Positions 1 to 64,000 of a DNA stretch of 64,000 nt are shown here, piece after piece. The notes below the pieces were generated by a model that saw only the letters and a list, made by a program, of their open reading frames with translations, did no database searches and was not told the DNA's origin. A program made the translations under genes and the position numbers. Source of the DNA: Lachnospiraceae bacterium (GTDB taxonomy: Bacteria; Bacillota; Clostridia; Lachnospirales; Lachnospiraceae). The stretch lies in contig JAFSBX010000106.1 in assembly GCA_017437065.1 (NCBI GenBank), forward strand, positions 1 to 64,000, written 5' to 3'. Position 1 is the first letter of the stretch. Every line of letters starts with the position of its first letter.

Positions 1-2
1 AT

Positions 3-146
3 CTGCTGAATGAGATACAGGTAGTCGGCACACCGGGTGAAGGTTTTGGAGCTTGTGGTGAAGGATATTTCCGGTTTTCTACTTTTGGTTCACCGGAAGA
101 TACGAAAGAAGCTGCAAGGCGATTGGTTGAATTGCTTTCGAAGTAA
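3..146 (+). CDS. dapL: LL-diaminopimelate aminotransferase, C-terminal fragment
   Basis: Only the last 47 codons are in the window; the gene enters from the left edge and stops at 144-146. The readable tail contains [20 protein letters not shown] followed by a short helix, which matches the end of fold-type I PLP aminotransferases of the DapL type, where the GEGYFR stretch carries the arginine that binds the substrate carboxylate. DapL makes LL-diaminopimelate from tetrahydrodipicolinate for lysine and peptidoglycan synthesis. A related alanine or aspartate aminotransferase cannot be fully excluded from so short a piece. Confidence 0.75.
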
Positions 147-181
147 AGGATGAGGTAATAATAATTTTATCTGTTTATATT

Positions 182-418
182 ATGTCAGAAGGTAAGGAAA
201 ATGGAACCTATATAAGGACAAACGAATCAAAAAAATCCCGAATGACAGATATGCTCATTGATGGTACAATAAGTAAGGAAGTTTATGACGAAAAGGTACT
301 TGAATTTACCCGTAAACTTCACACTCTTTCCGGGAGAAGACATCTTTTGGAGGAGTCAATTTACAAACAGAAAGATGTTGGCAAGTCTGAAAAGAAAAAT
401 GAGGTTTTTGAGAGATGA
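182..418 (+). pseudogene. Serine recombinase C-terminal remnant
   Basis: A 78-residue reading frame whose middle part (residues about 17-62: MTDMLIDGTISKEVYDEK, then a helical LEFTRKLHTLSGRR stretch) resembles the helical segment after the zinc-ribbon domain of large serine recombinases. Nothing of the catalytic resolvase domain or the zinc ribbon is present upstream, so this is most likely the tail of a decayed mobile-element recombinase. Its stop codon overlaps the start of the TetR gene by four bases (ATGA), so it could still be translated with it. Identification is from motif memory only. Confidence 0.5.
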
Positions 419-1017
419 ACAGTAAATTTTTTGATCTTGCAAAGGAAAAGCAGGATCGTATGATTAACGCAGCATTGAAGGTGTTCGCGGAAAATGGCTA
501 TAAAGGTGCAAGTACGGACGATATTGTGAAGGAAGCAGGAATTAGTAAAGGACTTCTTTTTCATTACTTTTCGAACAAAATAGGATTGTATACCTTTGTG
601 TATGATTACAGTACAAGATATATGATGTTGGAATTGACTTCAGAGGTTGATAGTAAAGAAACGGACTTTTTTGAAATCTATAAGCAGATGGAAATGGCGA
701 AGCTACAGGTATTGAAGAATTATCCGTATATGCAGGAATTTTTGAATCGTGCAATGTATGAGGATGTACATGAAGCAATTTTAGCCATCGAAGACAAAAG
801 AAGTGTGTTGAAAGAATGCTATGAAAAAATACAGAATCAAATAGATTTTTCAGTGCTAAGGGAAGAAGTAGATATCGACAGACTGGTAAAAATGTTGGAT
901 TTGACGATACAGGGAATCATGGCAGAGCATTTCAGGCAGGGTTCCTTTCAACCTGAAATGCTCTATACAGAGGTTCTTGGTTACTTAGAAATGATGAAAA
1001 AACTGACACGTCGATAA
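415..1017 (+). CDS. TetR/AcrR family transcriptional regulator
   Basis: A 200-residue one-component repressor. Residues about 13-60 form the TetR helix-turn-helix, with the typical AENGYKGASTDDIVKEAG and the recognition segment SKGLLFHYFSNK. The rest is a helical ligand-binding and dimerisation domain with no recognisable ligand signature. The ATG overlaps the stop of the upstream recombinase remnant, with a GAGG motif just ahead of it. No divergent or co-directional transporter or enzyme adjoins it, so its target is not evident. It ends directly against the convergent DUF6062 gene with no gap. Confidence 0.9.
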   Translation: MNSKFFDLAKEKQDRMINAALKVFAENGYKGASTDDIVKEAGISKGLLFHYFSNKIGLYTFVYDYSTRYMMLELTSEVDSKETDFFEIYKQMEMAKLQVLKNYPYMQEFLNRAMYEDVHEAILAIEDKRSVLKECYEKIQNQIDFSVLREEVDIDRLVKMLDLTIQGIMAEHFRQGSFQPEMLYTEVLGYLEMMKKLTRR

Positions 1018-1779
1018 TTATTTTTTCATTTTGTAAACGGCATCGGCGGGATATCCGCCTTTCAGTTTCTGCATACCGCGTTGGATTGCGTCTTTGGAGT
1101 TTTTCCAGTCTGCATCCTGATTGCGGTAATCAAATTTTTCTACCATCCATGAAACGTCTTCAAACAGACGATTCATGTTTTCACACATTACTTTGGATAC
1201 CATTGGGAAAAATTGAGATTTTTCCTTGTCGTTTAGTTGTTTTTCAGCTTCTTCACATAAATCGCCGAAATGAGTAAGGCAGAAGCCTTTGCCGGAAGCA
1301 ATTTTATCACGGAATTCTTTATCCTTTTTATACATAACAAAAAAAGTATCCAGATACCTTGCATAAGTATCTTTAAAACGATTACAGATATAGCAGGATT
1401 GTTCACGTTCCTGAACCCAGATACCGATAGGATTTACTGATTCAGCATTTTTCTTAAATTTTCCCATGAGTGAAGTTTTGGTGGGAGAATAGGAAGAAGT
1501 CACTTTTTTTAGTTCTTCATTCATTTTTTTATAATGGGTTTTCAAAATCCATGCATTTCCAAGAGTATTCCCATAGTCAAACATTTTCTTAAAGTGTGTA
1601 CGGCAAAAACCTTCTTTGTCTGTTGCATCTCTTATATCACTTTCCATGTAGGAAGATCCGGAACCTAAACAAAAGTCAAGTAGATCCTGTTCGATATCGC
1701 GTTCTACAAAACAGAACGGGCATTCGTCATTCGCATTTACTGCATCATTTAAAGGGATGGTATATAATTTTTCTTTCAC
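1018..1779 (-). CDS. DUF6062 family protein with duplicated Cys motifs
   Basis: I place the start at the GTG at 1779 (GAGGA seven bases upstream). This gives 253 residues beginning VKEKLYTIPLNDAV, the usual start of this clostridial family; the open frame continues upstream to 1983 but that part looks non-coding. The family has no known function. Two similar units are visible: CPFC (C20, C23) followed by GFCRTHF (C59, H62), then CYIC followed by GFCLTHF. Such paired CxxC and GFCxTH motifs suggest two metal or Fe-S binding sites. It is convergent with the TetR gene and divergent from the lipoprotein gene. The metal-binding idea is inference. Confidence 0.75.
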   Translation of the reverse strand: MKEKLYTIPLNDAVNANDECPFCFVERDIEQDLLDFCLGSGSSYMESDIRDATDKEGFCRTHFKKMFDYGNTLGNAWILKTHYKKMNEELKKVTSSYSPTKTSLMGKFKKNAESVNPIGIWVQEREQSCYICNRFKDTYARYLDTFFVMYKKDKEFRDKIASGKGFCLTHFGDLCEEAEKQLNDKEKSQFFPMVSKVMCENMNRLFEDVSWMVEKFDYRNQDADWKNSKDAIQRGMQKLKGGYPADAVYKMKK

Positions 1780-1907
1780 AAGTATATCCTCATTTCTATT
1801 AGGAATTTTCTTGCCATAATCATGGCAAAATATTAAGTATAGTGTAACTGTTTTTGAAGAAGTTTGCAATTCTTTCATGGGGGGATTTGCCTCATTCGAC
1901 TCAGTAT

Positions 1908-1936
1908 TTGACCTTTCAAAAGGGCTAACATATAAT
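1908..1936 (+). promoter_or_regulatory. Sigma-A type promoter for the DUF3298 lipoprotein
   Basis: TTGACC at 1908-1913 and TATAAT at 1931-1936 are separated by exactly 17 bases. The site sits 33 bases before the lipoprotein ATG at 1969. Confidence 0.75.
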
Positions 1937-1968
1937 AAAGTCATAGTACATATGAAAGAGGGAATAAA

Positions 1969-3855
1969 ATGCGAAAAAAACAAGTAGGTGTGCTGATAAT
2001 GTTACTGACAGGATTATTAGCAGGATGTAATAATGAAAAACAGCCAAATATAGAAACTTCAAAGATATCGATGGAGGTAGTGGAAGAAACGGATGAAATA
2101 TCAGAGACAGAGGAGACAACGGAAACCGAAGTTGCAGTGATGCAGGACGAGTTTACTTGGGAGAAAAGGCATGGCGGGCAGGTAAAAGAAGACGAAAAGT
2201 ATCGTTATATATGCAGTACTTCACGGATTTATAAAGTAGATAAAGTAAGTGGAAAAGCAGAAATATTATGGGAGCAGGAAGAACATCCGGAAACAGCAGC
2301 CATGTTTGATAATGGGAATGCATTGCTGGTGGGGGACAGGATTTATTTTGTAGAAGAAAAAACAGGGAATGAAGCAGAAACGGAAACTTTTTTGTCTGTT
2401 ATACATACGAATGGAACAGGTTATCGGACTTTGGTAAAAGACCTTTCTTTAGGGTATTCATCACTTTTTTTACAGGATGATCTGTTGTTTATAGCTAATT
2501 ATGATGAAGAATATTGTTATAAAATTTTTCCGGACGGAAGGCTTGAGAAGATGGAGGAGGGCTCATATGTTAAGCTTCCGGAAGGGTATTACTGTATTTC
2601 TTATACAAACACCGGAGGACACTATTTATCTGCGGCTGAAAGTATGGAAATGTATGGATGCATTCTTGCATATGATACGAATTATGAGACGGTACAGATA
2701 TGGGAAGATGGAACGATTAAGGAAATACAGGTTGACGGATTAGAATGTTTAAATGAAAACTGGCTGTTAGCTACGGAGTTTATAGAGGGGGAAAAAGAAT
2801 ACCAAATATGGAACAGTAAAACATGGGAAAGTAAAAAGCTGAGTTTTTGTACGGGCGGAAAAGTACCGGTTATTATCGGAATGGATAAGGAATATATATA
2901 TTATTGCTATAATGAAGAAAATCCACACGGAAGTCAGGTTTTGGCAGTGGAGAAAATGTCAATTGAAACGCAGGAGTCAGAAAGACTTTTTTGTTTGGGG
3001 GATAACAACACATCCGGGGCAAGATATTATGGAAGAGAATATGGCATGTTGGAATTCTTGCAGGATAGCGGCTGCTTTTACTACGCAGATGAGGAAGACT
3101 ACAAGATGTATGTGAAGAGCAGAAACTTAAGGAATATTGAGACAGAGGAAGTTCTGACTCCTGCATTTTACGAAAGTGGTATTGCAGATGTGGGACACAC
3201 GGAAAACTATTTTTTACAGATTTTTAGTGATTGTCAACCGGAAGTCTCATTGATGCAGATACAGACAGAACTGCTTGTCATAGATGGGAAGTTTGCAGGA
3301 GCAGAGAAAATTAATCAATTTTTGCAGGAGCAGGAATGGAATACAATTACATATGGTGAAGAAAGTGCTAAGGATCAGGAGAGATGTATCCGGGAGGGGG
3401 AGAGTTATGAATGGCTGTCCAATTACAGTATAGACAGCTTTGTTCCGGAAATTTCTTATTTTGATGAAAGATATTTCAGTTTTTATCAACAGGAATATAT
3501 TTATCAGGGAGGGGCCCATGGTATGCCTTATCACATAGGTTATACATTTGATTTGCAGACAGGGAAACTGTTGGAATTACGCGATATTGTAGGAAACAGT
3601 GAAGAGGAATTGAAAGAAATTATTACCGGATACGGAACAGAATATGTGAATAAAAATCCGGAAGCATTTTGGGGAGATGCAGTGGAACTGATTGAAGAAT
3701 ATGCAGGATTTGATACTTCGTTTTATTTGGATGAAAAGGGCATTGTTTTTTATTATGAGCCATATTTTCTTGCCTGCTACGCAGAGGGATTTAAGGAAGT
3801 GACAGTACCATTTGAAGAATTTGAACTAAAAATACCATTAGGTGGTACAGAATAG
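1969..3855 (+). CDS. Lipoprotein with DUF5050-like propeller and C-terminal DUF3298 domain
   Basis: A 628-residue surface lipoprotein. Residues 1-20 are a lipoprotein signal with lipobox LLAGC (Cys20), followed by an acidic Glu/Thr linker. Residues about 60-420 have short beta-repeats of the DUF5050 type (YICSTSRIYKVDKVSG, GDRIYFVEEKTG). Residues about 440-620 carry a DUF4163/DUF3298 module, with YQGGAHGMPYHIGYTFDL, LRDIVG and the FYLDEKGIVFYYEPY strand seen in the extracellular part of the anti-sigma factor RsiV. There is no anti-sigma domain or sigma factor gene next to it, so a sensing role is only a guess. A consensus promoter and AGAGGG ribosome site precede the ATG. Confidence 0.8.
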   Translation: MRKKQVGVLIMLLTGLLAGCNNEKQPNIETSKISMEVVEETDEISETEETTETEVAVMQDEFTWEKRHGGQVKEDEKYRYICSTSRIYKVDKVSGKAEILWEQEEHPETAAMFDNGNALLVGDRIYFVEEKTGNEAETETFLSVIHTNGTGYRTLVKDLSLGYSSLFLQDDLLFIANYDEEYCYKIFPDGRLEKMEEGSYVKLPEGYYCISYTNTGGHYLSAAESMEMYGCILAYDTNYETVQIWEDGTIKEIQVDGLECLNENWLLATEFIEGEKEYQIWNSKTWESKKLSFCTGGKVPVIIGMDKEYIYYCYNEENPHGSQVLAVEKMSIETQESERLFCLGDNNTSGARYYGREYGMLEFLQDSGCFYYADEEDYKMYVKSRNLRNIETEEVLTPAFYESGIADVGHTENYFLQIFSDCQPEVSLMQIQTELLVIDGKFAGAEKINQFLQEQEWNTITYGEESAKDQERCIREGESYEWLSNYSIDSFVPEISYFDERYFSFYQQEYIYQGGAHGMPYHIGYTFDLQTGKLLELRDIVGNSEEELKEIITGYGTEYVNKNPEAFWGDAVELIEEYAGFDTSFYLDEKGIVFYYEPYFLACYAEGFKEVTVPFEEFELKIPLGGTE

Positions 3856-3904
3856 TATCGGAGTCGGATGGCAACAAGGAAAGTTGGAAAGGAAATAAAG
3901 TTAT

Positions 3905-4918
3905 ATGAGATTTGTGGATATGCATTGTGATACACTTTATGAGTTGTTGCAGAAGAAGAAAAGGGGCGAACAGTATTTTCTGTATAAAAATGAAGGACAT
4001 ATAGACTTATGTAAGCTAAAGAAAGGCAATGCATTATTACAGAATTTTGCCATGTTTGTGCAAAAGGAAAAATGTGATAACCCAAAAGATGAAGTGCTGA
4101 AAATGGCGGAGATTTTCTACGAAGAAATGGAAAAAAACAAGGAAATTATTTTGCCTATCAGAACTTATGAGGAAATAGTACAAAATGAGAAAGACGGAAA
4201 AATGTCTGCACTTTTAACAATAGAAGAAGGGGCAGCCTGTTTGGGAGAATTGAAAAATCTGGAAGAATTTTATGAATTAGGTGTGCGTATGATGACACTT
4301 ACCTGGAATTTTCCCAATGAAATCGGATTCCCAAATCTGCCGAAGGTTAGGAAAGAAGAGGCGGAAAAACCGGGCTTTGTATTTGACTATACAAAGCCGG
4401 ATACGGAACATGGATTGACGGAGTTTGGTGTGAAAGTGTTGGAAAAAATGGAAGACTTAGGCATGATTGTGGATGTTTCTCATTTATCCGATGCAGGTTT
4501 CTATGATGTGGTAAAACATACAAAGAAACCTTTTGTGGCAAGTCACTCTAATGCAAGGGCAGTCAGCGGCTGGGTACGTAATCTGACAGATGAAATGATA
4601 AAGATACTGGCGGAGCGGGGCGGTGTGGCAGGACTGAATTTCTGTGCCGATTTTCTGACAGAGGTTCCAATGGGGACGCACAATCCGGGGACGATGGAAG
4701 CTGTCGTGCAGCATGCAAAACATATGATAAATGTGGGCGGAATTGAATGTGTAGGTCTGGGCAGTGACTTTGATGGAATTAATACCAATGAAGGAATTCC
4801 GGATTACTCTTATATGCCGCAGTTGGCAGATGTCTTTTTGGCGGCAGGGTTTAAAGAGTCGGAATGCGATAAAATTTTTAAAGAAAATGTATTGAGGGTG
4901 TATAGAGAAATTCTATAA
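3905..4918 (+). CDS. Membrane dipeptidase family (M19) peptidase
   Basis: A 337-residue protein of the renal dipeptidase family, which splits dipeptides (often with a D- or L-residue at the C side) using two zinc ions. The metal-binding HxD is at H7-x-D9 (MHCD). Further family motifs are TIEEGAACLG (bridging Glu), VDVSHLSD, ASHSNARAV and GLGSDFDG near residue 287. There is no signal peptide, so the enzyme should be cytoplasmic, as in most Firmicutes members. An AAGGAAA ribosome site lies before the ATG. It follows the lipoprotein gene by 49 bases and may be co-transcribed; its end overlaps the convergent HAD gene by six bases. Confidence 0.9.
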   Translation: MRFVDMHCDTLYELLQKKKRGEQYFLYKNEGHIDLCKLKKGNALLQNFAMFVQKEKCDNPKDEVLKMAEIFYEEMEKNKEIILPIRTYEEIVQNEKDGKMSALLTIEEGAACLGELKNLEEFYELGVRMMTLTWNFPNEIGFPNLPKVRKEEAEKPGFVFDYTKPDTEHGLTEFGVKVLEKMEDLGMIVDVSHLSDAGFYDVVKHTKKPFVASHSNARAVSGWVRNLTDEMIKILAERGGVAGLNFCADFLTEVPMGTHNPGTMEAVVQHAKHMINVGGIECVGLGSDFDGINTNEGIPDYSYMPQLADVFLAAGFKESECDKIFKENVLRVYREIL

Positions 4919-5704
4919 TGCCCTCAATAAATCAGATACGGTATCAAATTGATAAGCAGGCAGATATTGGGTTGTTTCCAAATCTGCCTTTTTTGCTTCG
5001 CCTGTAAAGAGTACACAGGTATCCACGCCGGCATTGATGCCACAGGCAATGTCGGTATACAGTCTGTCACCGATGACAAGCGTTTCTTCTTTGGAAAAGC
5101 CGGAAGCTTTCAGGCACAAATCAACTACCAGTGCGTTTGGTTTTCCGAGGTAGATTGGTGACTTTCCGGTGGAGTTTTCAATCATACCGCAGATAGAACC
5201 GCAGTCCGGCACAAAGCCAAAGGGAACCGGACAGCAAAGGTCAGGATTCGTGGCATAAAAAGGAATATCTGTTGTGGACAGAATTTCACATATAATTTCT
5301 AATTTGCGATAGGTAAGCTCGTTGTCGAAACCGACTAAGGCACAGGCGATATCCGGCTCTATATTTTCTGTAACGCACAAGCCATTTTTTTGCAGTTCCG
5401 CTACAAAAGAACGGGTACCTAAACAGTAGATTTTTTTGTCTGCAAAATTTTCTTTCAAAAAACGGATAGTCATAAACCCGGAGGTGATAAATAAATCTTC
5501 CGTAGTTTCCAAATGGAAAGAGTCGCGGAATTTTTTGACATAATCGATACCGCTCTTGGTGGAGTTGTTCGTAATGAAGTAGGATTTGCCACCGATGGAA
5601 GCGATGTGAGACAGAAGTTCACGGCTACCATCATATAAAGTGTCACCTAAGGCAAGTGTACCGTCTATATCAAATAAAAATAATTTTTTGTTTTGTAAGC
5701 TCAT
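4913..5704 (-). CDS. HAD-IIA family hydrolase (NagD/AraL-like phosphatase)
   Basis: A 263-residue HAD phosphatase with a C2-type cap. Motif I is FLFDIDGT (D12, D14), motif II is FITNNST, motif III is the Lys of YLGKPNALV, and motif IV is VIGDRLYTDI. Family members dephosphorylate nucleotides, sugar phosphates or 4-nitrophenyl phosphate; the substrate cannot be read from the sequence. An AAAGGAC ribosome site precedes the ATG. It stands alone, divergent from addB and convergent with the dipeptidase gene. Confidence 0.88.
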   Translation of the reverse strand: MSLQNKKLFLFDIDGTLALGDTLYDGSRELLSHIASIGGKSYFITNNSTKSGIDYVKKFRDSFHLETTEDLFITSGFMTIRFLKENFADKKIYCLGTRSFVAELQKNGLCVTENIEPDIACALVGFDNELTYRKLEIICEILSTTDIPFYATNPDLCCPVPFGFVPDCGSICGMIENSTGKSPIYLGKPNALVVDLCLKASGFSKEETLVIGDRLYTDIACGINAGVDTCVLFTGEAKKADLETTQYLPAYQFDTVSDLLRAL

Positions 5705-5873
5705 AAATAAAGTCCTTTCCGGTATAAAAAAATCAATAAAAAAGGTTGTCCAATTTTGAATAAAATTATTGTTTTGAAAGAAAGTGTAGCATAGAAAATT
5801 TTAATCTGCAAGGATTCTGTGGTATACTGTTTAAGTATTTAAGAAAGGTATTACACAGGACAGGAGAAACAGT

Positions 5874-8800
5874 ATGTCATTACAGTTTTATTTCGGAGGT
5901 TCGGGAGCCGGAAAAAGCAAAAAATTATATGATGAAATAACAATACGGTCATTGAAGGAGCAGGATACAGAATTTCTGATTATTGTGCCGGACCAGTTTA
6001 CCATGCAGACACAGAAGGATTTAGTGGAAAATGAGAACGGACGAGGCGGTATCAGGAATATTGATGTACTTAGTTTTGGACGTTTATCACACCGTATCTT
6101 TGAAGAAACAGGCGGTAATGAAAAACCGGTACTGGATGATACGGGAAAGAGTCTGATTTTGAGAAAAGTGGCAGCAGAAATAGAAGGGCGCCTTACCGTA
6201 ATCGGGAAAAATCTGCAAAAGCAGGGGTATATCCACGAGGTAAAATCGGTGATTTCGGAATTTATGCAGTATGGAATCGGTGAGGAAGAATTAAAACAGA
6301 TGATTGACTGCTCTGTACAAAGAGGTGCATTGCAGTATAAGCTGAAGGATTTGCATATTTTATATAAGGAATTTATGAACTATATTAACGGACAGTTCAT
6401 AACTACAGAGGAAACACTGGGGAGATTATGCAGTGTACTTGGAAAATCTAAGCTGATTAAACGCAGTGTGGTTGTTTTTGACGGATTTACCGGTTTCACA
6501 CCGATTCAGAATAAAGTAATTCTGGAACTGATGAAACAGGCAAAAGAGGTCATTGTAACTATTATTATGGATGGTAATGAAAATCCGTTTGAAGAAGGCA
6601 GCGAACAGAAGCTGTTCCACTTAAGTAAAAAGACTGCCGGAAAGCTTCATAAAATGGCACTGGAAAATGGAATTTTGCGAAGCAAAGATGTATATTTAAA
6701 AGACAGTCCTGTCCAACGTTTTGTAAGTAATCCTGAAATGGCGCATTTGGAAAAGTATTTGTTTCGTTATCCGATGATACCTTTTTGTGGGGAAAATGAA
6801 AATATCCGAATTTTTGAATCGTCAAGTCCGAAAGAAGAGATACGACAGACGGCAACACTTATAAAGGAGCTGGTTCGGACAAAAGGGTATGCGTATCGTG
6901 ATATTGCCGTAGTTTCCGGAGATTTAAATGCATATGCACCCCATGTGGATTCTGAGTTTGAGAAATTTGGGATTCCCTGTTTTGTGGACAGGACGAGAGG
7001 AATTGTATTAAATCCGTTTATAGAATATATAAAAAGTGCATTATCCATGTTGCTTTATGATTTTTCTTATGAGACAGTATTTCACTATTTGCGGAGTGGG
7101 TTGACGGAGTTTTCAGCAGAGCAGATTGACCGATTGGAAAATTATGTGCTTTCACTTGGAATTCGGGGAAAAAGTACTTACGGCAGAATGTTTGCACGTA
7201 TGCCGAAAGGGTATGATGCGGAGGATTTAGAGGAGTTGAACCATATGCGGGAAAGTATGATGGAACAGCTTACGCCTTTGCTTTCAGAAATGAGAACTAC
7301 AAAGGAACAGGTACTTGCATTATATGCTTTTATTGAAAAAAATCAGATACAGAAAAAGCTGGTACATTATGAAAATCTGTTTTTGCAGGAGGGAGAGCTT
7401 TCCAAAGCAAAAGAATATGGGCAGATTTACAGACTTGTTATGGATTTGCTGAATCAGATTATCGGCTTATTAGGGGATGAGCCGATGGAATTGAAAGAGT
7501 TTGCAGATATTCTGGATGCAGGCTTTTTGGAAATTCAGGTTGGAACCATTCCGCAGAATGTGGACAGAGTTGTAGTGGGAGATATGGAAAGAACCCGACT
7601 TAATCAGGTAAAGGTGCTGTTTTTTGTAGGTGTAAATGACGGAAATATTCCAAAAAGCGGTGCAAAGGGCGGTATTATCTCGGATATAGACAGGGAGTTT
7701 TTGCAGGAGTCGGAATTTGAGCTTGCACCAACACCGAGACAGCAAATGTACATCCAGCAGTTGTATTTGTATATGAATATGACGAAACCTACGGAACGCT
7801 TGTTTTTGTCCTTTGCAAAAACCGGAAACGATGGAAAGGCACTAAGGCCTTCCTATCTGATAGGAACCTGCAAAAAGCTGTTTCCGTTGATTTCAGTAGA
7901 AAAAATGCAAAACAGAGCAGTGGAAGAACAGATGTCATCACGAAAAGACAGTGCAGATTTTCTGGTGGCAGGCATGCGGAAATTTGCAGATGATATGTTA
8001 AATAAAGAGGAAGAACAGCGTTTCCTGACTCTTTTTGCATTATTTTTGGAAGATGGAGACTGGAAAAATATTACGGAAAAAGTGACAGAAACGGCATTTT
8101 TATCCTATAAGGCAAAACCATTGGCAAGGGCGGTAGCAAAGGCATTGTATGGAAGTGTGCTGGAGAACAGTGTCAGCAGACTGGAAACCTATGCGGCGTG
8201 TGCATATGCACATTTCTTAAAATATGGATTGCTCTTAAAAGAGCGGGGTGAGTATAGTTTTGAAGCCTCCGATTTGGGAAATGTATATCATGGTGTTTTG
8301 GAGCTGTTTTCAGAGAAATTAAAAGCAGGAGGATATAGCTTTCTTGACTTTCCGGAGGAAATCGGTAAACAGTACGTGGAGGAGGCAATCGAGGCCTATG
8401 TAGCGGAATACGGGGAAACCATTTTGTTTGCGAGTGCAAGGAATACTTATATAATCAGCAGGATACGACGGATTATGTTGCGCACCGTATTTTCCCTAAA
8501 AGAGCAGTTAAAGAAAGGACTTTTTACACCGGACAAGTTTGAAATGTCCTTTTCTCAGATGGAGGATATTTCCAGTTTGAACATAGCTTTGTCTGAGGAT
8601 GAAAAAATGAAGCTGAAGGGCAGAATTGACCGTGTGGACACTTATGAAGAGGACAATTCTGTTTATGTGAAGGTAATTGATTATAAATCGGGAAATAAGC
8701 AGTTTGATTTAGTAGCACTCTATTACGGTTTGCAGTTACAGCTGGTGGTGTATCTGAATGCGGCAATGGAACAGCAAAAAAAGGCGAATCCCACAAAAGA

Positions 8801-9290
8801 GGTGATTCCGGCAGCTATTTTGTATTACCATGTGTATGACCCTATGGTGACACCGGATAAGGAAATGACGGAAGAAGAAATCAATGCAAAAATATTTGCG
8901 TCTTTACAGATGAACGGAGTCGTCAATGAGGATGACAAAATAGTAAATATGCTTGACAGAACTTTTGAGACAAAATCAGAAGTAATTCCTGTAGAACGGA
9001 AAAAGGATGGCAGTCTTTCCACGCGTTCCAGTGTAATGAGCAAAGAAGAATTACAGGCAGTTTCTGATTATGTAAATCAGAAAATACACAAAATCGGAAC
9101 ACAGATTTTGCATGGTGATATTTCCATAAATCCATATGAAAAAGGACAGGCGGATGCTTGTACTTATTGTGCTTACAAGGCAGTCTGCGGCTTTGACAGT
9201 AAAATTCCGGGTTATAAAAAGCGGAAGTTAGATAAAATGTCGAAGGATGAAGCTATGGAACGAATTGTGGAGGAAACGAAGGAAAGCTGA
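5874..9290 (+). CDS. addB: AddAB helicase-nuclease subunit B
   Basis: A 1138-residue AddB, full length for the family. AddAB resects double-strand DNA ends until it meets Chi and then loads RecA. The N-terminus has a P-loop (FGGSGAGKS, residues 8-16), which is characteristic of AddB. The RecB-like nuclease motif is the cluster IDRVD and VIDYKSG around residues 920-940. The four cysteines of the iron-sulfur staple are one near residue 774 (TYAACAYAHF) and three near 1093-1102 (DACTYCAYKAVC). It is the first gene of addB-addA; a GGAGAA ribosome site precedes the ATG. Confidence 0.96.
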   Translation: MSLQFYFGGSGAGKSKKLYDEITIRSLKEQDTEFLIIVPDQFTMQTQKDLVENENGRGGIRNIDVLSFGRLSHRIFEETGGNEKPVLDDTGKSLILRKVAAEIEGRLTVIGKNLQKQGYIHEVKSVISEFMQYGIGEEELKQMIDCSVQRGALQYKLKDLHILYKEFMNYINGQFITTEETLGRLCSVLGKSKLIKRSVVVFDGFTGFTPIQNKVILELMKQAKEVIVTIIMDGNENPFEEGSEQKLFHLSKKTAGKLHKMALENGILRSKDVYLKDSPVQRFVSNPEMAHLEKYLFRYPMIPFCGENENIRIFESSSPKEEIRQTATLIKELVRTKGYAYRDIAVVSGDLNAYAPHVDSEFEKFGIPCFVDRTRGIVLNPFIEYIKSALSMLLYDFSYETVFHYLRSGLTEFSAEQIDRLENYVLSLGIRGKSTYGRMFARMPKGYDAEDLEELNHMRESMMEQLTPLLSEMRTTKEQVLALYAFIEKNQIQKKLVHYENLFLQEGELSKAKEYGQIYRLVMDLLNQIIGLLGDEPMELKEFADILDAGFLEIQVGTIPQNVDRVVVGDMERTRLNQVKVLFFVGVNDGNIPKSGAKGGIISDIDREFLQESEFELAPTPRQQMYIQQLYLYMNMTKPTERLFLSFAKTGNDGKALRPSYLIGTCKKLFPLISVEKMQNRAVEEQMSSRKDSADFLVAGMRKFADDMLNKEEEQRFLTLFALFLEDGDWKNITEKVTETAFLSYKAKPLARAVAKALYGSVLENSVSRLETYAACAYAHFLKYGLLLKERGEYSFEASDLGNVYHGVLELFSEKLKAGGYSFLDFPEEIGKQYVEEAIEAYVAEYGETILFASARNTYIISRIRRIMLRTVFSLKEQLKKGLFTPDKFEMSFSQMEDISSLNIALSEDEKMKLKGRIDRVDTYEEDNSVYVKVIDYKSGNKQFDLVALYYGLQLQLVVYLNAAMEQQKKANPTKEVIPAAILYYHVYDPMVTPDKEMTEEEINAKIFASLQMNGVVNEDDKIVNMLDRTFETKSEVIPVERKKDGSLSTRSSVMSKEELQAVSDYVNQKIHKIGTQILHGDISINPYEKGQADACTYCAYKAVCGFDSKIPGYKKRKLDKMSKDEAMERIVEETKES

Positions 9291-9325
9291 GAAAAGGTAG
9301 TAGAAATGAAAGGGCGAAATGAAAA

Positions 9326-12300
9326 ATGGGTTTTCAGTATACAGAGGATCAACAAAAGGTAATCAGCTTGCGAAATAGAAATATTTTGGTTTCTGCGGCA
9401 GCGGGAAGTGGAAAAACAGCGGTTCTTACGGAAAGAATCGTTGACAGGCTAAAAAGTAAAGAAGAAAAAATTGATATCGACAGGCTTTTGATTGTGACCT
9501 TTACCAATGCGGCGGCAGCAGAAATGCGCGAACGAATCCGAATGAAAATTATGGAATGTCTGGAAGAAGAGCCGGAAAATGAGCACCTGCAAAGACAGGC
9601 GACTCTGATTCATAATGCCCAGATTACAACGATTGACAGTTTCTGTCTTTTTGTGATTCGTAATAATTTTAATGATATCGGTTTGGATCCCGGATTTCGT
9701 ATTGCGGATGAAGGGGAATTGAAGCTGATGAAACAGGATGTTCTGGATGCACTTTTGGAGGAAGAGTTTGGAAAGGCATCCGAAGATTTTTTGTATTGTG
9801 TGGAGTGTTACAGCACAGGCAATAATGAAACGATTCTGGAAGAAAATATAAAGAAGCTGTATGAGTTTTCCATGAGTTATCCGTGGCCGGAGGAATGGCT
9901 GAAGGAGAGGGTAGAGGACTATCATATAGAGAGCGTGGAACAGCTGGAGGAGTCTTCCTGGGGAAAAGCGGCAGCAGAGGCAAACAGTCGTACGATAAAA
10001 GATTGTCTGGAAATGATTGAGCAGGCAATAAAGGTATGTGAGCAACCGGATGGACCTTATATGTATGGAGAGCTTTTGGAAACGGAAAAAGAAATGCTTC
10101 AAAAGCTTTCTAAGGTGGAAACTCTTTCAGAAATGGAAACTGCCATTGAAAAAATACAGTTTGGAAGACTTCCGTCGAAAAAGGATGATTCCGTCAGTGT
10201 GGCAAAGAGAGAAAATGTAAAAAACATAAGAGCAGATATAAAAGATACCATTCTGGGGATAAAAGAGAAATATTTTTTTCAGTCTGTGGAAAAAAGTGTG
10301 GAGCAGTGTGCGGCTTGTGAGCGTGCCGTATGTGAGCTTTTGCGTCTGACTATTGCTTTCAAGCAGAAGCTGGATGAAAGAAAACGGGAAAAGAATATTA
10401 TTGACTTTTCGGATATGGAACATTTTGCACTAAACATTTTGTTGGAGAGAAAAGAGGACGGAAGTGTTGTACCTACCAAAACGGCATTGGATTATCGGGC
10501 ATATTTTAAAGAAATTATGATTGATGAGTATCAGGATTCCAATCTGGTGCAGGAGTATTTGTTGCAGAGTATTTCAGGAGAGGATGATGGGCATTATAAC
10601 CGTTTTATGGTTGGTGACGTAAAGCAGAGTATTTACAAATTCCGTCTGGCACGTCCGGAAATATTTATGGAAAAATACCATGAATATGCACTTACGGACA
10701 GCGAGAAGCAACGTATAGACCTGCACCAGAACTTCCGAAGTCGCAGGCAGGTGGTGGACAGTGCAAATTACGTTTTTTATCAGACCATGGGAAAGGAACT
10801 TGGCGGTATTGATTATGATGACAATGCGGCACTTTATTTTGGTGCGTCTTTTTTACCGGAACTTCCTGAAAATGCAGAGTGGGATGATGATACGGAACTT
10901 TTGCTTGTGGAAAAGCCGGAGAAGGATACAGAACTTACGGCAAAAGAAAGTGAAGCTTATGCCATAGCGAAGCGTATTAAGGAACTGATGAAGGAAAATC
11001 AGGTGACGGATAAAGAAACAGGTGAGCTTCGAAAAGTGACTTATAAGGATATTGTGATTCTGCTTCGAACCAATAGTGGTTGGGATGAAGAGTTTAAAAA
11101 GGTCTTTAATGAAGAAGGAATTCCGGCGTATATTTCGTTAAAAACAGGCTATTTTCAGACTTCGGAAATACAGAGTCTTTTGCAGTTTTTAAGAGTGCTT
11201 GATAATCCGCGTCAGGACATTCCGTTGTTTGGAGTGTTGCATAGTGTATTTGGTGGTTTCAGTGAGGAAGAAACTGCACAGATTAAAATAGAGACAGAAG
11301 GGAAGGTAAAGAAGGGAGCACTTCTTTACGACAGACTTAGCCTGCTGGCAGAGAGCGGAGCAAGCCGGGAGGAGCAGTCAATCGTTGAGACAGGAGAAAC
11401 AGGAAGTACGGATGAAGGCGATTTGAGTGATGTTTTGGTGAAAAAAGTGACGCTTTTCTTGCAAAAAATAGAGCGTTACCGCACAATGGTAGCATACAAG
11501 TCTATTCACGAACTGGTGCAGACTATCTTAACGGAAAATAATTTCCTTCTTTATGTTGCAGCAATGCCCGGAGGAGAGCAACGAAAAGCAAATGTGGAAA
11601 TGCTTTTGGAAAAGGCAGCAGCATTTGAACAGACCAGTTACCACGGATTATTTCATTTTATCCGTTATATTGAACAGATGGAAAAATATGATGTGGATTA
11701 TGGTGAGGCAGGTACTTTGGAAGAAGAAGCGGACGTTGTACGCATTATGAGTATTCATAAGAGTAAGGGACTGGAATTCCCTATCTGCTTCGTGGCAGGA
11801 CTTTCCAAGAAATTTAATATGCAGGATACGACGAAACCCCTGATTGCAGACGTGGATATGGGAATCGGTACGGATTTCATTGACCCGAAACTGCGAATTC
11901 GGAATAAGACTTTACGAAAAAATGTAATGGCAGGAAAAATGCGTCTGGACAATGTAGCGGAAGAGTTGCGTATTTTATATGTGGCATTGACGAGAGCGAA
12001 GGAAAAGTTAATCATGACAGGAACGATTGATAAACCGATAGAAAAAATCAATGGACTGTCATATCTTTTGATGCATAAAGAAACGATGTTACCGTATTCG
12101 GTTTTGTCCTCTGCCGGAAGTTACATGGATTTTGTACTCGCATCCTGCATCCGTCATCCTGCCATGCAGGAAATCCTGCAAGAGAATGGATTGGATAGTG
12201 GAACAGGAACTGTGGGAGAAATAGTGTCCGCTCCGCTAAAAATACAGATTATCAGTACGCAGGATTTGGTAAAGGCCGAGGTAGAGGAACAGATTTCTTT

Positions 12301-13063
12301 TGAAGGAAAAAAAGAACAGTTAAAGTTGTTTGCAGGAAAATTAGATAAAAGCTTATATCTTGACTTGAAGGAAAGATTTTCTTTTAGGTATCCTTATGAA
12401 AATCTTGCAGATTTATATACAAAAACAACTGTTTCTGAACTGAAAAAAGCAGGACAGAATGAAGAAATGGATTTCTCATTCCACTTAATTGAGGAAGAGG
12501 AAATTGTACCATATATTCCGGCATTTATGAAGGAAGTAGAAAGTGTTTCCGGCACAACCAGAGGAAGTGCCATGCATAAAATTATGGAGCTTTTAGATTT
12601 TGAAAAAGTAACGGATAAAGCCGGAGTGCTGAAAACAATGGAAGAAGAATTTGAAGATGGAAGATTGAGTGAAGAATACAAAGAAGCAATCCGTGTGGAC
12701 AAGGTTGCCACATTTTTAAATTCTGGACTGTGCGGACGTATGAAAGAAGCACAGAAAAAAGGACTCCTTTACAGAGAAGCACCTTTTGTTTATGGTATTC
12801 GTGCTAATCGCTTAAACGCCGGATTTCCGGAAGAAGAAACGGTACTGGTGCAGGGAATCATTGACGTTTATTTTGAAGAAGACGGAAAAATTGTAGTTGC
12901 TGATTATAAGACAGATGTGGTAGAACGGGAGGAAGAACTGATACAACGTTATAAAGCACAGCTTAATTATTATGCGGAGGCATTGGAAAAGCTGACCGGT
13001 AAATATGTGAAAGAAAAAGTTATTTATTCCTTTTATTTTGGGAAGGAAATTAAGGTGGAGTAG
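9326..13063 (+). CDS. addA: AddAB helicase-nuclease subunit A
   Basis: A 1245-residue UvrD-like helicase with a C-terminal RecB nuclease domain, the motor partner of AddB. Walker A is SAAAGSGKTAVL near residue 25, Walker B is IMIDEYQDSN near 397, and helicase motif VI is LYVALTRAKEKLIM near 885. The nuclease motif VVADYKTDVV is near residue 1190. It starts 35 bases after addB, consistent with one operon. Only 13 bases separate its stop from the ATG of a giant secreted glucanase that has no functional link to recombination. Confidence 0.96.
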   Translation: MGFQYTEDQQKVISLRNRNILVSAAAGSGKTAVLTERIVDRLKSKEEKIDIDRLLIVTFTNAAAAEMRERIRMKIMECLEEEPENEHLQRQATLIHNAQITTIDSFCLFVIRNNFNDIGLDPGFRIADEGELKLMKQDVLDALLEEEFGKASEDFLYCVECYSTGNNETILEENIKKLYEFSMSYPWPEEWLKERVEDYHIESVEQLEESSWGKAAAEANSRTIKDCLEMIEQAIKVCEQPDGPYMYGELLETEKEMLQKLSKVETLSEMETAIEKIQFGRLPSKKDDSVSVAKRENVKNIRADIKDTILGIKEKYFFQSVEKSVEQCAACERAVCELLRLTIAFKQKLDERKREKNIIDFSDMEHFALNILLERKEDGSVVPTKTALDYRAYFKEIMIDEYQDSNLVQEYLLQSISGEDDGHYNRFMVGDVKQSIYKFRLARPEIFMEKYHEYALTDSEKQRIDLHQNFRSRRQVVDSANYVFYQTMGKELGGIDYDDNAALYFGASFLPELPENAEWDDDTELLLVEKPEKDTELTAKESEAYAIAKRIKELMKENQVTDKETGELRKVTYKDIVILLRTNSGWDEEFKKVFNEEGIPAYISLKTGYFQTSEIQSLLQFLRVLDNPRQDIPLFGVLHSVFGGFSEEETAQIKIETEGKVKKGALLYDRLSLLAESGASREEQSIVETGETGSTDEGDLSDVLVKKVTLFLQKIERYRTMVAYKSIHELVQTILTENNFLLYVAAMPGGEQRKANVEMLLEKAAAFEQTSYHGLFHFIRYIEQMEKYDVDYGEAGTLEEEADVVRIMSIHKSKGLEFPICFVAGLSKKFNMQDTTKPLIADVDMGIGTDFIDPKLRIRNKTLRKNVMAGKMRLDNVAEELRILYVALTRAKEKLIMTGTIDKPIEKINGLSYLLMHKETMLPYSVLSSAGSYMDFVLASCIRHPAMQEILQENGLDSGTGTVGEIVSAPLKIQIISTQDLVKAEVEEQISFEGKKEQLKLFAGKLDKSLYLDLKERFSFRYPYENLADLYTKTTVSELKKAGQNEEMDFSFHLIEEEEIVPYIPAFMKEVESVSGTTRGSAMHKIMELLDFEKVTDKAGVLKTMEEEFEDGRLSEEYKEAIRVDKVATFLNSGLCGRMKEAQKKGLLYREAPFVYGIRANRLNAGFPEEETVLVQGIIDVYFEEDGKIVVADYKTDVVEREEELIQRYKAQLNYYAEALEKLTGKYVKEKVIYSFYFGKEIKVE

Positions 13064-13076
13064 GCAGGAGGTTGAA

Positions 13077-16000
13077 ATGAAGGGAAAAACAGTAAAATGG
13101 ATATCATATCTTTTAGCTTTCATAATGATTTTTTCTGACTTGATGTGCTATTCAACACTTACTGTTTTGGCGGAAGAAATACCCTGTGAAGCAGGAATGG
13201 AAGATCTGACCGAAGGAACAGAAGAAGAGAGAATCGTGGAAACGGAAAGTGAAAAGGAAGAAGTAGCCGAGGAAACGGAAAGAGAAGAGGAAGAAGTAGC
13301 CGAGGAAACAGAAAGAGAAGAGGAAGAAGTAGCCGAGGAAACGGAAAGAGAAGAGGAAGAAGTAGCCGAGGAAACGGAAAGAGAAGAGGAAGAAGTAGCC
13401 GAGGAAACGGAAAGTGAAAAGGAAGAAGTAGCCGAGGAAACGGAAAGAGAAGAGGAAGAAGTAGCCGAGGAAGCGGAAAGAGAAGAGGAAGAGGTAATCG
13501 AGGAAACAGAATGCACAGAAGAAATAGGTATTCTGACGGAAATTTCAGAATTGGAACAGGAAGTGGTTAGTGAGGATGGATTTATTTTAAAATTTCAGGA
13601 GGATTTTGAAGGAGAATCACTTAATACAGACTATTGGAGTTATGTAACATATGAACCGGGACGGGTAAATAATGAATTGCAGGAATACACAGATTCACCG
13701 AACAATATTTTTGTGTCCGGGGGAATACTTACTATTCAGGCAAACAAAGAAATACGGGATGGGGAAGATTACTATACCTCAGGAAGAATAACGACACAGG
13801 ATAAGTTTGATTTTAAGTATGGCAGGATAGAAGCCAGAATAAAAGTACCGGAAGCAACAGGTTTATTACCGGCATTTTGGATGATGCCGTCTGATGAAAA
13901 TATTTATGGACAGTGGCCGAAAAGCGGTGAAATTGACATAATGGAAATTTTGGGACAACAAACGGATACAGTGTATGGTACGATTCATTATGGAAATCCA
14001 CATAAACAAAGCCATGAGAAATATACTTTGGCGGATGGAGTGAAGTTTTCCGATGATTTCCATATTTTTTCGGTAGAGTGGGAACCGGGAATGGTTACAT
14101 ATTATGTGGATGGTATAAAATATCATGAAGTCAATACATGGTATACCAAAGAGGAAGGAGAAGATGAGATTACTTTTCCAGCACCCTTTGACCAGAATTT
14201 TTATCTGATTTTTAATTTGGCAGTGGGTGGTGATTGGCCGGGAAATCCGGATGACACCTTTAGTTCAGAGGGAGAACAGCTTTTGGTTGACTGGGTAAAG
14301 GTATGGCAGAAAGAATTTTACGATGAAAATGTTGAAAAACCGGAAGTATATTATCGTGAGCCGGATGCAGAAGGTAATTATATTGTAAACGGTGATTTTT
14401 CAGTAGAAGAAGACCTTTTTGATGCTAGAGACTGGAGTTTTTTGCTTGATGAAGGTGGAAAAGGCAAAGCGACCATATCGGATCATATGCTAAGCATAAA
14501 CACTGATGAGGATGGAATAGGTACGCAATTATATGCTGTGCAGCTTGTGCAGCCGCAATTACCGATGAAAAAAGGGAATACATATAAATTGACCTTTGAA
14601 GCAAGGGCGGCAGAAGAAAGAACCATGGTAGTGGATGTTTCTGCTCCGGACAATGGCTGGGTTCGTTATCTGGAAGATACAAGCGTGCAGCTTGGAACAG
14701 AGTGGGAAGAATATGAATATTTCTTTACCATGACATATGATAGTGATGTAAATGGTCGCTTGGAATTTAACCTTGGAAATCAGAATTCTACTGCACAGGT
14801 TCAAATTAGAAATGTAAAACTGACAGTAAGCAGTGTATCGGAAAACGATGAAGAGAAGAGTATACGTGCAGATGGTAATTATGTATATAACGGAGCATTC
14901 GAAATAGGTACAGATCGCTTAAAATATTGGGAAATTGAGAATACTGCAGAGCAGGCAGCGGTAAGTGTAACAAATGATAATGGTGAGCGTTGGTTAAAAG
15001 TGGAGGTTGCGGATAAAGTGTCTCCTGACCAAATAGTTATAAAACAGACAGGGCTGGCATTACTGCCGGAGAAAGAGTATAAACTTTGTCTGGATGCCTA
15101 TGGAGATGTTCCTAAAAGTATACAGTTAAAGGTTGCAGGACAGACATTTGAAATTGAGTTGACATCAGAAGCTGATAAATATGAATATATATTTCAAACG
15201 CCTGCCGGATTGAACAATACAGATTTGGAAATGTATTTGGGAAATGCAGGAATTACCTATATAGATAATATAGTGATAAAAGAAAATGTAATGCTTTTGA
15301 ATGGAGATTTTAATAATAACCTTGTTGGTTGGAAATATTTTACAGATTCAACAATTCGTGAGGATGTTACCGTAGGAGTTGTTTCGGAAGATGGCAATAA
15401 TGTATTACAATATTCTATTTCGGATACAGGAAATCAGGATTGGAGAATACAATTAAAACAGGATAATATTTTATTGGAAAAAGGAAAGAAATATAAGCTT
15501 TCTTTTAAAGCAAAATCGGATATCGACAGAAAGCTCAAGTATGCGTTGAAAAAAGACAGAACCACTGATAATAAATGGACTTCTTATACGGGGACAGATA
15601 TTGTTGAATTAACAAATGAGTATAAAGAATATTCTAAAACATTTACCATGAGTTATGATACGGATAAGGCAGCTATTCTGAATGTTTCTCTGGGGGCGGT
15701 AGAAGATGTGCAGATTCAGCAGGCACATCATATATGGATGGATGATTTTGTGCTGGTTGAGGTAGAGAATGAGGAAACGAATCCGGAAAATGAAAATCCG
15801 GCAGAGTTAATCAAAAATGGTAATTTTACAAGAGGTAATTTTGGCTGGAGAACGGTAATCAGTGAAGATGAATATGCAGAAGTTCGTTTTGAAAATAACA
15901 GTGCAGTTTTTGAGATTGCGGATACAGGAACCGAAAATGGGAATATACAGTTAAAACAATCAGGGCTGAATCTTGAAATCGGACAGGAATATATAGTTAA

Positions 16001-18446
16001 GCTTATAATACGAGCAGAAAATAGCAGATATATCAAATATAGATGTATGGGCGGAAAGGACACAGGATATAAATGGTATAGCGGCAAAACAGTGCGGTTA
16101 CCTGCTGGAGAAGAGACAGAAGTTACTTATACTTTTAAAATGGGAGATGCTTATGGTGTAACGGAAAGTGACAGTAATGCAAACTTTGTATTGTCCTTAG
16201 GAAAAATGAATGAAGAAGAAGAGACTGCAGCAGGAAAAGTAACCGTGACATTCGTAAGTATCGTGCTGAAAGAAGGAGGAACAGAGAATCCGGAAGAGAC
16301 GGAAACGGAAAGCGAGGAGGAAACGGAGACGGAGAGCCCGGAAGAGAAGGAAACGGAAAGTGCGGAGGAAACGGAGACGGAAGGTACGGAAGAGACGGAA
16401 AGTGCGGAGGAAACGGAGACGGAAAGTACGGAAGAGACGGAAACGGAAAGTGCGGAAGAGACGGAAACGGAAAGTGCGGAGGAAACGGAGACGGAAAGTC
16501 CGGAAGAGTCAGAGACGGAAAGTCCGGAAGAACCGGAAACAGAAGTGCCGGATAGTCCGGGGATTCAAGAGGGATTACGAGTAATAGATATTAATCAGCA
16601 GACCTACAGTGGAAAAGCAATGAAACCTGACGTATTGGTGTATGATGGTGCTGTGAAACTGCAGGAAAAAACAGATTATACATTATCTTTTAAAAACAAC
16701 AAAAATGTTGGTATTGCTACTGTAACGGTAAAAGGAAAAGGGAATTATGATGGAAAAGATACAGTTTCCTTTTCTATTGTTCCTAAAAGTATATCAGATG
16801 ATGATGTGATAATTAATTATAAAGATGCATTGATTGAAACAAATAAGAACCAGAAAGCGTTTCAGAAGATTACATACAATGGAGCTAAATTAGGAAGTAA
16901 AGATTACAAGGTAGAGTATTATCGGTATGAGGACGGTGTTGTGCCAAAAGGGGCAAAACCATTAAAGCAGATAAAGGCAGCAGGTGACTATAAGATGGTA
17001 ATTACCGGTCTTCATAATCCCAAAACAAATAAAGGAAACTTTACCGGAACTGTTGAAAAAGATATTAAAGTGTATGAAAAAAATTCTGTTGTGGATATCA
17101 GCAGGCTGACGATTAAGATTGGTGGAAAGAAATCCGGCTACAGTGTAGTGTGTGATGGTACACGACAAAAGCCTTCTGTTGAAGTAATTGCGAAAGGAAA
17201 AGTGATAGACAGCACGAATTACACCGTGGAATGGGAAGATGATTTAGTAAGTGCAGGAACGAAAAAAGTTGTTATTTCAGGGAAGGCGGAAAAAGGCTAT
17301 ATCGGTACAGTGACTAAAACATTTAAGATTACGGCTACAAATCTTTCGAATGTGGCAAAGATAGATACTGTTAAATGGTTAGCAAAAGTAAACGTTGATG
17401 TTCAGACAGGAAGGGCTGTACAGCCGGAAAATATGCTGATTGCCAAAAAAGCCAATTCGGGATTAAGACTGAAAGAAGGCACAGATTATACAGTAACTTA
17501 TCGTGGAAATGAAAAAGCAGGTAAGGCAACCGTAATATATACTGGAATCGGAAAATATAAAGGTACGATTAAGAAGACGTTTACAGTAAATGCAGTAGAA
17601 TTATTTACCCAAAATGAACCGGTTGCCGGTGTAGTGGTTGAGGGGATTACAGATGCAAAGGGTAATAGTGTCGCATCTATATTTCACCAGAAAGGAAGCA
17701 GGTTAGACATAACAGTCAGCATTAATGGAAAGGTGCTTAAGGAAGGTGTTGATTATAAGGTAACTTATAAGAGGAATAAAGCAGTTACAACAGGAAAAAT
17801 GAAGGAAAACCAAAAGCCACAGGTAATCATTCAGGGACTCAAAGCCTATAAAGGAAAATTAACAAAGAGTTTTGTCATTATTCCGGCCAGTTTAGAAGAT
17901 ATGAATATGACGGTTAAGGATGTGGCTTATCAAAAGAAGAAAGGCAAATATGTATCAGTTCCTGAACTTACAGATGCAGGCGGTGCGAAACTGAAAGTAA
18001 ACAGAGATTATACCTTGACATATTATTTGATTGACGGGGAGAAACAAACTAAACTGGATAAGAAAAAAGATGTCGTAGGAGTGTATTCAAAGGTGAAAGT
18101 AGTTGCAACAGCCAAGAGTGCAAATTACCGGGATAGCAGGGAAGCAGTATATACTGTAACAGTTCAGGATATTGCAAAAGCTAAGGTAGTGGTAAAATCT
18201 AAACAATATACAGGAAAAGAAATTACACTTACGGCAGAAGATTTTACTACAATCAGAATAGGCAAAACAAATCTGAAAGAAGGTGTACACTACATAATTG
18301 TGGCAGACAGTTATAAAAACAATATCAAACAGGGAACTGCAAGTGTGACAATCAGAGGCATCGGAGATTATGGAGGTACAAAGAAAGTAAACTATAAAAT
18401 TACAAGGCGGGCAATGGTTTGGGGACAGAACCTGTTTAAGTGGTAA
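13077..18446 (+). CDS. Secreted multidomain GH16 laminarinase (copy 1)
   Basis: I choose the ATG at 13077 because AGGAGG lies directly before it and it gives a clean signal peptide; an in-frame ATG at 13038 lies inside addA. The 1789-residue protein runs: signal peptide (about 1-33, ending VLA); Glu-rich 11-residue repeats (about 60-148); a GH16 domain (about 175-415) with catalytic GEIDIME (E285, D287, E290); four CBM4/9-like modules, each opening with NGDF, NGAF or NGNF (about 430-1075); a Thr/Glu/Ser linker; and bacterial Ig-like repeats of the YSGKAMKPDVLVYDG type to the end. The extra Met in EIDIME is the beta-bulge of laminarinases, as opposed to lichenases. No LPXTG motif is present. 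It would cut beta-1,3-glucan outside the cell. Confidence 0.88.
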   Translation: MKGKTVKWISYLLAFIMIFSDLMCYSTLTVLAEEIPCEAGMEDLTEGTEEERIVETESEKEEVAEETEREEEEVAEETEREEEEVAEETEREEEEVAEETEREEEEVAEETESEKEEVAEETEREEEEVAEEAEREEEEVIEETECTEEIGILTEISELEQEVVSEDGFILKFQEDFEGESLNTDYWSYVTYEPGRVNNELQEYTDSPNNIFVSGGILTIQANKEIRDGEDYYTSGRITTQDKFDFKYGRIEARIKVPEATGLLPAFWMMPSDENIYGQWPKSGEIDIMEILGQQTDTVYGTIHYGNPHKQSHEKYTLADGVKFSDDFHIFSVEWEPGMVTYYVDGIKYHEVNTWYTKEEGEDEITFPAPFDQNFYLIFNLAVGGDWPGNPDDTFSSEGEQLLVDWVKVWQKEFYDENVEKPEVYYREPDAEGNYIVNGDFSVEEDLFDARDWSFLLDEGGKGKATISDHMLSINTDEDGIGTQLYAVQLVQPQLPMKKGNTYKLTFEARAAEERTMVVDVSAPDNGWVRYLEDTSVQLGTEWEEYEYFFTMTYDSDVNGRLEFNLGNQNSTAQVQIRNVKLTVSSVSENDEEKSIRADGNYVYNGAFEIGTDRLKYWEIENTAEQAAVSVTNDNGERWLKVEVADKVSPDQIVIKQTGLALLPEKEYKLCLDAYGDVPKSIQLKVAGQTFEIELTSEADKYEYIFQTPAGLNNTDLEMYLGNAGITYIDNIVIKENVMLLNGDFNNNLVGWKYFTDSTIREDVTVGVVSEDGNNVLQYSISDTGNQDWRIQLKQDNILLEKGKKYKLSFKAKSDIDRKLKYALKKDRTTDNKWTSYTGTDIVELTNEYKEYSKTFTMSYDTDKAAILNVSLGAVEDVQIQQAHHIWMDDFVLVEVENEETNPENENPAELIKNGNFTRGNFGWRTVISEDEYAEVRFENNSAVFEIADTGTENGNIQLKQSGLNLEIGQEYIVKLIIRAENSRYIKYRCMGGKDTGYKWYSGKTVRLPAGEETEVTYTFKMGDAYGVTESDSNANFVLSLGKMNEEEETAAGKVTVTFVSIVLKEGGTENPEETETESEEETETESPEEKETESAEETETEGTEETESAEETETESTEETETESAEETETESAEETETESPEESETESPEEPETEVPDSPGIQEGLRVIDINQQTYSGKAMKPDVLVYDGAVKLQEKTDYTLSFKNNKNVGIATVTVKGKGNYDGKDTVSFSIVPKSISDDDVIINYKDALIETNKNQKAFQKITYNGAKLGSKDYKVEYYRYEDGVVPKGAKPLKQIKAAGDYKMVITGLHNPKTNKGNFTGTVEKDIKVYEKNSVVDISRLTIKIGGKKSGYSVVCDGTRQKPSVEVIAKGKVIDSTNYTVEWEDDLVSAGTKKVVISGKAEKGYIGTVTKTFKITATNLSNVAKIDTVKWLAKVNVDVQTGRAVQPENMLIAKKANSGLRLKEGTDYTVTYRGNEKAGKATVIYTGIGKYKGTIKKTFTVNAVELFTQNEPVAGVVVEGITDAKGNSVASIFHQKGSRLDITVSINGKVLKEGVDYKVTYKRNKAVTTGKMKENQKPQVIIQGLKAYKGKLTKSFVIIPASLEDMNMTVKDVAYQKKKGKYVSVPELTDAGGAKLKVNRDYTLTYYLIDGEKQTKLDKKKDVVGVYSKVKVVATAKSANYRDSREAVYTVTVQDIAKAKVVVKSKQYTGKEITLTAEDFTTIRIGKTNLKEGVHYIIVADSYKNNIKQGTASVTIRGIGDYGGTKKVNYKITRRAMVWGQNLFKW
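13257..13520 (+). repeat. 33-base tandem repeat, Glu-rich coding
   Basis: About eight in-frame copies of a 33-base unit encode EVAEETEREEE with small changes (ETESEKE in copy 5, an Ala change in copy 7, VIEETECTEE in the last). The near identity at DNA level points to recent slippage or unequal crossover. The stretch forms a highly acidic spacer between the signal peptide and the GH16 domain. Confidence 0.9.
16290..16555 (+). repeat. Thr/Glu/Ser-rich repeat linker in GH16 copy 1
   Basis: Degenerate repeats of a unit encoding ETETESAEE (with S, P, T or G variants) connect the carbohydrate-binding modules to the C-terminal Ig-like repeats. The DNA repeats the block GAGGAAACGGAGACGGAAAG. It is probably a flexible, negatively charged spacer whose length may vary between strains. 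Confidence 0.85.
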
Positions 18447-18464
18447 TACAAAAAAGAGAATAAG

Positions 18465-18514
18465 AACAATAAAAGTGCTTTCGGGATTTATAACACGAAG
18501 GCACTTTTATTGTT
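18465..18514. terminator. Bidirectional terminator between GH16 copy 1 and araC-like gene
   Basis: AACAATAAAAGTGC at 18465-18478 pairs with GCACTTTTATTGTT at 18501-18514. The stem has an A-run on one side and a T-run on the other, so it can end both convergent transcripts. Confidence 0.85.
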
Positions 18515-18543
18515 TTAAGGGTTCAAAATAGAGAGAAAGTGTA

Positions 18544-19302
18544 TTAGTTTTTGGATAAATCCGCCCAATTATTTCTGAAATGTTTGTCACGATATTTATG
18601 GGGAGTTACGCCAACATGTCGCTGGAATACCTGAATAAAGTGACTTTGCGATGAAAAAGCCAGATAGTTTGCAATATCAGAAAGCGAATAATCGGAATAG
18701 GATAATAAGTTCTTAGCTTTATCTATTTTTTGCAAGGTAATGTAATTACTGACCGGCATTCCGATTTCCTTCCGAAAAATCTTTGACAGATAACTTTCCG
18801 ATAAATTAGTGTATTCAGCCAGCTGTTGTATAGTAATTCGGGAATGTATGTTTTTATAGATGTAGTCCATACATAATACTACCGGCTTGGATAATATTTC
18901 GCTCTTTTTTAAAATATGCATTTTATTACAGAAGTCGTAACACATGGTATTATGTAATATTACAAGTTCAGAAGTAGAAGTGCATTTATCTGCTTTTAGT
19001 ATATAAAAATCACTTAAAGTATAGGCTTTTTCTAATTCCAGTCCATTCATAACACAATACCTTGTAATCAGAGTAACGGCAACGACAAAGTGGTATTTGA
19101 GATTTTGTAATTCGTTTTCGGATAAGATTCCTTTTCCGGAAGTATTTTTGAATGATTCATCATTACGGTTATTTATTACATATTCTATATCTCCTTCGGC
19201 AATGGCTATATAGTCTTTAAATTCTTCTTCAACCGGTATATGTGAATGCATAGATTCATGGTTAATAAATTCACTTTTATACCATTCTTTTGAAATATCC
19301 AT
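18544..19302 (-). CDS. AraC family transcriptional regulator of the glucan locus
   Basis: A 252-residue regulator. The C-terminal about 100 residues hold two helix-turn-helix motifs: ITIQQLAEYTNLSESYLSKI with FRKEIGMPVSNYI, then SLSDIANYLAFSSQSHFIQV with FQRHVGVTPHKYR. The N-terminal 140 residues are not a recognisable cupin and have no membrane segment, so the inducer is probably a cytoplasmic metabolite such as a glucan oligosaccharide. GGAGGGG precedes the ATG. The gene is divergent from the first GH94 gene, and AT-rich repeat motifs in that shared region and in three other promoter regions of the locus are its candidate operators. Confidence 0.88.
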   Translation of the reverse strand: MDISKEWYKSEFINHESMHSHIPVEEEFKDYIAIAEGDIEYVINNRNDESFKNTSGKGILSENELQNLKYHFVVAVTLITRYCVMNGLELEKAYTLSDFYILKADKCTSTSELVILHNTMCYDFCNKMHILKKSEILSKPVVLCMDYIYKNIHSRITIQQLAEYTNLSESYLSKIFRKEIGMPVSNYITLQKIDKAKNLLSYSDYSLSDIANYLAFSSQSHFIQVFQRHVGVTPHKYRDKHFRNNWADLSKN

Positions 19303-19323
19303 GTTATCCCCTCCAAGTTTTTT

Positions 19324-19351
19324 GTAATAGTATCATGATTTTTGTATTTAG
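19324..19351. promoter_or_regulatory. Candidate AraC operator, regulator-proximal
   Basis: This segment contains TATCATGATTTT, a 12-base block shared with the site at 31170-31201, and is followed by TGTATTTAG. It lies just upstream of the AraC gene and may serve autoregulation. Confidence 0.45.
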
Positions 19352-19400
19352 ACAACGAATACGATATGAAAAAAGGAAAAAAGCAACATGATTTTAACAA

Positions 19401-19430
19401 TTATCACATGAATATGATTTTTGATTTTTG
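19401..19430. promoter_or_regulatory. Candidate AraC operator upstream of first GH94
   Basis: TTATCACATGAATATGATTT matches the site upstream of the binding-protein gene (22066-22093) at 18 of 22 positions over the core. It lies about 100 bases before the GH94 ATG at 19529. Confidence 0.45.
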
Positions 19431-19528
19431 CAAATTCAATTAATATTATCTATATGTTTCGACAGGGTAATGTGCGGATTGGACGCAATGAGTCGATGTT
19501 GAAAAAAGTTATATAAGGAGATGGCAAC

Positions 19529-21943
19529 ATGAAATATGGTTATTTTGATGACAAAAACAGAGAATATGTAATTACAAGACCTGATACACCGGCACCTTGG
19601 GCAAATTATCTTGGTTCCCCGGAATATGGAGCAGTTATTTCTAATAATGCAGGTGGATACAGCTTTGCAAAATCAGGTGCAAACGGTCGAATTCTGAGAT
19701 ATGTTTTTAATAATTTTGATCAGCCGGGTCGTTATATGTATATTCGTGATAATGATAGTAAGGACTACTGGTCAGCTTCCTGGCAACCGGTTGGAAAAGA
19801 CCTTGAGTCTTATAAAAGTGAATGCAGACACGGAATAGCTTATACAAAAATGCTTGCAGACTATAGCGATATCCATTCAGAAGCATTGTATTATGTTCCG
19901 TTGGATGAATCTTATGAAGTCTGGAATCTGAAACTGACAAACAATTCAGATGTTGAAAGAAATTTAAGCATTACAGGATATGCAGAATTTACAAACAACA
20001 GCAATTATGAGCAGGATCAGGTGAATTTGCAGTATTCACAGTTTATTACCAGAACTACATTTGTTGAAAACAGAATTCGTCAGGCAATTCATGGAAATTT
20101 GGATGGACTTGAGGATGATGAAGATGTAGATAACAAGACAGTGATTGAAAGATTTTTTGGTCTGGCAGGAGCGGAAGTTTCTTCTTACTGTGGAGATAAG
20201 GAAAAATTTCTTGGAAGATATCATGGATATGGTAATCCGGTAGGAGTTATAAATGGTGATCTTGGCGGAGAGCTTAATTACAATGAGAACGGATGTGGAG
20301 CACTGACATCTGTGATTAGCTTAGCCCCGGGAGAAACCAAGAGCCTTGCATTTATTTTGGGAATGAAATATAACGCAGAAGCAGAAAGCATTCTGAATAA
20401 ATACAAAAATACGGAAGAAACGTGTGATAAAGAATTAAATGAATTGATTAACTATTGGCATGGAAAACTTTCACGCTTTCAGGTGAAAACACCGAGTCCT
20501 GAATTTGATACTATGATTAATACATGGAATGCATATAACTGCTTTATGACCTTTATCTGGTCACGTGCAGCATCCTTTATTTACTGCGGACTTCGTAACG
20601 GATACGGATATCGTGATACTGTACAGGACATTCAGGGTATCATTCATCTGGCACCGGAAATGGCAGTGGACAAAATCAGATTTATGCTTTCTGCACAGGT
20701 AGATAACGGTGGTGGACTTCCGCTTGTCAAATTTACTCACAATGCAGGACATGAAGATACACCGGATGATGCATCTTACGTTAAAGAAACAGGACATCCT
20801 GCATATCGTGCAGACGATGCTTTGTGGCTGTTCCCGACAGTTTATAAATATATTTCCGAATCAGGAGACGTTTCATTTATTGATGAAGTTATTCCTTTTG
20901 CAAATAAGGATGAAGGAACAGTATATGAACATTTAAAACGTGCAATTGACTTTTCTATGAATCGTTTAGGACCTCACGGTCTTCCGGCAGGATTATATGC
21001 AGACTGGAACGACTGTTTAAGACTTGGTAAAGACGGAGAATCTACTTTCGTAGCATTGCAGTTCTATCTTGCCATGACAATATTGAAAAAGTTTGCAGAA
21101 TATAAAGAGGATAAAGAATACATCAGCTATCTTGATAAAGAACAGGAAAAACTTGGAAAACTTATCGAAGACCTGTGCTGGAACGAAGACAGATTTATCC
21201 GCGGATTTACAGAGAAGGGTGAAGTTATCGGAAAACGTACAGATCCTGAAGCAAATATGTGGCTGAATCCGCAGAGTTGGGCAGTAATCAGTGGTCTTGC
21301 TACAGAGGAGCAGGCTGATGCAGCATTGGATAAAGTATATGAGGAACTGAATACGGAATATGGAGCAATGTTAATGTATCCACCGTATCATGCACATGCT
21401 TTTGATGGTGCGCTTGCAGTTATCTATAATGCCGGAGCAAAAGAAAATGCGGGAATTTTCTCACAGTCACAAGGCTGGATTATTCTTGCAGAGGCTTTAA
21501 GAGGGCATGGCGAACGTGCATTTACATACTTTATGGAAAATGCACCGGCAGCACAGAATGACCGTGCCGAAATCCGTAAATTAGAGCCATACTGCTATGG
21601 ACAGTTTACAGAAGGTAAAGCAAGTCCTCACTTTGGTCGTTCCCATGTACACTGGCTCACAGGAACAGCCTCTACAGTTATGGTAGGCTGCGTGGAAGGA
21701 ATTCTTGGTATGCGTCCTGACTTCTACGGACTTAAGATTGCACCTTCCATTCCAAAAGAATGGGAATCCTTTGAAATTGATAAAGAGTTTAGAGGAAAAC
21801 ATTTACATATTGTGGTTAAGAACCCGGGACATGCAGAATCAGGCTGCAAAAAACTTATCGTCAACGGTAAGGAAATCGAAGGAAATTATGTGCCGGAAGA
21901 GCTGATGGAAGCTCAGACAGAAATTGAATTGCTTATCTCATAA
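19529..21943 (+). CDS. GH94 phosphorylase, cellobiose/chitobiose phosphorylase type
   Basis: An 804-residue cytoplasmic inverting phosphorylase that would split a beta-linked disaccharide with phosphate into a sugar 1-phosphate and a free sugar. The N-terminus MKYGYFDDKNREYVITRPDT and the length fit cellobiose and N,N'-diacetylchitobiose phosphorylases (about 800-811 residues). The (alpha/alpha)6 barrel has the catalytic motif ADWNDCL with the general acid Asp at D492; YRDTVQD and GTAST are further family motifs. There is no signal peptide. The neighbourhood is about beta-1,3-glucan, so the acceptor could be a beta-1,3-linked sugar, but homology alone points to beta-1,4. A terminator follows the gene. 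Confidence 0.85.
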   Translation: MKYGYFDDKNREYVITRPDTPAPWANYLGSPEYGAVISNNAGGYSFAKSGANGRILRYVFNNFDQPGRYMYIRDNDSKDYWSASWQPVGKDLESYKSECRHGIAYTKMLADYSDIHSEALYYVPLDESYEVWNLKLTNNSDVERNLSITGYAEFTNNSNYEQDQVNLQYSQFITRTTFVENRIRQAIHGNLDGLEDDEDVDNKTVIERFFGLAGAEVSSYCGDKEKFLGRYHGYGNPVGVINGDLGGELNYNENGCGALTSVISLAPGETKSLAFILGMKYNAEAESILNKYKNTEETCDKELNELINYWHGKLSRFQVKTPSPEFDTMINTWNAYNCFMTFIWSRAASFIYCGLRNGYGYRDTVQDIQGIIHLAPEMAVDKIRFMLSAQVDNGGGLPLVKFTHNAGHEDTPDDASYVKETGHPAYRADDALWLFPTVYKYISESGDVSFIDEVIPFANKDEGTVYEHLKRAIDFSMNRLGPHGLPAGLYADWNDCLRLGKDGESTFVALQFYLAMTILKKFAEYKEDKEYISYLDKEQEKLGKLIEDLCWNEDRFIRGFTEKGEVIGKRTDPEANMWLNPQSWAVISGLATEEQADAALDKVYEELNTEYGAMLMYPPYHAHAFDGALAVIYNAGAKENAGIFSQSQGWIILAEALRGHGERAFTYFMENAPAAQNDRAEIRKLEPYCYGQFTEGKASPHFGRSHVHWLTGTASTVMVGCVEGILGMRPDFYGLKIAPSIPKEWESFEIDKEFRGKHLHIVVKNPGHAESGCKKLIVNGKEIEGNYVPEELMEAQTEIELLIS

Positions 21944-21974
21944 GTTTTTTTCCCTTATTTAATATAGTTTTTAG

Positions 21975-22021
21975 AAAAAGAACGATGCTGTTGTTAGGAT
22001 ATGACAGCATCGTTCTTTTTT
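21975..22021 (+). terminator. Terminator after first GH94
   Basis: AAAAAGAACGATGCTGT at 21975-21991 pairs perfectly with its complement at 22004-22020, followed by a T-run. The rest of the gap up to 22252 holds the promoter region of the importer operon. Confidence 0.92.
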
Positions 22022-22065
22022 GATGATATATCAAATTTTTGTTCCATTTTATATTTTAAATCAAT

Positions 22066-22093
22066 GGTTATGACATGGATGTGATATTTTTAC
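22066..22093. promoter_or_regulatory. Candidate AraC operator upstream of the sugar importer
   Basis: GGTTATGACATGGATGTGAT followed by ATTTTTACC resembles the site at 19401. A good -10 box (TATAAT, 22128-22133) lies about 35 bases further on without a convincing -35 box, as expected for an activator-dependent promoter. Confidence 0.45.
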
Positions 22094-22252
22094 CATTATT
22101 TTTGTATAGAGAATGTAAAAATAAAGCTATAATTCAATCATCGAAAGCGATAAAGAAACAAAATAAGACAAAGGCATAAAGAAATTTATTCATAACAAAA
22201 TTTCTTTACATAAATGCAAATAACTAAAAAACATGTTTAGGGAGGAAATAAC

Positions 22253-23665
22253 ATGAAGAGAAAAGTATTAAGTACTTTACTGGCAGCAACAATGGTAGCA
22301 AGTGTATTAACCGGCTGTGGTTCCAAAACTGAAAGCACATCCAACACAACAACAGATTCTGCTACAAGTAAAACAGACACAGCAGATAAGGCAGAGGCTA
22401 CAGACACAGCGGATGCTTCATCCACAGAACAGGGAAAAATCGTTAACATCTATTGTTGGAATGACGAATTCAAAAGCCGTTACGAAGCATATGCAGCTGA
22501 TTTGGCTGAAACACACGGTGTTGAAGTAAACTTCGTAATCGTAGCAAATGAAAACAATGCGTACCAGAACAACTTGGATGCAGCATTAACTGCTCAAGAA
22601 TCTGCAGCAGCAGACGATAAAGTTGACGTATTCTTAATTGAAGCAGACTATGCATCAAAGTATACAAAAACAGACTTCACATTGGATGTTATCAATGATG
22701 TAGGATTAACAGCAGAAGATTTATCCGGACAGTATCAGTATACAAAAGATATCGTTTCAGTTGACGGAGTACAGAAAGGTACCACATGGCAGGCAACACC
22801 GGGTCTTTTCGCTTACAGACGTTCTATTGCAAAGGAAGTTCTTGGAACAGATGATCCGACAGAAGTACAGGCAATGTTAAGTGACTGGACAAAATTCGAT
22901 GAAGTTGCAGCTAAAATGAAAGATTCAGGTTATTTCATGCTTTCCGGTTATGATGATGCTTTTAGAACATTCTCTAACAACGTATCTGCACCTTGGGTAA
23001 GCGGTACACAGATTGTTATTGATGACAACATCATGAAATGGGTAGAGCAGACTAAATTATATACAGACAACGGATATAACAACAAAACAACTCTTTGGGC
23101 ACCGGAATGGAGTGCTGATCAGGGTCCTGCAGGTAAAGTATTCGGTTTCTTCTATTCAACATGGGGAATTAACTTCACATTGTTAGGAAACTCTTTAGAA
23201 GATGCAGAAGGCGAACAGGCAGTTGGAAACGGAATCTTTGGTGATTATGCAGTATGTGAAGGTCCTCAGGCTTATTACTGGGGTGGAACATGGATTTGTG
23301 CAGCAAAAGGAACAGATAACATTCCTTTCATCAAAGATATGATGTACAGATTAACATGTGATGCTGCAACTATGAAACAGATTACTCTTGATACACAGGA
23401 TTATACAAACAATGTAGCAGCTATGGAAGAAATTGCAGGCAGTGATTACGCTTCAGATTTCTTAGGCGGACAGAACCATATTGCACTTTTCTCAGAAGCA
23501 GCTAAGAAAATTGATATGAGCAACATCAGTGACTATGATCAGGGATTAAATGAATCAATTCAGCAGGCAATGCACGAATATTTCGAAGGCAATGTTGATT
23601 TAGATACAGCTTTAGAAAACTTCTATACAGCAGCTATGGAAAAATATCCTGAATTAACAAAATAA
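22253..23665 (+). CDS. Sugar ABC transporter substrate-binding lipoprotein
   Basis: A 470-residue family 1 extracellular solute-binding protein. The signal ends in a lipobox (SVLTGC, Cys22), followed by a Ser/Thr/Ala-rich linker and then the binding lobes (NIYCWNDEFKSRYEAY, DVFLIEADYA, YYWGGTWICAAKGTDN). Aromatic-rich segments fit an oligosaccharide ligand. It heads an operon with two permeases and a chemoreceptor; the ATPase is absent, so a shared MsmK-type ATPase encoded elsewhere is likely. From context the ligand is a beta-1,3-gluco-oligosaccharide. GGGAGGAAATAAC precedes the ATG. Codon use is close to that of highly expressed genes (many GTA, GCA and AAC codons). Confidence 0.92.
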   Translation: MKRKVLSTLLAATMVASVLTGCGSKTESTSNTTTDSATSKTDTADKAEATDTADASSTEQGKIVNIYCWNDEFKSRYEAYAADLAETHGVEVNFVIVANENNAYQNNLDAALTAQESAAADDKVDVFLIEADYASKYTKTDFTLDVINDVGLTAEDLSGQYQYTKDIVSVDGVQKGTTWQATPGLFAYRRSIAKEVLGTDDPTEVQAMLSDWTKFDEVAAKMKDSGYFMLSGYDDAFRTFSNNVSAPWVSGTQIVIDDNIMKWVEQTKLYTDNGYNNKTTLWAPEWSADQGPAGKVFGFFYSTWGINFTLLGNSLEDAEGEQAVGNGIFGDYAVCEGPQAYYWGGTWICAAKGTDNIPFIKDMMYRLTCDAATMKQITLDTQDYTNNVAAMEEIAGSDYASDFLGGQNHIALFSEAAKKIDMSNISDYDQGLNESIQQAMHEYFEGNVDLDTALENFYTAAMEKYPELTK

Positions 23666-23688
23666 TTTTGTAAGGACAATATTGTGAC

Positions 23689-23734
23689 AGAAAAAAGGGG
23701 CGTCTGAGAAAAGAAAAAAGGATGTCCCTTTTCT
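23689..23734 (+). promoter_or_regulatory. Intercistronic stem-loop between binding protein and permease
   Basis: AGAAAAAAGGGGCGTC at 23689-23704 pairs with GATGTCCCTTTTCT at 23721-23734. There is no long T-run after it, so it is more likely an mRNA-stabilising or partial-termination structure that lets the binding protein be made in excess over the permeases. Confidence 0.65.
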
Positions 23735-23766
23735 GACTAAAATCTGTCAGGAATAGGAGAAGGAAT

Positions 23767-24687
23767 ATGAAAGCTTCCAGCATGAAAAAGAAAAAGCATG
23801 TAAGTTATTCTAAATGGGGATACATTTTCCTCATACCGTTTTTTCTGGTATATACGATATTTTCGCTTATACCTATGATATCAACTTTTTATTACAGTTT
23901 CTTTGAAAACTATATGTCCGGATTAAAGACAATTGGACCAACATTTATTGGTTTAGAAAATTATAAAACATTGTTAACACAGGGCGATTTGCTGAAATAT
24001 ATAGGAAATACTTTGATTATGTGGATTCTTGGATTTGTTCCGCAGATAATCGTTTCTTTACTTTTAGCATCATGGTTTGCTAATTCGCGCTTAAGATTAA
24101 AATGTTCCGGTTTCTTTAAAACCGTTATTTATATGCCAAACCTGATTATGGCATCTGCAATGTCAATGTTATTCTTTGCATTATTCTCAAACAATGGTCC
24201 TATCAACATGGTATTAATGGATGCAGGCATTATAGATGAGTCAATTCATTTTATGTCTTCCACAGGCGGTGCCAGAGGTTTGATAGCACTTATGAACTTT
24301 TTAATGTGGTTCGGAAATACTACGATCGTTTTAATGGCAGGAATCATGGGAATTGATCCGGGGTTATTTGAAGCAGCAGAAGTGGATGGAGCAACTCCGG
24401 GACAGGTATTTACTAAAATTACCTTACCGTTATTAAAACCGATTTTAACATATACTTTTATTACTTCCATGATTGGAGGATTGCAGATGTACGATCTTCC
24501 ACAGATTCTTACAAATGGTGCCGGTGGTCCGGACAGAACAACAATGACTTTAATTATGTATCTGAATAAACATTTGTTTAATAAAAACTATGGTATGGCA
24601 GGAGCACTTTCCGTACTCATCTTTATTGTTACAGGTGCATTAAGTGTTATAGTATTTAACTCCTTAACCAGTCAGAAAGAGAAATGA
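23767..24687 (+). CDS. Sugar ABC transporter permease, MalF/UgpA type
   Basis: A 306-residue inner-membrane permease with six predicted helices. The EAA loop that docks the ATPase reads EAAEVDGATPGQVFTKITLP near residues 202-221. It starts with a Lys-rich cytoplasmic tail and the first helix GYIFLIPFFLVYTIFSLIP. AGGAGAAGG precedes the ATG. It lies between the solute-binding protein and the second permease, with which it should form the heterodimeric channel. Confidence 0.93.
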   Translation: MKASSMKKKKHVSYSKWGYIFLIPFFLVYTIFSLIPMISTFYYSFFENYMSGLKTIGPTFIGLENYKTLLTQGDLLKYIGNTLIMWILGFVPQIIVSLLLASWFANSRLRLKCSGFFKTVIYMPNLIMASAMSMLFFALFSNNGPINMVLMDAGIIDESIHFMSSTGGARGLIALMNFLMWFGNTTIVLMAGIMGIDPGLFEAAEVDGATPGQVFTKITLPLLKPILTYTFITSMIGGLQMYDLPQILTNGAGGPDRTTMTLIMYLNKHLFNKNYGMAGALSVLIFIVTGALSVIVFNSLTSQKEK

Positions 24688-24698
24688 GGTAACGTGGA

Positions 24699-25562
24699 AT
24701 GGAAAAAGAATTAAAAGGAAGCGAATTATCCAGTATAAAAAGAAGAAGGATTGTTTCCTACATAGTATTGGTTGTATTAACATTTGCATGTATATTGCCT
24801 TTCTATATGCTGCTCATTAACTCAACAAGAGCGCATGTAGATATTCAAAGAAGTTTTTCTCTGATACCGGGAGGAAGTTTCGTAAAGAATATTACAAACG
24901 TGTTGAATAACGAAACAATATTGATTGTTCAAGGTATGATTAACAGTTTAATCGTATCCACATTGACGGTCGTATTATCTGTATATTTTTCAGCGATGAC
25001 TGCATATGCGATACATGCCTATGATTTTAAATTTAAAAAAGCAGCATTTAACTTTATTTTACTTATTATGACAATACCGACTCAGGTAGGTGCTCTTGGT
25101 TTCGTAAATATGATTACGGATATGGGATTAAAAGAAACCTTTATTCCATTGATTATACCGGCAATTGCTTCTCCGGCAACATTTTTCTTTATGAAACAAT
25201 ATATGGAAGGTTCTATAGCTCTAGAGATTGTTGAAGCAGCAAGAATTGATGGTTCAGGAGAATTCCGTACATTTAACAGTATCATTATGCCGATGATGAA
25301 ACCGGCATTGGCCGTGCAGGCTATCTTTGGATTTGTATCAAGCTGGAACAATTATTTTACTCCGTCTTTGGTATTAACAAAGGCTACAAACAAAACACTT
25401 CCATTATGGATTGCATACCTTAGAAGTGCAGACTTTACAAAGTTTGATATGGGTCAGTTATATACAATGATTGCGTTCTCTATTTTTCCGGTTATTGTGA
25501 TTTATCTGTTCCTTTCTAAGTACATTGTAGCAGGTGTTACTCTTGGTGGCGTGAAGGGTTAA
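24699..25562 (+). CDS. Sugar ABC transporter permease, MalG/UgpE type
   Basis: A 287-residue partner permease with six predicted helices and the EAA motif [20 protein letters not shown] near residues 180-199. Twelve bases separate it from the first permease, and GAGG precedes the ATG. It ends in LGGVKG, the usual C-terminus of this family. Its stop lies 14 bases before the chemoreceptor gene, indicating co-transcription. Confidence 0.93.
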
Positions 25563-25576
25563 AAGGAAATGATTTT

Positions 25577-27286
25577 ATGAAAAAAAGAGTATGGACATTT
25601 TCAAGGAAATTACTGGCGTTATGTCTGTTACCAATGGTAGTGGTATGTGCATTGGTTGCAACCATCAGTACAGTAACTTTGAGGAAGGCTATTGAAGAGG
25701 AAATTTACAGTTCCTTGCAGATAGTTGCCGCAGCAGTAAGTGAAACATATACGAATCTTTATGAAGGAGATTACTCCGTTGACTTTGTGGGCAAGGTCAG
25801 AAAAGGAGATACGGAGATTAACGGCAGATATGAGCTGATAGATGCGATAAAAGAAAAGACCGGTTATGATGTCTCTATGTTGTTTGGAAATACAAGGTTA
25901 ATAACTTCTCTGAAAAAAGAAAATGGTGCAAGAGCCAATGGGATTCCAACAGATAAAGCAGTTTATGCAAGAATTGAAGAGGGAAAGACTTTTTTTCTAA
26001 AAGATTTCGAGGTTGTCGGAAATGAATCGTATGTAATATACGAGCCGTTAATTAACTCAGATGGAAGTATTGCAGGAGCAATTGAGGTAGTAACACCCAG
26101 TGCGAGTGTTAATCGGATGATTAGTGAACAGGTAATGGAAATCGTTATTTTTGCATTGGCGTTTTCTGTTGCAACAGCCATCATAGTCTTGTTGCTTTCA
26201 CGTTCCATGGTAATCAGAATGGGAAGGATTAGTCGTTTTCTGGAAAGACTTATCAGCGGAAAACTTGACCATGAACCTCATGTGAAAAATTTGAAAGTAC
26301 AGGATGAGTTAGGCGATATTTATCGAAATTGTGTTAAGGTGCAGGATACATTTAAGGAGATGGTAAGAGAAATCAAATTGTCCTGTGATGACTTGAAAAA
26401 TGCAGCAGATAAATTTTCAGATTTGGCTCAGAATACTACCGATGCTGCAGACGGAGTGAAGGTAGCAGTAGAAGAGATTTCCAATGGTGCAAGGATTCAG
26501 GCAGACAGTACGGGAGTTGCACATGATAATATAGCTATGATAAGCAACCAGATTGGTCTCATTAATAAAGAAGTAGATGATATGGCTGATTATGCAAAAA
26601 TAATGTCCGGAAAGGAAAAAGAATCAGAAGTGATTATTGGAGAACTTTCAGTATCTAATGACCACACAAAAGATTCCGTAGCAAAGGTTGCAGAACAGAT
26701 TACATTGATGAGTAGTGCAGTAGTTAATATAAAAAATGCAGTTGAAATGATTCAGGCAATTGCAGAAGAAACGGATTTACTGTCATTGAATGCAAGTATA
26801 GAGGCTGCAAGAGCAGGAGAAGCAGGAAGAGGTTTTGCGGTTGTGGCAGAACAGATTAGCAAGCTGGCGTTGCAATCGAATGATTCAGGAAAGGATATTG
26901 AGAGAATTCTTGGAGAAATCACCGAAACGTCTGAAAAGATGGTATCTGTTATGGGTGAGGTTCGCTTGAATATGGATATCCAGCAGAAGAAGCTGGAAGA
27001 AACGCGAATTACTTATCAGGCTGTAGCAGAGGGTGTAGATAAATCATTAGAGAATATCGGTAGTATCAGAGAAAAAATTACGGTATTAAATTCTTCCGGT
27101 GAATCTATCAATGATACGGTAGAAGATTTGGCAGCAATTTCTGAGGAAAATGCAATGGCAGCATCCAATACGATGGAAACTGCTAAGCATATGAGTGATA
27201 CTATGCAGACAGTGCAAAAGTCTTCAAAGGAGCTGTTGAATTTGGCCGACAGATTGCAGGAAGTAGTTGGAAGTTTTAGTGTTTAA
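25577..27286 (+). CDS. Methyl-accepting chemotaxis protein in the glucan importer operon
   Basis: A 569-residue chemoreceptor. A first membrane helix (about 11-33) is followed by an extracellular Cache-type sensor (about 35-190), a second helix ([18 protein letters not shown], about 193-210), a HAMP linker, and a cytoplasmic signalling hairpin with the tip [20 protein letters not shown]. There is no CheR-binding pentapeptide at the C-terminus. It directly follows the two permease genes, so it probably responds to the same sugar, either through the Cache domain or through contact with the loaded binding protein. It implies that the organism is motile. A strong terminator follows. Confidence 0.93.
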
Positions 27287-27290
27287 GGTA

Positions 27291-27328
27291 AAAATGAGTG
27301 TCGCAATATGTGTGACACTCATTTTTTT
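27291..27328 (+). terminator. Terminator after the importer-chemoreceptor operon
   Basis: AAAATGAGTGTC at 27291-27302 pairs perfectly with GACACTCATTTT at 27314-27325, followed by T residues. Confidence 0.93.
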
Positions 27329-27344
27329 ATTTATTTAAGCAGGA

Positions 27345-27377
27345 TTTTGATATTTAAAGCATGATTTTTATATTTGG
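27345..27377. promoter_or_regulatory. Candidate AraC operator upstream of cytoplasmic GH16
   Basis: The 31-base segment starting TTTTGATATTTAAAGCATGA agrees at 27 of 31 positions with the segment at 31170-31200 upstream of the second secreted GH16. It lies about 75-105 bases before the GH16 start at 27451. Confidence 0.55.
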
Positions 27378-27450
27378 TTGTAAATAAATTTGATATTATA
27401 TGTATGATATATAGGGAATTTTTGTCATGCTTGGAAAAAAGGAGAAAGAA

Positions 27451-28260
27451 ATGGAAAAGAAAGAGAGAATAACAGAATCCGAATATCGTCTGGTGTGGGA
27501 AGATGATTTCGATGGTACAGAATTAAATATGGATGATTGGAATTATGAATATCATGAACCAGGCTGGGTAAATAATGAATTACAAGAGTATGTGGATTCT
27601 AAGGAAAATATCTTTGTGAAAGACAGTAATTTAATACTTAAAGCGATAAAAAGAGAAAAAGAAGGAAAAGTTTGTTATACGTCAGGTAGAGTTAATACAC
27701 AAAATAAGCATGATTTTAAATATGGCAGATTTGAAGCAAGACTGAAAGTACCAAGCGGAAAGGGATTTTTGCCTGCGTTTTGGATGATGCCTACTGAAGA
27801 GGAGTTTTATGGTCAGTGGCCAAAATGTGGCGAAATTGACATTATGGAAGTGCTTGGAGATCAGTTGGAAACAAATTATGGAACCATTCATTATGGTGAG
27901 CCACACGAACAGAATCAAGGAAGTTATACGTTGGCAGAGGGTGATTTTTCCGGCGAATATCATGTATATGCCTGTGAGTGGGAACCGGGTGAAATTAGGT
28001 ACTATGTAGATGGCAAGAAGTATCATACGGTAAATAACTGGTTTACCAAAAAAGAAGGAGAATCAGAGAAGGAATATCCGGCACCGTTTAATCAACTGTT
28101 TTACATAATTTTAAACGTTGCAGTAGGTGGAAATTGGCCGGGAAATCCGGAGCCGGATGCTGTTTTTGCAGAAAATGCAGAGATGTGGATTGACTATGTA
28201 AGAGTGTATCAGAAAGACAGCTATGATGAAAATGTAACAAAACGTGTGAAAGAAGCTTGA
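27451..28260 (+). CDS. GH16 laminarinase-type enzyme without signal peptide
   Basis: I choose ATG 27451 because GGAGA lies five bases upstream; an in-frame ATG at 27427 has no ribosome site. The 269-residue product is a bare GH16 domain starting MEKKERITESEYRLVWEDDF, with no signal peptide, membrane helix or binding module. Catalytic GEIDIME is at E128, D130 and E133, with the beta-bulge of beta-1,3-glucanases, and VNNELQEY is conserved. It is closely similar to the GH16 domains of both secreted enzymes. It appears to act inside the cell, cutting imported oligosaccharides for the phosphorylase encoded 44 bases downstream. Non-classical secretion cannot be ruled out. Confidence 0.88.
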   Translation: MEKKERITESEYRLVWEDDFDGTELNMDDWNYEYHEPGWVNNELQEYVDSKENIFVKDSNLILKAIKREKEGKVCYTSGRVNTQNKHDFKYGRFEARLKVPSGKGFLPAFWMMPTEEEFYGQWPKCGEIDIMEVLGDQLETNYGTIHYGEPHEQNQGSYTLAEGDFSGEYHVYACEWEPGEIRYYVDGKKYHTVNNWFTKKEGESEKEYPAPFNQLFYIILNVAVGGNWPGNPEPDAVFAENAEMWIDYVRVYQKDSYDENVTKRVKEA

Positions 28261-28304
28261 TAAAAATAAAATATAAAGCACATTTTGTGCGGACAGGAGG
28301 AAAA

Positions 28305-31004
28305 ATGAATCAGATTAGCTTTTTAGATAAAAATGGAAATTTTGCAATGAAACAGCCGGAAAATTATAGTTATTTATACTTTCCGGTGGCAGGTGAAAAA
28401 GGAATTAAAGGTGCTGTAACACCGAATTTTGGTGGAGATATTAAACTTAACCAGAATGCGTTCATTATGGAGCCGGTAAGTGCAGAGAATCTTCACAATA
28501 ACCGCTCAGGAAGAAATTTCTGGTGTACTGTAGAAGGTGTGGGAAGCTGGTCAACAGTAGGAGCTTCAGCAGAAGAGGAAGTAAAAAAGTTTACGGATTG
28601 TCAGGATAAAAGTGAGCTTATGGCAGGATTTATGTGGCACAGTATGGTAAGAAGTTCCATGAAATATCAGCTGACATCCAAGGTAACCTCTTTTGTTCCG
28701 TTGACACATAATGTAGAGATTATGCAGGTGGAAATATGTAATACGAGCCGTATGAAACAGACAATAACTCCTACGGCGGCAATTCCGATTTATGGAAGAA
28801 GTGCAGATGATATCAGGGATCACAGACATGTAACATCTTTATTACATAGAATTAAAACAACAAAATATGGTGTGGAAGTAAAACCTACTTTATCTTTTGA
28901 TGAACGTGGACATCAGAAAAATAATATCACATATTTCGTTTGTGGTATTTCAGGAGAAGGTGTTGCCCCGGTAGAGTTTTATCCTACAGTAGATGAATTT
29001 TTAGGAGAAGGCGGTAGTTTCACCTCTCCGGCAGCAGTGTTAAGAAAGAAAACCGGAGTACCGGAAGGAAGTGTATTTAGTGGAAGAGAAGCTGTAGGTG
29101 CATTCAAATTTAAACCGATTGAACTGGAACCACAGGAGAAGGTATCTTATACGGTGGTGATTGGTGCAACAGAAACACCCGAAGAAATAGAAGGTATTGT
29201 AAGTGCATTTGACACAGAAAAGAAAGTACAACAGGCACTGGAAAACCTAAAAGAATACTGGCAGAAACAAGTAAATGTAAGATACTATACCGGAAATGAA
29301 AGATTTGATAATTTTATGCGCTGGGTAAGTTTCCAGCCGATTTTAAGAAGAATTTACGGATGTTCCTTCTTACCGCATCATGATTACGGCAAAGGAGGCA
29401 GAGGATGGCGTGATTTATGGCAGGATTGTCTGGCACTGTTAATTATGAACCCGGATGTGGTTCGTCAGATGATTGTGGACAATTATGGCGGAGTCCGTAT
29501 GGACGGAACAAATGCAACCATTATTGGCGAGAAGCAGGGACAGTTTATTGCGGACAGAAATAATATTACCCGTGTATGGATGGATCATGGAGTATGGCCA
29601 TTTATGACTACCATGCTTTATATTAACCAGACCGGTGACATTGAAATTTTGAAAGAACAGGTAAAATATTTTAAAGACCGTCAGGTAGAAAGAGGAACAG
29701 GTATTGACGAAGAATGGACAGCGGAATATGGTGAAATCCAGAAAACAGTAGACGGAGAAGAGTATACAGGAACTATTTTAGAGCATTTACTGTTACAGCA
29801 TTTATGTGCGTTTTATGAAGTAGGGGAGCATAATCACATCAGACTGCGTGGTGCAGACTGGAATGATGCACTGGATATGGCAAATAAAAAAGGTGAAAGT
29901 GTTGCATTTACCAGTGCATATGCCGGAAATTTAAGAGATTTGGCAAACTATATGACGATTCTGAAAGAACAGACAGGTTGCACTACGGTAGAGATTCTTG
30001 AGGAAATGCAGATACTTTTAGAAGATAGTGATAAGCTTTATGAAAGTGTACAGGCAAAGACAGAATTATTGCAGAAATATGCAGTGAGCTGCAGACACAA
30101 TGTCAGTGGAAAAAAAGTCAATGTGGATATTGATACAGTAATCGAAAATTTGAGAAATAAATCGGAATGGATAGTAGAGCATATACGTAAAACAGAATGG
30201 GTAACAGATAACGAAGGAAATGGCTGGTTTAACAGTTATTATGATGACCATGGAAATGCGGTAGAAGGTATATTTGAAAAAGGAGTCCGCATGATGTTAA
30301 CCGGTCAGGTATTTACGGTAATGAGCGAAACAGCCGATTTAGAACAGGTAAAATCAATCTGTGTAAGTGCAGACAAATATCTTTACGAAAAAACAGTTGG
30401 CGGATATCGTTTAAATACAGATTTTAAGGAAGAAAAATTTGATTTAGGAAGAATGTTTGGATTTGCTTATGGTGAAAAAGAAAACGGTGCAGTATTCTCA
30501 CATATGACCGTTATGTATGCGAATGCTCTTTATAAGAGAGGGTTTGTAAAAGAAGGTTATAAAGCATTACAGACATTGGCAGACACGGCACTTAACTTTG
30601 AGGTAAGCAAAATTTATCCGGGTATTCCTGAATATTTTGATGCAAACGGAAGAGGAATGTATCATTATCTGACAGGAGCTGCCAGCTGGTACATGCTTAC
30701 CATGATTACAGAAGTATTTGGTGTACACGGTGAAGTTGGAAAAATGGTAATTGAGCCGAAGCTAGTAAGCAAACAGTTTGACGAAAACGGATGTGCTTCC
30801 ATTCAGGTAAATTTTGCACATAAAACCTTTGAAATTCAATTTTCCAACAAAAAAGGTCTGTCTTATGGAGAATATCAGGTAGGAAGTGCTATTTGTGACG
30901 GAAGTAAGAAATTACTTTACGAAGATGGACGTGTAGTAATTTCAAAAGAAGAGCTGTCCGCAATGGATGATTCGATGCATCGGATTGAAGTGGAATTACA
31001 ATAG
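28305..31004 (+). CDS. GH94 phosphorylase, laminaribiose phosphorylase type
   Basis: I choose ATG 28305 (GGAGG four bases upstream) over an in-frame ATG at 28257 that overlaps the GH16 stop. The 899-residue product is longer than cellobiose phosphorylases and resembles the Paenibacillus and Acholeplasma laminaribiose or beta-1,3-oligoglucan phosphorylase group: SYLYFPVAGEKGIKGAVTPN and SGRNFWCTVEG near the N-terminus, and RGWRDLWQD and LRGADWNDALD with the catalytic Asp at D518. It would convert laminaribiose plus phosphate into glucose 1-phosphate and glucose. It shares a transcript with the cytoplasmic GH16. The exact chain-length preference is not readable. Confidence 0.8.
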   Translation: MNQISFLDKNGNFAMKQPENYSYLYFPVAGEKGIKGAVTPNFGGDIKLNQNAFIMEPVSAENLHNNRSGRNFWCTVEGVGSWSTVGASAEEEVKKFTDCQDKSELMAGFMWHSMVRSSMKYQLTSKVTSFVPLTHNVEIMQVEICNTSRMKQTITPTAAIPIYGRSADDIRDHRHVTSLLHRIKTTKYGVEVKPTLSFDERGHQKNNITYFVCGISGEGVAPVEFYPTVDEFLGEGGSFTSPAAVLRKKTGVPEGSVFSGREAVGAFKFKPIELEPQEKVSYTVVIGATETPEEIEGIVSAFDTEKKVQQALENLKEYWQKQVNVRYYTGNERFDNFMRWVSFQPILRRIYGCSFLPHHDYGKGGRGWRDLWQDCLALLIMNPDVVRQMIVDNYGGVRMDGTNATIIGEKQGQFIADRNNITRVWMDHGVWPFMTTMLYINQTGDIEILKEQVKYFKDRQVERGTGIDEEWTAEYGEIQKTVDGEEYTGTILEHLLLQHLCAFYEVGEHNHIRLRGADWNDALDMANKKGESVAFTSAYAGNLRDLANYMTILKEQTGCTTVEILEEMQILLEDSDKLYESVQAKTELLQKYAVSCRHNVSGKKVNVDIDTVIENLRNKSEWIVEHIRKTEWVTDNEGNGWFNSYYDDHGNAVEGIFEKGVRMMLTGQVFTVMSETADLEQVKSICVSADKYLYEKTVGGYRLNTDFKEEKFDLGRMFGFAYGEKENGAVFSHMTVMYANALYKRGFVKEGYKALQTLADTALNFEVSKIYPGIPEYFDANGRGMYHYLTGAASWYMLTMITEVFGVHGEVGKMVIEPKLVSKQFDENGCASIQVNFAHKTFEIQFSNKKGLSYGEYQVGSAICDGSKKLLYEDGRVVISKEELSAMDDSMHRIEVELQ

Positions 31005-31105
31005 TATATAAAAGGAAATGTATTCGTAAGTATGGAATCGAATTATATTGGATATCTTTATTGAGATAATATAGAATTGACAGAATAAAAATTAACAAGG
31101 TTTTA

Positions 31106-31162
31106 GAAATCCTCCGGAAGATGTGTAATCATTAGTAATGACACCTTTCAGGGGATTTTTTG
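31106..31162 (+). terminator. Terminator after laminaribiose-type phosphorylase
   Basis: GAAATCCTCCGGAAGATGTG pairs imperfectly (with G-U pairs) with GACACCTTTCAGGGGATTT, followed by TTTTT. Confidence 0.8.
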
Positions 31163-31169
31163 TGTAGTA

Positions 31170-31201
31170 TTTTGATATTTATATCATGATTTTGATTTTT
31201 T
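31170..31201. promoter_or_regulatory. Candidate AraC operator upstream of GH16 copy 2
   Basis: The segment starting TTTTGATATTTATATCATGA matches 27345-27375 at 27 of 31 positions. It lies about 105-135 bases before the GH16 start. The remaining bases up to 31305 are AT-rich promoter sequence with an AAGGAGG ribosome site. Confidence 0.55.
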
Positions 31202-31305
31202 AAAATGACTATATTTAGTATATTTAAAAAGTACATATTTTAATAAAAAAAGTGTGTAAAACTAGCAAATTTTAACAAAACTAAGTAGGTTATAAGGAGG
31301 TTACA

Positions 31306-34300
31306 ATGAAGCGAAAAAATGTGAAATGGATATCGTATCTGTTAATTTGTGCAATGTCTTTTTCAAGTATGGCAAGCTATTCTTCCATAACTGCATACGC
31401 AGAAGAAGGTATAGCTACAGAAGAAACATTAGTAGTAGAAGAAACAGAAACATCCACAGTGGTTGAGGAAAGTAAAACCGGGGAAGAAACAGAAACCGGA
31501 ACAGAGATAGAAACAGAGGTTGTAACGGAAACCGGAACAGAGACAGAAACAGAGGTTGTAACGGAAACCGGAACAGAGGCAGAAACAGAAGTTGTAACAG
31601 AAACGGAAACAGAGACAGAAACAGAGGTTGTAACGGAAATTGAAACAGAGACGGAACCGGAAGTTGTAACAGAAGTTGAGACAGAAGCTGTGGAGGAAGA
31701 AACAGAAATTACGACAGAAAATGAAACAGAAGCTGCAACGGAAGTGGAAACCGAAACAGAAGAAGTTTTTGAAGTACAGGGTGAAATCGTAGAAGTAGTG
31801 TCCGATGCGCTTGATTTTGAACCGGAAAAAGATGGTGAATATACTTTAAAGTTTAAAGAAGAATTTACAGGAAACACATTAAATTCAAAATATTGGCAGC
31901 CGGAGTTACATGAACCGGGTTGGGTAAATAATGAATTACAGGAATATACAAATTCGGAAGAAAATATTTTCATTATCGAAGATGCAGAGGAAGAAGGAGA
32001 TGGAATTCTTGTCCTTCAGGCAAATAAAGAAACTCGTGACGGAAAAGATTATTATACATCAGGTAAAGTAACAACACAGAATAAGTATGATTTTAAATAC
32101 GGTAAGATAGAAGCCAGAATTAAAGTTCCGGAGGCAAAAGGATTACTTCCTGCTTTCTGGCTGATGCCAAGAAATGAACAGTTCTACGGACAGTGGCCAA
32201 GATGTGGTGAAATTGATGTTATGGAGGTACTTGGACATCAGACAGATACCGTGTACGGTACCATTCATTATGGAAATCCACATAAAGAGAAACAGGGGTC
32301 TTATACTTTAACAGACGGCAGTACATTTGCAAGTGGATATCATACCTTTACGGTAGAATGGGAACCGGGCAAGTTTACATACTATATGGATGGTATCAAA
32401 TATCATGAAGTAACAAACTGGTTTACAAAGACAGAAGGTGGGGATGAAATTACGTTTCCGGCACCGTTTGATCAGGAGTTTTATTTACAGTTAAATCTTG
32501 CAGTAGGCGGAAACTGGCCGGGAAATCCTGATGGTACTTTTAGTGCAGATGGTGAACAGCTCTGTGTAGACTGGGTAAAAGTATGGCAGAAGGATTCCTA
32601 TGATGAAAATGTGGAAAAACCGGAAGAAATCGTAAACTGGAGAGAACCGGATGCCAACGGAAACTATATTGTAAATGGTGATTTTGCTACAGCAGAAGCA
32701 TTAGATGATGAAGAGTACTGGAGCTTTTTAACAGCATTGGGAGGAGAAGCAGTTGCATCAATTGCAGGAAATATTTTAACAATTGATACAACAAATGCCG
32801 GTACGGTAGATTATTCCGTACAGCTTGTTCAGCCACAGCTTCCAATGAGAAAAGGAAATACATATAAGTTATCTTTTGATGCAAAAGCAGCTGCTGAAAG
32901 AACAATGATTGTGGATGTATCCGGTCCGGATAATGGATATATTCGTTATTTCAATGATACAAAACTTACTCTTGGAACAGAGTGGGCAACTTATGAATAT
33001 ACCTTTACAATGACAGGGGAAGATGATGCAAACGGTCGTTTGGAATTTAACCTTGGAAATCAGGGCTCAGCAGCACAGGTACAGCTGAAAAATGTAAAAT
33101 TGGAAGTAACAGGAAAAGAGGAATTAGAGGAAGATTCCGGTATGCTTCCGGATGGTAATTATGTGCATAACGGTACATTTGATATTGGAACAAATCGTCT
33201 TGGATACTGGGATGTAGTAAACACAGCAGAAAATGCAACAGTAAGCGTAACAAATGACAATGGTGTGCGTCAGTTGAAAGTAGACGCAACTGCGGTAACA
33301 GCGCTTGAACAAGTGGTTGTAAAACAAAAAGAACTGGCATTAGTAGCAGGTACAGAATATGAGCTTACTTTTGATGCTTATGCAGATGCAGCAAAAAGTG
33401 TGAAAGTGATTGTTGCAGGTCAGACAATGGATGTGGATTTGACGGAAACAAATCAAAAGTTTACTTACAAATTTAAAACACCGGAAGAACCGGGCAACAC
33501 AGATTTAGAGTTGCATTTGGGTACCACAGGAACAACGTATGTAGATAATGTAACAATCAAAGAGGATTCACCACTTGTAAACGGTGAATTTAATAATAAA
33601 ATGGCTGGTTGGGAGCATTTTGCAGATTCCGGCATCAGCAGTGCGGTAACTGCGGAAGTGGTAAAAGAAGATGACAACAATGTAATCAGATATACCATTG
33701 GTAATACAGGAGATGCCGATTGGAAAATCCAGTTAAAACAGAATAATATTACTCTGGAAAAAGGAAAGAGTTATAAACTTGCATTCAAAGCAAAATCAGA
33801 TATGAATAGAAAAATTATGTTTGCTTTACAAAGAGATGGGGCGAGTGATAATGATTGGACATCCTATTCCGGAACAGACATTATTGATTTAACAAATGAA
33901 TATGCAGAATATTCCAAAACATTCACAATGAGTAATGCCACAGATACAGCAACTATTTTAAGTATTTCCATGGGTGCAGTAGGTGGTACGCAGATTACGG
34001 AAGAACATCACGTTTGGATGGACAGCTTTACATTAGTTGAAGTAGAACCGGAAGAACTTCCGAAAGAAGAAATGGGTGCTACAGGAGTCATCAGAAACGG
34101 TAACTTCGTAGAAGGTGATAAAAACTGGCAGGTGACCATTAATGCACCGGCAAAAGCAACCGTTGATTTTAGTAATAATAGTGCTACTTTTGATATTGAT
34201 GAAGTAGGAAGTGAAAACTGGCATATACAGTTAAAACAGTCAGGAATCCATTTGGAATATGGTCAGGAATATGTAATTACCATGAAAATGCAGGCGGAAA

Positions 34301-36393
34301 ATACAAGAGATGTTGAATTCTGTTGTATGAGTACAGGTTATGCATGGTATGGCGGTGGAATGGCAAAACTGATTGGTGGAAAAGAAACTGTAATTTCCCA
34401 TACATTCAGAATGGGTGATGCCAATGCGACAGAAAGTGATGCCAATGCAGATTTTACTTTATCCTTAGGTAAAATTGCAGGAGGAGAATCTGCTGCCGGT
34501 AAAGTAACCGTAAAATACATTAGTATTATGCCGAAGGAAGATGTAGTTTCCGAGGGATTACGCGTATTACCGATGGAAGACAGAACTTATACCGGAAAGG
34601 CAATAATACCTGTAGTTGTAGTATACGATGGTGCAGTTCCATTACAGGAAAAAACAGATTATGTGGTATCTTTCAAAGACAATAAGAAAGCAGGTACTGC
34701 AAAAGTAACTGTAACAGGAAAAGGCAATTATGCCGGAACAGCAGCTACGGAATTTAAGATAATAGCAAAAGATGTGGCAGCAGAGGATGTTGTAATCAGT
34801 TACAAGGACAAGCTTCTTGATACAGGTAAAAACCAGAAACCATTAAGTAAAATTTCCTATAACGGAATTACATTAAACACTAAAAATGATTATAAAGTAG
34901 AGTACTTTAAATGCGTAAACGGGGAAGTACCGGAAGATGCAAAAGCTTTATCCCAGATTAAAGCAGCAGGCGACTACAGGATGGTAATTACCGGTAAAGG
35001 AAACTTTACAGGAACCGTAACCAAAGATGTAAAAGTGTATGCTAAAAATTCCGTTGTGGATATCAGCAAAACAGCAATTACCGTTGGCGGAAAGAAATCC
35101 GGTTACAGCGTAGTGTGTGACGGAACCGAAAAGAAACCGGAAATAAAAGTAACTTACAAGGGAAAAGTAGTTGACAGTGCAAATTATACAGTGAACTATG
35201 AAAACAATGTAAACGTAGGAACAGCCAAAGTTACCATTACCGGTGTCATGACAGAAACAGAAGACGGCGTAACAGGATATATCGGTTCTGTGACAAAGAC
35301 TTTTAAAATCAAAGCAACCAAACTTTCTGACGTAGCTGCAATTGACACTACAAAATGGAAGAACAAAGTAGATTTCAATGAAACTTTAGGTGCAGCAGTA
35401 CAGGAAAGCGAAATGCTGAAACTGAAAGCCGGAAAAACAGATGATACTTTTGCGGAAGGTACTGCATATAAAGTAAGCTACAGCAAAAATACAAAAGCCG
35501 GAAAAGCAACCGTAATCTATACCGGTATCGGTAAATATTCAGGAACTATCAAGAAGAACTTTACCGTAAATGCCGTGGAATTATTCAAAGATAATCAGGC
35601 AAAAACAGGAGTAGAGGTAAGCATTGGTAAAACTGCAGTGTATGCACAGAAGGGCAGCAAAGTAGATGTAGTTGTCAGCTTAAACGGAACAACACTTGTA
35701 GAAGGTAAGGATTATAAAGTAACCTACAAAAATAACAAAGCAGCTACAACTGAAAAAACAAAGGAAAATAAGAAACCTCAGGTAACTATTACAGGTATTA
35801 ATGGTTACAAAGGAAAGATTACTGCGAAGTTTACTATTACACCTGCTGATTTATCAACAATGGATATAAAAGCGGCAGACGTGGCTTACCAGAACAAAAA
35901 AGGTAAATACAAGTCAGCACCGGTACTGACAGATGCAGACGGTAAGAAATTAAAAGTAAACAGAGATTACACAGTAAAATACTATTTAGCAGCAGACGGA
36001 ACAGAACTGGGTAAAAATGATGTAGTGGATGCAGGCGAAGCCGTGAAAGTGGTAGTAACAGCAAAAGGCAAAAACTACACAGGAAGTAACGAAGCAGTAT
36101 ACAAAGTTGCAGTACAGGATATTTCCAAAGCGAAAGTAGTTGTAAAAACCAAACCATATACAGGAAAAGCAATTACACTTACAGCAGAAGATTTTACGAC
36201 AATTAAAGTAGGAGATACAAAATTAAAAGAGGGAGTACACTACGAAATCGTAGAAGACAGCTATGAGAATAATATCAACAAAGGAACTGCAAGTGTAACA
36301 ATCAAAGGAATCGGAAACTATGCCGGAACGAAAAAAGTTACTTTTAAAATTACAAGTCGCGCGATGGCGTGGTTCCAGAATATATTCAAATAA
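31306..36393 (+). CDS. Secreted multidomain GH16 laminarinase (copy 2)
   Basis: A 1695-residue paralogue of the enzyme at 13077, with the same order of parts: signal peptide (about 1-32, MKRKNVKWISYLLICAMSFS onward); a Thr/Glu-rich repeat stalk (about 45-165); a GH16 domain (about 180-430) with catalytic GEIDVME (E302, D304, E307); four CBM4/9-like modules (NGDF, NGTF, NGEF and NGNF starts); then Ig-like repeats with YTGKAIIPVVVVYDG and similar. Unlike copy 1 it lacks the second acidic linker before the Ig-like part. The C-terminus ends RAMAWFQNIFK, almost the same as copy 1, with no LPXTG. It has its own promoter region and terminator. A callose, fungal wall or laminarin substrate is inferred. 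Confidence 0.9.
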   Translation: MKRKNVKWISYLLICAMSFSSMASYSSITAYAEEGIATEETLVVEETETSTVVEESKTGEETETGTEIETEVVTETGTETETEVVTETGTEAETEVVTETETETETEVVTEIETETEPEVVTEVETEAVEEETEITTENETEAATEVETETEEVFEVQGEIVEVVSDALDFEPEKDGEYTLKFKEEFTGNTLNSKYWQPELHEPGWVNNELQEYTNSEENIFIIEDAEEEGDGILVLQANKETRDGKDYYTSGKVTTQNKYDFKYGKIEARIKVPEAKGLLPAFWLMPRNEQFYGQWPRCGEIDVMEVLGHQTDTVYGTIHYGNPHKEKQGSYTLTDGSTFASGYHTFTVEWEPGKFTYYMDGIKYHEVTNWFTKTEGGDEITFPAPFDQEFYLQLNLAVGGNWPGNPDGTFSADGEQLCVDWVKVWQKDSYDENVEKPEEIVNWREPDANGNYIVNGDFATAEALDDEEYWSFLTALGGEAVASIAGNILTIDTTNAGTVDYSVQLVQPQLPMRKGNTYKLSFDAKAAAERTMIVDVSGPDNGYIRYFNDTKLTLGTEWATYEYTFTMTGEDDANGRLEFNLGNQGSAAQVQLKNVKLEVTGKEELEEDSGMLPDGNYVHNGTFDIGTNRLGYWDVVNTAENATVSVTNDNGVRQLKVDATAVTALEQVVVKQKELALVAGTEYELTFDAYADAAKSVKVIVAGQTMDVDLTETNQKFTYKFKTPEEPGNTDLELHLGTTGTTYVDNVTIKEDSPLVNGEFNNKMAGWEHFADSGISSAVTAEVVKEDDNNVIRYTIGNTGDADWKIQLKQNNITLEKGKSYKLAFKAKSDMNRKIMFALQRDGASDNDWTSYSGTDIIDLTNEYAEYSKTFTMSNATDTATILSISMGAVGGTQITEEHHVWMDSFTLVEVEPEELPKEEMGATGVIRNGNFVEGDKNWQVTINAPAKATVDFSNNSATFDIDEVGSENWHIQLKQSGIHLEYGQEYVITMKMQAENTRDVEFCCMSTGYAWYGGGMAKLIGGKETVISHTFRMGDANATESDANADFTLSLGKIAGGESAAGKVTVKYISIMPKEDVVSEGLRVLPMEDRTYTGKAIIPVVVVYDGAVPLQEKTDYVVSFKDNKKAGTAKVTVTGKGNYAGTAATEFKIIAKDVAAEDVVISYKDKLLDTGKNQKPLSKISYNGITLNTKNDYKVEYFKCVNGEVPEDAKALSQIKAAGDYRMVITGKGNFTGTVTKDVKVYAKNSVVDISKTAITVGGKKSGYSVVCDGTEKKPEIKVTYKGKVVDSANYTVNYENNVNVGTAKVTITGVMTETEDGVTGYIGSVTKTFKIKATKLSDVAAIDTTKWKNKVDFNETLGAAVQESEMLKLKAGKTDDTFAEGTAYKVSYSKNTKAGKATVIYTGIGKYSGTIKKNFTVNAVELFKDNQAKTGVEVSIGKTAVYAQKGSKVDVVVSLNGTTLVEGKDYKVTYKNNKAATTEKTKENKKPQVTITGINGYKGKITAKFTITPADLSTMDIKAADVAYQNKKGKYKSAPVLTDADGKKLKVNRDYTVKYYLAADGTELGKNDVVDAGEAVKVVVTAKGKNYTGSNEAVYKVAVQDISKAKVVVKTKPYTGKAITLTAEDFTTIKVGDTKLKEGVHYEIVEDSYENNINKGTASVTIKGIGNYAGTKKVTFKITSRAMAWFQNIFK
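31490..31760 (+). repeat. 36-base-period Thr/Glu repeat in GH16 copy 2
   Basis: Degenerate in-frame repeats encode units like TETGTETETEVV. They occupy the same position as the Glu-rich repeat of copy 1 (between signal peptide and GH16) but with a different unit, so the two stalks expanded independently. Confidence 0.85.
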
Positions 36394-36401
36394 GTAAAAA
36401 G

Positions 36402-36427
36402 GAGGCAGGTGAGAAATCATCTGCCTC
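36402..36427 (+). terminator. Hairpin after GH16 copy 2
   Basis: GAGGCAGGTGA (36402-36412) pairs with TCATCTGCCTC (36417-36427), a stem of 11 with one G-T pair, followed by AAACTTTTA. The T-run is short, so termination may be moderate. The hairpin lies in the convergent gap before thiT. Confidence 0.7.
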
Positions 36428-36479
36428 AAACTTTTACAAGAAAACACCATTAGATTGACATACTTGTATGGACTTTCGT

Positions 36480-37034
36480 CTAAGCGGCAGCCATCGCTTT
36501 CGCTTTCCTCAATGCCGTTGCGACCGGTGGTAAAGCAATCAAAACAACCGTAGCAATCATCTCCGGTAAGATATAACTCAGGTTATACTGTGTAGAAGCA
36601 ACAACTGCCAGCAGATTCCCCTGCATATCCCCCACGTATTCCGTATAAAAAATCAGTCCCGAAATCATATGAAACACAAAGCGCCCCAAAACGCCTACAA
36701 TATACCCCGTTAATAACCCATGCTTTCTATTGCTGAAAAAACCGGAAAGTCCTAAAGCACCGAAAGCCAGAGGATAGTCTAACAGTACCTGTGCCGGATG
36801 TACGAAATAAGGTCCGATGATAAATTGTAAAATTCCGTAAGTTGCAGCGGTAATCAGTCCGATTGCCGGACCATACCAGTAGCCCGTCAGACAAATAATC
36901 AGCATGGAAAAAAGAGTAATGGAACCGCCGTTTGGCAAAGAAGGCAGTTTGATGACTGCGGAAATAACAGTAGCAAGTGCCAAAGCCATGGCACAGAAAA
37001 CGAGTTGTTTTGTTGAAAGTTTACTTTTAGACAT
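36480..37034 (-). CDS. thiT: Thiamine ECF transporter S component
   Basis: A 184-residue membrane protein with about six helices and the ThiT pattern (KQLVFCAMALALATVISAVI, LPNGGSITLFSMLIICLTGY, YPLAFGALGLSGFF). ThiT binds thiamine outside and is energised by the shared EcfA-EcfA'-EcfT module, which is not encoded here. Identification is supported by the TPP riboswitch in its leader. The ribosome site GGAGGA lies eight bases before the ATG and is itself part of a hairpin ending in seven T residues. It stands alone, convergent with GH16 copy 2. Confidence 0.93.
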   Translation of the reverse strand: MSKSKLSTKQLVFCAMALALATVISAVIKLPSLPNGGSITLFSMLIICLTGYWYGPAIGLITAATYGILQFIIGPYFVHPAQVLLDYPLAFGALGLSGFFSNRKHGLLTGYIVGVLGRFVFHMISGLIFYTEYVGDMQGNLLAVVASTQYNLSYILPEMIATVVLIALPPVATALRKAKAMAAA

Positions 37035-37042
37035 AAAAAAAT

Positions 37043-37065
37043 CCTCCCATATTTACGCAGGAGGG
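37043..37065 (-). promoter_or_regulatory. RBS-sequestering hairpin of thiT
   Basis: On the minus strand CCTCC pairs with the ribosome-binding GGAGG across a 12-base loop, and seven T residues and then the ATG follow. It could mask the ribosome site or act as an intrinsic terminator controlled by the upstream TPP aptamer. Confidence 0.5.
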
Positions 37066-37125
37066 GACAATCAATGTATAAATGTGACGTGTTTTTAGAA
37101 GGTATGTCAGTTAAATGGTTAATAG

Positions 37126-37151
37126 AAAATAAAATAGGGCAAATGCCTATT
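37126..37151 (-). terminator. Candidate expression-platform terminator of the TPP riboswitch
   Basis: On the minus strand AATAGGCATTTGCCCTATT, followed by TTATTTT, forms a short hairpin with a T-rich tail just after the aptamer. It is an alternative to the hairpin next to the start codon. Confidence 0.5.
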
Positions 37152-37167
37152 ATAGTCACATTTATAT

Positions 37168-37253
37168 ACATGCTTCCTTACGCCGGTATTATCCGGTTCA
37201 AGTAGTGAGGGTCAGAATCGAAAGATTCATTCTCAGCAAAAGCTCCCCTAGCG
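37168..37253 (-). ncRNA. TPP (thi-box) riboswitch aptamer
   Basis: Read on the minus strand, the leader contains GGGGAGC, CTGAGA, GACCC and the conserved block ACCGGATAATACCGGCGTAA followed by GGAAGCA. This is the standard arrangement of the thiamine pyrophosphate aptamer. It lies between a good promoter and thiT and would switch the gene off when TPP is plentiful. Confidence 0.96.
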
Positions 37254-37271
37254 TTTTTTATTTTTTTACAT

Positions 37272-37300
37272 AATATACTTTTTATGAAAAAAAAAGTCAA
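37272..37300 (-). promoter_or_regulatory. Promoter of the thiT leader
   Basis: On the minus strand TTGACT and TATATT are spaced by 17 bases, ending about 20 bases before the riboswitch. Confidence 0.75.
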
Positions 37301-37424
37301 GAGGAAAAATACATTTTGGCTTATTTTTTATGTAAGAATGCAAGAATAGACACTACCAAATTAAAGGGAAATATGGTAAGATGAGGTATAAGTGGGAGTT
37401 TGTATACAAAAGGCGGGTAAGAAT

Positions 37425-39710
37425 ATGGCAGAAAGCAAAAAGAAATTTACGATTGGGGTACTGGTTGGCGGAATTATGGATGAGTTTACGCATCAGATTT
37501 GCAAGGGGGCATTAAGGGAAGCAAAAGCTGCAGATGTAGATGTAATTGTATTTCCGGGAAAATATTGGGAGCGTGATTTATCAGACAATAGGGAATTAAG
37601 GTATGAGTATCAGTATAATACCATTTTTTCCTATGCCAAACAGGTAGATGCGTTGATTATAGCAGCAGGAAGTATCGGTTGTTATACAACAAAAGAAGGA
37701 ATGGAAACCCTGTTGAAAAAATTTGAGGACATTCCTTCTGTGTTGATTGCTTCTAAGATAGAAGGATATACCAGTGTGGTTTTTGATAATTATCTGGGAA
37801 TCAAAGAAGGGCTGGAATATCTGATTGAAAAAAGAAACTGTAAGAAATTCGGAATGGTAGGCGGAAGCCTGGAAAATATGGATGCATATGAAAGAAAACA
37901 GGCTTTTACCGGTGTGTTATCAGAACATGGAATTGAATTTACGGAAAACATGTATGTGGAAGGCGATTTTTCCAAAAGAGGAAAGGCTGTTTGCAAAAAG
38001 CTTCTGGATGATAATCCGGATATTGAGGCAATTTTTTGCGTAAACGATGATACTGCCCTCGGGTTATATGAGGAGTTAAAACGTAGAGGACTTCAGGCGG
38101 GAAGAGACATTTTTGTACTGGGATATGATGACTCGCTTGCAGCGGCAAAGGCAATACCATCACTTTCTTCCGTAAGAGCAGATTCCGCAAAATTAGGTGC
38201 AGAAGCACTGCGGATGGCGGTACGAATGGTACACGGCGAGAATGTGAAAAGTCAGGTGGTTCCAACTCAGTTTGTGATGCGAGATTCTTTCAATAGAGAA
38301 GAAACGCAGACAGCAATACATTTTCGCTATGCAAAAGATTATATAAACGGATTTGAAGAAATTTTTTATCGATATTGTCATGAAGAAACAAAAGATGAGA
38401 TGGACAGACTGCGTACTGCATACAGACAAATGTTGGAAGTACTGGATAAAAATGCGGAAATTAGTTTTGCAGACAGTACCGGATACATGGAAATTATGCT
38501 TTGTGTGGATGAATTTTTAAATTTAGGTGGCGTAGAGTACGCGGATGCAGATAATCTGATGCTTATACTGGAAGAAGTATATGGTACGTTAAGGAAAAAA
38601 CAAACAGAAAGAAACGGAAGAACGGAGCTTCGAAATGTATTTTTCAATATTTACAGAAAAATTGTTCGGTCCATGAACGGCTTAATGATTAGTATGAAAG
38701 AAACAGAAGACCGGGAAAACTATGAAATGAAGCTGTTTGTACAGGAAATCCTTTCTTTTGAAAAAGGTAAGGATCAAAGTTATAGTGTGTTATTGGAAAA
38801 ATTAGACTGGCTGCATATTAAAAATGCTCAAATATATTTGCTTCCACAGCCGGTATTACATCTATATAAAGAAGACTTTGAACTGCCGGAAGAGTTCTAT
38901 TTAAAAGCTGTATTAGAGAATGGAGTGGTGCAGGCAGTTTCTGTAAGTAATCAGAAGAAAAGTTTGGAAGAAGTATTTGCGTATGATTTGAAATTACGGA
39001 AAAACAGAGTTGTCCTTCCTTTATTTTTCAATGAAATAATTTACGGAATACTGTTTTGTGATATGACGGACAGTTTGTTTGTCAACGGAGAATTTTTAGT
39101 TAACCAGATGAGTTCAGCAGTAAAAATGATTTCACTGTTGGAAGCAAATGAAAAAATACAGAGTATGCTGGAAGAAAATGTTTCAGTGCTTAAGGAACAT
39201 AACATTGAACTGGATACTATTTCAAAATCGGATGTACTTACAGGTATTTTGAATCGTAGAGGTTTTTATGATGTAGCAGAAGAAAAAGTACAGAGTTGTC
39301 GTCAGATGGGAAAATCGGTATTGGCTGTCTATGTTGATATGAATAATCTGAAAATTATTAATGACAGATATGGACATGAAGAAGGTGATTTTTCACTGAA
39401 ATTGATTGGCAGATTTCTCAAAGAATCAGTGGAAGGAAATGGTGTTGCGGGAAGAATTGGTGGTGATGAGTATGCTTTTGTTATGGAATACGATGGAAAT
39501 GATGACGGGGCAGCAGTTCTTTCCACGTTGTACGAAAAATTTGAAAACTATAATTTAGAAAGTGAAAAGCCATATAATATAACAATTTCGGCAGGTGCAT
39601 GTATAATACATGCAGAAAGTGAACTGGGATTGCATGAAGCTCTTTTAAAGGCAGACGAAAAGTTATACGAGGTAAAGCAGCATAGAAAGAAGGATGTTGC
39701 GAAAAAATAA
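37425..39710 (+). CDS. Cytoplasmic LacI-type sugar-binding domain fused to GGDEF
   Basis: I choose ATG 37425 over the GTG at 37392, which opens the frame. The 761-residue protein has a periplasmic-binding-like domain of the LacI type (about 8-290: FTIGVLVGGIMDEFTHQIC, SVLIASKIEGYTSVVFDNYL, EAIFCVNDDTALGLYEELKR, FVLGYDDS). It lacks the DNA-binding helix-turn-helix and has no signal peptide or membrane helix. A long helical and GAF-like middle (about 300-605) leads to a GGDEF domain with GGDEY at 679-683; no RxxD inhibitory site is seen five residues before it. It would make c-di-GMP in response to a small ligand, probably a sugar. It lies next to the glucan locus. Confidence 0.85.
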   Translation: MAESKKKFTIGVLVGGIMDEFTHQICKGALREAKAADVDVIVFPGKYWERDLSDNRELRYEYQYNTIFSYAKQVDALIIAAGSIGCYTTKEGMETLLKKFEDIPSVLIASKIEGYTSVVFDNYLGIKEGLEYLIEKRNCKKFGMVGGSLENMDAYERKQAFTGVLSEHGIEFTENMYVEGDFSKRGKAVCKKLLDDNPDIEAIFCVNDDTALGLYEELKRRGLQAGRDIFVLGYDDSLAAAKAIPSLSSVRADSAKLGAEALRMAVRMVHGENVKSQVVPTQFVMRDSFNREETQTAIHFRYAKDYINGFEEIFYRYCHEETKDEMDRLRTAYRQMLEVLDKNAEISFADSTGYMEIMLCVDEFLNLGGVEYADADNLMLILEEVYGTLRKKQTERNGRTELRNVFFNIYRKIVRSMNGLMISMKETEDRENYEMKLFVQEILSFEKGKDQSYSVLLEKLDWLHIKNAQIYLLPQPVLHLYKEDFELPEEFYLKAVLENGVVQAVSVSNQKKSLEEVFAYDLKLRKNRVVLPLFFNEIIYGILFCDMTDSLFVNGEFLVNQMSSAVKMISLLEANEKIQSMLEENVSVLKEHNIELDTISKSDVLTGILNRRGFYDVAEEKVQSCRQMGKSVLAVYVDMNNLKIINDRYGHEEGDFSLKLIGRFLKESVEGNGVAGRIGGDEYAFVMEYDGNDDGAAVLSTLYEKFENYNLESEKPYNITISAGACIIHAESELGLHEALLKADEKLYEVKQHRKKDVAKK

Positions 39711-39802
39711 GCATACGGAAAATTGTATAAGTCAGATGGCAGAAAAATAGGTGTCACTGAGAGAAAAATTTTGGTGCTGAAGGGAAAAGTAACAATAGAA
39801 AC

Positions 39803-42436
39803 ATGAAAAAAATAGTAATCGGAATTTTAGCACATGTAGATGCGGGTAAAACAACTTTATCGGAGGCTATGCTGTATAAATGCGGCAGCATAAGGAGTTT
39901 GGGAAGAGTAGATAACAAGGACGCGTTTCTTGATACATATACGTTAGAGAGAGAACGTGGAATCACTATCTTTTCCAAGCAGGCAAGGATAAAAACAGAA
40001 AGTCTGAGTATTACTTTACTGGATACTCCCGGACATGTGGATTTTTCTTCGGAGATGGAACGGACGTTGCAGGTGTTGGATTACGCGATATTAGTAATCA
40101 ACGGTGCGGATGGTGTGCAGGGGCATACGGTAACCCTGTGGAGTCTCCTTAGAAAATATAAAATTCCGGTTTTTTTATTTGTCAATAAAATGGACCAGAA
40201 CGGGACGGACAGTAAGAAGCTTTTGTTAGAATTGCAGTCCCGCTTAAATGAAAATTGTATAGATTTTTCTGAAAAAAAAGAAAATTTTTATGAGCAGGCA
40301 GCCATGTCGGATGAAGCGGCACTGGAAGAATATCTTGAAAACGGAATCCTGACGGATGAAGTGCTTAGAGAACTTATTTATAAAAGAAAAATCTTTCCGT
40401 GCTTTTTCGGTTCTGCACTGAAGCTTACCGGAGTAGAGGAATTTTTGTCCGGTCTGGAAACTTATACGAAGGAACCGGATTTCAAAAAAGATTTTGGTGC
40501 AAAGGTGTTTAAAATCACAAGGGATGAACAGGGGAACCGTCTGACATTTATGAAAGTCACAGGAGGCAGCCTGAAAGTAAAATCTTTTTTAGTTGAAGAA
40601 GAAAAAGTAAATCAGATTCGTATTTATTCCGGAGAAAAATTCGAGGCTGTGAGTGAAGTGCAGGCGGGAGATGTCTGTGCGGTAATGGGACCTTTAAAAA
40701 CGTATCCGGGACAGGGAATCGGAGTGGAGAGTGCATCAGGAATGCCGGTGTTAGAACCGGTACTTACCTGCAGTATACAGTTGCCGGAAGGGTGCGACGT
40801 GGCTGTTATGTTGCCAAAATTACGCCAGCTGGAAGAAGAAGATCCAATGCTTCATATCATATGGAATGAAAGTCTGCAGGAAATTCAGGCACAGATTATG
40901 GGTGAAATCCAAATTGAAATATTAAAGAGTATGATTTTGGAACGGTTTGGTGTAGCAGTAGAGTTTGGTTCCGGAAACATTGTTTATAAGGAGACGATTA
41001 AAAACAGTGTGGAAGGTGTAGGACATTTTGAGCCTTTAAAACACTATGCGGAAGTACATCTTTTATTGGAACCTGCTGAAACGGGAAGTGGATTGAGCTT
41101 TTTTACGGATTGTAGTGAGGACATGCTTGCGAAAAACTGGCAGAGGCTTATTTTAACTCATTTAGAGGAAAAAGAGCATAAAGGTGTGTTAACAGGTGCT
41201 GCAATTACGGATATGAAAATTACGCTGGTGGCAGGGCGGGCGCATCTGAAGCATACGGAAGGCGGAGATTTCCGACAGGCAACTTACCGGGCATTGAGGC
41301 AGGGATTAAAGCAGGCAGAAAGTGTTCTGTTAGAGCCTTATTATGAATATCGGTTAGAGGTGCCGGAGACAGTGATTGGCAGGGCAATGACAGATTTGGA
41401 AAAACGTTGCGGAACCTTTGAGATAGCAGGAAATAACGATGGAACAGCCGTATTGACAGGAATGGTTCCGGCGGTAAATATGCAGGATTACCAGACTGAG
41501 GTCAGTGCTTATACAAAGGGGCAGGGCAGACTGTTTATGTCATTGAAAGGGTATTTACCATGTCATAATGCACAAGAAGTAATTGAAAAAGCAGGTTATG
41601 ATTCAGAGAGGGATTTAGAAAATCCAACGGGTTCCGTTTTTTGTGCACATGGAGCAGGCTTTGTTGTGGAATGGAATCGTGTAAAAGAATATATGCATGT
41701 GGATAGCGGACTGGATTTTTCTGAACAGAATCAGGACAAGGTTTCATTGGACAGACATGAGGGGAATGCCGGAACAGCTTCCGCGGAAATGACGATTGGA
41801 ACGGAAGAAATAGATCAGATTTTAGAGCGGACATTTCATGCCAATACAAAGGATAAAACAAATGGAAAAGCAAGGACTCCGTGGAAGAAGAAGCCGGCAT
41901 ATGTACCGGCAAAAACCAGCGAATGGAAACCGAAACAGGCAGAGAAAAAGGAACAATATTTACTGGTGGACGGCTACAATATTTTGTTTGCATGGGAAGA
42001 ACTGGCGGAGCTTGCTAAAATCAATATTGACAGTGCAAGAGGACAGCTATTGGATACATTATGTGATTATCAGGCAATGAAGGGCTGTCAGCTGATTGTT
42101 GTGTTTGATGCTTACCGGGTAAAAGGTCATGCAGAAGAAGTGACAGACTATCATAACATTCATGTGGTTTATACAAAGGAAGCGGAAACAGCGGATCAAT
42201 ATATAGAGAAGTTTGCCCATGAAAACGGTAGCAAGTATCAGGTTACGGTAGCGACCTCTGACGGATTGGAACAGATTATTATCAGAGGACAGGGATGCCT
42301 TTTGGTGTCTGCGAGAGAGTTGCGGGAAGAAGTAGAGCGTACAAAGCAGTTTGTACGGGAAGAATACATTGAAAAACAGCAGACAGGAAAAAATCGTTTG
42401 ATGGAAGGAATCATGCCGGATATAGTTGACAACTAG
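39803..42436 (+). CDS. TetM/EF-G-like GTPase fused to a Rae1 (YacP)-like NYN nuclease
   Basis: An 877-residue two-part protein. Residues 1 to about 660 are a ribosomal-protection or EF-G-type GTPase: G1 AHVDAGKTT (10-18), G2 RERGITIFS, G3 DTPGHVDF, G4 NKMD, then domains II-V. After a basic linker, residues about 717-865 are a complete NYN domain (YLLVDGYNILFAW, LIVVFDAYRVKGHAEE, YTKEAETADQYIEK, VATSDGLEQIIIRGQG) that follows Bacillus subtilis Rae1 closely. Rae1 cuts mRNA in the ribosomal A site; TetM and EF-G bind the same site. Such proteins are often annotated as tetracycline resistance, but a housekeeping ribosome-linked RNase role is more likely. That role is inference. Confidence 0.85.
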   Translation: MKKIVIGILAHVDAGKTTLSEAMLYKCGSIRSLGRVDNKDAFLDTYTLERERGITIFSKQARIKTESLSITLLDTPGHVDFSSEMERTLQVLDYAILVINGADGVQGHTVTLWSLLRKYKIPVFLFVNKMDQNGTDSKKLLLELQSRLNENCIDFSEKKENFYEQAAMSDEAALEEYLENGILTDEVLRELIYKRKIFPCFFGSALKLTGVEEFLSGLETYTKEPDFKKDFGAKVFKITRDEQGNRLTFMKVTGGSLKVKSFLVEEEKVNQIRIYSGEKFEAVSEVQAGDVCAVMGPLKTYPGQGIGVESASGMPVLEPVLTCSIQLPEGCDVAVMLPKLRQLEEEDPMLHIIWNESLQEIQAQIMGEIQIEILKSMILERFGVAVEFGSGNIVYKETIKNSVEGVGHFEPLKHYAEVHLLLEPAETGSGLSFFTDCSEDMLAKNWQRLILTHLEEKEHKGVLTGAAITDMKITLVAGRAHLKHTEGGDFRQATYRALRQGLKQAESVLLEPYYEYRLEVPETVIGRAMTDLEKRCGTFEIAGNNDGTAVLTGMVPAVNMQDYQTEVSAYTKGQGRLFMSLKGYLPCHNAQEVIEKAGYDSERDLENPTGSVFCAHGAGFVVEWNRVKEYMHVDSGLDFSEQNQDKVSLDRHEGNAGTASAEMTIGTEEIDQILERTFHANTKDKTNGKARTPWKKKPAYVPAKTSEWKPKQAEKKEQYLLVDGYNILFAWEELAELAKINIDSARGQLLDTLCDYQAMKGCQLIVVFDAYRVKGHAEEVTDYHNIHVVYTKEAETADQYIEKFAHENGSKYQVTVATSDGLEQIIIRGQGCLLVSARELREEVERTKQFVREEYIEKQQTGKNRLMEGIMPDIVDN

Positions 42437-42519
42437 CATATTGTTTCGTAAATAACAAAAAGGCATGATTGGTAACGGAAAAATACAAGTGCGTAACAAT
42501 GCACAGAAATGAGGAAAAT

Positions 42520-43899
42520 ATGTTTCCAGTAGAATTTGCGGAAAGAATGCAGAAAATGCTTGGTGCAGAATATGAGGATTTTCTGGCAAGTTATGATAAA
42601 CAGAAAAGTCAGGCTCTCAGAGTAAATACGTTAAAGGGCAGTGTAGAAAAGTTTAGGGAGAAGGCTTCCTTTTCTTTAAGTGAGGTAATGTGGGAAAGGA
42701 ACGGATTTTACTATGGGGAGGAGGACAGACCGGGAAAACATCCTTACCATGAGGCGGGCGTTTATTATATTCAGGAGGCGAGCGCACAGGTTCCGGCAGC
42801 GTATTTGGATGCAAAGCCGGGAGAAAGGATACTTGATTTATGCGCTGCTCCCGGAGGAAAAAGTACTCAGATTGCAGCGGCTATGCAAGGGCAGGGATTG
42901 TTAATCTGTAATGAAATTCATCCGGCAAGAGCAAAAATCCTCTCCGAAAATATAGAGAGAATGGGTATCTGCAATGCGATTGTTACAAACGAATCTCCGC
43001 AGTCACTGGCAGATATTTTTTCGGAATATTTTGATAAGATTATGGTAGATGCACCTTGTTCCGGAGAAGGAATGTTTCGAAAAAATGAAGAGGCACTGGA
43101 TGAATGGAGTCTGGAAAATGTAAAAATCTGTGCAGAAAGACAGGATGAAACTTTAGAGTGTGCGGCAAAGATGCTGCGTCCGGGAGGAAGGATTGTTTAT
43201 TCTACCTGTACGTTTGCACCGGAGGAAAATGAAGGCAGTGTCAGTCGCTTTTTAAAACAGCATGAGGAATTTCATATTGTGGATGTGCCGAAGGTAAGCG
43301 GTATGGAGTGCGGAAAAAAAGAATGGACAGAGGAACCGGCAGAAGGCTTGGAGCATACGATTCGTTTGTTTCCACATAAGGTAGAAGGTGAAGGGCATTT
43401 TGCGGCAGTATTGGAAAAAGACGGGAGTGTTTTGGAAGAATACCATGGTTACTGTCGAAATGGTGAGCAGAAAGGTCTGAACCTGAAAGAATGTAAAGAA
43501 TATGCTGAGTTTGAGCAAACCGCTCTTAATTTGAAATTAGAGGGCATTTTCTTAAAATTCGGAGAACAGTTGTATTTGGCACCAGCGGGAACTCCTTCTT
43601 TAAAAGGAATGAAAGTATTGCGTCCGGGACTGCATTTGGGAACGATAAAAAAGAATCGTTTTGAACCTTCACACGCGCTGGCACTTTTCTTAAAACCGGA
43701 GGAGGTCAGAGGCTGTTTGAATCTTTCAAATAATTTAAAGGCGGCTGCGGATTTTATAGCCGGTATGACCTTGAATGCGGAAGGCGAAAAAGGCTGGTAT
43801 CTGATATGTGTAGACGGATACAGTTTAGGATGGGGAAAACTGGCAGGCGGCATTATGAAAAATCATTATCCGAAAGGACTGCGGAAGAATTGTTTATAG
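42520..43899 (+). CDS. RsmF/NOP2-type rRNA cytosine-C5 methyltransferase
   Basis: I choose ATG 42520 (GAGGA four bases upstream) over the TTG at 42469. The 459-residue SAM-dependent methyltransferase has a short N-terminal domain, the SAM-binding DLCAAPGGKST, and the two catalytic cysteines in DAPCSGEGMFRK and YSTCTFAPEENEG, which define the RsmB/RsmF/NSUN class. The C-terminal third has the RsmF PUA-like segment (GMKVLRPGLHLGTIKKNRFE). It methylates a cytosine in 16S rRNA or another structured RNA. It follows the GTPase-nuclease fusion by 83 bases, so two ribosome-related genes are neighbours. Confidence 0.88.
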   Translation: MFPVEFAERMQKMLGAEYEDFLASYDKQKSQALRVNTLKGSVEKFREKASFSLSEVMWERNGFYYGEEDRPGKHPYHEAGVYYIQEASAQVPAAYLDAKPGERILDLCAAPGGKSTQIAAAMQGQGLLICNEIHPARAKILSENIERMGICNAIVTNESPQSLADIFSEYFDKIMVDAPCSGEGMFRKNEEALDEWSLENVKICAERQDETLECAAKMLRPGGRIVYSTCTFAPEENEGSVSRFLKQHEEFHIVDVPKVSGMECGKKEWTEEPAEGLEHTIRLFPHKVEGEGHFAAVLEKDGSVLEEYHGYCRNGEQKGLNLKECKEYAEFEQTALNLKLEGIFLKFGEQLYLAPAGTPSLKGMKVLRPGLHLGTIKKNRFEPSHALALFLKPEEVRGCLNLSNNLKAAADFIAGMTLNAEGEKGWYLICVDGYSLGWGKLAGGIMKNHYPKGLRKNCL

Positions 43900-44019
43900 A
43901 AGAGTTTGAAGTAAAAGGAAATAGACACAACTTGTATTAGCAGAACTTATTGCAAATATAAATAATATTCATTTTACTTATGGTTATATGTGATGTATAA
44001 TCACAAAGTAAAAGACGGA

Positions 44020-44051
44020 AGGCAGGTTTTTTACAAAACCTGTCTTTTTTT
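44020..44051 (+). terminator. Terminator-like hairpin in the rsmF-purA gap
   Basis: GGCAGGTTTT and AAAACCTGTC form a stem followed by seven T residues. It lies about 20 bases after a TATAAT (43996-44001), so it may end rsmF transcription or sit in a purA leader. Confidence 0.8.
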
Positions 44052-44106
44052 AAGTAAATGTATTAATTGATGTTGATAGCCTTAAATGGCAGAATGAGAG
44101 GTAGCT

Positions 44107-45387
44107 ATGGTTAAAGCAGTAGTAGGCGCAAACTGGGGTGATGAAGGCAAGGGCAAAATTACGGACATGCTTGCACAGGAAGCGGACATTATCGTACGTT
44201 TTCAGGGTGGTGCAAACGCAGGACATACCATCGTAAATGATTATGGTAAATTTGCACTTCATACGTTGCCATCCGGTGTTTTTTACAATCATACCACCAG
44301 TATTATCGGAAACGGTGTTGCATTAAATATTCCGGTACTTTTTAATGAAATTAAATCGATTACGGACAGAAATGTACCGATGCCGAAAATTTTGGTTTCC
44401 GACAGAGCACAGATGGTTATGCCGTACCACATTTTATTTGACCAGTACGAAGAAGAAAGACTTGGGGGAAAATCTTTTGGCTCCACAAAGTCAGGCATTG
44501 CACCTTTTTATTCTGATAAATATGCAAAAATCGGTTTTCAGGTAAGCGAGCTTTTTGAAGAGGACTCATTGAGGGAAAAAGTAGTGCGTATTTGTGAAAT
44601 GAAAAATGTTTTATTGGAGCATTTGTATCACAAACCATTGCTTAATCCTGATGAACTTATGGAAACCTTGCGTGAGTATAAAAAAATGGTGGAACCTTAT
44701 GTATGCGATGTATCTGTTTTTCTGGATAAAGCAATTAAGGAAGGTAAGACAATCTTACTGGAAGGTCAGCTTGGAACACTAAAAGATCCGGATCACGGTA
44801 TTTATCCGATGGTAACATCCTCTTCCACATTAGCAGCTTACGGTGCTATCGGAGCAGGTATTCCGCCTTACGAAATTAAGCAGATTGTTACGGTGTGTAA
44901 GGCATATTCTTCCGCGGTAGGCGCAGGTGCATTTGTATCTGAAATTTTCGGCGAAGAAGCAGATGAGCTTAGACGCCGTGGTGGAGATGGCGGAGAGTAT
45001 GGTGCAACAACAGGGCGTCCGCGCCGTATGGGATGGTTTGACTGTGTGGCGTCTAAATACGGTTGCCGCTTACAGGGAACAACAGATGTTGCTTTTACCG
45101 TACTGGATGTACTTGGATATCTTGATGAGATTCCCGTTTGTGTAGGATATGAGATTGACGGAGAGGTAACAACAGACTTCCCTGTAACTACAAAACTGGA
45201 AAAAGCAAAACCGGTATTAAAAACATTGCCGGGATGGAAAACAGATATCAGAGGGATTAAGAAGTATGAAGAACTTCCTGAAAACTGCCGTAAATATATA
45301 GAATTTATTGAGGAGCAGATTGGTTATCCGATTACTATGGTATCCAATGGTCCGGGAAGAAACGATATTATTTATCGCAAAAAATAA
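44107..45387 (+). CDS. purA: Adenylosuccinate synthetase
   Basis: A 426-residue enzyme joining IMP and aspartate with GTP, the first committed step to AMP. The N-terminus VVGANWGDEGKGKITD contains the GTP loop and catalytic Asp13-equivalent, and GGANAGHTIV has the catalytic His. Further family blocks are GAFVSEIFGEEADELRRRGG, the GATTGRPRRMGWFD stretch and the C-terminal VSNGPGRND. Length and motifs are complete. GAGG lies before the ATG. It is a single-gene unit with terminators on both sides. Confidence 0.97.
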   Translation: MVKAVVGANWGDEGKGKITDMLAQEADIIVRFQGGANAGHTIVNDYGKFALHTLPSGVFYNHTTSIIGNGVALNIPVLFNEIKSITDRNVPMPKILVSDRAQMVMPYHILFDQYEEERLGGKSFGSTKSGIAPFYSDKYAKIGFQVSELFEEDSLREKVVRICEMKNVLLEHLYHKPLLNPDELMETLREYKKMVEPYVCDVSVFLDKAIKEGKTILLEGQLGTLKDPDHGIYPMVTSSSTLAAYGAIGAGIPPYEIKQIVTVCKAYSSAVGAGAFVSEIFGEEADELRRRGGDGGEYGATTGRPRRMGWFDCVASKYGCRLQGTTDVAFTVLDVLGYLDEIPVCVGYEIDGEVTTDFPVTTKLEKAKPVLKTLPGWKTDIRGIKKYEELPENCRKYIEFIEEQIGYPITMVSNGPGRNDIIYRKK

Positions 45388-45398
45388 GTTTTTTATGA

Positions 45399-45446
45399 AA
45401 ATTACCCGATAAACATTCTGAAATGAGTGTTTCGGGTAATTTTTTG
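45399..45446 (+). terminator. Terminator after purA
   Basis: AATTACCCGATAAACATTC pairs with GAGTGTTTCGGGTAATT, followed by TTTT. It is a long stem with a short loop. Confidence 0.92.
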
Positions 45447-45472
45447 TACAAAACGTAAAGGTAAGGAATGAG

Positions 45473-46366
45473 ATGGTAACGAATTTAGAGTATTATAAAG
45501 TTTTTTATTATGTGGCAAAAACGGGTAGTTTTACGATTGCAGCAAGAGAACTTTCGGTTTCTCAGTCGGCAGTCAGTCAGTCGATGAAACAGCTGGAGGG
45601 TGTGTTAAAGACTTCTCTGTTTCGCAGACTTGCAAAGGGAGTGGCATTGACTAAGGAAGGGGAGTTGTTATTTTCTTATGTAGCTAAGGGATATGAACAA
45701 ATAGAAGCAGGAGAAAAGAAACTGGAGCAGATGTTGAATTTGGAATTTGGAGAAATACGAATCGGTGCCAGTGATATGACCCTTCGTTTTTATTTGCTTC
45801 CTTTTCTGGAAAAGTTTCATGAACGGTTTCCAAAGGTTAAGGTGACGGTTACCAATGGACCGACACCTGAAACACTAAAATTTCTGAAGGAAGGGAAAAT
45901 TGATTTTGGGGTGGTCAGTACACCTTTTTCAGGAGCAGAAGGATTTGAAATTAAGAAGGTAAAGGAAATCAGTGACATTTTTGTTGCGGGAAGAAAGTTT
46001 ATTTCGTATAAAAATAAAATGCTGGATTTTAAAATTTTGGAACAATTACCTCTTATCTTCTTGGAAGAAGCAACAAGTACACGGAATTACATGGACCGTT
46101 TTTTTAGCGAGAATGGGGTTACATTAAATCCGGAGTTTGAACTTGCTACCAGTGATATGATTGTTCAGTTTGCCATGCGGAATCTGGGAATCGGTTGTGT
46201 GGTAAAAGATTTTGCAAAAGAGCAGTTAGAAGAGGGAAAATTGTATGAGTTGCGTTTTAATAAAATGATACCTAAAAGACATTTCTGCATAGTCACAGAT
46301 AAAAAAAGCGAGTTATCTGCGGCGACAATGGAAATGATGAGAATATTTGAGGATGAAAGCAAGTGA
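45473..46366 (+). CDS. LysR family transcriptional regulator
   Basis: A 297-residue regulator. Residues 3-60 are the LysR winged helix-turn-helix (LEYYKVFYYVAKTGSFTIAA, LSVSQSAVSQSMKQLE). The rest is the two-lobed effector domain (GEIRIGASDMTLRFYLLPFL, IDFGVVSTPF). AAGGAATGAG precedes the ATG. No divergent target gene is present, since purA upstream runs the same way and ends in a terminator. Effector and targets are unknown. Confidence 0.92.
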   Translation: MVTNLEYYKVFYYVAKTGSFTIAARELSVSQSAVSQSMKQLEGVLKTSLFRRLAKGVALTKEGELLFSYVAKGYEQIEAGEKKLEQMLNLEFGEIRIGASDMTLRFYLLPFLEKFHERFPKVKVTVTNGPTPETLKFLKEGKIDFGVVSTPFSGAEGFEIKKVKEISDIFVAGRKFISYKNKMLDFKILEQLPLIFLEEATSTRNYMDRFFSENGVTLNPEFELATSDMIVQFAMRNLGIGCVVKDFAKEQLEEGKLYELRFNKMIPKRHFCIVTDKKSELSAATMEMMRIFEDESK

Positions 46367-46495
46367 TATAGATTTAGCTGAGTGAAAAAATATAATATGC
46401 ATAAAAAAGAAGTTGGAAACGTAACCGGAGTGTGCTATTGTAATGATAGGGTTGAACATAACGGAGAGTAAAAACGTGAGAAAGGAGGTAGATAT

Positions 46496-46882
46496 ATGTT
46501 AGAAAAACAGGATTTGATACTCATCAAAGACGTAGTGCAGGAAGTGACCAGAGAAATAGTACGGGACGTAGTGCAGGAAGTGGTTCAGACAGAGATTGTA
46601 GCGTTAAAGGAAGAGCTGCAAAACGAGATAGTATCCGTGAAGGAAGAATTGCATAACGAGATTGTAACTGTAAAAGAAGAATTACAAGGGGATATTGGAG
46701 TCGTTGTGGATGAAATTGAACGCACCAGAAACATACTTGAAAATAAAATTGTAAAAATGGATAATAGAATGGCTGAAATGGAAAGCTGTTACAGAAGTGA
46801 CAAGTTGGAACATGATACCATGCAATTTCAGTATGAGGATTTAGAAAAAAGAGTCATAAAACTGGAACGAAGAATGGCATAA
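46496..46882 (+). CDS. Small coiled-coil protein with 11-residue repeats
   Basis: A 128-residue protein I do not recognise. It is helical almost throughout. Residues about 32-66 contain three near-identical 11-residue units of the type NEIVSVKEELH, giving a right-handed or mixed coiled coil, followed by a second coiled-coil segment near the C-terminus (LEKRVIKLERRMA). There is no signal peptide, membrane helix or cysteine pair except one Cys. A strong AAAGGAGGT ribosome site shows that it is a real gene. It could be an oligomerising scaffold. Confidence 0.75.
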   Translation: MLEKQDLILIKDVVQEVTREIVRDVVQEVVQTEIVALKEELQNEIVSVKEELHNEIVTVKEELQGDIGVVVDEIERTRNILENKIVKMDNRMAEMESCYRSDKLEHDTMQFQYEDLEKRVIKLERRMA

Positions 46883-46968
46883 GAGAGAATACGAAAGAGT
46901 CTGATATAAATTTTTCAAAACGATGGAGAGTTTGTGTAGGACTCTTTTGTATGTTAGAAGGATTGAAT

Positions 46969-47856
46969 ATGAGAAAATGTTTGGTGATTATTGTAGTAAT
47001 AATTTTGATGTTACAATTAAATGCCTGTTCAGCTGAGAATGAGGACGAACGACAGAAAGGAGAAACAAATACAGAAATGTCATTACAGGAAATTGAAATA
47101 GTTTTTTTTAATGCCGGTAAGGCAGATTGTTTTCTTATACAGACCGAAAACAGCGTTGTACTAATCGATACCGGAAAAAACAAAATGGGAGAACAAATAG
47201 TGTCGTATTGTAAGGAGCATGAAATAGAACATATAGACGCTTTATTTATTACGCATTTTGATAAAGACCATGTGGGTGGCGCGGATGCGGTTTTGGAAGC
47301 AGTGTCTGTTGAAAAAGTATATGAACCGGCATATTTCAGTGAAAGTAAGCAGTACCTGCAGTATATAGAAGCACTGCAGGTATCAGCCGCTAATGTAGAA
47401 ACACTCCAAAATAATACTTCGTTTGTGCTTGATGGGGTTAGCTATAAAGTGGATATTGCCAATAAATCAGATTATGGTCCGGATGAGGAAAATGATTTTT
47501 CGCTTGTTTTAAGTGTTCAGTATGGAGAGATTTCTTTTCTTTTTGCAGGGGATGCCGAGAATCAGAGGCTTATGGAATTATTGGATGAGAATGTACAAAA
47601 GCATACGGTTCTCAAAGTTCCGCATCATGGACGTTATGAAAGTACTAGTGAACTGTTTTTTAAGGCAGTCAGTCCTAAGTACGCTGTAATAACAAGTGAT
47701 GAGAAAAATCCGGAAGATAAAGAGGTTGTTTCGCTTTTAGAAAGCTTTGGAACAGATGTCTATTTTACAAAAGAAGGAACGATATATTGCACAACGGATG
47801 GGAAAAATGTATCTTTTGTTCAGGAATCTTTTGTTCAGGAAGAGAAATATAGTTGA
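46969..47856 (+). CDS. ComEC-like metallo-beta-lactamase-fold lipoprotein
   Basis: I choose ATG 46969 (AGAAGGA upstream), giving 295 residues with a lipoprotein signal ending LNAC (Cys20). The body is an MBL-fold hydrolase of the ComEC/Rec2 C-terminal type: DCFLIQTENSVVLIDTG, the metal motif THFDKDHVGG, LFAGDAE, and KVPHHG. Such stand-alone secreted domains are predicted nucleases or phosphodiesterases; the substrate is unknown. Its stop codon overlaps the TTGACA of the next promoter. Confidence 0.85.
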   Translation: MRKCLVIIVVIILMLQLNACSAENEDERQKGETNTEMSLQEIEIVFFNAGKADCFLIQTENSVVLIDTGKNKMGEQIVSYCKEHEIEHIDALFITHFDKDHVGGADAVLEAVSVEKVYEPAYFSESKQYLQYIEALQVSAANVETLQNNTSFVLDGVSYKVDIANKSDYGPDEENDFSLVLSVQYGEISFLFAGDAENQRLMELLDENVQKHTVLKVPHHGRYESTSELFFKAVSPKYAVITSDEKNPEDKEVVSLLESFGTDVYFTKEGTIYCTTDGKNVSFVQESFVQEEKYS

Positions 47857-47881
47857 CATGCAGCAAAAGATATGTTAATGT
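47853..47881 (+). promoter_or_regulatory. Promoter of the Asp leader
   Basis: TTGACA at 47853-47858 is followed after 17 bases by an extended -10, TGTTAATGT (TAATGT at 47876-47881). Transcription would start near 47888, just ahead of the leader peptide. Confidence 0.7.
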
Positions 47882-47915
47882 GAATGACAATAAAAAAGAA
47901 ACGAGGTAGTTATCA

Positions 47916-47966
47916 ATGACTCCATTTAATATTCGGTTGATAGAACTGAACAGGGACGACGATTGA
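47916..47966 (+). CDS. Leader peptide MTPFNIRLIELNRDDD
   Basis: A 16-codon reading frame with GAGGT eight bases before its ATG. It ends with the codons GAC GAC GAT and then TGA. A perfect 10-base-pair hairpin begins two bases after the stop, and an intrinsic terminator follows about 75 bases later; downstream lies an aspartyl-tRNA synthetase-like gene. This is the layout of amino-acid attenuators such as trpL, with Asp as the tested amino acid. The peptide is too short to be a functional protein. The regulatory role is inferred from layout. Confidence 0.65.
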   Translation: MTPFNIRLIELNRDDD

Positions 47967-47967
47967 T

Positions 47968-48006
47968 AGCGCTTGTAACTGGGAAATTTCCACAGGTACA
48001 AGCGCT
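47968..48006 (+). promoter_or_regulatory. Leader hairpin after the Asp codons
   Basis: AGCGCTTGTA (47968-47977) pairs perfectly with TACAAGCGCT (47997-48006). The loop segment TTTCCACAGG can alternatively pair with CCTGTGTGGAAA at 48019-48030, and GTGTGG in that segment can pair with CCACAC in the terminator stem. Mutually exclusive folds are therefore possible; I cannot resolve by hand which one a stalled ribosome favours. Confidence 0.65.
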
Positions 48007-48040
48007 CATTGTGTTGTGCCTGTGTGGAAAATAAAAGAGT

Positions 48041-48085
48041 GCCACACCGGTAAAGTAGGAAAATATTTACCCGTGTGGCTTTTTT
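48041..48085 (+). terminator. Attenuator terminator before the AspRS-like gene
   Basis: GCCACACCGGTAAA (48041-48054) pairs with TTTACCCGTGTGGC (48066-48079), 14 positions with one mismatch, followed by TTTTTT. It lies between the leader peptide and the gene, not after a gene end. Confidence 0.88.
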
Positions 48086-48234
48086 GTTGTTTAAAAAGGA
48101 AGATTTATACAGCCATACGGGAGCATGGAAAGGTTGTGATCGTATGGGACATAGAGATGATGTCCTTTCGGATAGAAAGAAACAGATTTTTTAATACATA
48201 GAAATAAATATGTTGAGAAAGGACAGAAAACAAT

Positions 48235-49420
48235 ATGAAAGAAGAAAAGGTAAAGAAAATAACCGGAGAAATTTTAAAAACTGAAGTCGAAGCGGAAATG
48301 CTAAAAAAACACATTGGAGAAGTTGTGCAAATACATGGAAGTGTTTATAAAATCAGAAAAATGAGTGATTTTGCTTTTGTGATTCTCAGAACAAAAAGAG
48401 CACTGATACAGTGTGTATATAGTGAAGAATTCAGTAATTTCACATTAGATATGTTGAAAGAAGAAAGCTGTGTGGTAGTTACGGCAGCAGTTGTAAAGGA
48501 AGAACGGGCGAAAGCAGGATATGAATTAAGAATGAAAGAAGTAACAGTATTGTCGTTACCGGAAGAAATTTCACCAATTGTAATAAATCAGAAAAAGGTA
48601 GATACTTCTCTTGAAAATCTTTTGAATTATCGTCCGATTACATTAAGGAACGAAAAGGAACGGGCAATTTTTAAAATACAGGAAGGCATATGTAATGGTT
48701 TTCGGAAGTTTCTTCATGAAAATAAATTTACCGAAATTCATACACCTAAAATTGTAGCAGCAGGAGCAGAGGGTGGAGCTAATATTTTCCGATTGGATTA
48801 TTTTGGAAAAGAGGTATATCTTGCTCAAAGCCCCCAATTTTATAAGCAGATGATGGTGGGAGTATTTGAGAGAGTGTTTGAAATAGCACCAGTTTTCAGA
48901 GCCGAAAAACATGATACTTCCAGACATTTGAATGAATATACCGGCAATTCGTTTCACAGAGGCGAAAGAACTTATTGCAAAAGAGTATCATAGAGAGGTT
49001 AAGGACTTTGAAGATTTTGAACCGGAGGAAGAAAAACTGCTTTGTGAACTTATAAATAAGAAAACAGGAAGTGAATTTGTGTTTGTAACACATTACCCTA
49101 GTAAAAAACGACCATTTTATGCTATGGAAAGCAGGGAAAACAGAGAAGAAACATTAAGCTTTGATTTGCTTTTCAGAGGGTTGGAAGTAACAACGGGAGG
49201 ACAGAGGATTCATTCCTATGAGGAACAGATTGAAAAAATGAAATGCAGAGAAATGTCGGTAGAGGTTTTTGAAGAGTATTTGATGATGCATAAGCATGGT
49301 ATGCCGCCGCATGGAGGACTTGGAATCGGATTAGAGCGTTTTACAGCAAGACTTTTGCAGTTTGAAAATGTAAGGAGCGCGACGTTGTTTCCGAGAGACA
49401 TAAATAGAGTAACACCGTAG
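48235..49420 (+). pseudogene. Archaeal-type aspartyl-tRNA synthetase with internal deletion and frameshift
   Basis: The 5' part (48235 to about 48945) encodes the OB-fold anticodon-binding domain, then the class II core up to motif 2 (FRAEKHDTSRHLNEYTG). The reading frame then switches: the 3' part (to 49420) continues as IPAIRFTEAKELIAKEYH and runs through EVTTGGQRIHSYEE and motif 3 (GGLGIGLERF) to the normal end FPRDINRVTP. About 55-65 codons between the two parts are missing compared with intact family members. ATACCGG at the junction fits both NEYTG and IPA codings, suggesting a deletion at a 7-base microhomology. The product cannot be an active synthetase. Intact relatives are non-discriminating AspRS or second-copy enzymes. 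Confidence 0.85.
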
Positions 49421-49564
49421 CACAGGACAGGCTATTTGATAGACAAGGAGGTTATGGCATAAAAAAATGAATGTGGTGCCTGTAAGTTGCTATTTTTCAG
49501 CGGATTAGGTATAATATGGAAAGTAAATAATGTCCGTAAACAGATAGCAGGAGGCAGATAAATA

Positions 49565-50170
49565 ATGATAAAAACAGTAATTTTTGATATAGGAAATGTG
49601 CTTTTAGGATTTTGTTGGAAAGAATATTATGATAAATTTCCATACAGTGAGGAAGTAAAAGAAAGAATTGCAAATGCAACCGTAAAAAGTGCAGTTTGGT
49701 CTGAATACGACAAAGGAAATATGTCTGATGAAGAGATTATGGAGGCTTTTATAAAAAATGATCCGGAAATTGAAAAGGAACTCAGAGAATCTTTGGCAGA
49801 CATTTCAGATATGTTAGTCCGTTATGATTATGCGATACCATGGATTAAATCTTTAAAGGAAAACGGCTATCAGGTGTTGGTATTATCCAATTTCTCACAT
49901 AAAGCTGTAACGGATTGTGCGCATGCATTGGATTTTCTGCCTTATACGGATGGTGGAATTTTATCTTACAAAGATCATTTTATTAAACCACAGCCGGAAA
50001 TCTATGCACTTTTGTTAGAACGTTATAATCTCGTACCGGAAGAATGCGTTTTCATGGATGATTTGGAGGAGAATATTAAAGGTGCTGCAGATGCCGGAAT
50101 TAATACGATTTTATTTAAAAACGAAATACAGGCAAAAGAAGAACTGCGGGAGATGGGAGTGAAGTTTTAG
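49565..50170 (+). CDS. HAD family hydrolase (class IA, YihX-like)
   Basis: A 201-residue HAD phosphatase with motif I VIFDIGNVLL (D9, with G11 where most phosphatases have the second Asp), motif II VLVLSNFS, motif III KPQPEIY and motif IV VFMDDLEENI. The DIGNVL form is typical of YihX and epoxide-hydrolase N-domain relatives that dephosphorylate sugar phosphates such as glucose 1-phosphate. AGGAGG lies before the ATG. It is a single gene with a terminator overlapping its stop codon. Confidence 0.88.
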   Translation: MIKTVIFDIGNVLLGFCWKEYYDKFPYSEEVKERIANATVKSAVWSEYDKGNMSDEEIMEAFIKNDPEIEKELRESLADISDMLVRYDYAIPWIKSLKENGYQVLVLSNFSHKAVTDCAHALDFLPYTDGGILSYKDHFIKPQPEIYALLLERYNLVPEECVFMDDLEENIKGAADAGINTILFKNEIQAKEELREMGVKF

Positions 50171-50193
50171 CTTCCATCTCCCGTAGTATTTTA
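50147..50193 (+). terminator. Terminator overlapping the HAD gene end
   Basis: CGGGAGATGG (50147-50156), inside the last codons of the gene, pairs with CCATCTCCCG (50174-50183), followed by TAGTATTTT. Confidence 0.75.
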
Positions 50194-50274
50194 ATATCAT
50201 ATATGTATATTTTATTTTTTTTTACAAATATTAAGTAAAACTTTTAAAAGAAAAATAAAGGAAGAACAATATAT

Positions 50275-50766
50275 ATGAATATACTGAAAGAGATTGTTTT
50301 GGGAATGATAAGTATGAGTGCCGGGCTTTTGGCAGCAGGTGGTGTTTTTACTGTTTTTATTACAGTAGGACTAGTACCACGTTTTGCAGGAAAGACACAT
50401 ACCGGAAAAAAGGTAGTACTGTATGAAGATTTTGTAATTGCAGGGACGATTATAGGATGCATAGTGAGTGTGTTTGAAAAAGAATGTCAGTTTGGAAGTA
50501 TGCTTTTAAAAAGTGGAATAGTAAGTGAAGAGGTATGGACGGTCATAGGGAATATTTTGTTGCTTATTTTTGGTGTGTTTACAGGTATGTTTATCGGATG
50601 TTTTGCATTAGCAATCGCGGAAATGTTAGATACAATTCCTATTTTTGCCAGACGTATCGGATTCAGACATGGACTGGGAATTGCCATTTTGTGCGTAGCA
50701 TTAGGAAAACTTGCAGGTTCTTTGATTTACTTTATACAGGGGATGTACCGATATGGTGGAAGATAG
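50275..50766 (+). CDS. spoVAB: Stage V sporulation protein AB
   Basis: A 163-residue membrane protein with four to five helices. The C-terminal block EMLDTIPIFARRIGFRHGLG and ALGKLAGSLIYF matches SpoVAB. SpoVA proteins form the membrane system that loads Ca-dipicolinate into the forespore and releases it on germination. AAGGAAG precedes the ATG. It is placed before spoVAA here, the reverse of the usual order. Confidence 0.9.
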   Translation: MNILKEIVLGMISMSAGLLAAGGVFTVFITVGLVPRFAGKTHTGKKVVLYEDFVIAGTIIGCIVSVFEKECQFGSMLLKSGIVSEEVWTVIGNILLLIFGVFTGMFIGCFALAIAEMLDTIPIFARRIGFRHGLGIAILCVALGKLAGSLIYFIQGMYRYGGR

Positions 50767-50835
50767 GTATGAAAGCATGAAAAAGAGACATAATAGCATT
50801 AATATATGAAATTGCGTAAGATAGGAGCGGGTAAG

Positions 50836-51456
50836 GTGGCACAAATGCAAATATATATTAAAATGGAGCAGAATACCGAGGTGACAAAACCGGATGTGTA
50901 TTTAAAGGATATGGCAGAGATTGTATGCAGTGATAAAAATGCGACTGCAAAAGTAAAAGCTATTAAAGTCCATAAATTTAAAGCGGGCGGAGAACAGAAA
51001 ATTGCAATAAGCATTACCAAAATTATTAAAATGATTCAGGAAAATTTTCCGGAAGCTTCTGTTATTAATATTGGAGAAAAAGATGCACTGGTGGAACTGG
51101 TGAATGTGGACAGGCATAAGGGGATGCTACAATGGGCAAAAATTGCACTTGTTGCGGCAATCAGTTTTTTTGGAACGGCATTTACAATTATAGCGTATCA
51201 CAATGATGTTGGAATTTCATCCATTTTTGAAAAAATGTATATGATGGTAATGGGAAATCCCGGAAATGCGGCTGTGTTGGAAATCAGTTATTCTATAGGG
51301 CTGGCACTTGGAATTATATTGTTCTTTAATCACATTGGAGGAAGACGTATTACAAAAGATCCGACACCGATAGAGGTGGAGATGCGTATATATGAAGCAC
51401 AGGTAAATCAGGCACTGTTAGAGACGGCGAGCAGGGAAGGAAAAGAGAAAATTTAG
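50836..51456 (+). CDS. spoVAA: Stage V sporulation protein AA
   Basis: I choose the GTG at 50836 (GGAG eight bases upstream), giving 206 residues, the same length as the Bacillus protein; an ATG at 50806 in the same frame has a poorer ribosome site. An N-terminal soluble part (QIYIKMEQNTEVTKPDVYLKD) is followed by two membrane helices and the SpoVAA signature ISYSIGLALGIILFFNHIGG and DPTPIEVEMR. It partners with SpoVAB in dipicolinate transport during sporulation. Confidence 0.9.
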   Translation: MAQMQIYIKMEQNTEVTKPDVYLKDMAEIVCSDKNATAKVKAIKVHKFKAGGEQKIAISITKIIKMIQENFPEASVINIGEKDALVELVNVDRHKGMLQWAKIALVAAISFFGTAFTIIAYHNDVGISSIFEKMYMMVMGNPGNAAVLEISYSIGLALGIILFFNHIGGRRITKDPTPIEVEMRIYEAQVNQALLETASREGKEKI

Positions 51457-51516
51457 GGAAAAATTGATATAAAAAGATAAGAACAGGATAAGTGGAGATA
51501 AACAGGAGGTATCGTT

Positions 51517-51975
51517 ATGGATGAACACAAAAAACAGGAATATCAGGAATATGTGAAGCAGGTGACACCCACGCATAATTTATGGTTACAGATGGGGAAA
51601 GCATTTCTTGTGGGTGGGACTATATGTGTTTTGGGACAGTGTATCCTTAATTACACGCAAAGTCTTGGATTGGATAAGGAAACATCGGGGGGATGGTGTT
51701 CATTAATTTTAGTATTGCTCAGTGTAATCCTGACAGGCTTTAATATATATCCAAGCATTGTAAAATGGGGAGGGGCAGGAGCTCTTGTACCGATTACCGG
51801 TTTTGCAAATTCGGTTGCGGCACCGGCAATTGAGTTTAAAAAAGAAGGACAGGTATTTGGTGTCGGATGTAAGATTTTTACCATTGCGGGACCGGTTATA
51901 TTGTACGGAATTTTCTCAAGCTGGGTGTTGGGATTAGGCTATTGGCTATTGAAAATGCTTGGTATCTCGTTGTAA
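51517..51975 (+). CDS. spoVAC: Stage V sporulation protein AC
   Basis: A 152-residue membrane protein with the SpoVAC pattern (YVKQVTPTHNLWLQMGKAFL, WGGAGALVPITGFANSVAAP, VFGVGCKIFTIAGPVILYG). SpoVAC acts as a mechanosensitive channel for dipicolinate. AGGAGGT precedes the ATG. It is the third gene of the run. spoVAD, which normally follows, is not here: the next gene encodes a CapA protein, and spoVAE is about 5.7 kb away. Confidence 0.93.
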   Translation: MDEHKKQEYQEYVKQVTPTHNLWLQMGKAFLVGGTICVLGQCILNYTQSLGLDKETSGGWCSLILVLLSVILTGFNIYPSIVKWGGAGALVPITGFANSVAAPAIEFKKEGQVFGVGCKIFTIAGPVILYGIFSSWVLGLGYWLLKMLGISL

Positions 51976-52031
51976 TAAGCATGGTAAAAAAAGAAAAAAT
52001 AAATTATAATGTAAAATAAGGGTGCCGGAAA

Positions 52032-53264
52032 ATGCTGAAAAATAGTGCGTTCCGGCTCCTTTGTACAAATAAAGGAAAAGGAAGAAAATTGTTTGTGAAA
52101 AATATATTTTTAGTCTGGATGTTGGCTGGGGCGATTAGCCCCGGTTTGATAAATGCAGTGGGACAGACAGTGCAACGTAATTTAGAAACTGTAAGCAGGA
52201 AGGTAATAGAAACGGAACAAGTAATAGAAAATCCTGAAATTACTCTTGTGATGGTAGGAGACATTTTACTGCATGATCCGGTGGCACAGAGTGGGTTACA
52301 GGAGGATGGAAGCTATAATTTTGAGGCTGTATTTGAAAATGTAAAAGAAAGAATAAGTGCTGCGGATTTGGCACTCGTAAATCAGGAAGTGATTCTGGGT
52401 GGCAGTGAATTGGGGATTACAGGGTATCCCAGCTTTAATGCCCCTTATGAATTGGGAGATGCTTTAGTAAATGCAGGATTTGATGTGGTACTGCATGCAA
52501 CCAATCACACACTGGATAAAGGGAAAAGAGGCGTGGAAAACTGTCTGGCATTTTGGAAAAATACATATCCTGAAATTGCGGTACTGGGAATGAATGAGAG
52601 TGAGGAAGCACAGGAAGAGATTTATGTTTATGAACAGGATGGAATTCGCGTTGCTATTTTAAATTATACCTATGGAACTAACGGGATTCCGTTACCTGAA
52701 AGTATGCCTTATGCAGTGAATATGCTGGAAGAAAATCGAGTGATAGAAGATTTAAAGAAAGCGGAAGAAACAGCAGATTTTGTAATTGTCTGTCCACACT
52801 GGGGGACGGAATACAGGCTGAATGCAACAAAAGAACAGCATTATTGGGCAGAGATTTTTGAAGAGAACGGTGCGGATCTTGTCATCGGTACACATCCTCA
52901 TGTAATAGAGCCGGTGGAGTGGTTTGGAGAGGAAGAGGATATGCTGGTATTCTACTCTCTTGGAAATTTTGTGAACTGGACGTCGGGAACGGGGGAAGGT
53001 GTTACGAACCGCATGGTGGGTGGTATGGCAGAGGTGACAATCGGATTGGACGAGACCGGTGAGGCTGTAATTACTGATTATGCAATGGAGCCCTTAGTGT
53101 GTCATCTGGAGGAAGGAGTCGATGGCGTTACAGTATATTTTATGGACGATTATACAGAGGAATTGGCAGAAAAGAATGAAATACGCAAGCAGGACGCTTC
53201 ATTTTCATTGGAATATTGTGAAAAATTATGGAATGATGTGATGGGAGCAGAAGATGTAAATTAA
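52032..53264 (+). CDS. CapA family metallophosphatase-fold protein
   Basis: A protein of up to 410 residues. The CapA/PgsA signature is complete: LVMVGDILLHDPV, DLALVNQEV, ATNHTLDKG, VCPHWGTEYR and GTHPHVIEPVEW. Family members take part in poly-gamma-glutamate or capsule export, but many spore-former copies have no capsule locus. A hydrophobic segment (FLVWMLAGAISPGLINA) suggests membrane anchoring or secretion. The start is uncertain: the ATG at 52032 gives an N-terminal extension, while a GTG at 52097 (VKNIFLVWML) would give a textbook signal peptide. No synthetase genes (pgsB, pgsC) adjoin. Confidence 0.88.
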   Translation: MLKNSAFRLLCTNKGKGRKLFVKNIFLVWMLAGAISPGLINAVGQTVQRNLETVSRKVIETEQVIENPEITLVMVGDILLHDPVAQSGLQEDGSYNFEAVFENVKERISAADLALVNQEVILGGSELGITGYPSFNAPYELGDALVNAGFDVVLHATNHTLDKGKRGVENCLAFWKNTYPEIAVLGMNESEEAQEEIYVYEQDGIRVAILNYTYGTNGIPLPESMPYAVNMLEENRVIEDLKKAEETADFVIVCPHWGTEYRLNATKEQHYWAEIFEENGADLVIGTHPHVIEPVEWFGEEEDMLVFYSLGNFVNWTSGTGEGVTNRMVGGMAEVTIGLDETGEAVITDYAMEPLVCHLEEGVDGVTVYFMDDYTEELAEKNEIRKQDASFSLEYCEKLWNDVMGAEDVN

Positions 53265-53268
53265 GCAA

Positions 53269-53339
53269 ACAGAAATCCATTTGCGAAGCAAATTTAGGAT
53301 GGATTTCTGTACGTAACTATGAAGGTACTGAATAGTTAC
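53269..53339. repeat. Two consecutive inverted repeats after capA-like gene
   Basis: ACAGAAATCCAT (53269-53280) pairs with ATGGATTTCTGT (53299-53310), with a smaller TTTGCGAAGCAAA hairpin inside. GTAACTAT and ATAGTTAC follow as a second pair ending at 53339. No T-run follows, so this may be an mRNA end-protecting structure and not a simple terminator. Confidence 0.55.
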
Positions 53340-53452
53340 CTATAAATCTTGTATTTTAGGGTGGTAAAGGGTATACTATAGAAGTTGTGATTTTACAGAA
53401 GTATGGACGGATGAGTTCATTTCGTGCGTCTGTGAGAAAGGCATGGTTCAAG

Positions 53453-55135
53453 ATGAAAGAAAAGTTTAAAAATATGAAGGGGCTGACGATTGCAAGATGT
53501 GTTGCGTTTACAGTTGTCATGTTCCTTATTATTATATTGGCATGGAATTGCGATGATGCGTATCATGCGTATGTCATGGCAAAAAATCTGGTGGAAGGAA
53601 ACGGGTTTGTTTATAATCTGGGAGAACGGGTAAACGCCAGTACATGTCCGCTTTTTACACTGCTTGTAGCGGTTGTGTATGCGGTGGTAGGTGATATGTA
53701 TTTAAGTGGAATATTAACCTGTGTTTTATGTTCGGGAATTGCAGTCTGGTTTGTGTTTTTTAAATTTTGCAAAAACCTGCCGTCGGTATTGCTTGCCCTT
53801 GTTTGTCTGAGCGGTGCCAACGGATTTATTACTTATGCTACTTCGGGCTTGGAAAACTGTTTATTGTTTTGCATGATGTCCTTAGTGTTTTTTATGGTAA
53901 TGAGCAAAGAAGAGTATGGCAAAAAAGATTTGTTTTTCCTTGCCATGGTCATTGGAATTTTGATGGGGGCAAGGATGGATAATGTCCTGCTTGTGGCACC
54001 GATTGGTGTATATGTGTATTTCTTTGCAAAGAAAAAGGAAATTTCCATACCGAAGTCGATAGGAATCGGAGTGCTGGGAGTGTTTCCGTTCTGGATGTGG
54101 GAGATTTTTTCCGTGATTTATTATGGATTTTTATTCCCAAATACAGCTTATATTAAGTTGGGAACAGGACTTCCGCTTACCAACTATCTTTCCAGAGGTA
54201 TTTCTTATATGCTGACGGCTCTTTTAAATGATCCGGTGCTGCTGGTAATGCCGCTTCTTTATGGTATTTTTGCAGTAATAAAAAGAGATAAAAAACATAT
54301 TCTGATGGCAGCAGGTACATGGATTTATCTGGTGTATGTAGTTTATATCGGCGGAGATTTTATGCTGGGAAGACACCAGACAGTACCGTTTTTCAGTGCA
54401 GTGTGCGGACTGTGCGTGTTATTTAGTGATGCGTCATGTGAAATGGCAAAGAACGCAGCTAAAGTGAGAGAAAAAGGGCAGGAAGCGGAGCAGGCAGAGG
54501 AACGTGAAGCGGATAGGCAAAAGAAAAGAACAGAAAATATACTGATAGGAACGATTGTGGCAGCAGCAGTTTGTGTAATCTTTGCCTATACCTTTGGCAG
54601 AACGGAAGGAAAACGCTATTTGTGGAACGGCGATAAATATCTGATGCAGTGTATGGATGTTGCGGACGAAAGAGCTTATTACAGCCCGACAACCGGTCTT
54701 CTGGCGTATTTGAAAACGAAGGATGGCGAATATGAAGGTATTGTAACCCAGACTTTTAATACCGTAGAAGTAGAAGAAATGCTTGCAAGAGAAACACCGG
54801 GCGGACAACTTTTCAGAGGTGCTTCCGGTATATTGGTTTATTATTATCTGGAAGGAATCCATGTATATGATTTCTATGGTCTTGCCGATGCGTTTTTGGC
54901 AAGATTACAGGCAACCTACGATGATCATTGGAGAATCGGACATATGCAGAGAGAAATTCCTTCAGGTTACGAAGAAACGGTAGTTACGGGAGTAAACTGT
55001 ATTGAGGATGAAAAGCTGCATGAGTTTTATGATGCCTTAAGCATTGTAATAAAAGGCGATTTGTGGTCTGTAGAACGTTTTAAAACGATTTGGCGTATGA
55101 ATACAGGATATTATAATAACTTGCTTGGATACTAA
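53453..55135 (+). CDS. GT-C fold membrane glycosyltransferase, AftB-like
   Basis: The frame opens with a GTG at 53387. I favour the ATG at 53453 (MKEKFKNMKG, AAAGG upstream), giving 560 residues, but ATG 53411 is possible. About ten membrane helices are predicted. Family marks near the N-terminus are the catalytic DDAYHAYVMAKNLVEGNGFV and NLGERVNASTCPLFTLL, then SGLENCLLF, GARMDN, YYGFLFPNTAYIKLG and IGGDFMLGRHQTVPFF. These fit the arabinofuranosyltransferase AftB/ZomB group, which uses polyprenyl-phosphate sugars. A C-terminal extracellular part of about 180 residues follows a charged loop. Sugar and acceptor are unknown; the next gene encodes a UGM-like flavoprotein. Confidence 0.75.
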   Translation: MKEKFKNMKGLTIARCVAFTVVMFLIIILAWNCDDAYHAYVMAKNLVEGNGFVYNLGERVNASTCPLFTLLVAVVYAVVGDMYLSGILTCVLCSGIAVWFVFFKFCKNLPSVLLALVCLSGANGFITYATSGLENCLLFCMMSLVFFMVMSKEEYGKKDLFFLAMVIGILMGARMDNVLLVAPIGVYVYFFAKKKEISIPKSIGIGVLGVFPFWMWEIFSVIYYGFLFPNTAYIKLGTGLPLTNYLSRGISYMLTALLNDPVLLVMPLLYGIFAVIKRDKKHILMAAGTWIYLVYVVYIGGDFMLGRHQTVPFFSAVCGLCVLFSDASCEMAKNAAKVREKGQEAEQAEEREADRQKKRTENILIGTIVAAAVCVIFAYTFGRTEGKRYLWNGDKYLMQCMDVADERAYYSPTTGLLAYLKTKDGEYEGIVTQTFNTVEVEEMLARETPGGQLFRGASGILVYYYLEGIHVYDFYGLADAFLARLQATYDDHWRIGHMQREIPSGYEETVVTGVNCIEDEKLHEFYDALSIVIKGDLWSVERFKTIWRMNTGYYNNLLGY

Positions 55136-55228
55136 TTTGGGTTGTACAAAAGTAATGTGTCCGATTTGAAGCGATAATAAAGAAACAGTAGATAAGCAAT
55201 GACAGCAATGGCTGTAAAAGGAAAAGAT

Positions 55229-56440
55229 ATGAGTGATAAAGTTTATAAGTACTTAATATTAGGTGCAGGACCTGCAGGATTGAGTTTTGCAAATAAATTA
55301 TTGGAGCTTGGAGAGACGGATTTTCTTGTATTGGAAAAAGAAAAGGAAGCGGGAGGACTCTGCCGAAGTATGGAAGTAGACGGCAGTCCGCTAGATATCG
55401 GAGGCGGCCATTTTCTGGATGTAAGACGTCCGAACGTGAATGAGTTTTTATTCCAATTTATGCCGGAAGAAGAATGGGATAAGTATGACAGGGATTCCCG
55501 TATTCAGGTTGGTAATGAGGTAGTTGGTCATCCGATAGAAGCAAATATCTGGCAGATGAGTCTGGAAAAGCAGGTAGATTATTTAAAATCCATTGCCACG
55601 GCAGGCTGTAACATTGGTAAGGAAATGCCGGAAGAGTTTATCAACTGGATTTACTGGAAGTTGGGTGATCGCATTGCAGAAGATTACATGCTTCCATATA
55701 ACAAAAAAATGTTTGGCGAAGAATTGAATCATTTGGGGACTTACTGGTTGAGTAAGCTACCGAATGTTTCCTTTGAAGAAACTTTGTTAAGCTGTCTGAC
55801 AAAGAAAGCATACGGAACACAGCCGGGACATGCACAGTTTTATTATCCGAAAAAATTCGGCTATGGTGAATTGTGGAAGCGTATGGCAGATAATCTGGGA
55901 GATAAAATACGTTATAATGTGGCTGTGAATTCCATTGATTTTGAAACAAAGACGATAAATGGAAGTTACCATGCTAAGAAAATAATTACGACAGTTCCGT
56001 GGACGGAGTTTCAAACAATTTCCGGTATGCCGGAGGAAATACAGGACAGTTTAAAAGAATTAAAATACAGCAGTGTGGTCATTGAATATTTTCCGGAAAA
56101 GCTGGATACACAGGCACAGTGGATTTATTATCCGGATGAAGAACTTTCCTATCATCGTATTCTTGTCAGACATAATTTCTGCCCTGACTCAGCAGGATAT
56201 TGGACGGAAACAAATAAAGAAAGATTTGCAGGACAAAAGAGCAGTTTTTCCTATGAAAATAAATATGCCTATCCGCTGAATACAGTGGAAAAGCCGGAAA
56301 CGGTTAAAAAGCTGTTAGAATGGAGCAGGACAAAAGGTGTATACGGCTTGGGAAGATGGGGAGAATGGGAACACTATAATTCAGATGTTGTTGTGGATCT
56401 TGCCATGCAACTTGCTACTTGTTTTTCTGATGAGACTTAA
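55229..56440 (+). CDS. FAD-dependent amine-oxidase/UDP-galactopyranose mutase-like protein
   Basis: I choose ATG 55229 (AAAGGA upstream) over 55199, giving 403 residues. The N-terminus YLILGAGPAGLSFANKLLEL is a dinucleotide-binding Rossmann motif, followed by DFLVLEKEKEAGGLCRS and DIGGGHFLDV, the FAD-binding blocks of the protoporphyrinogen oxidase, amine oxidase and UDP-galactopyranose mutase superfamily. A later segment (MLPYNKKMFG, GELWKRMADN) fits mutase-like proteins of glycan clusters. It follows a furanosyltransferase-like gene, so a role in furanose or other cell-envelope sugar chemistry is plausible but unproven. Confidence 0.78.
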   Translation: MSDKVYKYLILGAGPAGLSFANKLLELGETDFLVLEKEKEAGGLCRSMEVDGSPLDIGGGHFLDVRRPNVNEFLFQFMPEEEWDKYDRDSRIQVGNEVVGHPIEANIWQMSLEKQVDYLKSIATAGCNIGKEMPEEFINWIYWKLGDRIAEDYMLPYNKKMFGEELNHLGTYWLSKLPNVSFEETLLSCLTKKAYGTQPGHAQFYYPKKFGYGELWKRMADNLGDKIRYNVAVNSIDFETKTINGSYHAKKIITTVPWTEFQTISGMPEEIQDSLKELKYSSVVIEYFPEKLDTQAQWIYYPDEELSYHRILVRHNFCPDSAGYWTETNKERFAGQKSSFSYENKYAYPLNTVEKPETVKKLLEWSRTKGVYGLGRWGEWEHYNSDVVVDLAMQLATCFSDET

Positions 56441-56470
56441 GTATACTAAAGGATGAGTGAGGTGGCTGTT

Positions 56471-56704
56471 ATGCGAAAAATGGAGTTTAAAATGGAACGG
56501 CAGGGACTGCTGGAAATAGGACAGAAAGTAACGATAACTGAAGGTGTACTTCCAAGTAACTATTACTATACGATAGACCCATCGCTTGCCATGTCAGCAA
56601 ACATTCCTTTTCGTGAGAGACTTCAGGCGAAAGAAGGAATAGTAAAAGATATTATTGAAAATGAACGAGGTTTTTACGTTACCGTAGAATTTGAGGAGGA
56701 TTAA
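56471..56704 (+). CDS. Small conserved-type hypothetical protein
   Basis: I choose ATG 56471 (GAGGTGG five bases upstream), giving 77 residues. I do not recognise the family. The sequence looks like a small beta-barrel (LLEIGQKVTITEG, REGIVKDI-like turns, GFYVTVEFEED), similar in feel to translation- or RNA-linked short proteins. It sits between the UGM-like gene and ridA with a 4-base gap to the latter, so they are probably co-transcribed. Confidence 0.65.
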   Translation: MRKMEFKMERQGLLEIGQKVTITEGVLPSNYYYTIDPSLAMSANIPFRERLQAKEGIVKDIIENERGFYVTVEFEED

Positions 56705-56708
56705 TTTC

Positions 56709-57086
56709 ATGATGAAGAAAATTGTAACAGACAAAGCACCGGCAGCAATCGGACCATATTCCCAGGGAATCGTAGTGGACAAATTTTTATTTGCATCAGG
56801 ACAGATTGCAATCAATCCGGCAACAGGAGAAATTCAGGGAACTACCATTGAAGAACAGACAGAACAGGTTATGAAAAACATCGGCGGTTTGTTGGAAGCA
56901 GCCGGATGTGACTATACAAAAGTGGTTAAAACTACATGTTTCCTTGCAGATATGGGAGATTTTGCTACATTTAACGGCATTTATGAGAAATATTTTACAG
57001 AGAAACCGGCAAGAAGCTGTGTGGCAGTAAAAGAATTGCCAAAGAGCGTACTTTGCGAAGTAGAAGTTATCGCATATTTAGGCTAG
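56709..57086 (+). CDS. ridA: RidA family reactive enamine/imine deaminase
   Basis: I choose ATG 56709 (GAGGAGGA upstream), giving 125 residues. The protein shows the full RidA pattern: IGPYSQGIVVDKFLFASGQI, TEQVMKNIGGLLEAAGCDY, TTCFLADMGDF and PARSCVAVKELPK, where the arginine of ARSC binds the substrate carboxylate, and CEVEVIAYLG closes the chain. RidA hydrolyses 2-aminoacrylate and related imines made by PLP enzymes and so protects them. It is trimeric and cytoplasmic. Confidence 0.94.
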   Translation: MMKKIVTDKAPAAIGPYSQGIVVDKFLFASGQIAINPATGEIQGTTIEEQTEQVMKNIGGLLEAAGCDYTKVVKTTCFLADMGDFATFNGIYEKYFTEKPARSCVAVKELPKSVLCEVEVIAYLG

Positions 57087-57135
57087 AATGGTGGCAAACC
57101 CGTAAAGGGAAGAGTCGAAACAGGAGTCAGACAGA

Positions 57136-57633
57136 ATGAAAAACATAGTATTAATCGGTATGCCCGGAGCAGGTAAAAGTACAGTAGGTGTTGTACTTGC
57201 GAAAAGCATGGGGTTTACCTTTTTGGATTCGGATTTGCTTATTCAGGATCGTTATAAACAGCTGCTTCATGAAATTATTGAAGAACGTGGTATTGAAGGA
57301 TTCTGGCAGGTGGAAAACGAAGTCAATGCAAGTATTGAAACAGAAAATGCAGTAATTGCTACCGGTGGAAGTGTTATTTACGAAGCAGAAGCAATGGAGC
57401 ATTTAAAAAGTATCGGAACTGTGGTTTATTTGAAGTTGTCCTGTGAGGAACTGGCGGTAAGACTGGGGGACTTAAATGAAAGAGGAGTTACCTTAAAACC
57501 GGGACAGGATTTGACAGGATTGTATGAAGAACGTGTTCCATACTATGAAAAATATGCAGACGTTACGATAGAATGTGACGGACAGATGATAAGAGACATT
57601 GTGGCACAGATTAAGTCAAAAGTATGTATATAA
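57136..57633 (+). CDS. Shikimate kinase-like P-loop kinase
   Basis: A 165-residue small kinase. It has the P-loop IGMPGAGKSTVG (8-19), FLDSD with the two metal- and substrate-binding Asp residues, the ATGGS glycine-rich segment, and a lid RVPYYEKYADV. The usual substrate-binding FRxxE after the DxD motif reads FWQVENE here, so the Arg that grips shikimate is missing. It may be a shikimate kinase with altered binding, or a related small-molecule kinase. No other aromatic-pathway genes are nearby. Confidence 0.75.
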   Translation: MKNIVLIGMPGAGKSTVGVVLAKSMGFTFLDSDLLIQDRYKQLLHEIIEERGIEGFWQVENEVNASIETENAVIATGGSVIYEAEAMEHLKSIGTVVYLKLSCEELAVRLGDLNERGVTLKPGQDLTGLYEERVPYYEKYADVTIECDGQMIRDIVAQIKSKVCI

Positions 57634-57663
57634 ATTTTGCATATAAATAAAGAAATTGTACAA

Positions 57664-57696
57664 AATAACAGGTAGTTACTTCTACCTGTTATTTTT
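57664..57696 (+). terminator. Terminator between shikimate kinase-like gene and spoVAE
   Basis: AATAACAGGTAG (57664-57675) pairs perfectly with CTACCTGTTATT (57682-57693), followed by T residues. Confidence 0.93.
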
Positions 57697-57717
57697 GTGT
57701 GAATGGAGGAAAATGCA

Positions 57718-58074
57718 ATGGATTATATAAACGCGTTTTGGGTGGGCGGACTGATTTGTGCATTGGTACAGATTTTGATGGAGAAAACCAAAATGATGCC
57801 GGGAAGAATTATGGTGCTTTTAGTAGTGACAGGAGCTGTCATCAGTTTGTTTGGCTGGTATGAGCCTTTTATGGAATATGCAGGAGCGGGTGCAAGTGTC
57901 CCTCTTTTGGGCTTCGGTAATCTTCTGATGAAAGGGGTAAAAGAAGCAGTAGATGAGGCAGGCTTTTTAGGCCTGTTTCAGGGCGGATTTAAGGCTGCTG
58001 CCGTAGGTGCGTCAGCAGCGTTGGTTTTTGGATATCTTTCAAGCCTTATATTTAATCCCAAAATGAGAAAATAG
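57718..58074 (+). CDS. spoVAE: Stage V sporulation protein AE (AEB type)
   Basis: I choose ATG 57718 (GGAGGA upstream), giving 118 residues; an in-frame ATG at 57703 overlaps the ribosome site. The small membrane protein has the SpoVAE pattern (INAFWVGGLICALVQILMEK, GAGASVPLLGFGNLLMKGV, GLFQGGFKAAAVGASAALVF). It completes the Ca-dipicolinate channel set but lies apart from spoVAB-AA-AC, alone after a terminator. It is convergent with the DUF5721 gene, with one base between them. Confidence 0.9.
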   Translation: MDYINAFWVGGLICALVQILMEKTKMMPGRIMVLLVVTGAVISLFGWYEPFMEYAGAGASVPLLGFGNLLMKGVKEAVDEAGFLGLFQGGFKAAAVGASAALVFGYLSSLIFNPKMRK

Positions 58075-58075
58075 A

Positions 58076-58579
58076 CTACTTTTCTTCGTAGTCTATTTCC
58101 GCTTTTTCCAAAAATAATTTCATGTATTTATCCCAGAAAATATCTGCGGATTTATCAGGTAAAAAAGTCTTTAATGAAGTACCGGTTGTAATAGTAAGAC
58201 CGGACGAGTCATATTTGACAGTTAAAACCAGTGCCGTTACTTCACTGACAGGAACCGTTACAGAGTCATCTGAAAGGATGGACTCTACATAAGAAGGAAT
58301 CAGGTGCAGAATAAACTTAAATCCTACAGGAGTGCGAGTCCCCTTAATCAAGTGAAAACATAAGGATTTAATGTCTTTCCACATAGAATAATCGTAAGGA
58401 CGGATGGAGTTGTCTTCCCATTCTTCATCAGAGAAAAATTCTTTATTCTGGTGTCCGTCAATAAAAAAAGTATTGTAAGTAGTAACAGAGGCTTCGGATA
58501 AAAGAAAACAGTCGAATGCTTCAGAAGTCAGAAATCTGCTCATAAAAGTTTTTACGTTTTTTATTTGTAATGCAATCAT
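58076..58579 (-). CDS. DUF5721 family protein
   Basis: A 167-residue protein of a clostridial family with no known function. It starts MIALQIKNVKTFMSRFLTSE and shows the typical FDCFLLSEASVTTYNTFFIDG and PYDYSMWKDIKSLCFHLIKG. It appears soluble, with alternating helices and strands and no catalytic motif that I can see. No functional link to the neighbouring spoVAE or DegV genes is evident. The first ATG of the frame is used. Confidence 0.78.
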   Translation of the reverse strand: MIALQIKNVKTFMSRFLTSEAFDCFLLSEASVTTYNTFFIDGHQNKEFFSDEEWEDNSIRPYDYSMWKDIKSLCFHLIKGTRTPVGFKFILHLIPSYVESILSDDSVTVPVSEVTALVLTVKYDSSGLTITTGTSLKTFLPDKSADIFWDKYMKLFLEKAEIDYEEK

Positions 58580-58793
58580 TTTATACTCCGTTCTAACAGC
58601 CGGATAGTAGTGGCTGTAAAGGTTGTGTAAATAAGTCTAACATAAAAGATGAGGAAATGTCACTATGATTCATGAACATTTTTGTATGCTCTTTACAGTT
58701 ATGAGTTGGGTATGTTATCATAAGTAGTAACTAAAACTACATTTTAAAGTATTGTTTGCGAAATTGCAGTTTTTGCAGTAGATTGGAGTTGTT

Positions 58794-59633
58794 ATGAGTT
58801 ATAAGATTGTTGTTGACAGTTGTTGTGAATTACCGGAAGAATTTAAGAATGACGATCGCTTTGAGATTGTTCCGTTAGAGCTTTATATAGGAGATTATCA
58901 GGTGTGGGATGATGAGAATTTTAATCAGGAGGATTTCTTAAAAAGAATTGCGGAATCCAGCCAGTGTGCAAAGACGGCCTGCCCTTCACCGGAAAAATAT
59001 ATGGAGGCATATAATGTGCCGGCAGATGATGTATTTGTGGTTACGTTATCCTCTAAATTAAGTGGGAGTTACAACAGTGCAGTACTTGGGAAAAATCTGT
59101 ATTATGAAACTTATGGAGAGAATAAAAATATTCATATTTGTGATTCGGAATCGGCCTGTTGTGGAGAAACACAGCTTGCATTAAAAGCAATGGAATTGGA
59201 AGAAGCAGGGCTGGCTTTTGAACAGATTGTGAAGCAGCTGGAGGCATTCCGGGATGCACAGAATACGTATTTTGTACTGGATAATCTGGAAACACTTCGT
59301 AAAAACGGACGATTGACGGGTGTGAAAGCAGTAGTTGCATCCACTTTGAGTATTAAGCCTGTTATGGGTGCCGAAAAAGGGATGATTGTCCAGAGAGGGC
59401 AGGCAGTAGGTATTAAAAAAGCACTTGTTAAAATGGTAGATATGGCTGTAAAGGAATCGGTTGATACAGAAAACAAAAATCTGGTGATTACTCATGTGAA
59501 CTGCCCGGAACGAGCTGAAAAAGTGAAACAGATGTTTTTGGAAAAATTGAATTTTAAAGGTGTGTATATATTTAATGCCGCCGGGGTTGGCACGGTATAT
59601 GCTAACGACGGCGGTATCATAGTTACTGTGTAG
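58794..59633 (+). CDS. DegV family fatty acid-binding protein
   Basis: A 279-residue protein starting MSYKIVVDSCCELPEEF, the usual DegV opening, with TACPSPEKYMEAY, FVVTLSSKLSGSYNSAVLG, FVLDNLETLRKNGRL and a C-terminal GVGTVYANDGGIIVTV. DegV (FakB-like) proteins bind a fatty acid and can present it to the FakA kinase for phosphorylation; no fakA is nearby. The ATG follows a weak ribosome site. Its end overlaps the convergent response regulator by 11 bases. Confidence 0.92.
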   Translation: MSYKIVVDSCCELPEEFKNDDRFEIVPLELYIGDYQVWDDENFNQEDFLKRIAESSQCAKTACPSPEKYMEAYNVPADDVFVVTLSSKLSGSYNSAVLGKNLYYETYGENKNIHICDSESACCGETQLALKAMELEEAGLAFEQIVKQLEAFRDAQNTYFVLDNLETLRKNGRLTGVKAVVASTLSIKPVMGAEKGMIVQRGQAVGIKKALVKMVDMAVKESVDTENKNLVITHVNCPERAEKVKQMFLEKLNFKGVYIFNAAGVGTVYANDGGIIVTV

Positions 59634-60342
59634 AAGTTCGTTGGTACTCTGCAAACATATAATGCACATATTTGCGGAAATTTGGATGTAAGAAAAACTT
59701 ACGTCCATTTTTTGCATATACAGAAAAGAAAGAAGTATGTGAAATATAAGCTACGTTTACAATTGCCTTGTAGGATACCGGAAGAAAACAGGGAAAATGG
59801 CTGATACTATCATAAAAATTTTCGAAGCTGTCCATGGTTTCCAAAACCGTACCATTTGTTAAATGAATTTTGAGTAAGTGTTTTTCAGTGGCAATATACA
59901 TAATATCCTTTTCGTGCAGATAAACAGTGTCTTTTTCCGTACGGATTTCTATCTGAGGAACTTTTACGGCATCATTGGTTTTTAAGACAATATCTAACAT
60001 GTCCGTTAAATCATTGACACAAATTGGTTTTTGTAAGAAGTAACAGTTGCCAGGCAAATCATATTCACGATAATTGATGGTGGATATGCATAGAATAATA
60101 GGTACGGTAACACCAGTATGAAGTAAATCCTGTGTGATTTCGTAGCCGTTTTTTTCACTTGCTGTCATATCAATAAAGAAGGCCTTGTAAAGTGTAGGAG
60201 AACTCATAACAGCTTCCGGATTTCCATAGCTGTCAATATAATAGGGTTCTCTGGAACCATGTAATTTATCAGATTCTCTTTGTAACAGACGTTCCAATTG
60301 TTTGCGGTCTGCAATGTTATCGTCACAAATGGCAATATGCAT
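59623..60342 (-). CDS. Orphan LytTR response regulator
   Basis: A 239-residue AgrA-type regulator. The receiver domain has D7, D8, phosphoacceptor D58 (FFIDMT) and K105 (LQKPI). The C-terminal LytTR DNA-binding domain covers about 135-235 (YLHEKDIMYIATEKHLLKIH, FPCFLPVSYKAIVNVAYI). In the receiver, the usual Thr after the fourth strand appears as Ser in CISTINYRE. No histidine kinase gene lies next to it, so its partner is elsewhere. AAAGAAGG precedes the ATG. Confidence 0.92.
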   Translation of the reverse strand: MHIAICDDNIADRKQLERLLQRESDKLHGSREPYYIDSYGNPEAVMSSPTLYKAFFIDMTASEKNGYEITQDLLHTGVTVPIILCISTINYREYDLPGNCYFLQKPICVNDLTDMLDIVLKTNDAVKVPQIEIRTEKDTVYLHEKDIMYIATEKHLLKIHLTNGTVLETMDSFENFYDSISHFPCFLPVSYKAIVNVAYISHTSFFSVYAKNGRKFFLHPNFRKYVHYMFAEYQRTSTQ

Positions 60343-60398
60343 GAAAATACCTTCTTTCTATGAGAGTATAAGTAAAAATGGAGTATAAATATAAAGGA

Positions 60399-60692
60399 TC
60401 AAATAGTCAGAAATTGTATCGGTGCATTCATAACAAGAAGAAAAATAACTACCTGCACTATAAGAATTGCAGGCATCCCATATACAAAAGTCCAGGTTCT
60501 TGTTTTGTGGCGAAACAGCTGCATGCCTAAAATACAACCGATACTTCCACCAATCAGTGCCACAATGAAAAGTACGGATTCGGGAATGCGCCACAGATGT
60601 TTTACAGCTTTTCGTTTATCAATACCCATTAAAGCAAAACCACATATATTCATAATAATAAAGTAAATTATAATCAAAGAGATTGCATTCAT
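60399..60692 (-). CDS. DUF1294 small membrane protein
   Basis: I choose the ATG at 60692 (GGATGGG upstream), giving 97 residues; an in-frame ATG at 60704 overlaps the ribosome site. Three membrane helices are predicted, with the DUF1294 signature GFALMGIDKRKAVKHLWRIPE followed by LFIVALIGGSIGCILGMQLF and RHKTRTWTF. The family is widespread and of unknown function. Its ribosome site lies in the 3' arm of the argG terminator, so read-through of argG would feed this gene. Confidence 0.85.
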   Translation of the reverse strand: MNAISLIIIYFIIMNICGFALMGIDKRKAVKHLWRIPESVLFIVALIGGSIGCILGMQLFRHKTRTWTFVYGMPAILIVQVVIFLLVMNAPIQFLTI

Positions 60693-60698
60693 AAAAAT

Positions 60699-60747
60699 AC
60701 CCATCCAAAGTTTAGAGTTATAAAACCATTCTAAACTTTGGACGGGT
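60699..60747 (-). terminator. Terminator after argG overlapping the DUF1294 start region
   Basis: An 18-base arm (60730-60747) pairs with 60699-60716 with one mismatch-type position; on the minus strand ATTTTT follows. CCAAAGTTTAGA is its core. Confidence 0.88.
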
Positions 60748-60759
60748 GTTTGTCAAAAA

Positions 60760-61980
60760 CTATTTATTGTTTTCCACTTCCTGCATTTTCATTGCACGTA
60801 CTTTACAGGAAAGACCGAACAGATTGATAAATCCTTCTGCATCATGGTGGTCATATAAATCACCTGTTGTAAAGGAAGCAATGCTTTCATTGTACAGAGA
60901 GTATGGAGAAGTTGTTCCGGCTTTGATGATGTTTCCTTTGTAAAGCTTGAATTTAACTTCACCTGTTACATACTGCTGTGTAGATTCGATAAATGCCTGT
61001 ACAGCTTCACGAAGTGGTGTAAACCATTTTCCTTCGTAAACGATCTGAGCAAGTTTGTTGCCCATATCTTTTTTTACTGCATATGTATCACGGTCTAAGA
61101 TAAGTTCTTCTAACTGCTGGTGTGCTTCCATAAGGATAGTTCCGCCCGGTGTTTCATATACACCACGGGATTTCATACCAACAACACGGTTTTCAACAAT
61201 ATCTACAATACCGATACCATGTTTACCGCCAAGAACGTTTAATTCACGAATAATATCGGAAACTTTCATTTTTTTGCCGTTTACGCTTGTAGGTACACCT
61301 GCTTCAAAAGTCATAGTTACATATTCGCCTTCTTCAGGAGCTTTTTCAGGAGTTGTTCCTAATACTAATAAGTGGTCGAAGTTTGGCTCGTTTGCAGGAT
61401 CTTCTAATTCTAAGCCTTCATGGCTGATGTGCCAAAGGTTACGATCACGGCTGTAGGAAGTATCTGCTGAGAACGGAAGGTCGATTCCGTGAGCTTTACA
61501 GTATTCGATTTCGGATTCACGGGAATCCATTGTCCATTTGTCATTTCTCCATGCAGCGATAATTTTTAATTCAGGAGCAAGTGCTTTGATACCAAGTTCG
61601 AAACGAATCTGGTCATTTCCTTTACCTGTAGCACCGTGGCAGATAGCAGTAGCACCTTCTTTTTTTGCAATTTCAACAAGACGTTTTGCAATAACAGGAC
61701 GAGCCATGGATGTACCGAGAAGGTATTTGTTCTCGTAAATGGCATTCGCCTGTACACAAGGAACTACATATTCATCACAGAATTCATCGATAACATCTTC
61801 AATGTATAATTTAGAAGCACCTGAGAATTTAGCTCTTTCTTCAAGACCATCAAGTTCTTCTGCCTGTCCGCAGTCGATGCAGACACAAATTACTTCGTAA
61901 TCAAAGTTTTCTTTTAACCATGGGATAATTGCTGTGGTATCCAAACCGCCGGAATACGCTAAAATTACTTTTTCTTTCAT
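60760..61980 (-). CDS. argG: Argininosuccinate synthase
   Basis: I choose the ATG at 61980 (GGAGGA seven bases upstream), giving 406 residues [18 protein letters not shown]. The ATP-pyrophosphatase loop AYSGGLDTT is complete, followed by [17 protein letters not shown] (ATP and citrulline binding) and the [18 protein letters not shown] block. The enzyme joins citrulline and aspartate with ATP in arginine synthesis. argH is not next to it. The upstream region has TGCATA and TATGCA repeats that could bind ArgR. Confidence 0.96.
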
Positions 61981-62096
61981 TGTAAAATCCTCCAATTTGT
62001 TATGTGTTTAATATGTATATTTGGTATGGGAACAAGGTCCCTTATCAATGTCCTTCAAACAATATACAACATTATTTATAAGAATGCAAGGGGAAT

Positions 62097-62190
62097 TTAT
62101 GCATATTTTAACAAATTATTATGCATAAAATGTATAAAATACAAAATGTACTTGCATATTATACAATACAGATGTATACTTATGCATAAA
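62097..62190 (-). promoter_or_regulatory. Possible ArgR operator cluster upstream of argG
   Basis: Several AT-rich palindromic elements occur here: TTATGCATAA (near 62119), TTGCATATTATACAA (near 62153) and TGTATACTTATGCA (near 62173). They resemble the loose palindromic ARG boxes of Firmicutes in form, not in exact consensus, and lie about 120-210 bases before argG. Confidence 0.35.
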
Positions 62191-62205
62191 ATAGGAGAAG
62201 ACTTT

Positions 62206-62346
62206 GGGGAGGGGAAATGGTATTTCATCGGCGGACGCGCTTTCGCTCTATTCGGAACGCAGCGGACACGTAGGCTTGTAAAGGACACAAGCCAAGTGCC
62301 GGCGTTCCTCTAAGGTCCGCCGATGAAATACCATTTCCCCCCCTCC
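62206..62346. repeat. 141-base palindromic element with nested hairpins
   Basis: A 5' arm (62206-62236) is matched by a 3' arm (62315-62346), with at least 26 consecutive complementary bases and the outer ends differing by a few C residues. Inside, GGAACGC (62254-62260) pairs with GCGTTCC (62302-62308), and GGCTTGT (62273-62279) pairs with ACAAGCC (62287-62293). The element is clearly richer in G+C than its surroundings and holds no gene. It could be a non-autonomous mobile element, a structured RNA or a very large terminator. Confidence 0.8.
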
Positions 62347-62564
62347 AACGGAAGGTTTTCTAAGAGGTGTGGGAGAATGAGGCGACGAACGGGAGAGTGT
62401 GAAAATATGGGAGAAAGTGAAAATAGTAGAATTGCATAGTAAATATCAATATGTAATGTAATATATGGAGATGTTTGAAATTGAAGTTAGAGTGCTTAAG
62501 AAGCAGAAAACCTGATTGATTTCAAAAAAACAGGTTGGTAGTCGGGATATATTAAGTGGAAAAA

Positions 62565-62659
62565 ACCGACTAAAAAAGAGAAAAGCTGAGAACGGTCGGG
62601 ATGAGAAAGAGTGAAGGCACCGACTAAAAAAGAGAAAAGTCGGAAACGGTCGGGATGAG
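62565..62659. repeat. Two tandem copies of a 41-base motif, period 54
   Basis: ACCGACTAAAAAAGAGAAAA begins each copy (62565 and 62619), and AACGGTCGGGATGAG ends each. CCGAC and GTCGG can pair within a copy. Partial units (GTCGGGAT near 62541, GTCCCGATTAAAA near 62671) flank them. No convincing gene covers the stretch 62347-62796. Confidence 0.75.
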
Positions 62660-62796
62660 TAAACAGAAAAGTCCCGATTAAAATGAAAAAATGTTGAAAT
62701 AGTTGGAGTAATTAGCAAGCCACTCGATTTAATGAATGAAATAAAAAGAATAGTAGGGATATACAGAAATCAGAATCGGTTTAGGAGTGACAAACT

Positions 62797-63423
62797 ATGA
62801 ATATAGTACCATATGCAAACGAAATTGATGAATATTTAAAAGAAGATGATGTGATTGATTATGGAAACGAAGCGATTGCACAATTGGCTGATAAATTATT
62901 CCAAAAAGCAAATAGTGAGTTGGAGTTTATTGAAATAGCATATGAATTTGTCAGAGATAAAATTTCTCATTCGGCGGATATAAATGAGGATTTAATTACA
63001 TGTTCTGCTTCAGAAGTTCTAAATGCCGGTCATGGAATTTGTTTTGCTAAATCCCACTTGCTGGCAGCGTTATTGCGTTACAAATCTGTTCCGACAGGAT
63101 TTTGTTATCAAAAGCTTATTTTAGACGATGAAACAACACCTGTCTTAGTATATCATGGGCTAAATGGTGTCTATATTAAAGAATTCAAAAAGTGGATACG
63201 ACTTGATGCAAGAGGGAATAAAGATGGTGTGAATGCACAATTTTCAATTGATACTGAACAACTTGCATTTCCGGTACGTCCGGAAATGGGCGAGGCAGAT
63301 GGGGCTGTAGTGTATCCGAAACCTGATGTGAAGATAGTAGAGACATTAAGAAAAAGTAAGACGAGAACAAAACTGTGGGATAATCTGCCTACGGAACTAA
63401 GCGTTATCAGCATTCAGAGTTAG
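62797..63423 (+). CDS. Transglutaminase-like domain protein
   Basis: A 208-residue protein with the Cys-His-Asp triad of the transglutaminase-like superfamily: Cys in GHGICFAKSHLLAALLR (about residue 87), His in YHGLNGVYI (about 115), and Asp in WIRLDARGNK (about 133). The helical segment before the Cys (FVRDKISHSADI) is also typical. There is no signal peptide, so it should be cytoplasmic. Such proteins act as proteases or amide hydrolases; the substrate is unknown. The ATG follows a weak AGGAG site. Confidence 0.85.
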   Translation: MNIVPYANEIDEYLKEDDVIDYGNEAIAQLADKLFQKANSELEFIEIAYEFVRDKISHSADINEDLITCSASEVLNAGHGICFAKSHLLAALLRYKSVPTGFCYQKLILDDETTPVLVYHGLNGVYIKEFKKWIRLDARGNKDGVNAQFSIDTEQLAFPVRPEMGEADGAVVYPKPDVKIVETLRKSKTRTKLWDNLPTELSVISIQS

Positions 63424-63504
63424 TTATATTTAGATAAATATTGAATTTGTTGAGGTAAGGGGTTATTTTAAGTTTATATACAGGATGAGTCAAAGGAGAA
63501 AAAA

Positions 63505-64000
63505 ATGAAAATCACTGTTATACATGGACAGAGCCACAAAGGCTCTACCTATAATATAGCAAAGCAACTTTGTGACAAACTCGGTGGAGAGGTTACGGAA
63601 TTTTTTCTGCCGAAAGATTTTGCATGTTACTGTAAAGGTTGTACTGCTTGTTTTATCAGGGAGACGAGTTGTCCCGATTATGAAAAATTAAAGCCACTTA
63701 CTGAAGCATTAGACAATGCTGATGTAATCATTCTTGCAAGTCCGGTGTATGTTATGCATGCTACAGGTGCAATGAAGTCGTTTCTTGATCATTATGGGTA
63801 CAGATATATGGTTCATCGTCCCGAAGAAAAAATGTTTTCGAAGCAGGCGGTTTGTATTTCGACAGCCGCAGGTGCAGGTATGCGCAGTACGATAAAGGAT
63901 ATGGCTGACAGCACATTTTTCTGGGGCTGTGCTCGTACATATAAACTTGGTGTTGCGGTTATGGAAACAAGATGGGAAATGGTAAAGCCGAGAATAAAAA
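63505..64000 (+). CDS. Flavodoxin-fold NAD(P)H-dependent oxidoreductase, 3' truncated by window
   Basis: The gene starts at ATG 63505 (AAAGGAG upstream) and runs off the window after 165 codons. It begins MKITVIHGQSHKGSTYNIAK, an FMN phosphate-binding loop. CKGCTACFIRETSCPDY is the Cys-rich segment of iron-sulfur flavoprotein-like NADPH-dependent FMN reductases, followed by DVIILASPVYVMHATGAMKS. It may reduce flavins, quinones or metals. It lies 81 bases after the transglutaminase-like gene in the same direction. Confidence 0.88.
   Translation, partial: MKITVIHGQSHKGSTYNIAKQLCDKLGGEVTEFFLPKDFACYCKGCTACFIRETSCPDYEKLKPLTEALDNADVIILASPVYVMHATGAMKSFLDHYGYRYMVHRPEEKMFSKQAVCISTAAGAGMRSTIKDMADSTFFWGCARTYKLGVAVMETRWEMVKPRIK

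Follow-up and report, generated by a model that had tools for sequence, protein, structure and literature searches.

The 64,000-nucleotide stretch of Lachnospiraceae DNA analyzed here (the window; contig JAFSBX010000106.1) encodes an 877-residue protein in which a translational GTPase is followed, in one reading frame, by an NYN nuclease domain of the Rae1 (YacP) type. Such fusions are common in many Clostridia, gut species included. From the comparisons described below, there appears to be an even chance that the fusion is the house-keeping Rae1 of its lineage, built into a translational GTPase and replacing the stand-alone rae1 gene, and that it acts by cutting mRNA in the ribosomal A site. 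The architecture itself has been known since 2015; what is new is its breadth, the apparent replacement of rae1, a distinct domain IV tip, and a conserved helix in the linker between the two parts. The features of the fusion gene are as follows.

39803..42436, + strand: fusion gene, 877 aa, ATG start (ORF translation); the sole YacP found in its own genome
39812..40468, + strand: G domain, residues 4-222, G1-G5 present (Pfam GTP_EFTU, 176 bits)
40496..40969, + strand: EF-G domains II and III, residues 232-389 (Pfam EF-G_D2, 232-297; EFG_III, 318-389)
40976..41320, + strand: EF-G domain IV, residues 392-506 (Pfam EFG_IV)
41234..41275, + strand: domain IV tip GRAHLKHTEGGDFR, residues 478-491, without the Tet loop YYSPVSTPADF
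41324..41572, + strand: EF-G domain V, residues 508-590 (Pfam EFG_C)
41549..41698, + strand: C-terminal element of the GTPase, residues 583-632, with C587-H588 and SVFC614-A-H616 (row comparison)
41699..41953, + strand: linker, residues 633-717 (AlphaFold model, pLDDT below 50 at 641-667 and 677-713)
41801..41836, + strand: conserved linker helix TEEIDQILERTF, residues 667-678 (motif in 101/108 linkers; low-confidence helix in the model)
41954..42421, + strand: NYN/Rae1 nuclease domain, residues 718-873, with D723, N726, D769, D798, and D820 (Pfam NYN_YacP, PDB 5mq8, invariance)

All six Pfam domains of the fusion exceed their cut-offs, five of EF-G and then NYN_YacP, and the translation contains AHVDAGKTT, RGITI, DTPGHVDF, NKMD, and SAL, which we take to be the G1 to G5 motifs; with domains G, II, III, IV, and V and these motifs, the protein belongs to the EF-G family. 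The G motifs are kept across an alignment of 74 fused proteins, G1 by construction because it was used to pick the rows. This set consists of the window and 73 of 80 loci; five loci were dropped for want of a long frame (L046, L070, L075, L105, and L112), and two fused ones (L110 and L121) have Ser for Ala in G1, outside the row-picking pattern. The NYN_YacP match (residues 720-873) scores 176 bits against a cut-off of 24.6 (E = 8e-52), and Bacillus subtilis Rae1/YacP (PDB 5mq8 and 5mq9) aligns with the domain at an E value of 5e-29 over chain residues 3-156 of 181, that is, with no match to the C-terminal tail of Rae1 in this alignment. The active-site residues D723, N726, D769, D798, and D820, located in the DGYN, VFDA, TAD, and ATSD motifs that mark Rae1/YacP, are present in 74/74 fused proteins and, in a second set, in 46/46 fused and 21/21 stand-alone or split NYN domains; they are likewise invariant in L110 and L121, which were included in later alignments. 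The first-pass annotation had read the frame as a full translational GTPase with its G motifs, followed by a complete NYN domain tracking B. subtilis Rae1, and had made this reading depend on conservation of the catalytic Asp residues across homologues; both domain calls hold, with the motifs as it named them, and the Asp residues are conserved in every row examined. An assembly or frame artefact was ruled out by the recurrence of the long frame: the NYN domain lies in a frame of more than 850 residues at 75 of the best 80 loci, in a search that leans toward fusions because 13 of the 15 rows of the search alignment came from fusion-length frames.

The excerpts available to us (PMC8266666, PMC6613710, PMC12320835) describe B. 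subtilis Rae1 as an endonuclease that acts on mRNA in the A site, and cutting there frees the site for tmRNA (PMC12320835). B. subtilis Rae1 has the NYN domain and active-site residues in common with the fusion but is a stand-alone protein, encoded, according to those excerpts, next to yacO (rlmB), whereas the fusion carries a GTPase in the same chain. The fusion is the single YacP match in its genome, an assembly of 3.9 Mb in 156 contigs. This genome contains the run cysE, cysS, an RNase III-domain gene, rlmB (C55), and a gene for a SigH-type factor, with 63 bases and no rae1 between rlmB and sigH; the fusion lies away from rlmB, a location after rlmB being usual for Rae1 rather than defining. 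Among 20 stand-alone rae1 loci, hand-chosen from the family and class samples described below, rlmB precedes rae1 by 15-188 bp in 16, sigH lies downstream in 17, and both neighbors are present in 15; the exceptions are L199, which is cut by a contig end, L197, with sigH only, and L196 and L212, with neither. In a Paenibacillus record, the genes run cysS, RNase III gene, rlmB, rae1, sigH, and a separate NYN-less GTPase has the tip NEHTHGGDFRE. A separate intact Rae1 in the same genome, which the first-pass annotation had named among the findings that would speak against it, did not turn up in the genome-wide YacP search.

The neighborhood of stand-alone rae1, which adjoins rlmB and has an RNase III-domain gene further upstream in most of the 20 loci, fits another role, in which the GTPase would target damaged ribosomes or pre-ribosomes, where the nuclease it carries, the NYN domain, would trim or cut rRNA or tRNA. 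Atkinson 2015 (PMC4342817), as excerpted, cites an older proposal that this domain has a role in the maturation of rRNA and tRNA and suggests testing rRNA cutting. However, the characterized member cuts mRNA in translating ribosomes, according to the partial accounts seen, and the five active-site residues are identical in fused and stand-alone NYN domains, so that a function in rRNA or ribosome quality appears unlikely.

The breadth of the fusion was assessed in two samples; outside Clostridia, coverage consisted of plasmid and phage records and 14 control genomes. In the class sample (Clostridia, n = 243; frames tabulated by hand, with 11 YacP genomes lacking a listed frame), 84 genomes carry the fusion and 4 carry split or cut fusions; 10 have a separate GTPase and a stand-alone YacP, 5 the GTPase only, 55 a stand-alone YacP only, 8 a YacP with an unlisted or cut frame and no GTPase match, and 77 neither. 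The fused form (84) is thus somewhat commoner than the stand-alone one (65, or up to 73 with the unlisted frames). The survey for fusions without a stand-alone rae1 that the first-pass annotation proposed gave a uniform answer: each of the 84 fused class genomes has one YacP over the cut-off, and no second one was found in them, the extra matches in three being below the cut-off. In the family sample (Lachnospiraceae, 200 genomes from 199 genera), YacP was detected in 180; of 149 YacP frames listed, 131 have at least 848 residues, 5 have 516-735, and 13 have fewer than 300, some of the short ones being contig-end cuts or split fusions. With these counts made by hand and 31 YacP genomes without a listed frame, fusion-length frames are present in at least 131/200 genomes. 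No GTPase was found at an E value of 1e-150 in the 20 family genomes without YacP. Five family genomes have two YacP matches. In G039 and G173 the second is a partial piece on another contig, in G130 it belongs to the same frame as the first, in G154 it comes from a duplicate contig, and in G076 it falls below the cut-off, which rules out a second rae1 beside the fusion in these cases. Among fusion-less class genomes, co-occurrence of the separate GTPase and YacP is not clearly above chance (10 with both, 5 GTPase only, 55 YacP only, 77 neither; Fisher P = 0.098, leaving out the 8 YacP genomes with unlisted or cut frames and the 4 broken fusions).

The GTPase part, judged by its sequence, is neither a Tet protein nor EF-G proper but a separate subfamily, nearest to Tet among the sampled rows. 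Its best NCBIfam match is tet_protect, at 420 bits against a curated cut-off of 775, and the EF-G model (TIGR00484) gives 311 bits against 659; by sequence, TetO and TetM are the closest proteins of solved structure. A profile built from 16 fused GTPase parts scores the listed fusions, all but four (672, 799, 804, and 838), at 924-1200 bits and NYN-less members of the clade at 715-805 bits (one cut copy at 600), compared with 342-388 bits for genuine Tet genes of the family and 267-269 bits for the two further EF-G-like genes of the window's own genome. At the tip of domain IV, most fusions have G-[RK]-A-H-x-K-H-T-E-G-G-D-F-R in place of YYSPVSTPADF. The Tet loop SPVSTPADF is present in 5/5 Tet rows and in 0/70 fused or NYN-less clade rows, with alignments to TetM and TetO also compared, whereas KHTxGGDF is found in 45/48 fused and 22/22 NYN-less rows of the tree set, two further fused rows having a near form and one (L185) no match to the pattern. 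The 2/2 EF-G rows have the tip YHxVDSSEMAF; by eye, His481 of the fusion falls on the EF-G tip His, which we take to be His583 of Escherichia coli, because the loops are of equal length and no gaps are needed. The fusion resembles EF-G in its domains, its GTPase motifs, and the His at the matching tip position but differs from it in the rest of the tip and in having a linker and an NYN domain. Tet(M), Tet(O), and Tet(W), the nearest sampled relatives outside the clade, are also five-domain EF-G-like GTPases, but they have another domain IV tip and C-terminal tail and no NYN domain. The description of the GTPase as "TetM-like" in the first-pass annotation was therefore too close, given the separate subfamily, the missing Tet tip, and 420 bits against 775.

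The C-terminal element (residues 583-632) is common to the NYN-less relatives and absent from the sampled Tet and EF-G rows. C587 and C614 are Cys in 74/74 fused proteins, with His588 in 67 and His616 in 70, and the SxFC pattern occurs in 46/48 fused, 21/22 NYN-less, and 0/8 other rows; together, C587, H588, C614, and H616 are a possible metal site after domain V, conserved in the GTPase clade.

Atkinson 2015 (PMC4342817), in the portion available, reports that a YacP-like NYN domain has been gained by Tet proteins in ten clostridial species and that these Tet-NYN proteins may represent a new resistance mechanism; the fusions described here are presumed to be the same proteins. The shared features are a Tet-group GTPase and the added YacP-like domain, but that account files the fusion under Tet, whereas here the GTPase forms what looks like a separate subfamily, widespread and apparently standing in for rae1. 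Among the matches listed from the open-licence full texts searched, a scope outside which the main Rae1 papers fall, no paper addressed what the fusion does. A tetracycline ribosomal protection protein to whose activity the RNase domain would add is consistent with TetO and TetM as nearest solved structures, with tet_protect as best NCBIfam match, and with the names given by NCBI to some copies. In addition, excerpted reports describe a chromosomal "TetM," of approximately the length of the NYN-less relatives and a possible member of their clade, that confers resistance in Bacillus toyonensis (PMC5209696) and a Tet(M) loop III triple mutant that is still active (PMC4750697), so that a different loop is no proof against resistance. 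Yet the score remains below the Tet cut-off and the tip reads AHxKHTEGGDFR rather than YYSPVSTPADF; furthermore, genuine Tet genes over the cut-off, found in 7 of 60 family genomes checked, coexist in 7/7 cases with a YacP in a fusion-length frame (at least 903 residues), and the frequency of fusion-length frames across 199 genera resembles that of a core gene. The plasmid data point in both directions: the GTPase part is carried, at an E value of 1e-90, by 38 plasmid records, 15 of them typed mobilizable, but at least 80% of the fusion is held by only 2 of 72,556 records, both large replicons typed non-mobilizable. A mobile resistance gene is not supported for the fusion by these counts, and tetracycline resistance conferred by the fusion appears, on the whole, quite improbable. 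The prediction of the first-pass annotation that the gene would usually be labeled tetracycline resistance is correct for an Agathobacter rectalis record ("TetM/TetW/TetO/TetS family tetracycline resistance") but not for a Monoglobus record ("translation factor GTPase family protein"). An apparent core gene of translation and mRNA decay is thus named as a resistance gene in some records, which could inflate resistome counts.

In the GTPase tree, the 48 fused rows form one group (SH-aLRT 86) together with two further rows, one a split and one a contig-cut fusion, beside which 19 NYN-less rows group together (94), along with one lone NYN-less row. This first tree left out L186, L143, and L150 as well as duplicate loci; the second and third trees used a simpler model and left out the long branches L184 and RF3, and in the second the fused group has a support of 99.9. 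When the NYN-less protein of Ligilactobacillus salivarius was added, a quick tree nested it inside the fusions (one enclosing branch, 97), whereas a tree holding the fusions together is 19.35 log units likelier than the quick tree (p-AU 0.655); by these trees, the L. salivarius protein would either have lost its NYN part or branch off beside the fusions. The NYN tree, which comes from a short domain, needs 6 changes between fused and alone and is compatible with more than one history. Multiple fusion events are not needed on the first two GTPase trees, and the sampled fusions, which fit one clade, probably derive from a single event. Some relatives lack the NYN domain but have an almost identical tip, and most of them come from genomes in which rae1 is separate. 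In 10 of the 243 class genomes, an unfused clade GTPase is present alongside a stand-alone YacP, which suggests that the two partners are older than the fusion. In the window's family, two genomes (loci L196 and L212) have a stand-alone NYN protein that is very similar to the fused one and not located by rlmB or sigH, together with a separate NYN-less GTPase; possibly, the NYN part split off later or moved. Members of the clade occur on large replicons in A. rectalis, Monoglobus, and L. salivarius. The L. salivarius plasmid NZ_CP047413.1 (L237) encodes an NYN-less clade GTPase with the tip ASNVHTVGGDFRQ, labeled tetracycline resistance and adjoining rpsN (S14) and a gene for a putative metal homeostasis protein. 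The GTPase seems useful without the nuclease, since this NYN-less copy is kept on L. salivarius megaplasmids.

The linker between the domain hits spans 58-221 residues (median, 76; 108 linkers). An AlphaFold model, made with 51 aligned fusions (mean pLDDT 81, pTM 0.62), predicts the GTPase and NYN parts well and places a low-confidence helix at residues 667-678 between linker segments with pLDDT below 50 (641-667 and 677-713); when the model was compared with the PDB by Foldseek, the best 50 rows listed EF-G-family structures. The pattern E-[LIVA]-x-x-[IV]-[FLMIY]-x-x-[TAS] occurs in 101/108 linkers, whereas 200 rounds of shuffling gave 0.7 matches on average and 4 at most, a contrast that is overstated because the pattern was written after viewing the linkers and the 108 linkers are related; two earlier, differently written patterns matched 28/74 and 10/20. 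Single columns are nearly invariant (E669 in 73/74, I673 in 74/74, and T677 in 68/74). The helix may be a docking element, either for the ribosome or for the rest of the protein.

A long, disordered linker of varied length, joining two parts each of which occurs alone in other genomes, would also be expected if the fusion served co-regulation only, with the NYN domain working as an ordinary Rae1, the GTPase relieving pauses, and the linker keeping equal dose or proximity to the ribosome. We consider this rather unlikely: the fusion is kept over many families and fits one origin, the helix is conserved within an otherwise variable linker, and the old rae1 place is empty.

The preferred reading, a Rae1 delivered by its own GTPase, combines these observations into a mechanism. 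The GTP form would bind 70S ribosomes at the factor site and place the conserved domain IV tip in an empty A site, as offered by a stalled ribosome; GTP hydrolysis would move or release domain IV, whereupon the tethered NYN domain would reach the A-site codon and cut the mRNA, leaving a truncated message open to tmRNA rescue, while the conserved linker helix might serve to dock the nuclease or to park it. Because domain IV and Rae1 would compete for one A site, they would have to act in turn, with GTP hydrolysis as the switch. According to excerpts, the site occupied by Tet proteins overlaps those of EF-G and of the drug in the A site, and the drug is held to be dislodged by loop III of domain IV (PMC8161019, PMC4750697). 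The architecture, the conservation, the empty slot, and the clade are read directly from sequences; the mechanism is extrapolated from the two families, and we regard it as evenly poised between right and wrong. The fused GTPase would not be needed for cutting as such, since B. subtilis Rae1 works as a separate protein. The joining of Rae1 to a GTPase of the ribosomal kind across much of the family gives a testable hint that Rae1 is delivered by a translational GTPase, so that the search for a stuck ribosome and the cutting of its mRNA may fall to a single protein.

A bolder version, GTP-gated no-go decay in a single protein, in which the GTPase probes empty A sites and the helix restrains the nuclease until GTP is hydrolyzed, is offered tentatively. 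If it were true, only truly stalled ribosomes would have their mRNA cut, and the fusion would be a bacterial counterpart, in one chain, of an endonuclease working with a GTPase-assisted stall sensor; it would also provide a dominant gut family with its standard route of stall decay. RelE-type toxins, in the partial accounts seen, resemble the proposed role in that mRNA is cut at a stalled or targeted ribosome and rescue follows. SmrB and MutS2, further ribosome-linked mRNA nucleases, show the same resemblance. To our knowledge, neither these nor the RelE-type toxins have a GTPase in the same chain.

The NYN domain was also matched, at an E value of 1e-5, in 13 of 50,697 phage records (MT835514.1 and MT835563.1 among them), which may hold true phage genes or be bacterial contigs; two of the matching records come from fecal samples and show 54-62% identity.

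No operon partner emerged: the RsmF-like gene of the window was matched downstream at 4/75 loci (at 1, 265, 6333, and 7172 bp). The other recurrent neighbor groups, found at up to 30/95 loci, resemble, by eye, antisense frames of the fusion gene itself or promiscuous families (for example, sensor and ABC-transporter genes), and none of the neighbor groups at the loci compared points to a pathway. Just upstream of the fusion gene in the window, positions 37392-39710 (+) encode a single protein with a periplasmic-binding/LacI-type sensor domain and a GGDEF domain. Further upstream are two very large proteins (13038-18446 and 31306-36393, both +), both of which combine a GH16 domain with four CBM_4_9 stretches; Thr/Glu-rich repeats are present early in the second. 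The first has a TTG start (13038) that overlaps with the UvrD-helicase/PDDEXK gene before it and may be misassigned. A GH94-like gene (28257-31004) is located between the two GH16 proteins, and a thiamine transporter YuaJ-like ECF S component is encoded at 36480-37034 (-).
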